Shown here: one piece after another, positions 1 to 64,000 of the stretch
Position numbering within the stretch: the stretch's first letter is position 1
How the letters are laid out: each line of letters opens with the position of its first letter
Assembly: GCA_029582265.1 (NCBI GenBank)
Contig: CM055821.1
Span: 42,847,694-42,911,693 of the forward strand
Direction: 5' to 3'
DNA from: Zoroaster sp. YZ-2022
Taxonomy: Eukaryota; Echinodermata; Asteroidea; Forcipulatida; Zoroasteridae
Length of the DNA: 64,000 bases
The notes under the pieces: generated by a model
The model's input: only the letters and a program-made list of their open reading frames with translations
Databases searched by the model: none
What the model was told of the DNA's origin: nothing
Program-made: the position numbers and the translations under genes

Positions 1-1302
1 ACCATTTGTACAGGTTTTTTTTCTTTTTTTTCCTGCAGACAATCTCATAAAAGCACTGATTATACAAGGCTTTATAGATATGTTGGTTAAGGGGGAAAAA
101 ATCAAACCATTTTTTATATCATCCATACATCTTTTGCACACCCTGTTTAGTAAATGGACAACCTGTTATTTTGTTGTCATACACATGCCACAAGTATAGT
201 AAGTTAAACATTTGGACGCATGTTAGCCTGTAAGTTATTTTGGACACCCTATTTTTAAGAGTAAAAAATGTTGACGCTCTATGCAAAAATGATGGCTAAT
301 TAACCACTGTTTCTGATGGAATGCATATTTGTAGATTTATTTTCCTATGTGAACACAGGCTTAAGATCAAGTACAACTTGTATTCAATTGAGACATAAAA
401 CAGTTGTAGATTAAGGGTATAAAAACATTTGACTTTGATATAAAAACCTGATATGAAGACCAATGTTTAAAGGTTATTATTGTTAACATTGCCTAGACAT
501 TGTCCTTGATAACCTTTAGCTACTTACAACATAACCCCTATGAATGTGGTTTATTGGTCCGAGGCACACCATCAGACACATGGACTACTTGCAGACATAA
601 TTGCCAAACTACAAAGGTTAATCTGATCAGCCATCAATTTATATTACTGTATATGTTTATGTACAGTACAAGGCTTTATTATCAAACATTTGGTTCTTCT
701 GAACTTTGGTTGTATCGTACTCCTTATTCCATGCTTTATATTTATACTGCAGTCATGAAGAAGTATTTTGAGTGAACACTTCAGAGCAAAATGTATGGCA
801 TCAAATTCAAAAAATCTAATTTCATTTGTATTCATTACTGATGATGCATAATCTAAAACAATGTTTTGCAAAGTAGGTATTTTTATCTGTATAAAACATA
901 AATTTAAATGTTGGTATTTATTCAATAAAACAAAAATTAAGTGCCCTTTAAAGCCCATTGTTTCTTGCTATTTCACCATTGATTCCTGGCAATTTTGGAA
1001 ATGTAAGACCACTAGCTACCATATTTGCATTTATACTACAGATTAATTTGGTTGGTTAGCAGTTTGTAACAGCTAATTCTTTAGCTCATTTTCATCTGAA
1101 AATTACAATTTTCCTTGTAAAATTTTTGAAAATGACACATTAAATAGAAATGTTTTGACAGTAATAGTTACAAAATGAATTCATTTAAACTTTTAATTAC
1201 TGTTAAACAATGCTTTTTGAAAGTTATTGTTCTGTCAGGAAAATTAGTTTTCAGATTAAAAAACCAAATTGCAGGGATCACCGGTAGAATACATGCATCT
1301 TA
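1..1302. other. AT-rich non-coding stretch
   Basis: I see no gene here. Open frames are short, have no recognisable domain and match no splice-supported exon. Base composition is typical of introns and intergenic DNA elsewhere in the window. Confidence 0.6.
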
Positions 1303-1310
1303 GTGTGAAA

Positions 1311-1540
1311 CAGCGGCGGCGCTATGGGGGGGGGGAGCAAATGCCCGGTTACTTTCTTTGCCCCCCCCCCCCAATTTTTTCCCCTATGGTAAATCAATGC
1401 TTTTTCAGCAGTACAAAATTACATTAATTACATTAAATTAGATTAATGTTTACCCCCTTAAATTTAAGCTTGCCTTGCCGCCTGCCCCCCCCCCCCCCTC
1501 CCCTTGGTCCCCCAGTTTAATAGGTCTGGTGCCGCCGCTG
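1311..1540. mobile_element. hAT-like MITE with 8-bp target duplication
   Basis: The 230-bp element starts CAGCGGCGGCGC and ends with the inverse GCCGCCGCTG. It is flanked by the perfect 8-bp direct repeat GTGTGAAA (1303-1310 and 1541-1548). An 8-bp duplication plus a terminus starting CA is typical of hAT (or P) transposons. The inside is G- and C-homopolymer rich and has no coding capacity, so it is non-autonomous. Confidence 0.88.
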
Positions 1541-1548
1541 GTGTGAAA

Positions 1549-3189
1549 CTATGTTTTGGTCTGTTTGGATTGCAGAGCTGTTGTATGTTATTAGACTAGT
1601 TATCACTTTATTCAAATGATAGGGAATTAAACGTTTCATCTAACAAATTTGTTCAAGTTTTAAAACTTTGTAATTTGTGTCTCAGATTTTGATGTCACAG
1701 TTAACTTAGCATTCGTATGCAGTATAAATCAGCCTTCAGAAAGAAAAATGGATGGTAATTGTATTTAACTCAACAATTGTGAATATTTGTCATTTTGCAA
1801 CAATAATCACTACAAATGTAATCAGTCCCAGGAGCTCCTTAACATATTAACATATCATCCCATTCATACTAAAAACTGGTGGAAGAAATCATAACATTAA
1901 TATGGTTGATATTAATGACCAGCTATTTCTCTCTTTCTGCCCATAACATGGAGAAGCTTGCCCATTTGTAGAATAGTCTGGATGCAACATGTGCTTGTGC
2001 CTTGTGACTGCTATACAAGAGACAGTGAACCAGACTGACACTTTATGTATTTTTATCTTGCACCTGATTGTTCCTATGAGCCAACAGTTAGATTTGTTGC
2101 AATATGCATCAGTCTAGATCAACTTTTAAATATATATTTTTTAATAATTATCGCATTTTTAATTATTTAAGGTGAAATGAAGTGTCATAATTAAAAAGGA
2201 AAATGCTGGTAAATGATGCAAGGATACAATTAATTACACTGGACCCCACCCACGGACCCCACCAATGGACCCCACCAATCTCACATATGATATATATATA
2301 TCAGGTTTGATATTTCATATATCCACATTCATTTTAGTTTATTTGTAGTTTATCAGTAACATCCTTGCTGTGTGAACATTCAAACATTGTCCATCAACAT
2401 ATTTTTAGGTGGCACTGGCTCTGAATAACAAGTAGACTGCTCAAACCATTTCACAATTTTGTTTAAATTTTCATTTTTAGAAAAATAACATAGCTGCGTG
2501 GCAAAATCTGTTTGTTTATATGCAGTATTAATGTTTGTTTGCAGTTTTTTGTTTGAGTTTTTGGTTTGGTTTTAATTTTTTTTTATATTTTGGGGTACAA
2601 TGCCCTGCAATTATTATTTTTTTTTATTGCCAAAATTATGCTATAATGACATTAAGTTGGTTCCTACAAATTTGAGAGTGCCGTTTGGGTGAGCGGGTCA
2701 AGTTAACATTTGCTTTGTGCCAAGATAAAATGCCATATGCTGAAGTATAAATGACCATTGATAATTTGTCAACTTCAGTGACATGGTAACTTTAAAAATC
2801 CAAATATTATTTTTATAAGATTCAAGATTCTGTCTCGTTGTCACTTACCAGAGACAATTTCTTTCTCAAAATCACTGCCGGCCATATCTGGTGTAAATAA
2901 AGGCCATGTCGTATGTACTTTCATGCAAATGTGAAGTGAATTGTGTCGTCAATATATGAGATTCATGTGAATGAATGGCAAAAGTTAAGCATATCATGCA
3001 AATCATTCGCTGCACACTTGTGACGTGAAAATTTGCTTCGCGTTTACTTGAAGTTTGATCCCCCCCCCCTCCTAATAGTGAAAAGACAGTCTTAAGTACC
3101 TCCAGTATCTGACAAACAGATGCATTTTGACTGTGTGCCTGTCAAGAATGTAAGGTTAAGAGAGTTCTGTTGGACTGCCCTTGCTTATA
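1549..3189. other. Non-coding stretch
   Basis: No gene is seen. It contains a short tandem GGACCCCACC-type repeat near 2242-2276, a C-run at 3061-3069 and otherwise AT-rich DNA. Confidence 0.55.
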
Positions 3190-3527
3190 GGTAAGGTACA
3201 CCATTGGTAATGTTGGCACAACTGCTTACTCTCTTTGAATCAAGATGTACATTAAACAATCAACCTGCGAAAGTTTCAGCTTTTTATGTTGTGTCATTCA
3301 CAAAAACAGCGAACATGCACTCAGATATATGTATTCATTCTAATGTGGAATTTAGGAAAGAGTACTCTTTCCTAAATTCAAACTGGAAATTATTTCACGT
3401 TTCTTAACAAAAGACAGCACCTCAGGCAAAACAATTTCTAAGTTTGAAACTATCAACTAAACACTAAGTATTACATAACAAGTCGACCAATTGGTTATAC
3501 TTAAATTACCATCCTTGTACCTTACCT
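3190..3527. mobile_element. Fold-back MITE-like element
   Basis: The 338-bp segment begins GGTAAGGTAC and ends GTACCTTACC, a perfect 10-bp terminal inverted repeat. A perfect 32-bp palindrome (half-site GAATTTAGGAAAGAGT, 3348-3379) sits almost exactly at its centre. The sequence just inside the left end (ACCATTGGTAATGTTGGCA, then a CTTACTCTCTTTGAATCAAG segment) recurs at 13211-13266 and partly near 9659, so the family is dispersed. No target duplication was resolved. Confidence 0.65.
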
Positions 3528-4159
3528 TGAAGCCATACTGATGATGATTCTTGTTACTTGCACAACATTATGCAAACCCACCAGGCTTCCCAACCACTTA
3601 TATATCTTTACATTGGCAAGCCCATACTTCAAATGAATCATAGACTTCATATATTCTGTCTAAAAAGCTGTAGTCTCTGTTAATTGATTACCAGTTGTAA
3701 ATGTCCCTTTGTGATTGTCAGAATGTTTTTTTCTTCTTTTTGGCATTATATAATAGTAAAAACATCAATTGGTTTATCAACTATGAGTTCAAATTATTCA
3801 ATATAAATATGTTAATCAGCCCCAAAAAGGTTGAATCTTCGTTAATTGTGCACAATAATATTTTATTTTTGATTAAACAATTTGATTTATTTTCTCAACA
3901 TCATTTTGTCCATGCCATATAGAAAATGTAAGACTTCCAGAGGATGTTTGAATCCTCCAATTGTAATTGATCAATACTCCACCATGCAAAGCTTCAAATC
4001 TTATAAAGTGCTTCCCAAATACCAGTTATCACAGCATGTTTGTGTGACAGTCAAATCCACATCTTATATTACTGTAAGGTTTTATAAATGCCAAACAAGC
4101 TGAAACATTTTTAAGCATGATATTCAGTCATTCTCAACTCAGTTTCAGAGAAAGACATA

Positions 4160-4499
4160 TGTGACCCCTGCTGTGTGAAAATGAGTCACAAATTTGAATA
4201 ATTGAGATTTCTATGTGGCTGGAAAGAGTACACCATCAGGTTTAATTTGGTATATGTTAGAGGTGTGTGATGTTATTGCATTATGGAGATGCAAATTATT
4301 GATGGCATAATTGACATAACTGAATTCTTGGGAAAACAAATGATAGAAATGAAACAACCTACTCACAAAAAATGATTGATTTTAATATTTTATTGATTGA
4401 AATTTACGTCACTTTCAATCAATAAAATATTAAAGCCTCATAGAAATCTCAAATTTTCAAATTTGCGACATGTGACTAATTTTCACAGAGCGGGTCACA
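4160..4499. mobile_element. MITE with ~55-bp inverted termini (TGTGACCC family, copy 1)
   Basis: The left end (TGTGACCC, then GTGTGAAAATGAGTCACA) is mirrored at the right end down to the inner CATAGAAATCTCAAA, giving imperfect inverted repeats of about 55 bp. A second copy lies at about 15096-15520. Inside this copy is a perfect 22-bp inverted repeat (4381-4402 and 4413-4434) with a 10-nt loop that the other copy lacks. Confidence 0.8.
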
Positions 4500-7400
4500 G
4501 AGGATGGATTTGTTTTTATTATTTTAAAAATTTTCCGTGTTGATAACTGTGGGACTGTTCGACAGAAAACTGTTTTCTGCATCAGTCTTTGTATATCTCT
4601 GTTTATAGCTATTGTTTTCTAATGGTTTTGTGATGTTTTTAATGACCAGATGCACTCATGTTAAAGTGTCGGTTCTTGTTGGATTATTATTATACCATTA
4701 ATGTGCCAAGATTGTCATGTAATATAGTCAATGAATGTAGAAAGGTTAATTTTTTTTTAAATGGTCATTCATTCCAACAAATTCTGTGATTAGTGTATCC
4801 TCAAATTTTGTATACATTATTGTGTGTTATGGACATTAAATGGTTTGCGTGCATATTGTATGGTTTTTATTGATGAAATAATACAGAAAGAATAACAAGC
4901 TGTCGTCTATGATGTGCAAATTAAAAAAAAAAACTGTAAAAAGATACTTTGTGAGTTATTTTGTTATTGGTGTCTGTGAAGATGAACTAATTGGGTAATC
5001 AGTAGCTGTCAATTAGAATCACTCATTGACTAATCAGATTCTTTACCGTTGGCCGTTAGTTCTGTTTGGAAAGCAATTTCTGTACATTTTGGCTTATGAC
5101 AAATCTTTTACTGGGTGTAATACAGCACATATTGACCAATGAGGTTACACTATACCTGACATCTGTTGCTATTAACCTCTGTCAAGCCTTTCTCTGTGGT
5201 CAAATTGCCTGGCTTATGTGGTCTTATTGTACCCATTTTTGTCATCATGAAACTCTTGCCTCAAGGTGAATTGCTGCTTTTGAAGCACTTGTTCATCAGA
5301 TACTATGTATCCACATTGAGTTTGGAGAAAGCCATTTTTCTTTCATCATCGCCACTTTAGTAACATAAAGACAGTTGAACTTAATGTACAGCTTACTATT
5401 AAGCCCAGACGTTTTGTTAATTGTGATGACATTGCGCTTTAACCACCCACCTTCCAATGTGAATAAGTTTCTCATAAATGTCTTGATACAAGACGTAGGG
5501 TGGGTGGAGACTAGGGCCAAACTTGGATCAGTAATTGTGGGCAGTATTTGTGGCTCATAGCCACTGTTAATAGGCCAGTTAAAATAAATTATGTCTATTA
5601 TGTAAACATTCTTGAATTATTAGTTTTTATTAAAAAATCAAAACAATTATCAAGCACAGAATTTAGAAAGTTATAAAATTTTGAATACTGCAATGTTAAA
5701 GATACTCTGATTAAATATTTTTACTAAATATATATTTTTACTAATATATTTTTAAAATGAGTGATGTTAATGAGAATCAAACAAAGAACCTTATTTATTT
5801 TATTAAAAATATCTTATAAACAACTTTCAGTTGTACCAAAACAACCCAATTACTGAATTATAACCCAAAAACTCACTTGATGTGAAGTTGGTGATGGTAC
5901 CAAACATCCTTATAAATTATTCCATCTGACATATTTTCAATTTTTTTCAAATATGACGGTATTACAAATATGAAATGGATGACAGACGTGATCTATTTTC
6001 CACTTACGAATGAATATCAACAATCTGAATACATTTTCATTATTTTCTTGTTAACGACACAATGAAATTAGCTGAAACTTTCACAGGTTGGTTTTTATAC
6101 ATAACTCTTCATTCTCATGAAGTATGGATACATACATTACAATGATGTACAATTCCTCTTACCCATGTTAAATTTGTTGAAATTATTGTTATTTTTGTTG
6201 GTGTTCGGGTCACAACCCAAAAGGGATAATGTAGCCAGCATCCCAATAACCTTGTTTTACCATTTTTAAAAATACATTAAAAAAAAAAAAAATGAAAATT
6301 CTTCATTCATGTTATACACAAATTCTAATTTATATTATATTCAAATAATGTAAATCTATATTACATACCATTTAATTGTACAATTTCAGTTGGCAAATGA
6401 TTTAAATGATTTTACCATTAACTTTTGGTTTCTTTCTGTGGGTGCAAACTAAACAATGACACTTATTAACCCTACTATAGGTTTAACAATCAAAGACACT
6501 CAAAATTTGTATGTAACTCCCAACCCATTGACTTTGTGCAGTGCACTCAAATAAATGGAAGGACATGTGGCTGTGGTAGGAGGTCAAACCAAAACCACTC
6601 AACTGTATATGAGTCTGCTGCTATAACTAATGTAGGACATACACAAGTGTGTTTGACTTTGCCACTTGGGCATAGGAGGGTTAATATCAAAATTTAATTC
6701 AATTTCAGAACAAGTGATTAAACATAAAATGTTTACCTAACTTGAACCAGAATAGCGTGAAGTATGTGGGTATCCCATCATTGTAAAGTCCATCATTGGT
6801 ATACAAACGTTCTTATTTCTACTTTGCAAAAGTTCTCCCAAAAGTTGTCCCATCTTTTGCCATTCTGCTGGCCACTGATTCAGTGACATTTGAAGACCAT
6901 CCTGTTTGTAAGTCGATACATATATATATATATATATATGCACACATTAGTAGTACCCACACTCTTTTCACTACTTCCGGTTCCAAAGCTGGCATAACTG
7001 TTGTGTGTAATTTAACCCACATTCCTTGATTTTAACGTTCAAAAGCGATTATTGAGACGAAAATTTACTTTGTTATTATTAAGATTTTGAATCTTTACAA
7101 CACATACGTTAAAGGCAAGTCCCAAGCTTTCTAATTTCTTGCGTAAATCCTTAAAGAAAAGGGTGGTCAATGCATTTCCCATGGGCTTCTGATGATCATT
7201 GGAGCCAGCACGTGCGAATTGGGCGTGATTTATGTTGGAATTACGTCACACTTATCAACAAGATAGAGGCATGTACAGCTACCATATGTTTTTTCTGTGC
7301 ACAACCTTTTATTTCCACCCTGGATCTGCCTCTGTCCAGTGACAGTCTACTGTTATACTGAGTTGTTTGATGGAATTAATATTGTCTCAATGATCAGGAG

Positions 7401-7743
7401 AAAATGGGGAAAAAAAGTACATTAACACATTAGTAAGGCACTATAGAGTACCAAAGAGTGATGTCACATTACCCGTGGCATCATGGTGCCTGGTTCCGTA
7501 AAACCAATCTTTGTTTTCATCATCGTTCTATTATGCAACACTTGCAGAATGTTTCAGTGATTTTGTTATCATATTGTTATAACTTCTGTTCTCTATAATG
7601 TAAGAATAATTTTCTGCATTTTTCTACATTATTTGAGTTGATTATCTTGAAATTTTTTGTTAAGATTTTGAATACTTTGGTGGGTTGAAAATATAACGCT
7701 CAACGTACCCTCAGTATGTTTCCTTCATTTACTGGTTGATGTC
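4500..7743. other. Non-coding stretch 3' of the DGLUCY gene
   Basis: No gene is recognised. It holds a dispersed-repeat fragment near 5868-5900 (CTTGATGTGAAGTTGGTGATGGTA type, also seen near 13611 and 15566), a short (TA)n run at 6919-6939 and homopolymer tracts. A reverse-strand AATAAA near 7310 is a possible polyadenylation signal for the gene ending at 7744. Confidence 0.5.
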
Positions 7744-19399
<11,656 letters not shown>

Positions 19400-20065
19400 C
19401 TGTCATCAACAATGATAAAAGCAAGATGATGACTAGAGGATAGTTTGGGTACATCCAAAATCATTTCTTTGCAACCACTAACCAGTTAAAAATGATTCTA
19501 TCGATTTTTGGGGGTACAGAAGGCGAAAACTATTTTTGAAAACTCTTTTATGATGGTTTTCGGACTTTATTTCCCTTCTAAAAATCCTCCCTTCAGAAAA
19601 TAGAAGGATCCTATTATAGTTGCCATTGTGCATGTACAATGACCGTGTTGGTCACTAATGGGTGAGTTTACAAGATCAGACTGACATGACTGAGGAAGTT
19701 ATTGTATACCAAAAATGCCCGATTTTTCATCAAATAAATATCCTGGAATAATTTGAAGTATATATGTCCATCATCGTCCATATGTTCTCCACCTTACTGG
19801 GTAGTTAAGATTACATTATTGGTTATATTTAATGAGAAATAGTGGCGGTCGGATACGACATTCTACCAGGGTTAGCTAAGCTTGTGCCAGAAATTAACCC
19901 TTACCATGCTCAATACAACAAATGTAAAAAGGTTGTTGTATCTTGTTGCCCTCAGCAGAGAACAAAAGAACCATTATGTATTAAAGACTGTTTGCGGTGA
20001 CAATGTAGAAGTTCTCTTTTGAGTTATAAATAGTTCTGAAAAGAACCAGTTGGTTACAACTCGTT
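19400..20065. other. Intron or upstream DNA without a recognised gene
   Basis: No exon with the expected DUF1445 N-terminal motif was found on the minus strand. Composition is AT-rich. Confidence 0.5.
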
Positions 20066-20770
20066 TCGATCATTATTCAATTCAATTCAATTCAATTCAA
20101 TTCAAAAAAATTATTTATCCTTAATTAGGCAATTACATGTGATTTGACATCTCCATATAAAAAATAAAAAATAAAATAAAATCAATTACTAGATGACAAA
20201 TACAACAATCAAAAGAAGTAAAGAAACAATGTAAAAATGGTTTTAGAAAAATCCACAATTAACATTATTTAAAAAATATACACATTTACTTACAAAACAA
20301 TGTTTTATTTACACCTAAAATACAAGATAAAATGGTGATGAACCAGACCCCCAAATAATTGACATTCCGCCCACGAATATCAGTTGGAAACATAAGTGCC
20401 ATCAACCATTCAGAAGTCTGGTTGCCACTGGAATAAAAGAGAGCTTCCTCCTATTCGTTTTACAAGGAGGGCATCTAAAACGGCATCCAGACGGAAGAGA
20501 CTGGAACATTTATTTCAGCATGTGACAATCACTGGCTAAAATGGATTGGGCTTTCCTAAGTATTTGTTGCTCACAGAACTGGCTAAGATCTTTATGTGGC
20601 CCTCCGATAATTTTAGACCCAAGGCTGACAATCCTTTTCAAACTGTTTTTGTTTTTCACACTTAAATTAAAGTACCAGGAAATGAATGAAAAACACAACA
20701 TACTTTCAATGAATGACCGATAAAAAAGACTAAGAATAGTTGTATCAACACAGGTCTTCAACTTCCGGAG
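20066..20770 (-). mobile_element. Rex1/Babar-like LINE, 3' fragment
   Basis: The minus-strand frame 20761-20510 reads like the region downstream of the reverse transcriptase in Rex1-type LINEs (VDTTILSLFYRSFIES, NLSVKNKNSLKRIVSL, LRKAQSILASDCH). It is followed by a degraded C-terminus and ends in a (TTGAA)n tail, seen as ATTCA units at 20076-20105. It is a 5'-truncated, inactive copy. Confidence 0.8.
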
Positions 20771-22775
20771 AAAATGTAATATAATATCTCTGATGTCTTC
20801 TGAAAAGAGAATTTCTACATGATATCATGGTATAACAGTCTTTACTTATCCTTTTCACCATGCAAAGCTACAAGTCTTACTTAACCCTCCTATGCCTAGT
20901 CCTACAATCAGTGCAATTTTTTAAACAACCCATTCAGGCCACTCCAAGCCATTAGCTGTTGCCAGTGGCCTCCTATGGTTACCCTTCTGTGCTCACCACT
21001 GAGATTGCAGGGTAAGGTGGTCTCCCATTGATACATTGCAGGCCATACTATGTTCAAACATTTACTGTGGCCTTGGGTGGCACACAGTTAATTTTGTAAG
21101 ATTACTTGGAAAGGACAGCAGGCTTGTACATACGTACTGAAGGTTTCTCAAGAGCAGAACTTTGTGGATCGGAGTGGCCTCCATGTGTAGGAGGGAAAGG
21201 AACTACTGTTCTAGCTGGCGGATCTTGTTGGATTGAGCAGCCAGCACACTTCTGTTTTCGCATTGTGTTGCATTGAGCAGGGTGTATGTGAAATGCCTGT
21301 AGGAGGTTAGGATTAAACCAACAATAGTCATAAGGCCAATGAAAGCTGATTACTAGTTTCTCGTCAGCGCCCGCACGTGATTTTGGCCCCGCACCAAAAA
21401 ATTTCATTATGCCAAAATTTCATTATTTTGCAAAACATTTTTGGGAAAATCCGGAAAATCCGACGCAAACTACTCCCAAGCTAAAAGGAACCATTCCGAT
21501 TGCGCGGTCGATGTTTTTCAGTGCAGCTTCGCTGTATCATGCAACATACCGGTCGTGCCCACCTTCCATACAGCTGGGCCCATGGGAAGCGCTGATCTGC
21601 CTAGCTTCACAGATTTGCGAAAGAAAACCCATGGCATGCAGGGTATATGTACATGCAGCTGGTGCAGCCGCTGAGAGCCGCGGAATGACGTTCACAGGTC
21701 ACACAAATTGCAACCTCGTTTCCAGATCGCATACTATGTGCCCGGCCTATCCGGGTCGTGTATTGTCGCCGTGGTACGAGGTTGGTATTGATCGATCGTT
21801 GTCATGCCTTCAAGGTATGTTCATGTCGTTTGCATGCTGATGTTCTATACCACAGAGCTAGAGGACCTTGTCTCCGATGATCAGTTCTATCCCCAGTGTA
21901 GTGATTGCATTGATGACGGGAAGGACAGGACTAGGCGCAAGTGAAATGGAACAGTAATTTGAAAATGACTGTACGGTAGACATGTGTCGCAAAAGGTCGT
22001 AGCCAGTCCTTCATGTCCTTCTCTTCACAACTCAATAGAACTGATATTGGCATCAAACTCACATTTCTGGGTGAATTTAGAACCTAAATCTGTTTCAAAA
22101 TGGCAGTTTGTGTATGGGTTGCATTTTTCCTTGATGAAAAATAATGAATAATGAATAATGAAAAAAAAAACTCACCAAAATTTGATAAATGGCTGACGAG
22201 AAACTAGTAATCAACTTTCATTGGCCTAAAGTCCAAATCTGATTGGATTTTACCATTTTGAATATTACAGTCCCCCCCCCCCCCCATGATCACCTTGGCA
22301 CATTCCTGAACTAAGTACTTTCTCTGAAGAATGCTCCAGATCGGAAGACTTTCCGAGCGACTTCAGGTACAGCATTGGCAAGATCTTCCCTCTTCGGAAT
22401 AGGCATGTTGATCTCTGCTTTGGACTGAGCTGATGAAAGTGTACACTTAACTGAGGAATTCAGTGATTTCACATGTTAACAATAATAATGTATATAAATT
22501 ATAAGTTTTGAGGCTTATATTAAAGTTTTATAGTGCACGTATCCACCAAACTGGTGCTCAAGGCGCATTAACGTCTAAACCTCAGATGCTGTAATGAAAT
22601 TGAGAAATAGGTTCACTGGATTCCCAGAAAATTCAAACAGAGTGACAAAATGAAAATGCTTCCCAAAAATATTTTACGCAATTTAACTTCCATAAACTAA
22701 AGAGACATGTGGAAACAGACGGGACCAGTCTATCAGCCATCCTGCAGAGGGGATGGTCGGTGAAGTGGTTGTTAT
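20771..22775. other. Non-coding stretch
   Basis: No gene is recognised. The open frames at 21102-21407 (minus) and 21409-21840 (plus) have no identifiable domain. A short copy of the CACCATGCAAAGCTACAAG repeat lies near 20857. A C-run at 22272-22285 and a SINE-tail-like fragment at 22490-22575 (CGTATCCACCAAACTGGTGCT) are present. Confidence 0.5.
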
Positions 22776-22789
22776 GTGTCGCTTGAGGG

Positions 22790-23450
22790 CAGCAAGAACA
22801 TTCGTTGTTGCGTTCAAAAGTATGGGGGATTGGAAAATAGTCCAAGTCCAAAGTGTCTGTGGTACAGTGGCTACGCGGCTACTTTGGCTACATTAACTGT
22901 TCTATATGAAACACGTGTAAAAGCAGTCTTGCGTGGAAAAGCAATGGGAGGATTGGAAAATAGTCTAAGTCCAAAGTGTCTGTGGTACTACGCGGCTACT
23001 TTGGCTACATTAACTGTTCTATATGAAACACGTGTAAAAGCAGTCTTGCGTGTAAAAGCAATGGGAGGATTGGAAAATAGTCCAAGTCCAAAGTGTCTGT
23101 GGTAAAGTGGCTACGCGGCTACTTTGGCTACACTGATTGTTCTATATGAAACACGTGTAAAAGCAGTGTTGCTTGAAAAGCAATGGGAGGATTGGAAAAT
23201 GGTCTAAGTCCAAAGTGTCTGTAGTAAAGTGGCTACGCGGCTACTTTGGCTACAGCGACTGTTAAATATGAAACACGTGTAAAAGCAGGCTTGCGTGCAA
23301 AAGCAATGGGAGGATTGGAATAATAGTGCAAGTCCAAAGTGTCTGTGGTACAGTGGGTACGCGGCTACTGTAGGTACAGTGATACGCCCATTTGAAACGT
23401 GTGTAGAAGCAGTTTGCTTGTAAAGGAATGGGAGGTTGTAATAATAATTT
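22790..23450. repeat. Minisatellite, ~117-123-bp unit, about five copies
   Basis: Successive units are marked by GGATTGGAAAATAGTC at 22828, 22951, 23068, 23190 and 23313 (approximate). Each also contains CCAAAGTGTCTGTGGTA and GGCTACGCGGCTACTTTGG. The last unit is degraded. An apparently repetitive open frame on the plus strand is a by-product of unit length and is not a gene. Confidence 0.92.
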
Positions 23451-23469
23451 ATAAGTTTTTATGGGCCAT

Positions 23470-24124
23470 GACGACATGAAGTAATTTTAAACAAAGAAAT
23501 TGACAGTTTTAGAAGAGGATGTAATTATGTTGTAAAGAAAGCAATTTATTACAGCATTTTAATAAACATAAAACAATATTAAGTTAATGGTTGCGTTGCA
23601 TTGTAACAATGGATGGTGTATGAAATAACAACATAATGATATTCGGTTTGTAGAATGTTATTTGTATAACTTACGAGGGCTGAGATTAGAAGAACATGGA
23701 GAAGTCAGATATTTTCCCGACGGACTTAATTAAATGTGGGATTTGAATAGGAAAGTCGCATGTTCTAAAATATGTACGGAAGACGAAAGCACCACTACTC
23801 ATCATACTTGGCCGAATTTTTGTATAGATACACCAACAAGGACAAAGACATTTTCATGCAATTTGTAAACGATGTTGCCAAGGTCTATGATCCACGCAAA
23901 TGACCACATTCTGTAAAGATGTAACAGAGCATGGAGGAAGGAATGAGCAGAGTAAACCTAGAATAATGTGTTATTAATTTATTGTACTTCACTAATGTAT
24001 TATTGTGATGTGTACCCCGGCCATGGAGAAATGGACTAAGGAGTGGGTGGTGCGAGCGTGGGTAAAACTATTCCAAGTAAATGTATAACTATGTATAAGT
24101 ACAACAAGTGTGATTTGAAACTTT
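23470..24124. other. Non-coding stretch
   Basis: No gene is recognised; AT-rich DNA between the minisatellite and the 30-bp array. Confidence 0.5.
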
Positions 24125-24139
24125 GCATGGTGAGAATAC

Positions 24140-24461
24140 GATGAGAACAAAGCAATATGTATCATTACTTATGAGAACGAAGCAATATGTATCATGACTT
24201 ATGAGAACGAAGCAATATGTTTCATGACTTATGAGAACGAAGCAATGTATTATGACTTATGAGAACGAAGCAATATGTATGATGACTTATGCGAACAAAG
24301 CAATATGTATTATGACTTATGAGAACGAAGCAATATGTTTCATGACTTATATGAACGAAGCAATATGTATCATGACTTATGAGAAAAAAGCAATATGTAT
24401 CATGACTTATGAGAACGAAGCAATATGTATTATGACTTATGAGAACGAAGTAATATGTATG
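24140..24461. repeat. 30-bp tandem repeat array (part 1)
   Basis: About ten to eleven copies of a 30-bp unit (GAGAACGAAG CAATATGTAT, then CATGACTTAT) run up to 24461. The array stops where the LINE tail begins and resumes at 27398, so it was split by the LINE insertion. There are no unique spacers, so it is not a CRISPR array. Confidence 0.95.
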
Positions 24462-27397
24462 ATAATAATAATAATAATAATAATAAAGATTTTTAGCGCG
24501 CACATATCCACCCTGCTGGGCGCTCAAGGCGCGGAAACAAAGAAAAAACATTAATACAAACAATATACAATGATAGCATAGGGAAAACAAATTATGTACC
24601 GAGATACATGTACCTACAATGCAATTACAAATATACATCATCTTTGAAGAGTTGTGACATAAGATGAGTTTTAAGCATCGACTTGAATCTGGTTATACTA
24701 TGACAAGATTTGAGTTTAGTTGGAAGATGATTCCAGAGTCTCGGAGCTGCGACAGAAAACGACCTATCACCCCAGTTCCGTTTTGAAGTTGGTTCCTTGA
24801 GGAGTGACATGTTGCTGGAGCGCAAATTGCGTGATGGAGTGTAGACTTTAAGTAGTTCAGAAATATAAATTGGAGCAATGTTATTAAAAGATTTGTGAAC
24901 AATTAGCATAAGTTTAAAACAATTCTCTGTGAAACAGGAAGCCAGTGCAGTTCTTTCAAGATTGGCGTGATATGGCATGACTTTCTGGACAAAGTCACAA
25001 CACGAGCTGCTGTGTTTTGTATGTGCTGAAGACGAGATATTTGATTCTGCGGAAGACCGTAAAGGAGAGCATTCCCGTTATCGAGCCGTGATGTGACAAA
25101 CGCATGTATAATTTGTTCAGCAGCACTTTTATTCAAGTATTTCCTAATTCGGCTTATATTTCTGATATGAAATGATGATATGCGAACAATGTTGGAGATA
25201 TGTGGTTTTAAAGTCATTGTCGAGTCAAATATAACACCCAAATTACGTGCATGTAATGAGGGGTTATCTGCGAGTCACCAATTGTAATAAATGGAAGAGA
25301 AACTTTAGACAATTGCTGACGTGATCCAAATAGAACAAATTCTGTTTTTTCATCGTTCAATTTCAGGAAGTTTTGTCTCATCCAGCTTCGAATCTCTTGA
25401 ATACATTTCTCCAGTGTTTTAATGCAGGAATCAGCAGGTTCTTGAGAAGATTTAAAAGTAATGTAAAGCTGCGTGTCATCAGCGTAAACATGGTAATTTA
25501 AATTATACTTCAAAATGATATCACGAACTGGAAAGGTATAAACAGTAAACCACTGTGGGCCGAGCACAGAGCCTTGGGGTACAGAATAGTCAAGAGTAAC
25601 AGGCTCGGAGATAGCGTTACCAATACAAACATGCTGAGGCCTATTTAAAAGGTAGGACTTACACCAATCCAGGGCTGTGTCATGTATTCCAAGATGATAT
25701 TGAAGGCGGGAGAGAAGGATTTTATGATCGACAGTGTCAAAAGCGGCGCTTAAGTCTAACAAAACTAATGCAGTGATTTTCCCCTCATCCATGGCAGATA
25801 AAATGTCATTGTTGACGCGAAGAAGAGCAGTTTCCGTTCCATGAAATGGTTTGTAGGCTGACTGAAATGTGTCCGACAGGTTATTAGCACGAACATGGTC
25901 AGAGATCCGTGATGAAACAACTCGCTCGATTGTTTTTCCAAGGTACTTTAAATTCGCTACTGGTCGGTAATTTTTGAAAACTTCCTTGTCCAAATTGGGT
26001 TTCTTTAGGAGTGGTTTAACATGAGCAACCTTCTGGCTATAGGGAAACAACCGGAAGAAAGAGATCTGTTTACAATAATTGTGATATACTTAGCAAACAC
26101 ATCAATATTTTGTTTTATTAGCGAAGTTGGCACTGGATCAAGTTCACATGATTTTGATGGCGATTTCATGATGAGTTTCTTGATCTCCGTAACACTAGTA
26201 GGCTCAAACATGGACAGTCTACATTGTGGATCCTTGCGTGATGGTGTTTGTGATAGAATGGCAGGTAGTGAGGGAAAAGAACGACGGATATTCTCAATTT
26301 TTGTGACAAAAAAGTTTGAAAAAGCATTTGCGAGGTCCTGATCGGAGTGTGTAGATGGAAGCACTGGAGCTTTGGGTTTATGAAGCAGCTTTTCAACAAT
26401 GTTAAAGAGTATTTCTGATCACCAGAGCTATCTTCCACAAGAGATGAGTAGTGAGTTATTTTTGCCTGGTTAATCATGTTCTTCACAATATCACGTTGGT
26501 TACAGTATTCTTGCCGATGTACTCCAAGTTTCCCATTTTCACGCCATCTTCGCTCAAGTTGACGGCGGATTTTCCTTGCAGCACGGATATCATCATTGAA
26601 CCAGGGGGATTCAGATTGTAGTTTAACAGTTCGAGTTTTTTGCGGAGCATGATCATCCAAGATGTTACGGACAGTAGATTCAAATAGACTGACACAAGAA
26701 TCCAGCTCACCATCTTCAAGGTTTACATTTTCCAGTTGAGATTCAATATCATGACATAAATCTTTAATATTTACTTTTTTCCAGTGGCGAGTAGTTACAG
26801 AAATGGTAGGTATGGGAGGTTTTTTAAGGTTCAAATTTACCATGATTGCATAATGATCAGATAAGCCAGGATGAATAGTTATATTCGAGATAAGTGGTGA
26901 AGTATTTTCATGCGTTATCATGAGGTCAAGACAGTGACCATACCGATGAGTGGGTGCTGTGATGTGCTGTATAAGTCCATGAGCAGAGAGCAGATCTTTA
27001 AACTGATTTGCATAATTGTTTGAAATAATGTCCATATGAATGTTAAAATCGCCGGTTAAAATAATGTCAGATGGGTGTAAGAGATAATCGACAATAAATT
27101 TTTCAAATTCCTGCAGAAAACTGGAGAAGTTTACATGTTTACCATCAACATCCCTTTCTGGTCGATAAATATTAACAAGGCGAACAGATCTAGAGTTGCA
27201 CGTTACCTCAGCATGCAGAGATTCAAATGTTAGGTAGTCAATGTTAACACTTTTCATGCTGACAGATAAACTGGACCTAAAGAGTAGTGCAACCCCTCCA
27301 CCGGTCTTTATTGGTCTGGGGATATGATGGAGAGAGTAGCCAGCAGGAGTACACTCACGGGGTGGCAAGTCATCATTAGGTTTAAACCATGTCTCGG
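24462..27397 (-). mobile_element. L2/CR1-like LINE, 5'-truncated
   Basis: Read on the minus strand, the remaining 2.94 kb starts inside the endonuclease domain at TETWF (27394) and runs through reverse transcriptase to a 3' tail ending in (ATT)n. It shares this tail type with the fragment at 9010-9285. Repeats of the host array touch both ends, so the site is clear. Several frame breaks make it inactive. Confidence 0.93.
24625..27394 (-). pseudogene. LINE endonuclease-reverse transcriptase (ORF2), broken
   Basis: In native order, an APE-type endonuclease has TETWF at the truncated start, then GDFNIHMD and LSDHYAIMV. The reverse transcriptase follows with FKNYRPVANL, LVLLDLSAAFDTVDH, the active-site PQGSVLGP and YADDTQLY. 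A C-terminal region has LQHIQNTAARVV and WGDRSFSVAAPRLWN. The YADD box and PQGSVLGP are typical of the CR1/L2 group. The open frames 27368-26166, 26364-26005, 26050-25214, 25241-24903 and 24978-24625 show at least four frame changes. The first about 50 residues of the endonuclease are missing. Confidence 0.92.
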
Positions 27398-27460
27398 TTA
27401 TGAGAACGAAGCAATATGTTTCATGACTTATGAGAACGAAGCAATATGTATTATGAACGA
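27398..27460. repeat. 30-bp tandem repeat array (part 2)
   Basis: Two further units of the array seen at 24140-24461 follow directly on the 5' end of the LINE. Confidence 0.93.
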
Positions 27461-28420
27461 CTTACGGTGAGCACGATCAAGGTAATGTACCCCATGGGGT
27501 ACATCACTCATGTTCCCCTGAGCTAGTGCGTCTTTGTAGCACATCACTTGGTGTTTTCTTTGTTGAAGTATTGCGGTTTGTACATAAAAAGGTGTTTGTA
27601 ATGTTAACTTGTATAGGTGGGAAATGCTCAGATGTACTTCTTTAGGAAGTGTTCCAAATAGCAAGTAGGTTATTATACACGGAATTGATAGAGCCATAAA
27701 ATATATGGTCCTCAAAATTTTACTTAGTCATGGCACAACCTTACTAAATGTATACGCAACCTAAATTGATGATGTCATTTCACATGTCATGTCGGATGTG
27801 ATTTTTACAAAATGTTCAAATAAAGTAAACCATTTTGGTTGTTTTCCTAAACACTTTGATGTTTGTTTTCAGGTGTTATTACGTAAATAAATTAAGACAA
27901 TGTAACTTTGCCTCAAATTATAAAGTAGTATTCAAGTTAAATAGTCAGGAGCATCACTTTATTGAAAATTTTCATCATATTCAAATAACCAGGAGCTTTC
28001 ATAAAACATTTGATTTCACAAGAATTTTCATGACATGATATGATATGATATGATGTGATCTATAGTGTGATCTATAGTGTTCGACCACGTCCTAATGGTC
28101 GAGAGGAAACGAATCCGCTTAGTAATAGTTAGGTTATGAGTTGGACGGCGTGGTTTTAGAATTGGTCTTTTCATCCCCAAAAAGAACAAATTATTTTGTA
28201 TTATGATAAATTGACTCCTACAATATTGAAATAGATAGTATGACCTGTTCTTTTTCTGATTTGTGGCTCTCGAGTGAATAAATTTGTGGCTCTCAAATCA
28301 ATAAATTGCGAAGTCCCAAAAAACAGTCACTGCGCATGTTCAGTGACATTGACCTCCGGCTTGGTTGCGTCATGCTCTATTTGTAACCGTGACCGCGACT
28401 TTTTTTTCCCGTACCACACG
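27461..28420. other. Non-coding stretch
   Basis: No gene is recognised. It includes a short ATGAT-type simple repeat near 28030-28080. Confidence 0.5.
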
Positions 28421-28490
28421 CTGGCCATGGAGTAAACAGTAAAGGGATAGGAAGAACTCTCTATCCCTTAACTGTTGACTCCATAGCCAT
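28421..28490. repeat. 30-bp inverted repeat (hairpin)
   Basis: Arms 28421-28450 and 28461-28490 are complementary at about 26 of 30 positions (CCATGGAGTAAACAGTAAAG against its near-complement) around a 10-nt loop. It lies just before a GC-richer stretch (28490-28720), so it could be a MITE remnant or a regulatory palindrome. The function is unknown. Confidence 0.7.
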
Positions 28491-28903
28491 CGTGATCTCG
28501 CCCCGGCCATGGTCCCCTGTCGAATCCCTGTCGAATCCGTGGCAAAACAGGCCTTGTAGTTTTCTATGGTTTAGCAGTGAAAAAAATAGTAGCGCAGCAG
28601 TACAGTACACAAAGCCGATCAAGCGTGACGTAGTATTAATTGTAGCAGTAGCCGTGGCTACAAAAGGACTGTGTGAGTTGCGGGGTATTAGACAATTGTG
28701 CCGGCCAATCATCCCATCCCCCGTCCCCCATGTGTCAAGCCCAAATCATTTTCCAAATGTAATGACTAATGTGAACAAAAAAGGAAAGAATGTTGTATCA
28801 GTGTAACGTTAGTGACATGTTGGCTTGTCCGAATGCTTCTTCCGTTCAGTCTCATAATATGAGCACAGTGACAAATTACATAGGCCTAATTAGATGGAAT
28901 TCG

Positions 28904-28966
28904 GGTCAACTCGTACCCAAATCAACTCGTACCCAAGTCAACTCGTACCCAAGTCAACTCGTACAG
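28904..28966. repeat. 16-bp tandem repeat
   Basis: About four copies of TCAACTCGTACCCAAG occur head to tail. Confidence 0.9.
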
Positions 28967-29014
28967 TAGAGAGTAAAAGGCCGGTACGGGACCACCCCCC
29001 GAAAACTGAAAAAA

Positions 29015-29158
<144 letters not shown>

Positions 29159-29345
29159 GTTTAGGTTTTGTAGGTTGCTAGGTTTGAAGGTTGTTAGGTT
29201 TTGTAGGTTGCTAGGTTGCTAGGTTGCTAGGTTTGTTGGTTTGTTAGGTTGCTAGGTTGCTAGGTTTGCTAGGTTTGCTAGGTTGTTAGGTTTTGTAGGT
29301 TGCTAGGTTTGTTAGGTTGTTAGGTTTGCTAGGTTTGTTGGTTTG
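29159..29345. repeat. GGTTGCTA-type tandem repeat
   Basis: Irregular tandem units of TAGGTTGCTAGGTTTGT type run from the AT tract to the edge of the Polinton end fragment. Repeats at this position could be part of, or have replaced, that fragment's terminus. Confidence 0.85.
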
Positions 29346-29470
29346 AGGTGTTTGATTTTTGATGACTTTTTGATGACTTTTTTAAAAAAGAAAAAAAAAA
29401 GATATTGAAAAACGAAGTTAAAAAACTGATAAAACGATTTTAAAAAATCTAGTAATATAATAAGAAGACG

Positions 29471-29700
29471 ATGGAAAAATATTTATCGAAAGCGATTATT
29501 CCATGCGAATGGCTTTTAGTAGGCAAAACGGACAAGTGTTGTATACACAGCGTGGCCGGTGACGTATTTTGCGCACAACATCAGTGGCGTATTCGACGCG
29601 AAAAAAGTATACCATGTGTCGAAGATGTAAAAATGGTACAAAAGCAAAGACATATTTATGTACGAAATGCGGTAATGTATTAAAAATAACTTTTAATAAC
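29471..29700 (+). pseudogene. Polinton TIR-proximal zinc-ribbon protein, frameshifted
   Basis: The start encodes EKYLSKAIIPCEWLLVGKTD, matching the left-end gene of the full Polinton (PCEWLLVGRS). The downstream zinc-ribbon half, CRRCKNGTKAKTYLCTKCGN, lies in the +1 frame from about 29611, so one base has been lost or gained near 29610. CxxC pairs suggest zinc binding. The role is unknown; the position next to the terminus is conserved in both elements. Confidence 0.75.
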
Positions 29701-29801
29701 TAAAATAAACCGCGTCGAAGGGAGAGCTAGAAGAAACTATAATCTCGTGATAAAAGAGTTGGTAAATAAAACAAGTCGTTTATAGTTTAAAAAAAAAGAA
29801 A

Positions 29802-30026
29802 TTAAATTTTTTTATTATATGGCGGAGGTTTTTCTTGAATATGCGTAAATACCCGTTCCGCTATTTGCGAAGCGGGTTTTTCGTAAGATTTTTCTATAGA
29901 AAAGTTTACTTTAAATTGAAAAGTTTTTCTACGAGGTCTTTTTTTTCCTTTGTCGATGATGGCTTTAACGTCTTTTTCGTCGTCGACATTTTTCGGCGTA
30001 AATTTAGTTCGAATGTTTTCTTTCAT
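29802..30026 (-). CDS. Small basic Polinton protein ending in PPPY
   Basis: A 74-residue frame starts MKENIRTKFTPK, has the basic patch GKKRPRRKTF, and ends EKPPPYNKKI. The homologue at 59672-59883 starts the same way and also ends in PPPY. PPxY is a known WW-domain-binding late motif in several virus families. That it works so here is inference. The gene lies directly downstream of the hydrophobic-protein gene, as in the other element. Confidence 0.7.
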   Translation of the reverse strand: MKENIRTKFTPKNVDDEKDVKAIIDKGKKRPRRKTFQFKVNFSIEKSYEKPASQIAERVFTHIQEKPPPYNKKI

Positions 30027-30147
30027 TTGCGAGTATTTGTCTCGCTCTTCGCTGATTAAATGAAATTCTTCTTGGCTTATATGACCGTCTTCGATCGCTT
30101 TCGAAACGTGGTTGTTTATGGTGTTGAGTTTACTTTCCGCTAAAACT

Positions 30148-30536
30148 CTAATCTCGTTGTGTTTTTTTCAGTTTTTTAATGAGTTTGTTTTTCGCGTATC
30201 TGATCGCTATCCCCATACCGCCCAACCCTAAAGCTAATCCTTCAAAAACGAATCCGATCGGCGCCGCTATAACGGTGACAAAACTGACAATTCCAGTCGC
30301 TCCGGCTCCCATAGAGCCTAATGCTGCCATCGTTTCTACGATGGAACAAGTTTTGATGATTTTATTATTTTTTTATACGTTTTCTCGCGCTCGTTTTTCT
30401 CTTTTAAAATTTCTTTTTGAATGTCGTCGATTTTTTTTAAACGAAACGCATTGATGTTTAACTCTTCAACATTGTTGGAAGTATTTGTAGCCGCTAATGT
30501 TGGACAAATTCTCGTTGTTTCGGTAGAGGCGCTCAT
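30148..30536 (-). pseudogene. Hydrophobic Polinton protein (protein B), frameshifted
   Basis: The N-terminal frame 30536-30336 (RLKKIDDIQKEILKEKNERE) is followed in another frame from about 30330 by GSMGAGATGIVSFVTVIAAP and EGLALGLGGMGIAIRYAKNK. This matches the intact homologue at 59155-59706. A coiled-coil-like N-terminus precedes a glycine-rich hydrophobic segment. A family of this shape recurs in animal Polintons with no assigned function. Confidence 0.75.
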
Positions 30537-30568
30537 TATTCTATTAATAATAAAAGATTAAAATTTTA

Positions 30569-31050
30569 TTATTTTGCCAAAGGCGCAATTGGAAAACATT
30601 TAAATTTTATATCGTAACAGATTCCCGTGTTTACGGCACCGAAAAACTTTGTTCGTGCAAAGACTTTGATATCTTCTCTAAATCCTGAAACGTAGCAAAA
30701 TGCATATTCTAAATACTGCGGTTCATCTGAAAAAGAAAAGTCACCTTCAAAGGAGAATTCAATATAACTCCTCGAATCATCTCTTTGTCTGGTTTTCACG
30801 ATAGAATAAAAATTATTTTCACCCCTAAGTAATTTAACGTATGATGAATAAAATGATAAATCATCAATACATTTTTTTATTTCATTTGAACGACTTCTCC
30901 AATATATTTCTAAGTTTGGTTCTTCGTAAAAAACAAAATGTATATTTCGTAAAAGTTCACTCGGTTCAATGTGTCCAGTACATTGGATTGTTTTTGTGCG
31001 TTATAATCGTCGCTGTCGCTCTTACGACTAGGTCCATAAATACTCGCCAT
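30569..31050 (-). pseudogene. Small paralogous Polinton protein (family A), copy R2
   Basis: It starts MASIYGPSRK at 31050. The frame then changes near 30980 and again before 30799. The end carries DIKVFARTKFFGAVNTGICY, matching the C-termini of the copies at 58091-58564 and 58609-59106. No known domain. An AT-rich TATA-like stretch lies directly before the start codon. Confidence 0.75.
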
Positions 31051-31119
31051 ATTTATATAATATTTTTATTTTTATTTTATTACATTTTACCGTAAAACGC
31101 AACTGCTAAATTTCAAGAC

Positions 31120-31572
31120 TGGCACTTTTTATTTTTATATCGAAACAGATTCCCGTGTTTACAGCGCCGAAAAACTTTCCTCGTACAAAGACTTTTTTAT
31201 CTTCTGTTTTGTAGCAAATTTCGTATTCTAAATGCTACGATTCGTCGTTAAAAGAAAATTTATTATTTCGAGCGGGAGAAGAATATGAGCTACATCGGCT
31301 ACAAAATTGCGCGTTACCGAGTGCGAATAAAGACCATCGACCTTCATAAATTTTACAAAAATTGAACAGTATGTCGGTGCTTTATCGAATGTGAAAAAGG
31401 GTAGACTAAAGACACCATCCCACCCGAGTTTAATGCAAAGTTCTTCGAATAAATTTATTAAAGTTATCGTTTGTTGAATTTCACTCGGTTCGATGTATCC
31501 ATGACGTTCGTAAAATAGACGGATTGTAGTATTGTACATGCTTCTTCGACTAGTGCCGAAAATACTCGCCAT
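31120..31572 (-). pseudogene. Small paralogous Polinton protein (family A), copy R1
   Basis: It starts MASIFGTSRR and contains YIEPSEIQQTITLINLFEEL, with the conserved KVFVRGKFFGAVNTGICF end in another frame near 31200-31140. It is closest in arrangement to the copy at 58091-58564. At least one frameshift lies near 31240. Confidence 0.75.
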
Positions 31573-31639
31573 TTACAATTAGTTTTTTATTATTTAATTT
31601 CGACGGTTAAAATAACCGGCATACTGTGATTACTAGGCC

Positions 31640-31965
31640 TAGTATGTATATGTATGTATGTAATTTTGGGTTGTATGTATGTATAATATGTATGGATGGA
31701 TCTTCCCATTAGGAACTCGGTAACCTCCCATGGAGGGGCATAAACGCCAAGCTGGCAAAAGCCAATCTCACTCACACACAAACATTAGTGTATCGTCTAT
31801 AATTATAAACTGCACAAATCAATCAATTGTGATTCAGTAACTAGACGACAATACTTAATACAGGCATTGTGAAATCAGCGGTCAGCCTGGGATTCCGAAC
31901 TCACAACCTTGTGATTGCAAGCCCTGCAGTCTAACCACGTGACCACGGTGCCATTAGTATAATAG
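31640..31965 (-). mobile_element. tRNA-derived SINE (second family)
   Basis: On the minus strand the head reads GGCACCGTGGTCACGTGGTT, then GCAGGGCTTGCAATCACAAG and a B-box-like GTTGTGAGTTCGGAATCCC (31891-31909 region). The body runs to a TATG/TATGTA-rich tail near 31650-31700. It sits between the Polinton fragment and the hAT element. Confidence 0.7.
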
Positions 31966-32162
31966 GGGGCAGCAATTTTTAACCTCTATAGTCCTAGTAG
32001 AGGCATAGGATGTAAGGGTGTTCAAAAGCTGGTTAGGTAGAGGCATAGGGTATAATAATAAGGGTGTTCAAAAACTGGCTCCTAATCCTTTCATTTATGA
32101 TACCTATAGTTGTAGATTGAAAAAAAAATCATTTATTTGTGACAAATGTACAACTTTACTTA

Positions 32163-32375
32163 ATAAATCTAGTGAGGCAATAACATTAAAGTGAAAAGTC
32201 CAATCTACGACGCTTTAGTGCCATCCGATTTATGACGTCATCGATGTCCACATCTATTGCTCTATGTATAGCCATCAAAGCAAGGCCTGTCAGACGCTGG
32301 TTGCTCATGGTTGACCTCAAGTAGGATTTAAGGCGACGAAGGGTACTGAAGGTGCGTTCTGCAGTAGCTGAGGTA
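32163..32375 (-). pseudogene. hAT transposase, C-terminal dimerisation part (separated)
   Basis: On the minus strand this reads ATSATAERTFSTLRRLKSYL, then RSTMSNQRLTGLALMAIHRA, and ends in a TAA after KRRRLDFSL. This is the hallmark hAT C-terminal dimerisation (Dimer_Tnp_hAT) motif. It continues in frame from the codons at 36825-36840 once the element at 32384-36816 and one target copy are ignored. A reverse-strand AATAAA lies about 55 bp downstream. Confidence 0.92.
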
Positions 32376-33087
32376 GCAGGGATCAGTGGCGCACCCAGGA
32401 TTTGATTGGGGGGGGGGGGGGGCTCAAAATATTTTTATTTGAAATCCAATAATGGGGAGAGACATGGCTGACCCAAACCATAACCGCTGGCGCGGCTGCA
32501 GCCATGTCCCTAGTCGTGCTCGTCAGTGAACCTACGGCACATGTTAAATGTTTCCTGGTGGTTTCTAGTCATAAAAAGAAGACATTATGGCATGATTCGG
32601 ACTCGTAGGGTTTTACCTTCAATATAATTTCCTCCTCTTGATGTAAAGAACTTGAGCTTGTTTCGTCTGCAAGATTTCTATAGTTAAAGATGGACTACAA
32701 CGAGAACTCTCACATTAAATTGACTATCGAACCTTGTTTATGTTGTGTTCAGGTAACAATTTATTGTTGTGGTCATGTTTTTCTCTTTATAATTTTGTTG
32801 CAATTTGACCGAAAAAATTAGACCCCGCTTCTTCGATTTTTGAAATTTCCCGCCCTGCACTGGTTCCCGACAAAGACCCATTGAAAATCCACTATGAAAT
32901 CCACGATATAGTACCAGCGGACTTGTAAACCAGCGAAAAGGGATGACGTATAACCCATGAGCACCCGAGAGTAAACAGAAGACGCCATGTTACTTCCGTG
33001 TATATTATACATGCGTTTTCATGCGTCAGCAGAGGCATGAAGTTTTTATGAAGCTTTTTTTCGACGTTGTTGTGTAACAGTTATATA

Positions 33088-33228
33088 ATGCCGACTTCAT
33101 GTGTTGTTGGTGGATGCACTAGAAATAGTATTAAGAATCCAGAGATTCATTTTTTTCAATTTCCGCGGGATCCTGCGATATCAAAGGAATGGGTGAAGTT
33201 CGTGAATAATACACGAAAGGATTTCACC
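33088..33228 (+). pseudogene. THAP-domain fragment
   Basis: A frame starting MPTSCVVGGCTRNSIKNPEI and continuing FFQFPRDPAISKEWVKFVNN has the first half of a THAP zinc finger: the CxxxxC pair and the conserved P and W. The second half (C-x2-H and the AVPTIF-type end) is absent. It may be the remnant of the element's own transposase or an exon whose partner is lost. Confidence 0.75.
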
Positions 33229-34758
33229 TTCTTGGCAAAATTCCTGGATCCGCCCCTGCTGATATTTGCCTGTTTTTATCACTTTATCTGGCTCCCATAT
33301 ATTTAATCTTTTATAATCTTTGCTATTGTTACTTTAGGTTATTTTATTATATTTAAAGGGCCTGGGAGCATTTTATTCAAATGGATTTGGTGCTATATAC
33401 AGGTCTTTTATATTTTATTAATATTTGATTGAAGACAGAATGACATGGCCTGTACACATTTATTGTTATTCTATTCTTGTATTTTACAATTTATTGCCAC
33501 TGTACACTCAGAACAAGTTTTAAGTTTTATAGGCAGAAGTACATGAGATTTACCAACATGAGATTTACAATATTAGTCTTTGTCACACTTCTCCCTTTTG
33601 TGATGCAAAGCCAAAAAACCTAATTGAATTAGCTTTAATCCAAGAAAATCTGAACCTGCTCAGCAGTAGAGTTATGCTGATTGTAAGTTTTTTCCTGGGA
33701 AAAGAGCAGCAAGTGTGAAACGAATTTCAAAGGATTTCCAGTTCGGTTTAACAGAACAATGGCCAAGTTCCAAACAAGTATGTACAGGATTTTGATTAAG
33801 TTGTTTTCGTCATCAAGAGGCAACTTTTTTAATTTTGATATTTTAACCTCAAAAATAAACTCAATTGTTGGTTGCAAATACATACATATTTTGTCTTGTC
33901 ATTTATTCGAAAGTACTAAGGTCTTGTAAAATTTTCAGTTCTTGGCATCTTTCTGCCATACCGAATTTGTAATTTTTTTACCATAGTGTATTGTTGGCAA
34001 CATAAAACAAGTTTATTTCACATTAGTGCTAAATTAATCAACTTCTCCCCCCCCCCCCGAAAAGACGCAAAATGAAATACACACGTAATTGATTCTGCCA
34101 TTGATCATGGTTTATGAACGCACAAAATAATTTGTAACTCCCTCCAGATCATTATAACTAGGGAAGAATGTTACCAATTTAAAAAATAAAACAAAGCAAA
34201 TCGGCCTAATCCTGTGGTGGATACGAAAATCCTTTGTACTGTCCATCAGGGTTTTGGAACGTCCTGCGGATTGCGTCCATTACACATGATGGCAGTGGCA
34301 CCCGGTTGAAACGGCCAAGATAACCCCAACACCACCTCACCACTTACCGATATGCAACATGGCGATATTTTCTGTAAAACAAAACAAAAAATCAGACAAA
34401 ATTATAAACATAAGATTTGTGATTTGCATGGTGGAGTATCGATATTGTTTACGTTAACACCATGTGAAACTGAAATGCTATAAAACTATAACCATACCAA
34501 AAGGCAATCATGATCAAAAGTAAACAATTACATACATGTAATGCATGTACAATAAGATATAGATGCACGTGGGTCAACCAAGGTCATATTCAGTTGTGTG
34601 CGCGGGTTACTCTGAAGTAAACACCGGTGCTCAATCTGGTCAATCAAAAGTAATCTGCTTGATATGCAGATCATTCAAAACTGACATTGCTCTAAAATAT
34701 TAATTGAAATTGATGGTACATTGGCTTTGTACATTCAGTCAACACTCAAATCACTTAC

Positions 34759-34998
34759 TGGTCAAGCGTTCCTTCAACTGCATCTCTGCCATAGTATGCT
34801 CTGTACTGAAGATACGCTGTTGCAAGCACTCCTGGGTGGAGGCAGATCGCATCAAACCAATCATGGATGGTAAGGCACTGGTTGGGATCATCCACGTTGA
34901 TGTCCAGCTGCCGCATCATGTTCTCTGTCTTCTCAACTTCTTTGCAACATATACAGTTTGCGAGCAAAGGCTGAAGAACACAATGTCCACACGAACAC
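34759..34998 (-). CDS. P2X7-C-like gene, exon 2
   Basis: The acceptor AATAG lies above 34998 and the donor GTAAGT starts at 34758. It contains the cysteine clusters CSCGHC and CICC expected to bind zinc in the P2X7 ballast domain. Confidence 0.9.
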
Positions 34999-35547
34999 CT
35001 ATTACAAAAAAACAAGTTTGGAAAATATAATTTTAGTAACTTTGTCATTGGGGTTGCACTACTTAAAAATTGATCTTGAAATACATCCCCCATGAACTGA
35101 TCAAGGACAGGTACATCACGAAGGAATACATTTTTCCATGGGCAGATCAAACATTTTTATTGTGCAGGGGGCTACAACCTTTGATTTGAAGGGAAAGACT
35201 AAATGTCAATTATGCTTAAAGCATGATGGTAAAAGATCATGATTTTATTTGAATTTTGAGCAGTGATTACTTTCCCATCATGTCTTCATAAATACTGGCT
35301 AATATTGCCAACAAATCATAAAACGCAAGACATAGTAATTACCCCCAAATTTCCACTGTACATGTATTGTACACATGTACAATTGTACACATGTACATGT
35401 ACTACTACATTATGTACCTTGGGTCTCCATCATGTTCGTTCATGTTTTTGTCAAGTATAGCCTACAACTATTTTTGTACAGCAGAAACGAATTGATCAAA
35501 CGAAGCATCATTCAGTATTTCATTCATGAATCATTTTGTGGGCTTAC

Positions 35548-35828
35548 CAGTCTGTGTTTAGCCGTCTATCATCAGGATTTGGTTCGTCGTCTTCGGCCTG
35601 ACGATCACCGTCACCGGGCTGGTCAACTGCAGGCGCCGCAAGTGGCTCGAACCGGTATGGTTCAGCGCCACGTACTTCGACTTCTTCGTCATCGTCTTCG
35701 CCTTCTCTCTCGTCTGGGGAGCTCCCCTCATCGCTAGAGCTGACATCACTATCCTCAGAAGTGCCTATATGAAACTCCTCTTCCTCATCTATACTGTGAT
35801 CTTCCCAATATTCGCTGCTATCGGACAT
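35548..35828 (-). CDS. P2X7-C-like gene, exon 1
   Basis: This acidic region (DEEEE, EGEDDDEEVEV) runs from the ATG at 35828 to RRLNTD plus two bases of a tryptophan codon, before a GTAAGC donor. The start was chosen at MSDSSE because upstream methionines in the open frame read through a non-conserved leader. Confidence 0.85.
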
Positions 35829-35939
35829 TTTCGCTGTTTTTCGGTCTAGAAGATGTCGCTTGTCCGCTGTTGTTCCGCATTGCATGTATGGTAAATGCAT
35901 ACAGTACACACTATCGACTGTTGTGCGTACGCGTGGGGG

Positions 35940-36383
35940 TAACAAAGCGTCATGGGTGCTACGTCACACACGAAGTATGAATTATTCATGAGTTGAGGGC
36001 TTTTTGTGAAACTGGGCTTTTCTGGGTCGTAGAACGCCGATCAAATTGATTTTTTTTTGCATGAAGGAACAAGTTTTATTGAATAATAATAATATGTTAG
36101 TAATCATTACACATTTCTCGAACGAAAACAGCAACACAGCACTTATCATTATTCCGTTGTAGTCAATCTTTAAATACTTTCATTGCGTGGACGTAAAGTT
36201 TGTGATCATTCCGGGCGGAGCTAAATTTTTCAAACACGAATTTGGCGGCAAAACCAAATCCCAATATTATCCAATCGGTGTTTGCTAAAAGAGTGTCACA
36301 TAATCTTTGTAAATTAAAACCCAATCCTGGGCCATTGTGTACAAACTGGAAAGGAGTTGATTATAATGCGGGCGTGTTTAAAT
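35940..36383. other. Non-coding right arm of the inserted element
   Basis: No gene. It shares blocks (CATTCCGGGCGGAGCTA-like, GGCGGCAAA, GCTAAAAGAGTGTCACATAAT) with the shorter relative at 39540-39740. Confidence 0.6.
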
Positions 36384-36824
36384 TTTACGAGTAACCTCAA
36401 CGACAGTCAACGACCTCAACAAGAGAAACGGACAACAGAAAATGAAAATAAAATTAAGTAAAGCTGCTCCCTGATCAGGGTGCACCATGGCAGGGGGGGG
36501 GGGAGAATGTGTAAAAATGCTTGTTATATATACTGGTGGCCCTTCAAGCTTACATGCACATGCATACGCAACGCCGTAAAATATAATAGTGAGTGGAATA
36601 AATGGAAAACTTTTGGAGGGGAGCTTGAGTCTCCCGAGTCCCCATCCCTTGTACCACTGCCCTATACTCCTTGCCGAACTCCTCTGTAGACAAGACTTGG
36701 GCTCAGATTTTGCTCTCTTTCCTGGCTCCTTCTTTAAAAATAAAATAAAACATCAGCGGGCCCTGGGGGGGGGGGCTCGAGCCCCCCAAGCCCCCCCCCC
36801 CTTGGGTGCGCCACTGGCAGGGAT

Positions 36825-39084
36825 GACTGCAAATATTGTGGTGATAAGTGTGTGTAGTATTCGGGTACAGGTCCGCCAATCCTGGTACTGAAGTCAGAGT
36901 CTCTGTAGGTGTAGATGGTACATTACCGACAGCATTTTTCCACCGCGCACACCACATATCAAACTCGCCTCTCACTATGCCTTCATATTCGATGTCTTGT
37001 GCGTACATTTGCACAATGTCCTGGAGTTGATTGAAGTTGGTATCATTGCAGTATGCAGGCAATATGTACTGTAGTTTGGCGCATCTTTCAAAGTGGACTG
37101 AAAACCTTGTGCTGAGTTCACTTAGCAATTGATCAATGTAGATGCCAAACATTGATACCCTGAAGTATTCTTCAGCTGATTGAGATGGATGATTTTCTCT
37201 AGCTGTTTGACGAGATGCTGTCCGTGGTTTGCGTATGACGCCGTCTACTTCATCAGCCAACTTCGTTGCGTCACTAAACAACCGTCCAAACTCTTCTTCA
37301 CTGTTTTCCCTCATTTGCTTGATGATCTGCTGCACATCACGCACAAGTCTAACGCATCCAACGAGGTCACATGTAGGTGACTGCAATTTCCGGGATAAGG
37401 GTAGGAGGACTCCGCTGAGCCGGTTTAGTATGGTTGTGGCCACGATAAATACTGAAGATCTGAGAGCAGTAAGCAATGTGGACGCTCTTTGCGACGATGA
37501 TCTGTCACCACCATTATGTGACACATACTCAAGGGCCTCCTCTATAGGGACGTAGAGTTCATAGGGACGTTAACAGCCTCGTGCCTCTCAACCCATCTTG
37601 TGGTGCATAGTTTTTTCAGACGTTTGTGTGACGACTCTGGGGCCGTCTTGGTGATGTAGTCACTTATAGGAGGCTTTGTCTCTTGGCCGAAGAACCAAAA
37701 AACGAACAAATCTCCTGAATGGTGCTGATCGTGTTTAGTATTGTAGGTAAGTTACTTCCATGAGAGACAACCAGATTTAATACATGACTTGCACAATGTG
37801 TGTACACTGCGAGTGGGTTCTTCTCTCTTATGCATGCTTGGACTCCATTAAATTGCCCGCTCATAGCCGAAGCCCCATCATAACCTTGACCACGCATATT
37901 CATGGGATCTAGAGTTTTCTCATGGAGTATGTCAAGTATGCTTTTCGCAAGTCCGTGTCCTGTGAGATCATTCACTGTTACAAAAGTAAAAAACTTCTCA
38001 CATACTTTGCCATCATGCACATATCTCACTGACAGGCTCATTTGTTCTTTTGTGGAACAGTCTGTTGTCTCATCCACCAATACACTGAAGTATTTCGCAT
38101 CCTTCACTTCATCAACTATCTTTTCAGAGATAATATCTCCAACGGTGTTGATGATCTCATTTTGTGTGTTCCAACTTGTGTACGTGGCGTTTCCTCCTGC
38201 AGTTTCTATGTGCCTCTTCAGATAATTGTCTCCAGCGTTGATGCGGAAACGAAGGGCTGACCTGAAGTTTCCATCATTTTCCGTGGATGTGTTGGCGATG
38301 TTGGCGATACTGCCGCTGTCTCGGTGACCACGAAATGAAATTTCCTGCCTTCCCAAAAGAGCACAGTTTCAATCATAGGTCTGATACGCTGTCTATTGGT
38401 TATTATTTGTTGTTGTCTTGTGTTGTCAAGTTGATTGTCAATGCTTGGTACCTTGTTGGTCACAACCTTGAGAAACATCTGACATGAGTTGACAGCATCA
38501 GCATGATACTTTGCACTGTTGTGCTTGTTGAAGACTTCAATTGCGTCTTTGTATTTGTTAAAGGGAGTGCTTACTAAGGTTTTTAATATTTGATTGCCGT
38601 GTGCTCCGGCAGATTCAGGGTCAAAGATGAGACATGGTTTGCAGAAAACACCCTTCTCTGCATCGCTGTATGCCAACCAGTTGTATCGTTTTAGCCAGCT
38701 ATGTTGAAATCGTCTCCTAGAATTTGCACACTGTGGGAAGTTGAAGGAGGAATCAGGTACCCAGCAGTCTGTAATGAGGGCCAACTTTGTTTCATCGTCT
38801 AGCAATTTCCTCCCGTGCGCTTTAATGTAGTTTCCAATGTCGTACTTATTTGTGAAACCTGTACAGTTAGACCCTTCTATTATGACAGCTGTGGCAGACT
38901 CAATTTGTTTATTGCAGTCGTCTGAGCTTTCACTGCTTCCACGCTGTGGAACGGACTTAAGGATGCCGAAGTCATCAGGGAAAGGGTCATCAGGGGTGTC
39001 TTTAGAGCTACTCTCTTTGCTTACTGGGGCAAAGCTTAATTTGGCTTGCTTCAGTTTCTTGGGTGGGGGCCCACTGGTGCTCAT
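36825..39084 (-). pseudogene. hAT transposase, N-terminal and catalytic parts
   Basis: It starts MSTSGPPPKKLKQAKLSF at 39084. It next has a TTF-type zinc finger (WLAYSDAEKGVFCKPCLIF), then the RNase-H-like core (YFSVLVDETTDCSTKEQMSL, MRGQGYDGASAMSGQFNGVQ, YTHCASHVLNLVV) and CTTRWVERHEAV near 37610. Frames change near 38355 and around 37665 and 37555, so the gene is dead. The insertion domain continues at 37524-36840 (DEVDGVIRKPRTASRQ, YFRVSMFGIYIDQLLSEL). The C-terminal dimerisation part lies 4.4 kb away at 32163-32375 because of the nested transposon. It resembles ZMYM/52-kDa-repressor-like hAT transposases. Confidence 0.92.
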
Positions 39085-39469
39085 TCTTAATTTCTGAGAA
39101 AGTACAAATCAAAATTACACATTTTAATTTAATTTTTTTAATTTTAATGCTAGCCCTTAATTTGAATCTTTAACATGGTGTTTATTTTTTTGTATTCAGT
39201 ATAGGGGGCATATATATTTAGTTCTAAACTTATTTATAATGGATGTTCGTCAGATTGTCAATATAGGCTCAAAACAAGAAATAGGGCCCAAGTATATATG
39301 TTAGACTTATTGCCACTCATCTGGGTTAGGCTGGTGCCCGCATGGTTTCCCCAGAATGTTGTGGTATGTTGGTGTAATCTGTGTACAGTGCTGCAAAAAC
39401 AGCCCACTGGACTTCCAATTGATTATACTTACCGATGAAGCCAATCTCTGGAGTCTGGATTGCAATTTT

Positions 39470-40312
39470 CAGTAATACTCCCTCTTGATAAACAAGAACT
39501 TGAGTGTATATCGTCGGCAAGATTTTTGCTTTAAATAATTATATAGCGGACGTTGTTGAAGAGATCATTCCCGGGGCGGTGCTACCTACTTTCCATCAAT
39601 GGGCGGCAAATTCCATGAACAAGTGGGCGGCAAATCCAGATCCATACCGGTAATCTTTTCTTCTTTTTTTTGCTAAAACGGTGTCACATAATAATTATTT
39701 ATATCAGATTACTAAACTAAAACTAAAACCCTAACCTGGGCATGTATGTGATGTGTAATTTGGATAGGGTAGGATTGCAGGCCTTTTTAATGCCCTGCAC
39801 ACAGCCGAGTTAAAGAAAAATGGAGAAAAGGAAACAACACATGATAAAATAAGATTGGATCTGGTCGTTGCACCAGAGTTACATGTTCATGCATATTCAT
39901 TATACATCATCTAAAAATAAATTGTGGGTAAACAAAAATGCATTACTTTATCCTTACACTTGTCCGGCATTCCCTTGAAAAGGGAAAAACACTTAAATTT
40001 GAAAAATGCGGGAACCACGTAAAATATATTTTAGCCCGGACAAATTGGCACGTTGATTTCAAACGTTTATGTTATTGTTGCAAATTTAAACAATTATAGT
40101 GAGATTTCATGAGACATCATAATAAAATAATTTTGGCAGAAAGAAGAAAAAAATTCCAGTGGCATAAGATGAAAAGGGCTGGAAAAAAAACATTTGCAAC
40201 TTTTCTCCTCCCCCCCTCTCTCTCTCCTTTTTTCCTTCTTTTTGTCCCTTTTTTTTCGGGGACCCTCTTGGGGGGGCTCAAGCTAGCCCCCCCGTTGGGT
40301 GCGCCGTTGAGT
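39470..40312. mobile_element. Shorter, internally deleted relative of the 32384-36816 element
   Basis: 39475-39530 resembles 32637-32690 (CTTGATxxAxxxAACTTGAG, TCGTCxGCAAGATTT). 39545-39740 resembles 36190-36330 (GATCATTCCCGG, GGCGGCAAA, GCTAAAAxxGTGTCACATAAT). The right end, GGGTGCGCCGTTG at about 40300-40312, matches the 36804-36816 terminus. The gene-bearing middle is missing. A left terminus was not resolved. Confidence 0.65.
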
Positions 40313-42983
40313 GTAGGTGAAAAAGTAAAATCTGCTTTTCGTGAAACAGAAAAGTAGAAAAATGGATGTTACCAAAATGTTCAATCTACTTTTTAGGAGG
40401 AATGACAGCAGAAAAGTAGAAAAATGCACTAGCCAACAAAACGTTCAATCTGCTTTTTCATTATTTAGAAAGCTGAAAAGCAGATGTCCACTTTTCGACC
40501 TCCATACTAATCATTCCTTCCTCCATGGGCTAATGCTGTCTGGATGATGATAAAAGCGATCTGTAACCATGTAGATTCTTCTTAACACCGGTTTTAATTG
40601 GCTAAATATGAAACTACTCTAACTATAGCACCAATCAAAAAGGCGATTGCAAATACAAATTAAATGTTAAAGTTGAGTATGGTACATCTTTATTATGCAA
40701 ATTATGGTGATAAGTCAGTAGAACAAGACTGGATATTATACGAATACGGCGGAACGCAGGAGGGCGCTAGATTATTTATATGGTGCGTAATTGATATTAT
40801 TTTATATTAGGGATGCCTCGCCAGAAACGATTGTTTTTTACACTACAGTCCAGAATTGACTTCATTTTATTGTTTCATAAATTGTTTAAAATAATGTACT
40901 TGTATATGTCTATTTAGTTCAAAAGGTTTATACGCTCGCCTTTCACGTGAAGGGAACCGAGTACCCTTAGTTTTAGTTTTTAGTTTTTGTTGGGATTTTT
41001 TTAATTACAAATTTTTTTCAGAAGCAAGGTCTTTATGTATACATGTAGTAGTAATTCACAGCTGTGGGGGATTGTTTGTTGAGGAAAGACAAGTCCAAAA
41101 TACATTTTTAGAATACTGATGCATTATGGGTGATAGTAAAATGCATAATGGCAATTCAAGAAACAAATATTACGGGGGGGGGGGCGTAAATATTAGGGGC
41201 GTGGTAAACGTAAAAAATTTCCCCCGTCCCAAATTAAATCCCTCACAGGAGAAAGGATGAACTTCAATTGGGGGCTTTGAACACCAAACAATATGCTACA
41301 TGAATTTACCAAAAAATCAACAACAAATAACTTATCCGGTGGGAAAGAGAAGAATTGATTTAACTTTAAAAAAATAAAACTTGGCTGTAAAAATAGGACC
41401 AAGAAACCTGATACAACAAACTCCCAAATTGAAACCAAAAGAAAACTATGAGAAAACCCAAAAGAAACTAAAAGGAACTTTAAACTTTAAACAAAACTTT
41501 TAAAAATATTTAAAACCTAAAACAATTTGAAAAACCCAACACTAAAAAAACGATAACAAAAATCAACACAGTATCAAATAGGGTTACAAATCAAAACACA
41601 ATAGCTTTATGCCAATGTGCCAATGAGAATGTATTATAATTTGTTCATGAAGACATGCACTTTGACCTTGCAGTAGCCCAGGTTGGACTTTCACCTTCGT
41701 GTACGACGGTGCATACAGAGACGGAGTCCTTTAGTAGTTTGGGCTAACCTTGCAGTAGAGAAACTACACGTAAAGTTTATCAATGAGTTAATTAATGTTA
41801 ATTTTAGACGGTTTCTTGAATATGCATGATCACGCTGTGAAACGCCAATCACTTCTTGTTTACTAGCTTAACCAATTACTTTTGGTCACACGCGCATTGT
41901 TTACCAGTTTGACCAATCACTTTTGGTCGCAAGCCCATGCGCACATTGTAAATAGACCTTTCCCATGAAATATAGTAATTACATTTGCGCATGCGTACAG
42001 ACACCACTGGTTGGCAAACACCATAGAGTTGTGCAGTATAAAAACGCGCCGCACAAGCGCGTGTGCGTCAAGCCACCATCATCCCCATACAAAAAGGCGC
42101 AAAGTTCCCTCGTTTTGCCCACCATTAATGTCAATGCGCACGCGCGATGGTTAATTAGCATATTTCCTTTATGAAGTATGGCTGATATAGACATTGTCAA
42201 CAGAGGGCGCCATTCGGTTTGGGTAAAGTAAATCCATCATAGCTACCAAGTCATGAAAGTGTGCACTGTGCAGTGCCAGTGACAGTGTTAATCAGGATAT
42301 AGCCTTCAATCAATAGGTATGTTTCCTAATAAATAATAAAATGTGTATTCTGTAGGAAGAATATCTGTTTAAGTATATGGGCAACTTTTCATTAGTGTTT
42401 GTCTTCAAAATTGTGCCATTTTGCTTACAAAATGATAGGCCTAACCATGGCCTAACGAACATTTTACTTAGCCTTGGCCTTTAGGCCTATATTGTAACTT
42501 AGAAGTTTTTGTTTTTACAGTCACCAACGTTTATTTTATGCATTGAACTCAAATTTAGAGTCCATTTGTTCACAAAAACGTCATGTACAACAGTATATTA
42601 CCTGTCAATATTTATTGGCTCTGATAGCCTGAGTGAGAACACTTCACATGACTGGCGTGACTAACTGTTAATCACTCAGTCAGTGTCAACAAGACAACTC
42701 AAATCAAGTGAAGACAAATGCAATGAATGTAGTATCCCACTGCCATTTTCAATCATTTTTACTCAAAATATCATCTTACCTTTAGTAATTAGTGACAAAT
42801 AAGATTACATTATTAGCAATATGGAAAGGTAGCGGTCTGATAGTGATACTGCACTATTTAGTATCCCCCACCAAAAAAATAAAAAATTAAATAATAAAAA
42901 TAGGCCTCATGTTAGTTGTTCAATATTCACATACCATAACAAACAGTTTTTAATTGTAATTAATTAAGTTTTTTGTTTTGTTT
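40313..42983. other. Non-coding stretch left of the Polinton
   Basis: No gene is recognised. 41940-42220 is rich in CGCGCATGCG-like steps and could hold a promoter. A possible donor site (CAATAG then GTATGT, about 42311-42322) could belong to a 5' non-coding exon of the transposon whose genes resume at 60682. That link is speculative. Confidence 0.4.
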
Positions 42984-43227
42984 CAATTAGGGAATTTCCC
43001 TAATTAAAAATTGGTATGAGAAATTTAGTAGGTATAGGGGTTGAGGTGATGAGTAGCTTAGCAATATGCTATGTTGATGACCGCTAGCTAACGCTGATGA
43101 AAAATTTGTAAAAAAAAAATTGTAAAAATTATGGGAAAAAAAATTGATGTATTGGAAAAAAGATATCGTTTTTTGTTACTAAAAAATTTAAAAAACGATT
43201 TAATATTCTGTAGGTGTATATTAAAAA
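42984..43227 (+). repeat. Polinton left terminal inverted repeat
   Basis: It aligns with the reverse complement of 60428-60650. Shared blocks include CCTAATTAAAAATTGGTATG, AGAAATTTAGTAGGTATAGG, GCTAGCTAACGCTGATGAAA, TTTTTTGTTACTAAAAAATT and AACGATTTAATATT. The left copy has about 18 extra bases near 43155. Confidence 0.95.
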
Positions 43228-43254
43228 TGAGGATGGAGAAAATGAAAAACTACG

Positions 43255-43667
43255 TTGGAAAAAAAATCTGAATTGAAAGAGTTTGTTTTAAAAAATAATA
43301 TTGAGATTGGTGAAGGATCTGGAAAAGGGGAAGAGCAAGACGACAAGATTATTTATGTGCGATTAGAAAATATTTAGAAAAGGAAAAAGTTGTTTTACCG
43401 TGTGAATGGCTATTAGTTGGAAGGAGTAAGTGTTGCCAAAAAGCTCTACGGGGTAATAAATACTGCAGCATGCATCGTATACAACAAGGTAAATCTATAC
43501 CAGCGGCGTGTAAAAAATGTGGAAGGGGAACAAAAACAGCAAGTGGTGTATGTATAAATTGTGAAGTAGAAGAAAGATTAGTAAAAAGATTAATAGAATC
43601 TGATAAAGAATATAATTTAGTGATGAAAGAGTTGCTAAGTTTATATAAATCTTACGATATAAATTAA
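43255..43667 (+). pseudogene. TIR-proximal HeH/SAP-like plus zinc-ribbon protein, frameshifted
   Basis: The upstream part reads LKEFVLKNNIEIGEGSGKG, a helix-extended-loop-helix (SAP-like) start. After a frame change it continues in frame through YLEKEKVVLPCEWLLVGRSK and a zinc-ribbon CKKCGRGTKTASGVCINCE to a stop at 43665-43667. Paralogues lie just inside the right terminus (60133-60427) and in the second element (29471-29700). DNA binding is plausible but unproven. Confidence 0.75.
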
Positions 43668-43804
43668 TGTGTAAGATGTAAAAGGGAATCAGAATAAACG
43701 TTTTAAAAAATGTGTAAAAAAAGAATTGAAAAAAATATGTTGGTTTTTGTCAATAAAAAATTGAAAAAACAATTTAATATTATATAGATGTATAGTAAAA
43801 GAGG

Positions 43805-43945
43805 ATGACGGAGAATAAATATTTATCAAAATGGAAGTTGACAGAATTGAAAGAATATGCCCGCGCAAATATTAGACCGTTAATTTTAGTGCAAGACCCA
43901 AAAGGAGAAATAAAATATCAAAACGGTCGTGGTACAATACGGTAA
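43805..43945 (+). CDS. Short SAP-like ORF
   Basis: A 46-residue frame starts MTENKYLSKWKLTELKEYAR. The ELKEYAR stretch resembles the first helix of SAP/HeH domains. It is probably the beginning of a longer gene cut by a stop; homologous YLSK starts occur in the neighbouring TIR-proximal genes. Confidence 0.5.
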   Translation: MTENKYLSKWKLTELKEYARANIRPLILVQDPKGEIKYQNGRGTIR

Positions 43946-43989
43946 AAAAATATCAAAACCGTATAAAAGAAAGACTATTGTCTATTGAG

Positions 43990-44240
43990 TGAATTAAACT
44001 TGGGCGAACTTGTAGAGTATGTAAGAAGAAATAATATTATTTTACCACGTATAGGTTCTGGTAAAAGAAGAATAGGAGGGCTTATTAAAATAGACTACAT
44101 TAACCCTAACTCCCTAAGCATTGTTACTGAACAATAAAAATCCTTCAAAATCCTCCAAAATCCTCCAACTGCTTTTGTTGTCTAGGGAGTTAGGGTTAAC
44201 GCGATAAAAAGATCGCGATTACATTCAGAAGAAGAGTTGA
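43990..44240 (+). pseudogene. HeH-like repeat unit 1, split by a MITE
   Basis: LGELVEYVRRNNIILPRIGS is followed by KIDYI, where the coding sequence is cut at TTAA by the insertion at 44104-44199, then resumes with ACGCGATAAAAAG. Two further units with the same motif at 46640-46720 and 46776-46910 keep the uninterrupted sequence. Confidence 0.75.
44104..44199. mobile_element. piggyBac-like MITE with TTAA target duplication
   Basis: The 92-bp insert begins CCCTAACTCCCTAAG and ends CTAGGGAGTTAGGG, an inverted repeat of about 13-14 bp, and is flanked by TTAA (44100-44103 and 44196-44199). The empty site, ACATTAACGCGATAAAAAG, is preserved in two paralogous copies at about 46682 and 46875. TTAA duplication with CCC-starting termini is typical of piggyBac-type elements. 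Confidence 0.93.
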
Positions 44241-44459
44241 GATTTGAAGAAGAATATAGAATAGATAGATTTAGAAAAAGATATAAAATACTTGAAATGA
44301 TTGTACCAGAGTTTCACAGCACAGAGGATGATGTAACTGTATTTTTGCAGCTGTAAAAACAAAAGTAATAGAAAATTTAATTTTAGGCATGCGAGAATTT
44401 AGAAAAATAAAGTTTCAGATAACCACAACTGTTTTTTTTTTTTTAAAGATGAACAAAAT

Positions 44460-46550
44460 GTGGGTAGGATTATTCGTATTTTTTCTGCTAATCACGTAAC
44501 TATGAATATAATAAATGAAGCTGAGATTGAAGAAAAAGTAAGACGCGTTTATGAAAAAATGGAAAATAAAGTAGAAACTGAATTACAGAAAGATTCAGGA
44601 TGGGAATTTCTTCGAGTTGCTGAAATGGAAATACAAATTTTAAAATACACTCCACTTCGAGGAGGGTCTTATATAAAGTTAGATCCATGGATAGAAAAGA
44701 AAAAAGCATGTATAAACATTGAAAACAAACACGATGAAGAATGTTTGAAATGGGCGATTATTTCAGCTCTCTATCCTCCTACCGATCCTAAAAAGAAAAC
44801 TCATCCTACAAGAATATCTAGCTATCCTACAGATCATGGTTTAAATTTTTAGTGGTATTGATTTTCCGACTCGTATTAATCAAATCAAACAAGTAGAGGA
44901 CCAAAACAATTTATCGATAGTTGTTTTAGGATATTATTCAGAAGAATATATACTAGAACCTCAGTATATTTGCGATAAACCAAGTGATACTCCTAGCATC
45001 GTAGACGGTAAAACAATAAAGGAAATTGATTTACTATTATTTCATAAAGGAAAAAAATCTCACTATGTTTGGAGAACAAATTTAAACCGTTTTTTATCCA
45101 GTCAAAACAAACACAACAGTGAAACATTTTTGCAGGAGATGTTTACACGGTTATTCATCTAAAAATTACTGGATGAACATAAAGAATTGGGTTGTGTAGT
45201 AGGTGGGAGTGAGAAACCATCGCAAAAGTTTATTATGCCTACTGAGGAAAAATACAACACCATTAAAACATTTATAAATTATAAAAACATGATAAAAGTT
45301 CCTTACGTTATACGCAGATTTTGAATCGATAGTTGAAAAGACGATCGAGGTGATAACTCTAAATACTGTTAAAAAACAGCTGAACACATTGGTTGCGGTT
45401 ATTCGTACATTATCATTCGATGTGACGGGAAAATAATGTCGCATAAGACATACAGAGGAAAAGATGTCGCCAAACACTTTTTAGATGCAGTGATTGAGGA
45501 AGGAGATAAGATCACTAAATTATTAGAAAACCCTAAAAAATTGTATATGACAAAATTGGATGAAAAACATTTTAAGAAGGCAAACGAGTGTTGTATATGT
45601 AAAAAAAAATTATTTTCACGAAGCTAGCGCTAAGCTGGTAAACGGCAAGCGGTGTTTTTGTTGGGTTTGTGAGAAAGATTCTAGGCATTATTGTGAAGAT
45701 GAAAATAAATGTAATTGGTGTACAAAAGTAGTAAAATTAAAAAATAATTATATAAAAGTTAGAGATCATTGTCACATAACTGGAAAATATAGAGGGCAGC
45801 TCATAGTATATGTAATTTACAATTGAGTATCGATCATAAAGTTCCAGTGTTTTTTCATAATTTAAAAGGCTATGATTCTCATCTCATTATGCAAGCTGCA
45901 GGACGAGTTGAAGGAAAGATAACATGTATCCCAGTTCTTTTCAGAACTAATTACTACTCAATTGAGATTCCACATGGTGTCACCGCAATTAGTCTTACTT
46001 ATCATCCTCACCATGCAAAGCTACAAGTTTTACCTATGTATTCCAGAAGACATGGAAAGTTATAAATCTTTTTCGATAGGAAAACTACGATTTTTAGACT
46101 CGATTCAATTTTTATTATCTTCACTCGATGAAATCGTTAAATCGAATGACATAAATTCTTTTCACAAAACTAAATTAGTGGAATCAGATCCAGAAAAATT
46201 AGAGTTACTTTTACAAAAGGGTGTTTATCCATGTTTATGAATACATGGATAGTTTTACCAAGTTTAATGAAACGAGTCTTCCTAAGCAAGAAGATTTTTA
46301 CAGTAAATGGATTGATAAACACATTACGAGAAAAGAGTACGAGCATGCAGAAAACGTTTGGAAAACATTCAAGTGTAAAACGATGGGAGATTATCATGAT
46401 TTGTACGTGAAAACGGATGTTTGTTTATTAGCCGACGTCTTTGAAGATTATCGCACTACTTGTTTTAAAGAGTACGGTTTGGATGCCGCTCACTATATTA
46501 CGGGCCCGAGTTTTAGTTGGGACGCTTTATTTAAACATTCAATAGAATAG
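44460..46550 (+). pseudogene. Polinton DNA polymerase B, N-terminal half only, broken
   Basis: Landmarks in order are SGWEFLRVAEMEIQILKYTP and KKACINIENKHDEECLKWAI (early region), VPYVIYADFESI across 45299-45329 (exonuclease I, with D and E), ECCICKKKLF, VRDHCHITGKYRG (zinc-associated motif), VPVFFHNLKGYDSHLIMQ (exonuclease II) and MGDYHDLYVKTDVCLLADVF (exonuclease III). It ends at 46550 after GPSFSWDALFKHS. The palm motifs (SLYP, YGDTDS-type) never appear, so the polymerase half is deleted. There are several frameshifts, and a 102-bp MITE interrupts the gene at 45935-46036. In intact Polintons this protein replicates the element. Confidence 0.95.
45935..46036. mobile_element. 102-bp MITE inside the polymerase gene
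   Basis: It is flanked by TGTATCCCAG (45925-45934) and TGTATTCCAG (46037-46046), a 10-bp direct repeat with one mismatch. The insert matches the host repeat at 9839-9942 at about 90% by eye. The polymerase reading frame runs into the insert and out again, masking it. Confidence 0.88.
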
Positions 46551-46554
46551 CTGA

Positions 46555-46960
46555 CGTAAAGCAAAGAAAAAGAAAAAGAGACAAGAAATTAAAACCAATA
46601 CCATTCAATTTAGATCAGCTTAGAGTATGTAATAAGAAATATTTTTTTACCGTTTAAAAGAAAGTATAGTAAAATAGATTACATTAACGCGATAAAAAGA
46701 GCGTATTATGAACAACAAAAACAAAAAGAAAAGAAAAAGATGTCAAGAAAATATTTTGCACGAGTTAATAAAACAAGATTGGGTGAACTTGTAGAGTATG
46801 TAAGAAGAAATAATATTATTTTACCAATTAACGGTTCTGGTAAAAGAAGAGGAGAGATTATTTATAAAAAAAAGAGGCTACATTAACGCGATAAAAAGAG
46901 CGTATTATGAAGAGTTGAGAGAATGGGAAATTCCACCAAAGATTATAGCTCTAGCTTAGC
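46555..46960 (+). pseudogene. HeH-like repeat units 2 and 3
   Basis: Two more copies of the motif seen at 43990 are present: a degraded one (YINAIKRAYYE near 46681-46712) and a better one, LGELVEYVRRNNIILPINGS, followed by YINAIKRAYYEELREWEIPP. They lie where the polymerase catalytic domain should be, so the deletion joined polymerase to this segment. Lysine-rich linkers (KEKEKE) surround them. Confidence 0.7.
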
Positions 46961-46987
46961 GGTACTCCTAGCGTCGTAGACGGTATG

Positions 46988-48399
46988 CTATTTTCTAATA
47001 GGAGGATTTTCCGTATTTGGCGGTACAATTTGTAATTCTTCTTTTACAAAACTACGCGCGGGACCTTTTTCTAAAAATATAAGAAAGGTTAATGAGGAGC
47101 TTTTATCGTTTCCTCGAATGGTATAAATGTTTATACTCCATATTGGATCGGTTGCGCGACGTCTCGTATCTTTTCGACTTCACCAGGTGCGTATAAATAT
47201 CTAACTAACGCGTTTAAAGCGATTCTTTTTCTTTTTTAGCTACAACGCTACGCCGCGAATGCGCTGGTGAGGCTTGATTTTGCTCAACGAGTTTTAGCTT
47301 AATCGCATCTTTAGGTTTTAAATTTATAAGTCTAGTCGTTTCGTTGTTTAATGCTTTTACTACCAACGGTAATCTTTTAACCCATACTCTTGATCGTTCA
47401 TCCGTTAACATTTCTTGACCGTATTGATGAGAAATCAATCTTTCGGCTAACGTTCTGTTAAATCGTTCTACAATACCTTGTGCTCTATGATGTCCAGCTT
47501 CGCTTCTTTGAACTATTACATTATGTTTACTCATTAATGTATTAACGCTCGCCATAAATTCTTTTCCTGGATCAACTTTAAAAATTTTAGGCCAATAATA
47601 ATAATAATAATAATGTGTGGATTTATATAGCGCACGTATCCACCAACTAAGTGGTGCTCAAGGCGCATTATATTATTATCCTTGCTCATAAGGCTCATAA
47701 GGCTCATAAATCATTCCTGAAACCATCTCAGCTCCCTGGGGAGTATACAGCTCCCTGGGGAGTATACAGCTCAATTGCTGCCATTTCTAGCGCATATAGA
47801 GCAAACCAACTCTGCCTTCACAGGTACCCATTTAACCCCTGGGTGGAGAGAAGCAATTATGATTAAGTGTCACGGCCGTGGTTCGAACCCACATTCTGTT
47901 GCTAACACCAGAACTTGAATCCGGTAAGCTAGACCGCTCGGCCACGACACTACACTATTTACCGTTAACAAAGAACGTTTATAATTTTTTTCAAACGCTA
48001 CACCAACTTGCGCCGCGGTTTTATCGATTAACGGTTCCGCTTCTTTATACCTACTCGCTTCATCAACGACGGTTAACGCGTACTTGTATTTTTAATATTT
48101 TTTTTTCCTTTTCCGATTGTATCGTGAGGAAGAAATAATAAATCTGCTTGATGAACCTCGTTTGGTTTTTCTTGACTCGAGTTTGAACTGGTCGGTCTAG
48201 GAATATATTTAGGATACGGTAAATACATTTGCCACAGTGCTTGCTTTTTTATCCAACTTGAAACTAATTTTTTTGAAATTTTAGTTTCTTGAGCTAATTT
48301 ATTAATCGCGGATAATCCTTTCCAATATCCTTTTGGACTATAATACACGTTAACTTGGACTATAATACATGTTAACTTTTGTCTCGTTTGTTTATCCAT
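46988..48399 (-). pseudogene. Polinton integrase (retroviral-type DDE), split by a SINE
   Basis: It starts MDKQTRQKLTCIIVQVN at 48399. The rve core has EVHQADLLFLP (first D), VDPGKEFMASVN (second D) and AQGIVERFNRTLAERL (E), a complete D,D-35-E set. The C-terminal part (VEKIRDV, WSINIYTIRGND, then FLEKGPARSFVKEELQIVPP) runs to a stop at 46988-46990. Frameshifts lie near 48075 and 47214, and a SINE occupies 47593-47955 between the first and second catalytic aspartates. Its role is insertion of the element into the host genome. Confidence 0.95.
47593..47955 (-). mobile_element. tRNA-derived SINE inserted in the integrase gene
   Basis: Minus-strand head: GTGTCGTGGCCGAGCGGTCT (A box) and GTGGGTTCGAACCACGG (B box), a Leu/Ser-like type II tRNA head. 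The body has a duplicated ACTCCCCAGGGAGCTG unit. The 3' end, TTGAGCACC, GGTGGATACGTGCGCTATA then (TTA)n, resembles the tail of the window's LINE (CTCAAGGCGC, TATCCACC). This suggests that the SINE borrows the LINE's machinery. Confidence 0.92.
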
Positions 48400-48421
48400 T
48401 TTTTTTAATTTATAAATATAA

Positions 48422-48667
48422 TTATTCTGTTAAATTCGTTGGCGGTGTAATTTTAGCCGGTAACCCCATTTTAACTAACCACGTTTCCGTCATTAGCGCT
48501 AACCCGACCGTTGTAGTCAGTTTTAGACCGTCTTTTATATCTAGTTTATCTAAATTGGGTGTATTTATATTACCACCCATACTATAAAGAACGGTTAAAA
48601 TTCCTATAACTGCGCCGTGATAAGCTGAATTGATAATTCCGTTCGTATCTATCATCGGTGAAGACAT
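48422..48667 (-). CDS. Small Polinton membrane protein
   Basis: An intact 81-residue frame starts MSSPMIDTNGIINSAYHGAV. A hydrophobic helix (AVIGILTVLYSMGG) is followed by a second moderately hydrophobic segment (TTTVGLALMTETWLV). A TATA-like ATTATAAAAT abuts the start codon. Proteins of this shape sit next to integrase and capsid genes in other animal Polintons. Function unknown; a virion membrane component is a guess. Confidence 0.65.
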   Translation of the reverse strand: MSSPMIDTNGIINSAYHGAVIGILTVLYSMGGNINTPNLDKLDIKDGLKLTTTVGLALMTETWLVKMGLPAKITPPTNLTE

Positions 48668-48711
48668 ATTTTATAATTTAATATTAAAATATTTTTTTAT
48701 TTTAAACATTT

Positions 48712-49132
48712 TTATTCCATTTCAAAAGCATCACTTTGCTCGGCGTAGGTTTCTTTTTCTATGCTACCTAGCATACCACTAGAAGGTATTAAAATTGGTG
48801 TTGGTTGCTCAAAAGTTTTTTTTCAGCCATTGTTTCTGAAGGTAGCGCATTTGCGGCGTAGCGCTGTTTATTTGAGTTTAAATAAATGTAATATATAATA
48901 CCTCCAACGGCTAAAGCCCCTAACGCGATGTAAAGATTTTTGCTAGTAAAAAGTCCAACACTAGCTGCTGACGCCGTGCTAGCTGACGCTGAGTTGACAA
49001 AATTCGTTTGATTTTCGTTCTTTTTAGCGCTAGCGAGTAATTGTTTTTTCTTTTTATTAAGTTCGGCGAGTCTTTTACCAGCTTTAACTCTATTTGGATT
49101 TTTGTACCGTTAATCGGTGTGTTTCGTGACAT
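48712..49132 (-). pseudogene. Polinton basic/alanine-rich protein with one TM helix, frameshifted
   Basis: It starts MSRNTPINGTK at 49132. After a one-base shift near 49090 the conserved reading gives GKRLAELNKKKKQLLASAKK, an Ala/Ser linker and the TM helix YIALGALAVGGIIYYIYL. A second shift near 48825 restores a tail that includes LIPSSGMLGSIEKE and ends at 48712. The basic patch followed by a membrane helix suggests a virion or membrane role; no family name is certain. Confidence 0.65.
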
Positions 49133-49751
49133 GATTTATCACTTTCGCTGATGGCGCTTTTGCTGATGGTGTTATTGTCGTCACCTCTTCCTCTGATTGC
49201 TGCTCCATTCTCTTTATTATCTAAACAAGATTCTTGTTTTTTCTTTAAATGTTTCCCAGTAATTAGTATCGCTACCATTGGTGCTAACATTATTCCAAAT
49301 TTATAGTATATTTCGCATAATATCTGAGAAAGAGCGCTCGAAATGATTGGATCTTTTTCTAAATCTGAAACTAATTCACCTTTGTCATCAATTTCAAAAT
49401 GATATCCCATTAAATCAATCGAGTTTAAACTTGATTCTAATGCGTTCGCATACAGAGTTAAAATGGAGCTACCTAATGAAGATATCATTTCATGTCCTAA
49501 TTTTGCTTCATATTGTGTGTATAATTTATCTTGCTCAACATTAGACAAAGCTTTAATGTCACAGACAGAATACTCTTTACCGAAATATTTTTTCGAGTTT
49601 CCTCCAGCAATGACAGCAAGAAGCCGATCCGTGTGATTTTTTTTTCTTCATTAGCTGTTATGCTAGGTAAGCTAGACGGGGAAATTTCATTAGCTGGCGC
49701 TATGCTAGGAGTTGTTGACTCTTCAATTAAAAATTTTTCAACTTCTTCCAT
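49090..49751 (-). pseudogene. Conserved Polinton protein of unknown function, frameshifted
   Basis: The N-terminal frame 49751-49630 (MEEVEKFLIEESTTPSIAPA) is acidic and proline/serine-rich. The main frame from about 49590 reads KEYSVCDIKALSNVEQDKLY, LGHEMISSLGSSILTLYANA and SALSQILCEIYYKFGIMLAP, ending in a helical membrane-like stretch (VAILITGKH) and a charged tail. Its end overlaps the start of the next gene (49132). Function unknown. Confidence 0.65.
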
Positions 49752-49803
49752 TATTATATAATACCTATTTTTTAATTTATAAATTTTATTTAAAAAATAT
49801 TTT

Positions 49804-49876
49804 ATACAAGTAACCTACAAGTAACCTACAAGTAACCTACAAGTAACCTACAAGTAACCTACAAGTAACCTACTCA
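49804..49876. repeat. 11-bp tandem repeat
   Basis: About six copies of ACAAGTAACCT lie in the spacer between the ATPase stop and the next gene's promoter region. They could be a slippage product; no function is apparent. Confidence 0.95.
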
Positions 49877-49882
49877 TGTATC

Positions 49883-50482
49883 TCATAATCGGTAGGTTGT
49901 TTTTAATAACGACTTACTATGTTTGACTCGTTTTAATTTTTCATTTACTTGCATTCTCAACTCTTTAGTCGGTATGACATCATTTTCTCGAAGACATAGC
50001 TCGAATGAGTCTCTATCTTTACAATAAAATATACACACCCACTTTAGTTGTTCTCTAAAGCTTTTCATTACGCTATTATATTTTTGCGAAAGAATCCAAC
50101 AGCTGTGGTTAACGTGTCTACCGCTAAAGGCTAATTGAGTAATCATACATTTATTTACGTCGTTGTATTTTTTATACTGCAATTCTTTTCTCGCGCTACA
50201 GTCATCGATGATAAACGTTTCATCACCTTTGAATACTTTGCTATAAATTTCTATCGCTTTATTTAATGATAAATTTTGTAAATCGTCAACGAGCACTCGC
50301 TCGTCATTCCAAATCCATTTTCTATTTCGATAAGTGAGATTTACCGCGAGGGTCGGGCATAATATAACGATGTATTCAAAATATTTATAATATTCTTTTT
50401 GCAATAGATTTAAAACAAATTCAGTTTTTCCGCATCCAGTTTGTCCACAAATTAAAGCGGCGCGCGGATATTTTGGCAACAT
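49883..50482 (-). CDS. Polinton genome-packaging ATPase (FtsK/HerA type), intact
   Basis: This 199-residue frame has no break. Walker A is ICGQTGCGKTEF (residues 11-22) and Walker B is ETFIIDDCSA (about 92-101). A sensor-like strand, LAFSGRHVNHSCWILSQKYN, follows. In Polintons and related DNA viruses this ATPase pumps the genome into the capsid. The start follows the capsid gene stop by only a few bases, implying joint expression. It is the best-preserved core gene here. Confidence 0.95.
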   Translation of the reverse strand: MLPKYPRAALICGQTGCGKTEFVLNLLQKEYYKYFEYIVILCPTLAVNLTYRNRKWIWNDERVLVDDLQNLSLNKAIEIYSKVFKGDETFIIDDCSARKELQYKKYNDVNKCMITQLAFSGRHVNHSCWILSQKYNSVMKSFREQLKWVCIFYCKDRDSFELCLRENDVIPTKELRMQVNEKLKRVKHSKSLLKTTYRL

Positions 50483-50490
50483 GGTTTTTA

Positions 50491-51759
50491 TTAATATACC
50501 ACAGAATCAAATCGTCCATTTTTGATATTGAGTTGCGCGTCCATAATAATAAAAGTGAACATGTATAATTCACCCGCGGATTCTACTTGTTTTTCTATTT
50601 GAATAGTAATTCCTTCGGATAAGTGTTGTACTTTTCTTCCACTTCCGTGTACAGAATTGTCATCGCTGCTTCTCATATCTAAAAACAATCCGTATTTATT
50701 GAGTAAATAATCAGCTTGTTTCATACTCGATAAACTTAAAGCTTTGGTAACTCGCATAGCGTGTTCTTTACTCGAATCTCCAAAATATTTTTGAATTTCT
50801 TCCCAGTGTTGATATCTACGCATCCCTTGCGCGTAGAGTTGATTGGGAACTCCTTCTACCGTGATAGAAACTTTATCGATTTTTGGACATCAAATTTCCA
50901 CGTTTCTTTTACGTCGGGCTCTTTGAATAAAAGTAATATTCCTTTCATGCTTCTCGCGGGAGTGTTTAGATTTATAGTCCACGTTGGATCTCTCTTGTTG
51001 TATTGTTGTACACTGTCTCAAAACTCTATCGTACAATATCACCAACTTGTTATTATATATATTGTTATCGTTTGAGTGAGTTCTGGTATATGAACGACTT
51101 CATATTCTAAAGAAATTCCGCTTATAATATATCTCGCATTATCGTCCGTGCTTTTAATTACTTTATTAAAAGCATTAAACTCGAGTTCATAACTCAACCT
51201 ATCTCCCATCCCCGATTGATAAAAGGTTGATGATCGGTTAATAATTCAAAATCGAGTGGAATGTAATATCTATTTTTAAACGCATCCGCGATTGCTTTAT
51301 CTTTTCCTCCGTTAGCGCTGGGAACAGCGTCGCTGGCTTCTACTCTTAATTTACTCACGTTCTCTCTTTCAATTCCTTGGTACGCTAGATTATCTCGTTG
51401 ATCTTTCGTTAACCACTCGTCTTTATAACAATTGAACACGTCCGCATCGTGTAAAGAAAACACTTCATTTCCCTCCATTTTAATAGTTATTTTTTTTACG
51501 ATAGCTCTCCCCAAATTATGTACGATCGTTCTTGTATCATCGCTGGAAGACTCGAGTTGAATATTGAAAGCTAATCTAACCGTACCCGGAACGATAACGT
51601 CGTGTCTTCCTAAATTTTGAAATTTAATCGACAACAATTGATTTTCTGTAATTGTGCTCGGGTTGTTTGTAATGACAACTTTTGTCGCGCTCCTTTAAAA
51701 CCAAAAGGTTCTCTTAACATTCTGTGTGGATTTAATACATCTCCGTAGGTGATTGGCAT
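50491..51759 (-). pseudogene. Polinton major capsid protein (double jelly roll), frameshifted
   Basis: The start, MPITYGDVLNPHRMLREPFG, is at 51759. The first jelly roll includes FQNLGRHDVIVPGTVRLAF, NLGRAIVKKITIKMEGNEVF and AFKNRYYIPLDFELL. After frame changes near 51700, 51195 and 51065-50885, the second jelly roll contains LVILYDRVLRQ, TINLNTPARSMKGILLLF and AQGMRRYQHWEEIQKYFGDS, ending VESAGELYMFTFIIMDAQL near 50491. Size (about 420 residues) and motif order fit the MCPs of invertebrate Polintons. It lies directly upstream of the ATPase. Confidence 0.93.
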
Positions 51760-51771
51760 ATTTTATACTAT
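51760..51771 (-). promoter_or_regulatory. TATA-like motif abutting the capsid start codon
   Basis: The minus strand reads TAGTATAAAAT directly before ATG. The same AT-rich pattern precedes most Polinton starts in the window (see findings). Promoter function is inferred from position and recurrence only. Confidence 0.5.
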
Positions 51772-51826
51772 AGACAATATTTTATTATTTAAAAAATATT
51801 TTATTTAGTCGAATAATAAATTAAAA

Positions 51827-52283
51827 ATGGTATCGACAGCGATGATGATAGGAGGTGCGGTTGTAAACGCGTTAGCATTTACTGGATCAAATTTTTATTT
51901 TCCAGTTTCCGTTCCAACGATGCTGAAAAAGAACGAAAGAGGCACGATTTAGCGCTAGAACAACTTACGAGAGCGAGAGACGAGTGGTAAAAAAAAACGA
52001 GAAAAATATCTAGACTATTTAAACGAACGCTTGCAAAAAGAATCGAAAGCTGTAAAAACTTTTAACGATATTGATGAAGCGATGAATGAATATTATAAAA
52101 TGTAACCGGAACTAATTTTGATTTACCAAACGATTTATACGACGAACCTAAACTAGAGGATTTTTATACTCCTAGCGAAGATCAAAAAACGAGAGAATTT
52201 ATATTCATTATTTTAGGTATGAGCGTAGTAGGCTTTGCCAGTTATAAATTATTTAAAAAAAGATTAAATGGCGTCATTGTAAA
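51827..52283 (+). pseudogene. Polinton membrane/coiled-coil protein, frameshifted
   Basis: It starts MVSTAMMIGGAVVNALAFTG, a hydrophobic N-terminus. Other frames then supply a charged coiled-coil-like stretch (DLALEQLTRARDEW near 51940-51990) and a C-terminal membrane helix, EFIFIILGMSVVGFASYKLF (52195-52254). At least three frame breaks. It is divergently transcribed from the capsid gene. Two membrane segments around a coiled coil suggest a virion or membrane protein. Confidence 0.65.
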
Positions 52284-52439
52284 ATGGCGGAAGGAGGATT
52301 CGAAATGGAAGATTTTCCACCGACGATGGAGCCAGAGAATCAAGAACAACTAGATATAAGTTTTTGTCACAACAAAAACAAGGTGTTCGGTTGAAGTTAA
52401 AATGGTTACGTCATCAATTCGAAGTGTTGGAGAAGTCAA

Positions 52440-53775
52440 ATGTTAACGTCTGTTGAAGTTCTCGCGAGAAGTTTATTTGAATACAATACAATTCTGAATT
52501 TAGAAATTATTTTAATATTCAACTTTGACTTCCGGTTTGGACAGGAAGTAAGGTCAAATTGGGGTCACCTTTGTGTAAATACTTTTGACAATTAACAATC
52601 TGTACAATGGTACAAAAATGTCAATTTACCTCCTGTGGTTGTTGAGATATGATTTTTTTTAAATATAAACTTTCACTTCCGGTTTGGACAGGAAGTAAGG
52701 TCAAATGGGGTATAAATATTTTTTGACAATTAACGATCTGTATAATGGTACAAAATTTGTGAATTTACCTCATGTGGTTGTTGAGATATGATTTTTGAAA
52801 ATATTAAACTTTGACTTCCGGTTTGGACAGGAAGTAAGGTCAAATTAGGTCACCTTTGTGTACATATTTTTCGACAATTAACAATCTGTATAATGGTTCA
52901 AAAATTGTGAATTTACCTCTTGTGGTTGTTGAGATATGATTTTTTTTAAATATTAAACTTTGACTTCCGGTTTGGACAGGAAGTAAGGTCAAATTAGGCT
53001 CACCTTTTTGTAAATATTTTTCGACAATTAACGATCTGTACAATGGTACAAAAATTGTGAATTTAGCTCTTGTGGTTGTTGAGATATGATTTTTTAAAAT
53101 GTTAAACTTTGACTTCCGGTTTGGACAGGAAGTAAGGTCAAATTGGGGTCACCTTTGTGTAAATATTTTTCGACAATTAACAATCTGTATAATGGTACAA
53201 AAATTTTGAATTTACCTCTTGTGGTTGTTGAGATATTATTTTTTGTAAATATTAAACTTTGACTTCCGGTTTGGACAGGAAGTAAGGTCAAATTGGGGTC
53301 ACCTTTTTGTAAATATTTTTTGACAATTAACGATCTGTACAATGGTACAAAAATTGTGAATTTACCTCTTGTGGTTGTTGAGATATGATTTTTTTTAAAT
53401 GTTAAACTTTGACTTCCGGTTTGGACAGGAAGTAAGGTCAAATTGGGGGTCATGTTTTTGTAAATATTTTTCGACAATTAACAATCTATACAATAGTGCA
53501 AAAAATGTCCATTTACCTGTTGTGGTTGTTGAGATATGATTTTTTTCAATATTAAACTTTGACTTCCGGTTTGGACAGGAAGTAAGGTCAAATCGGTCTG
53601 TACAATGGTACAAAAATTGTGAATTTACCTCTTGTGGTTGTTGAGATGGGTTTTTTTTAAATATTAAACTTTGACTTCCGGTTTGGATAGGAAGTAAGGC
53701 CAAATTGGGGTCATCTTTTGTAAATATCTTTTGACAATTAGCGATCTGTACAATGGTACAAAATTGGTGAATGCA
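52440..53775. repeat. Satellite array, ~130-150-bp unit, about nine copies
   Basis: Each unit contains TTGACTTCCGGTTTGGACAG then GAAGTAAGGTCAAATTGGGG, TTTTTCGACAATTAACAATC and TTGTGGTTGTTGAGATATGA. Units begin near 52525, 52672, 52808, 52963, 53107, 53260, 53408, 53555 and 53670. Two are shortened. Minus-strand open frames across it repeat PNLTLLPVQTGSQSL and are not genes. Confidence 0.95.
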
Positions 53776-54569
53776 GTAAATCACTAGTTAATGTTAATTT
53801 GTGCACAAACTGAAGATTTTTGGAGCCACAAAAATTACAAAATATGGCATAAAATTTCTTCTGAAAAATTGCCATAACCTTAACAACTGAATTTTCCTAT
53901 CCTTATTTATATTCTAAATACATTTTGGTGACATCTGTTCATATTTTGTTAGAAAACTGGAGTTGTTTACTGTCCAAAGTATGTTCACGTAGCCCCTACG
54001 TAGGCCTAACTAACGAGTAACGTTAAGTTAAACAGGTACAATGCAACGACGAACTCTGTAGTCCCTCTAAAGAAATGGCCTTTCTTCTATAAAAACACGA
54101 AGATAAATACAGGAAATCCTCTTAAAAATTAAATTCAAGATACCTACCCTTTATGACTGTATCTGTGTTGGCGATCCATTTGTACACGAAATACAGTAAC
54201 ACACTGTAACAAACAGTGCGCGTTGATTCGATTGTACATGGAGCTCCATTGTACCCAAAGATCGTTGGCAATCCATTTTCACACGAATTCCAAGACCTAA
54301 CACTAACAGCGTCGATTGTACATGGAGCTCCATTGTAACCAAAGATCGTGCAGCGCCGCGTATACATGTAGCTGCTTGATTCATGCAACGTAAGTGAAAC
54401 GTTTTAGCTAATATCTTTTGATTTATCGAAATTCGATATCTGATGACCTAATAATGACGTAACAAATTATGTTTCATCTACGTGTTATGTTCTAAGTATA
54501 TGCCAAGTTTCAAGTTCATATGAAGTTTGCAAGTATGTGTTTTTTTGTAGACAATCGATCCGGAAAAGA

Positions 54570-54628
54570 AGAAGAAGAAGAAGAAGAAGAAGAAGAAGGA
54601 GAAGAAAAAGAAAAAAAAAAAAAAAAAA
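54570..54628. repeat. GAA/A-rich microsatellite before the 3' hairpin
   Basis: (GAA)n is followed by a poly-A run immediately upstream of the terminal hairpin of the Helentron-like element. Confidence 0.9.
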
Positions 54629-55994
54629 CCGAACAATAACAATAGGTGTTTCGGGTGCATACCCGAACACCTAAAAAGCATTAGAAAATGAAATGTTTGA
54701 CGATATGTATCTCGACGATCAAGCTGAATTACAACAAAGGTTAAATAGATTAGTAGAAAAAGGTGGACCCGCATCGGAACCGCGGATAGACGTGCAAATA
54801 ACAAAACTATTGATTGAAAAATTAAGATTGAAATTAAAAAACGAGGGCTATTAATTAAAAGAATTACTCGAATACGAGCGGTTTCATCGATTAAAAGATG
54901 GTCTCTATTACGACAATGTCATGTTAACGCTTAAAAATAAACCAAATACTTTTGCCGCTACAAGTACGATAAAAACTAGAGCTGAAAAAGCTGGACACCC
55001 CGGCGTTGATTTTATTAGAAACCAGTTGGGTGTAATTAACCACGGTTTAAAAAAAGGAGGAATATCAAAAGAAATGCAAGAAAAAGCGGGCAAAGCATTA
55101 AAAAAGCTAGAAGCTCCGACGGTCGTTCTCGATAAAACACCTCTTCGTAGAGATATAACGCATGAGTTACCAACTACACAGCTACAAGAAGAGGATGGTA
55201 TTCAGCTAAGTGATGCGCAAGTAAATAATACAGTATCTACCGTTGAAGAATTTCTTGATGATCTCACCCAAGATGCATCAACTCGAGAGGAAATAAATTT
55301 GTATCGCGAAATAAGGGTTAACGCAGATCTTATGAAAACAATGCAAGGACACAAATTAAAATTTGAAGCTGAATTGTATGCATGAAACAAAGAATTAACG
55401 GCAGTTAGAGAAAGAATCGCTAAAAATGATATAGGAGATGAAAATGCAATGGAACAACTTGTACAACGAGAGCAAGAATTATTAGATGAAATATCTACGC
55501 TTAAAGAACAAATGTTCAAACTTGATTATGAGAATAGTAGCCAAATCAATAGAATAAAAGAAACGTTATATAGAATAAAAATATAGATGTAACGTTGGGC
55601 GAAAGAATTAAAACTTTATTTAGAGAACAAGGCGTAACGATTGTCAGTTTATTAACGGCCTTTAGTATAACCATCGCTTTTATAGTAGAATCAATCATAA
55701 ATGCTGTAAAACCTACACTACCACCCTCTCCACCCGCACCGCCTACACCGAGTAGCGGAGGCGTAAAAGAGTGGATACAAACAACTTTAAAAAATCTAAC
55801 GAATGTGCTAAAAAAAAATCGGAGAAAAAGCTTTAGCAGCTTTACCGGGGATAATAGGATCGATAGTAAGTTGGTTATTTACTACAATTTCAAAAGTAGT
55901 ATCATGGACGGCGGAACACGTGTGGCTTGCCTTAACCGGAGTAGGAGTTTTAATTTTAACCACTACAACGTTACCTCAACAACTCGTAAATAAC

Positions 55995-57316
55995 AATTAA
56001 GTCCTAATCCGGTAATAATCGCAAAACCGATAATTAATGCATTTTTTTCATCTTGGTGAGATGATGGAAGATTAGCTGGAACTATGCTATTATCTTCTTC
56101 ATCATCAATGCTCGTTAGTGGTTGTTTAGCTACTGTAGCTAAAGGTGCATCGTTAGCCCGTTGGTGTTGTACTAAGCTATCTAGCGCTACTGATGGTGCG
56201 TGTGTTGAATTTACATCTTGATTCAATCCTAGCTTAGCTAACGTTAAATCAGACGTTGCGATTAAAATATTATTGTTGTATCCCACGTATGTTCCAATTC
56301 GCATAGGCTATTCATATCGCTCGGTATCATGTATAATAAATCTCCAACGATAAAGTTCAATTGCGTCTTTATATCGGATAAAGAATCTTGATAGCGTTGA
56401 ATAGAATGTTGTAAATCTACCGGAGAGTCAATCTCAGCATCTAAAATGTTTAAAAATTGATGCTGCGCGTCTAAACCTGTTCCTGGCGTTAAAATGCCAC
56501 TTTTTGCTTGCACTTGAGCTCCTAATAACGCGTAAACGTACGTTCGTATAGAGTCATTAATTCGTTCTATTCCAACATCCGTAAAAGCTCGTTTGGTCTG
56601 AGGAGATTGCTCGATATAACCGATTGTAATATAATCTATGAAAGGCTTAAACTTTTGATCAGGAGAATCTTCAATGTCTTGGGAAAATTTCATAATCGGC
56701 GCATTTTTTATGATACACACCGTCGATAAAACGCGTAACATAGTTTTTACCTACTACGGGGTGCCACGCGTTATTTTTCCCAAGTATAAGCCGTACATAA
56801 ACCTCCCGAGTATTTGTCTAATCGTTGTTTCCAATTTGAATTTGGTAAAACGTGAAAATCATTACATAGTTTATTATACGCGCCAATGTCTATTGTTTGC
56901 AAATGCGTTCCAAAAATTTTGAAAAGATGCTGGACAGCTCATTTGTTTAAGTAATCGTCTCATTTGAAAATAAACGTGAAATTTAAAAAAAAACTTATTA
57001 TCGAGTTTGAATGAAACAAATATTTATAACTCACCCCACAACCCGCTGTACTACACCACGTTACAAAATTGATTTGATTTTGATGAAACTTTAACGGGCT
57101 ATAATTCCAATCATTTACGATTTCGTCGCTAGTCACGCGAGGTAACCTATATTTTTCAAAAAGATTATCGAGTTGTACATTAAAAAACTCTGTTTCATTA
57201 ACGTAAATATCTATAGTCGTTAAATCTCGAGAAGTAAAACTCGTTCTCGATGTAAAATTTCCAGATTGTAAATACCGTTTCGATAAATTACTCTGAAATG
57301 CTAATGGAAATGACAT
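55995..57316 (-). pseudogene. Conserved ~440-residue Polinton protein with C-terminal TM helix, frameshifted
   Basis: It starts MSFPLAFQSNLSKRYLQSGN at 57316. The first part runs to INFVTWCSTAGCG. After frame changes around 57010 and 56745 the next part is QTKRAFTDVGIERINDSIRT and YVYALLGAQVQAKSGILTPG (56741-56262). A further shift near 56300 leads to YNNNILIATSDLTLAKLGL, an acidic linker and the membrane segment NALIIGFAIITGLGL. These pieces occur in this order in other invertebrate Polintons, so they are treated as one gene. Role unknown; a minor virion protein is plausible. Confidence 0.75.
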
Positions 57317-57389
57317 TTTATTATATATTTTTATATAATTTTAATATAAAATATGCATCACACGATTAAAATTTAAAATTTAAATGATA

Positions 57390-58134
57390 CAATCTCATTA
57401 AATAATACGATCGATAATCGAAACGGTAAACTCAACATCTCTTTAAAAACCGTTCTCTTTTACGTCGGATAGGCCTACTATAACGTGCGTAAAAGAGAAA
57501 AAATATGGCTATGGAAAAGCTCCGTCAATGATCGCAATGAACAAAGTGCGGATGAAGAAATCATCTTTATCGAATCTGGACTTTATAACATCGATGAAAT
57601 TATTAACATTATCTTTAAAAAGGCACCTTGGATAACATTTGTTATCGATGAACATATCGGCAAAGCTATTTTAAATATTACGCAACAAGATATAGAATCA
57701 AATTTTCATCTGGATTAGCTAATTTACTCGGGTTTCCAGATGGTTATTTAGGTGGAGGAGAGCACGAAACAAAAAGATTTGATTTTCTTCCTTTTGAAAT
57801 AATATACATTCATTGCGATCAAATTTCTACGACCGAAAATTTTTATGACGGAAAACCATGTACTATTTTAAACGTTTTTCCATTACAAGATAAATCCTTG
57901 GGAGAAAGTATTTGGATGGAATATTCTAATCCATTAAAAAAACGATTACAAACCGGTACTTTTAACGCATTGAGTTTTCAAATTAAAGATTCATCAGGTA
58001 GAGACATAAATAATCGCGGTATGCCCATTTTTTTATCCATTGAAATTAGCTTTAAAAAAAAATATTTTATATATTTATATTATAAAAAATATGGCGAGTA
58101 TTTACGGCCCTACTCGCAAACAAACATCTTCTAA
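57390..58134 (+). pseudogene. Putative minor capsid/penton-like Polinton protein, frameshifted
   Basis: Pieces in order are NGKLNISLKTVLFYVG (57411-57467, ended by TAG), EIIFIESGLYNIDEIINIIF (57485-57718), LLGFPDGYLGGGEHETKRFD in another frame (57720-57800) and FNALSFQIKDSSGRDINNRG then IEISF (57898-58050). Beta-rich proteins with a GLY-x-ID-EIN motif and an RG-x-PI-x-L-x-IEI ending are the usual second structural protein in animal Polintons. I infer a minor capsid or spike-base role. The open frame overlaps the start of the next gene. Confidence 0.65.
58081..58093 (+). promoter_or_regulatory. TATA-like motif abutting a start codon
   Basis: TATTATAAAAAAT is followed at once by ATGG (58091). 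An equivalent motif, GTATATATTTAAATATGG, precedes the next paralogue at 58609. Confidence 0.5.
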
Positions 58135-58564
58135 AACCAAGTATAGCATAACACCAAACAATGTAAATAGCGTCGAATGCAATGGACGCATTAAACCGAG
58201 TGAACTTGATCAAATGATAACTTTAATAAAATTTAAAACGATTGAACTAGGATGGTGGGATTATACCAAACTTCCGTATTTTATGTTTGTGCAACCGCAA
58301 ACAGATTGCTCACTTTTTGTAAAATTGGTAAAAGTTGATGGTACTCTTACTCCCTATGCAGATACGCGTGATTTTCTATCCAGTATATATTATATTCCTT
58401 CTCCCGGTACAGAGGATAGTAGGTTTTTTTTTCTGATCAATACGATAGATATAGAATACAAAATTTGCTACGAAATGCAAGATAAAAAAGTATTCGTACA
58501 AGGAAAGTTTTTCGGTTCTCTAAATAAAGGAATATGTTACCATATAAAAATAACGAGTAGCTAA
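58091..58564 (+). CDS. Small paralogous Polinton protein (family A), copy 1
   Basis: An intact 157-residue frame from MASIYGPTRKQTSSKTKYSI to NKGICYHIKITSS. The middle has GRIKPSELDQMITLIKFKTI and LGWWDYTKLPYFMFVQPQTD. The end has KKVFVQGKFFGSLNKGICY. The open frame extends further upstream, but homologues all begin MASIxG, so this start is chosen. No known domain; beta-rich by eye. It is one of four relatives in the window, always near a Polinton end. Confidence 0.75.
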   Translation: MASIYGPTRKQTSSKTKYSITPNNVNSVECNGRIKPSELDQMITLIKFKTIELGWWDYTKLPYFMFVQPQTDCSLFVKLVKVDGTLTPYADTRDFLSSIYYIPSPGTEDSRFFFLINTIDIEYKICYEMQDKKVFVQGKFFGSLNKGICYHIKITSS

Positions 58565-58608
58565 AAATTTTTTTTTTTAATATTTAATTAAAGAGTATAT
58601 ATTTAAAT

Positions 58609-59106
58609 ATGGCAAGTATCTACGGACCTACTCGTAAACAGAGATCAACAGCTAAGCGAACTAACATATCCAATTTTTATATTTTTGAAGAAACTAATCA
58701 CATTGAACCGAGTGAACTTTTACGAAATATAAATTTATATTTTAACGAAGAACTAAACTTACGTATAACTTGGACTAGTAATTCAAATATGCTAGATCTT
58801 TTTGTTACAAGATTAGCATTTTATTCAGTATGTTCTAATTTCTAAATCAATTAAAGGTGAAAATAATTTAAATTCTTTCGTAAAAAACGATCGTAATGAT
58901 ATTTTAAGGGGTAATATTGACATCTCTAGTTATGATTTTTTTACTTTTTCAAATGAACCAACGTATATAGAATATGTATTGTACTACGTTTCAGCAAATA
59001 GACAAGATTTAAAAATCTTTGTACAAGCAACGTTGTTTTGCTCTCTAAACGATGGAATCTGTTACGATATAAAAATAAAATCTTTTCCAATTCACCATAG
59101 CACATA
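58609..59106 (+). pseudogene. Small paralogous Polinton protein (family A), copy 2, frameshifted
   Basis: It starts MASIYGPTRKQRSTAKRTNI and has NHIEPSELLRNINLYFNEEL. A frame change near 58840 moves the rest to another frame: FFTFSNEPTYIEYVLYYVSA and LFCSLNDGICYDIKIKSF, ending at TAA 59104-59106. Confidence 0.75.
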
Positions 59107-59154
59107 AAAAAAATGTTTAAAAAAAAATTATAATCTTTTTATATTAATAGAATC

Positions 59155-59706
59155 ATGACCTCCCCTATGGAAAAAGAAAACATTTATCCAACTTTACCAT
59201 CTATACCGCTCTATTCCGATGAAAAAGAACTCGCTAATGTCAATACCTTTCGATTAAATAAAATCGATGATGTCCAAACAATTCTACAAAAAGAAATAAA
59301 CGACCGCGAAAAAACATATAAAAAATATAATAAAATCATCAAAACTTGTTCCATCGTAGAAACAATGGCAGAAATAGGCTGTATGGGAGCAGGAGCAACT
59401 GGAATCGCTAGTATCGCTACCGTTGTTGCAGCGCCTGTAGGATTATTTTTTGAAGGTTTAGCTTTAGGATTAGGAAGTATGGCCATTGCGATTAGATACG
59501 CTAAATTTAAACTCAATAAAAAAGCAAAAAAACACAATGAGATTCGAGTTTTAGCTACTTCTAAACTCAACACCATCGAAAATCACGTTTCAAAAGCGAT
59601 CGAAGATGGTACTATAACTCAAGAAGAATTTCATTTAATCAATGAAGAGCGAGACAAAAATTCTCAAAATAATGAAAGAAAACATTCGAACAAAATTTAC
59701 ACCTAA
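59155..59706 (+). CDS. Hydrophobic Polinton protein (protein B), intact
   Basis: 183 residues. The N-terminal half is charged and coiled-coil-like (RLNKIDDVQTILQKEINDRE, with EKTYKKYNK). The centre is a glycine-rich hydrophobic stretch, GAGATGIASIATVVAAPVG and EGLALGLGSMAIAIRYA (residues about 79-118). The C-terminal helix pair is TSKLNTIENHVSKAIEDGTI then TQEEFHLINEERDK. Proteins with this layout recur in animal Polintons without an assigned job. The amphipathic core suggests membrane insertion, perhaps lysis or penetration, which is inference. Its homologue at 30148-30536 is broken. Confidence 0.75.
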   Translation: MTSPMEKENIYPTLPSIPLYSDEKELANVNTFRLNKIDDVQTILQKEINDREKTYKKYNKIIKTCSIVETMAEIGCMGAGATGIASIATVVAAPVGLFFEGLALGLGSMAIAIRYAKFKLNKKAKKHNEIRVLATSKLNTIENHVSKAIEDGTITQEEFHLINEERDKNSQNNERKHSNKIYT

Positions 59707-59883
59707 AATTTTCAATCCAAAAATGGATGACGCTAACATAGCGCTAGATAAAAAAAAAGACCTTATAGAAAAAAAATTGAATTTAAAGTAAACTTTAATA
59801 TAAATAAATCTTACGATAGCATAGCGCTACAAGCTAATATAAATCAGCGTGAAAGACCTCCGCCGTATTATGCAAAAAACTAA
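59672..59883 (+). pseudogene. Small basic protein ending in PPPY, frameshifted
   Basis: It starts MKENIRTKFTPK inside the end of protein B. A shift in the A-run at 59750-59757 moves the basic part (KKRPYRKKIEFKVNFN) to the next frame, which ends NQRERPPPYYAKN at 59881-59883. The PPPY motif and both ends match the gene at 29802-30026. Confidence 0.7.
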
Positions 59884-59994
59884 ATGTCATTTTTTATATA
59901 CTATATTTTAGCTTAGGCTTAAAATTTTGGGTTGATTAATTCTATAAAATAATCATTATAACGAAAACAATACTTTACAGATTTTTCTTATGCT

Positions 59995-60117
59995 TTATAA
60001 ATTTTCTTTTCCATCAATCATGTTTAGTTGTATTTCTTCTACATATTCCCATTCGCATTTATCGCATAGACCACAGATTTCGTTTAATGCCATTTTTTTA
60101 AATTGCATCTTACACAT
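59995..60117 (-). CDS. Short cysteine-bearing ORF
   Basis: A 40-residue frame starts MCKMQFKKMALNEICGLCDK and ends DGKENL. Two CxxC-like pairs (ICGLCDKC) suggest metal binding. It follows the right zinc-ribbon gene and may be its broken C-terminal part. Confidence 0.4.
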   Translation of the reverse strand: MCKMQFKKMALNEICGLCDKCEWEYVEEIQLNMIDGKENL

Positions 60118-60132
60118 TCTCTATTTTTAAAT

Positions 60133-60427
60133 CTATATAAATTTAACAACTCTTTCATCACTAAATTTTGTTGTTGTTGCTTTAACAAGTTTACTATGTT
60201 CTTTTTTTATTTCATTATTACATTTCGTACATAAATTTTTTAATGTTTTTGTTCCCCTTTTACATTTTAAACACTCAACGGATATTTCTTCCTTCCCGTA
60301 TACGATAGAAATGTAACGGACAAAATACAGTACCACATACACTTAGTCATTTACACTTTTCAGATTTTCCAACTAAAACCCATTCACATGGAGTATTTCT
60401 TTCAGATAAACTATTTATCTCCGCCAT
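60133..60427 (-). pseudogene. Right TIR-proximal zinc-ribbon protein, frameshifted
   Basis: It starts at ATG 60427 with CEWVLVGKSEKCK nearby (60390-60350), then a stop and shift. It continues as EISVECLKCKRGTKTLKNLC, with CTKCNNE, to 60133. It is the counterpart of the left gene at 43255-43667, so the pair forms an inverted gene duplication inside the inverted repeats. Confidence 0.75.
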
Positions 60428-60650
60428 ATTTATTATACACCTAGATAATATTAAATCGTTATTTAAATTTTTTAGTAACAAAAAACATCTATTTTTTTTC
60501 CATAATTTTTACAATTTTTTTTTACAAATGTTTCATCAGCGTTAGCTAGCGCTCATCAACATAGCATAGCGCTAAGCTACTCATCAACTCAACCCCTATA
60601 CCTACTAAATTTCTCATACCAATTTTTAATTAGGGAAATCCCCTAATTGG
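60428..60650 (-). repeat. Polinton right terminal inverted repeat
   Basis: This is the complement of 42984-43227. The outer end is CCAATTAGGGGATTTCCC on the minus strand against CAATTAGGGAATTTCCC at the left. Confidence 0.95.
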
Positions 60651-60681
60651 CGCAGAACCCCCTATTTCATTCTACTCAGGT

Positions 60682-62031
60682 ATGCCTCACAGCTGCTGCG
60701 TACCTCTGTGTACTAAATCAGGCTACAGAACAGTTAATGGAAGAAAAATCAGTTTTCACAAACTACCAGCTCAAAAATCTCTCAGGAGTCAGTGGTTGCA
60801 TGTAATTAAGCGCGACCCGGGTAAACATTTCAAAATATCAGAGCACACAAAAGTATGCTCTCTTCATTTTAAAGAAACTGACTTTGTGAAAGACAAATGT
60901 AGAACAAAAAACACACTGCTACCATATGCTGTGCCCTCGATTTTTGCATGGAGCAAGACACCAGCTTCAAAGGAATCAAAGCGGAGACCTCCTACTAGAC
61001 ACTGTCTTGACTTTGCTTATAGCACAACCATAGAGGAATCAAATGATGAAGAAACTGAAGAGGAAACAACAGACTGTTTTGCAGAAGGAAAATGATGAAT
61101 TGAAAGAACAAATCTTGAAGTTAAATGGTGCGCTTTCTGAAGCAAAAAACAACTTGAACAGTTAGAAAATGTACAAGAAGAACTCAACCAGGACAAAGAA
61201 AAAGCTGAAAGTAGTCTGAACTTTAGACTAAACACATTTAAAGATGAAGATGCATCTTTTTGACTCTTGTTCGCTTGAGGACAGGTTTTTCTGAGTTGCA
61301 TTTAGCTCATCTATTTGGAATTTCATGCAGCACTGTGTCACGTTACATCATCTCATGGGTGAATTTCATGTTTCTTAAGCTTGGGAGCCTGAACATATGG
61401 ATAAATCGAGAAACTGTTGATAAAACAATGCCCCAGAGCTTTCAGAAAAAGTTTCCAAACACCCGTGTCATCATAGACTACTGAAATCAAAACTGAAACC
61501 CCATCTACACTTGTCCTTAATAGTGAAATGTTTTCACAGTATAAAAATGCATGTACAGTGAAAGGACTTGTCCGAATATCCCCATCAGGAGCAGTGACTT
61601 TTACAAGTAAACTTTACACAGGCTCCATATCAGACCGAAAAATTACAGAAGAAAATAGTCTTTTGAAAATGGAATTTAATGACAATGATGTTGTTATGGC
61701 CGACAAGGGATTTCTTATCGATGATCTCTTATCTGAAAAAGTCAATGCAAAAAATGTGAGACTGAACATTCCTCCATTTTTGGAAAAAAGGGGTCAATTT
61801 TTTGAAGAGGAAGTTTTGGCAACTCAAGAGATTGCTGCAGAAAGAATCCATGTGGAACGTGCCATCAACAAAATAAAAAACTTTCATATTTTTGATAGAC
61901 CAATTCCTATAAACATGGCCGGCTCCATCAATCAAATTTGGTCTGTGTGTGCTGTACTTAAAAACTTTCAAAAACCCCTCCTCTCTGACCACCCAGTGTT
62001 TATAATAGACAATGTAAATCAAGTGTTGTAA
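60682..62031 (+). pseudogene. THAP-domain DDE transposase, frameshifted
   Basis: It starts MPHSCCVPLCTKSGYRTVNG. A complete THAP zinc finger follows (C-x4-C, FHKLP, W, VCSLHF with the C-x2-H, and LLPYAVPSIF). A coiled coil occupies about 61045-61165 in another frame (QKENDELKEQILKLNGALSE). Helix-turn-helix: ELHLAHLFGISCSTVSRYII. Catalytic DDE_Tnp_4-like domain: first D at VIID (about 61477) with the TE of the D-x-TE box one frame over, second D at VVMADKGFLIDD, and E at RIHVERAINKIKNFHIFDRP. Frames change near 61090, 61165-61260 and 61483. The last exon frame 61528-62031 is long and clean. Confidence 0.9.
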
Positions 62032-62996
62032 AACATGTCATCTACGTGAAGAGATTTGTTCAGACACAATATTGATTTGAGATACAATCCTTCCAGTAAT
62101 TACATTTTTGTACAACACTATCCCCATGTGTTTCCACTACAACCCCTCGATAATCCCCCAATATTGCAGTAGTTCAGTTATTTTATAATTATGTAATTCT
62201 TTCATCAGGAACAATGAACAATTATGCTAAATGTTGCCCATAACTGACATATAAGTACTGTATACACACTGTTTTCCAAGGTCTGGGGGAAAAGAGAGTA
62301 GAGGGGTTTTAACACATAAACACATGTTGTCAAAGTGATTTTCTGTTTTGATAAAGGAACCAAATTTCCAGGTTGAAGTATTTTAAGAATCCTAGAATAA
62401 TTCAATCGTCTTTATCAATGATTCCGTAGTCATGCTACTGTCCCTGTAATGTCACGCTACATGTAAATAAACTGAAATTGAAGAATGTATGGTGTTTGTA
62501 ATACATACTCATTTTTATTACACTTTGTTACTGGCAAAATAAATACTATGACAAATAAATTAGTATTCACAATAAAGTATATTCAAATAATAAATAAATT
62601 ACTGTAAAATTTTAATTGCACAGAAACCTATACATTGCAAAAATGGAATAAGCCATTTGCGAGTTAGATTTGAATGATGTCTGGTACATTGCCTTTGTTG
62701 GTCACAATTGATTGCTCATCGATCAATTTGAATTTCTCAGACTAAATCCAGTGTTGCTATGTCACATGGTTCTGGCAAGCTTTTGCATAGTAACACGTAC
62801 ATAAGAGACGGGGGATATCCATACAGTTTCCAATGTAGTGTATGACAATGAAGTGAGGATTTTATGTTTGTATTCTCCCAAGTTTACTATTCCTCATTGT
62901 TTAACCCAAGGACAGCTGGAACAAAATATTGAAAGTAAAACTCATGCAAATGTTTGACAGTTTGCATCCAGAAATGATGATCGTATTTGATGCGTT
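62032..62996. other. Spacer between the convergent transposon genes
   Basis: No gene. AT-rich, with AATAAA-like signals for the transposase transcript near 62466 and 62539 on the plus strand. Confidence 0.5.
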
Positions 62997-63910
62997 CTAT
63001 TGACATTCCCCTTTCTGTGCAACAACAAAATCACACCACTTGGCCCCAGTCAAAGCCATTTGTCCTTGTACTTGTTCATAGTACCCACGTTCATGCATAT
63101 GATTTAGCTGTGGGAAACCATCCACATTTGAAAGGTAGAAGGTTGGGGAATTACATGTTTCTAATGGGGTTACATATCTGTACTTGGGATGGGCAGGGGC
63201 CTTCATTTCTACTATTCCAAAGGGTGACTTCTCACATGGGTCCACAACTTTTTTGTTGGGTGTTGCAGCAAGCCATACATTATCCACGTTAACCACCAAG
63301 CCTGAATCCATCACCTGCACTGGATGACCTATGGAATGCATATATGTTGTATATCTATCAGCAATAATTGGTTCCATCCTAAGACCATGGTTAAACATAT
63401 TTTGCACATATTGAGATGGTTGTTTTGGATCAAGTTTGTCCCTGACAATATTCTCTTTACTTTTAGTCCCCCTTTTGCCCATTGCTTGCTTAACTTTACC
63501 AAATGTGGATGCAGTCAATCTGTGTTTGCGTGCAGACTTCCACAGGTCACTCTCTGACTGTTTTTGTGTAGCCTGTTCTAGTGCAGTTGCCTCCATAGAT
63601 GTCAAAACAAGGCTGTGTAGGAAGTCGAGATACTCGTTGCTATCACCTGGAAGCTTGATGGAGAATATTGAGGGACTTTATGCAAAGGAAACTGGGGGTA
63701 TTCAAAAGTTTGAGATGGACAACCATGAGACGGAGGAATGTTGCTGATCGTGGGAAACCTGATAGGATTTTCGACGTTATACTGGTATGACAGAAGTGAA
63801 CCCTTCTTTACAGGTCCAAATATTGTTCTGGTGTATATGGTAGACTCTTGAGAAGGCTTTAACATATATGCTGCTGGAATACTTGGGTTGATCCTTTGTA
63901 AGTTTTGCAC
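62997..63910 (-). pseudogene. YqaJ-type exonuclease/recombinase, partial and frameshifted
   Basis: The main frame 63605-62997 has SDLWKSARKHRLTASTFGKV, FNHGLRMEPIIADRYTTYMH, AATPNKKVVDPCEKSPFGI then VEMKAP, and YYEQVQGQMALTG: the ordered motifs of the YqaJ/lambda-exonuclease fold. The family's SPDG position reads TPNK here, so the usual metal-binding aspartate appears to be asparagine. The preceding part (63910-63660, SYQYNVENPIRFPTISNIPP) is in another frame; the shift is near 63650. The N-terminus lies outside the window. Confidence 0.88.
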
Positions 63911-64000
63911 TGATTGATTAATTGGGGATCATGAAGTAGTGGTACCCTTGCTGCTTTGTAGAGTGTTGAATGAATGCCACTGGTTTCTCGTGTAGACACT

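What the first reader, a model, noticed from the sequence alone, without database searches (positions are those of the whole stretch)
42984..60650. Whole Maverick/Polinton with both termini, gene order readable despite decay
The inverted repeats, 17.7-kb span and PolB/integrase/ATPase/double-jelly-roll capsid set are seen directly. These genes define Polintons, which are eukaryotic virus-like transposons related to adintoviruses. At least ten further genes of recurring but unassigned families surround the core. The order is: zinc-ribbon, PolB (+); integrase, three small proteins, ATPase, capsid (-); two membrane/coiled-coil genes (+); one long gene (-); a capsid-like gene, paralogues, hydrophobic and PPPY genes (+); zinc-ribbon (-). 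An adenain-like protease is not seen.
Basis: partly seen in the sequence, partly recalled or inferred. Interest (0 to 1): 0.85.

Follow-up and report, generated by a model that had tools for sequence, protein, structure and literature searches.

The report
Decayed animal Polinton with gutted polymerase
This is the worn-out remains of a known kind of virus-like jumping element of animal genomes, still showing its matching ends, capsid and packaging genes but apparently without the copying half of its DNA polymerase; it is mostly ordinary, with a few unusual fast-changing genes at one end.

The parts
42984..60649 (.). whole decayed element, outermost shared base to outermost shared base
   Evidence: TIR alignment; flanks read
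42984..43229 (+). left terminal inverted repeat, outer part
   Evidence: 214 of 225 ungapped columns identical to 60425-60649; best of 200 shuffle pairs 43 against 341
60425..60649 (-). right terminal inverted repeat, outer part
   Evidence: as above
43314..43667 (+). left terminal zinc-ribbon-like gene, facing inward (Cys pairs by eye)
   Evidence: 43508-43681 is 70% identical to 60274-60103; relative at 29456-29680 E 9.9e-11; Pfam only Gp11_C 0.0028, below cut-off
60133..60508 (-). right terminal zinc-ribbon-like gene, facing inward, in two pieces
43944..44071 (+). small SAP-like gene module (name recalled), copy 1
   Evidence: 76% identical over 128 nt to 46723-46850
46723..46850 (+). same module, copy 2, lying just after PolB breaks off
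44403..45162 (+). OTU-like N-terminal part of PolB in two pieces; Cys motif at 44736, His motif at 45061
   Evidence: motif scan, (expressions shaped on these pieces; the His expression also hit three other places); domain order TP-vOTU-EXO-PALM from PMC11071308
45296..46550 (+). PolB exonuclease part: Exo I 45314, Exo II 45859, Exo III 46404; no palm motifs found
   Evidence: motifs recalled; pieces
45932..46036 (.). MITE-like insertion inside PolB, flanked by atgtatccc / atgtattcc
   Evidence: 45925-46036 is 92% identical to 9829-9941; sequence
46988..48429 (-). RVE integrase in pieces; catalytic D and E with D-x34-E spacing at 47576 and 47471
   Evidence: the C-terminal piece 46988-47179 is assigned by recall, the profile-matched piece starts at 47214
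47594..47952 (.). SINE-like insertion splitting the integrase (by eye)
   Evidence: 47623-47670 matches 22526-22570 at 87.5%; ARAGORN finds no tRNA gene in the window
48422..49814 (-). three small proteins (48422-48670, 48789-49109, 49090-49814)
   Evidence: no Pfam family above its cut-off in four pieces
49883..50506 (-). A32-type DNA-packaging ATPase, open frame with Walker A
   Evidence: Pox_A32 1.8e-11; 849 relatives; Walker A at 50446
50491..51762 (-). double-jelly-roll major capsid protein in pieces; best piece 51194-51694
51820..52456 (+). (+) coiled-coil/membrane gene pieces
   Evidence: one piece, 52099-52353, scanned with Pfam, no match
52510..53705 (.). 150-bp tandem array, not an element gene
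54675..55586 (+). coiled-coil-like gene in three pieces (candidate capsid-surface helical protein, by look)
   Evidence: the piece 54855-55385 has no Pfam family above cut-off
55574..56000 (+). hydrophobic, proline-rich gene in two frames
55963..57340 (-). long (-) gene in pieces
   Evidence: no Pfam family above cut-off in the three pieces scanned
57473..58000 (+). capsid-like (candidate minor capsid) gene in two frames, not confirmed
   Evidence: no PDB sequence match of 57652-58000
58091..58564 (+). paralogue A, orphan family
   Evidence: no relative found; second copy at 31572-31109; pN/pS 0.58
58603..59107 (+). paralogue B, broken in two frames
   Evidence: second copy 31050-30572; pN/pS 1.50, bootstrap 1.03-2.39
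59155..59880 (+). most likely one gene: hydrophobic core plus PPPY tail, split here by a frame change; membrane-active capsid-core (Macc-like) candidate
   Evidence: main copy has hydrophobic segment and C-terminal core in one frame; sibling has C-terminal core and PPPY in one frame, 29802-30167; core pN/pS 0.34; Pfam only RTX 0.004, below cut-off
   Evidence: 29881-31510 vs 59816-58174, 71% over 1698 columns

Best explanation
A dead, endogenous copy of an animal Polinton/adintovirus-lineage element. Inferred life cycle of its ancestor: a linear double-stranded DNA with inverted ends, copied by a protein-primed PolB, packaged by the A32-type ATPase into a capsid of double-jelly-roll subunits, and inserted into chromosomes by the RVE integrase. 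The right-end gene with a hydrophobic core and a C-terminal PPPY most likely served the particle as a membrane-active internal protein, as adenovirus protein VI does; this is inferred from sequence features only. The copy then lost the PolB palm, took a MITE-like and a SINE-like insert, gained a 150-bp tandem array and collected frame breaks. Shown here: termini, ATPase, capsid, an integrase core, the inserts, a sibling right end, and the want of any palm motif or of room for a palm. Inferred: every step of the cycle, and the order of the damage.
For: TIR beyond chance. ATPase family. Capsid family and fold. Integrase. OTU and Exo I-III motifs collinear on one strand, matching the vOTU-EXO part of the published order TP-vOTU-EXO-PALM (PMC11071308, passages). 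Sibling right end with the same order. Hydrophobic core under purifying selection between the two copies, pN/pS 0.34.
Against: No TSD: 1 of 6 bases match at the outermost shared base, best of 20 shifts is 4 of 6 on a palindrome. No Pfam, NCBIfam or PHROG polymerase match to a PolB piece tried, and several motif expressions were shaped on the window's own pieces. No protease seen. The sibling shows no reported match to the outer TIR. The ends read CAATTAGGG, not the AG or AGT repeats of vertebrate Mavericks (PMC8097293, passages). The capsid model, of a relative and not of the window piece, has mean pLDDT 64, and a capsid profile found no capsid in the PDB by sequence.
Confidence: 0.9

Rival explanations
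1. A non-autonomous derivative: the palm was lost while the lineage was still moving, and palm-less copies were copied in trans by an intact relative.
For: The ATPase frame is open and close to relatives, while no palm is found and a repeat of the 5' SAP-like module sits just there.
Against: One copy only; PolB, integrase and capsid are all broken as well, which plain decay explains; no second palm-less copy could be sought (genome search did not complete).
Confidence: 0.12
2. A chimera: the two ends come from two insertions joined by ectopic recombination or by an assembly error.
For: No TSD; inner zinc-ribbon genes of the two ends are only 70% alike while the outer TIRs are 87% alike with gaps counted; a second element lies about 11 kb left of the first, in reverse orientation.
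Against: The outer TIRs match each other to the same last base on both sides; terminal gene conversion during replication would give the same contrast.
Confidence: 0.2
3. Not a Polinton but a captured cluster of NCLDV genes.
For: Capsid fold matches include p72 and PBCV-1 capsids, and the ATPase matches Pox_A32.
Against: TIRs, RVE integrase and small size; listed ATPase and capsid relatives at 48-71% identity, some ATPases named from bivalve genomes; the same fold list includes adenovirus hexon and mavirus.
Confidence: 0.02

Closest known systems
Animal Polintons/Mavericks and adintoviruses
   Same: TIRs, A32-type ATPase, DJR capsid, RVE integrase, OTU-like plus exonuclease PolB part (by motif); most vertebrate copies are also decayed (PMC8097293, passages).
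   Different: No palm found, no TSD, no protease seen; termini CAATTAGGG; here the ATPase lies beside the capsid on the integrase strand, whereas in vertebrate Mavericks it belongs to the PolB module.
Adenovirus protein VI / the hypothetical 'Macc' class (membrane-active capsid core)
   Same: Hydrophobic segment plus a PPxY-type motif in one protein (protein VI PPxY: PMC2841620, start of abstract in the listing; Macc: PMC11071296, passages).
   Different: No sequence relation was shown; here the one-protein reading bridges two copies; function untested.
Mavirus and other virophages
   Different: Mavirus PolB keeps the palm and lost most of the exonuclease (PMC11071308, passages), the reverse of this copy.

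Membership tests
Polinton/Maverick (adintovirus lineage), intact element | Terminal inverted repeats | tested here: met
Polinton/Maverick (adintovirus lineage), intact element | 6-bp target-site duplication | tested here: not met
   1 of 6 at the outermost shared base, at most 4 of 6 in 20 shifts
Polinton/Maverick (adintovirus lineage), intact element | Protein-primed PolB with OTU-like and exonuclease parts | tested here: inconclusive
   collinear motifs at 44736, 45061, 45314, 45859, 46404; motifs recalled or shaped on the pieces, and no polymerase profile matched
Polinton/Maverick (adintovirus lineage), intact element | PolB palm domain | tested here: not met
   no motif A, B or C (recalled expressions) in six frames of 42984-60649; 437 bp between PolB end and the recalled integrase C-terminus, 663 bp to the profile-matched integrase piece
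Polinton/Maverick (adintovirus lineage), intact element | RVE-type integrase | tested here: met
   PHROG transposase 3.2e-6, IS481-type 8.2e-6 below cut-off, D-x34-E; Pfam rve_3 only 0.058, rve 0.21
Polinton/Maverick (adintovirus lineage), intact element | A32-type packaging ATPase | tested here: met
Polinton/Maverick (adintovirus lineage), intact element | Double-jelly-roll major capsid protein | tested here: met
   fold from relative P0137, a partial protein aligned with the window piece
Polinton/Maverick (adintovirus lineage), intact element | Minor capsid (penton) protein | tested here: inconclusive
   57473-58000: no Pfam, no PDB sequence match, no model made
Polinton/Maverick (adintovirus lineage), intact element | Adenain/Ulp1-type protease | tested here: inconclusive
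   none in the 30 of 147 pieces scanned with Pfam
Adenovirus protein VI-like | Hydrophobic/amphipathic segment and PPxY in one protein | tested here: inconclusive
   hydrophobic segment and C-terminal core share a frame in the main copy (59155-59706), C-terminal core and PPPY in the sibling (29802-30167); no single frame holds all three
Adenovirus protein VI-like | Membrane disruption in entry | not testable with these tools
   -

The most novel reading that the evidence does not exclude
The orphan pair A/B at the right end is a host-facing capsid attachment, fast-evolving and swapped between element lineages as a module: B has a lower synonymous divergence between the two elements than its neighbours (pS 0.19 against 0.49 and 0.51; Fisher on rounded counts 5e-5 and 4e-6) but the same amino-acid-changing divergence as A, with pN/pS 1.50.
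Probability: 0.13. Interest if true: 0.5.

Novelty: new member of a known kind. Interest (0 to 1): 0.3.

Why it matters
It adds a decayed element of the Polinton/adintovirus lineage and shows two related elements in the same 64-kb stretch of a host genome. The pairing lets selection be read gene by gene: the hydrophobic gene was held by purifying selection while a neighbouring orphan gene shows no such sign. That gives a testable short list of genes with a likely particle role against genes with a possible host-facing role. Otherwise the find is ordinary.

Tried and rejected
Collections in which no relative was confirmed: viral contigs by protein or alignment and by a typed pattern, genome contigs, phage records. 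The listings warn that records near the window may be left out. PDB sequence searches gave no relative under 0.07 (best PFV integrase 0.074; the capsid profile's only match was a dUTPase at 0.096). Rfam at gathering scores and tRNA scans of the window: none. Structure of paralogue A: mean pLDDT 39.5, not used. The reading that hydrophobic and PPPY genes are two genes was rejected. A 'SAP-like' label for 43944-44071 is recalled; Pfam gave nothing above cut-off for the one copy scanned (46614-46886). The host was not identified.

Limits of the selection counts: six groups were computed; the B interval is marginal; Fisher non-synonymous against synonymous within B gives p = 0.08 (counts rounded, sites taken as independent); two of the three sibling pieces of the hydrophobic gene may overlap by a few codons; both copies are partly decayed, and decay alone pulls pN/pS towards 1.

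Limits of the motif scan: the OTU, Exo III and integrase expressions were shaped on window pieces already seen, so they locate motifs rather than test them; the palm and Exo I/II expressions are general ones from recall.

Full report
Termini. The outermost shared bases are 42984 and 60649. The outer inverted repeat covers 42984-43229 and 60649-60425: 246 alignment columns at 86.6% with gaps counted, 214 of 225 ungapped columns identical. Among 200 pairs of dinucleotide shuffles of the two ends the best local score was 43, mean 31, against 341. Further in, the ends carry a zinc-ribbon-like gene each, both facing inward, about 70% identical to each other over 182 columns. The flanking hexamers are ttgttt and gcgcag (1 of 6 equal); over 20 shifts of the end, the best is 4 of 6 on a palindromic AATT. 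So no target-site duplication is found. PMC8097293 (passages) gives 6-bp duplications and AG- or AGT-repeat ends for intact vertebrate Mavericks; neither is met here.

Integrase. Pieces between 46988 and 48429 (-); the piece 46988-47179 is placed by recall. Matches are weak but agree: PHROG transposase 3.2e-6, IS481-type 8.2e-6, below cut-off, Pfam rve_3 0.058 and rve 0.21, PFV integrase 0.074, and D and E 35 residues apart. By eye a SINE-like insert with tRNA-type boxes lies at about 47594-47952; 48 columns of it recur at 22526-22570.

Polymerase. In order on the + strand: an OTU-type Cys motif (44736) and His motif (45061), Exo I (45314), Exo II (45859), Exo III (46404). The motifs are recalled, and the OTU and Exo III expressions were shaped on the pieces themselves; the His expression also hits three other places. 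The order fits the vOTU-EXO part of TP-vOTU-EXO-PALM given for polintons in PMC11071308 (passages). No palm motif A, B or C appears in any of six frames. The reading pieces end at 46550; the integrase begins at 46988 by recall, at 47214 by profile; in this gap of 437 or 663 bp lies a second copy (46723-46850) of a small module found at 43944-44071, 76% identical. A MITE-like insert at about 45932-46036, bounded by atgtatccc and atgtattcc, recurs at 9829-9941 with 92% identity. Profile libraries matched no polymerase to the PolB pieces tried, so the assignment is by motif and order.

A sibling in the window. 29881-31510 aligns to 59816-58174 at 71% over 1698 columns. Piece by piece it carries, in reverse, the right-end order: zinc ribbon, hydrophobic/PPPY gene, paralogue B, paralogue A. 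It is broken too. In the main copy the hydrophobic segment and the C-terminal core lie in one frame (59155-59706); in the sibling the C-terminal core and PPPY lie in one frame (29802-30167). The sibling stops near 31600. No match of its end to the outer TIR of the main copy was reported.

Selection. Between the two copies pN/pS is 0.34 (0.25-0.45) for the hydrophobic core over 184 codons, 0.58 (0.44-0.79) for paralogue A over 134, 0.48 (0.32-0.72) for the zinc ribbon over 45, 1.34 (0.73-3.41) for the PPPY tail over 38, and 1.50 (1.03-2.39) for paralogue B over 128; A against B inside the main copy gives 0.61 (0.40-0.99) over 79. B's synonymous divergence is lower than that of A and of the hydrophobic core, which points to exchange or conversion rather than to one common age. 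The contrast of non-synonymous with synonymous sites within B is not significant by itself (p = 0.08). A had no relatives among 15 candidates in the protein collection; B was not searched there.

Mechanism and filing. The ancestor most likely lived as a Polinton/adintovirus: replication by protein priming, packaging by the ATPase, a DJR capsid, and integration by the RVE enzyme. The hydrophobic/PPPY gene is a candidate membrane-active capsid-core protein, the class called Macc in PMC11071296 (passages), by analogy with adenovirus protein VI, whose PPxY motif recruits a Nedd4 ubiquitin ligase (PMC2841620, start of abstract). This copy is taken to be inert: no palm, several genes broken. Because the palm and the target-site duplication were tested and not met, I file it as a decayed derivative of the lineage, not as an intact Polinton. 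Decayed copies are the usual state in vertebrates (PMC8097293, passages).

Noticed in passing
29400-31600: A second, partial element of the same lineage in reverse orientation, right end only; its outer end runs into a tract of gctaggtt-type repeats and a (TA)n run.
   Followed up: partly
60682-62031: A THAP-domain frame (3.1e-17) and a DDE_Tnp_4 frame (3.3e-32) follow the element; the THAP start codon lies 32 bp beyond the right end: a THAP/DDE transposon or a host gene from one.
   Followed up: partly
62997-63605: YqaJ-like viral recombinase domain on the - strand (1.6e-14).
   Followed up: no
9829-9941, 19984-20046, 20807-20885, 45925-46036: Copies or parts of one short MITE-like repeat.
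   Followed up: partly
43150-43229 and 43701-43799: The stretch upstream of the left zinc-ribbon gene is repeated upstream of the next gene (both pair with stretches inside 60425-60527): possibly a duplicated promoter module.
   Followed up: no
8306-13045: Frames that by recall resemble a D-glutamate cyclase gene of the host.
   Followed up: no
42985-43005: The outermost bases form a near-palindrome (AATTAGGGAATTTCCCTAATT); the right end has it with one base changed.
   Followed up: no
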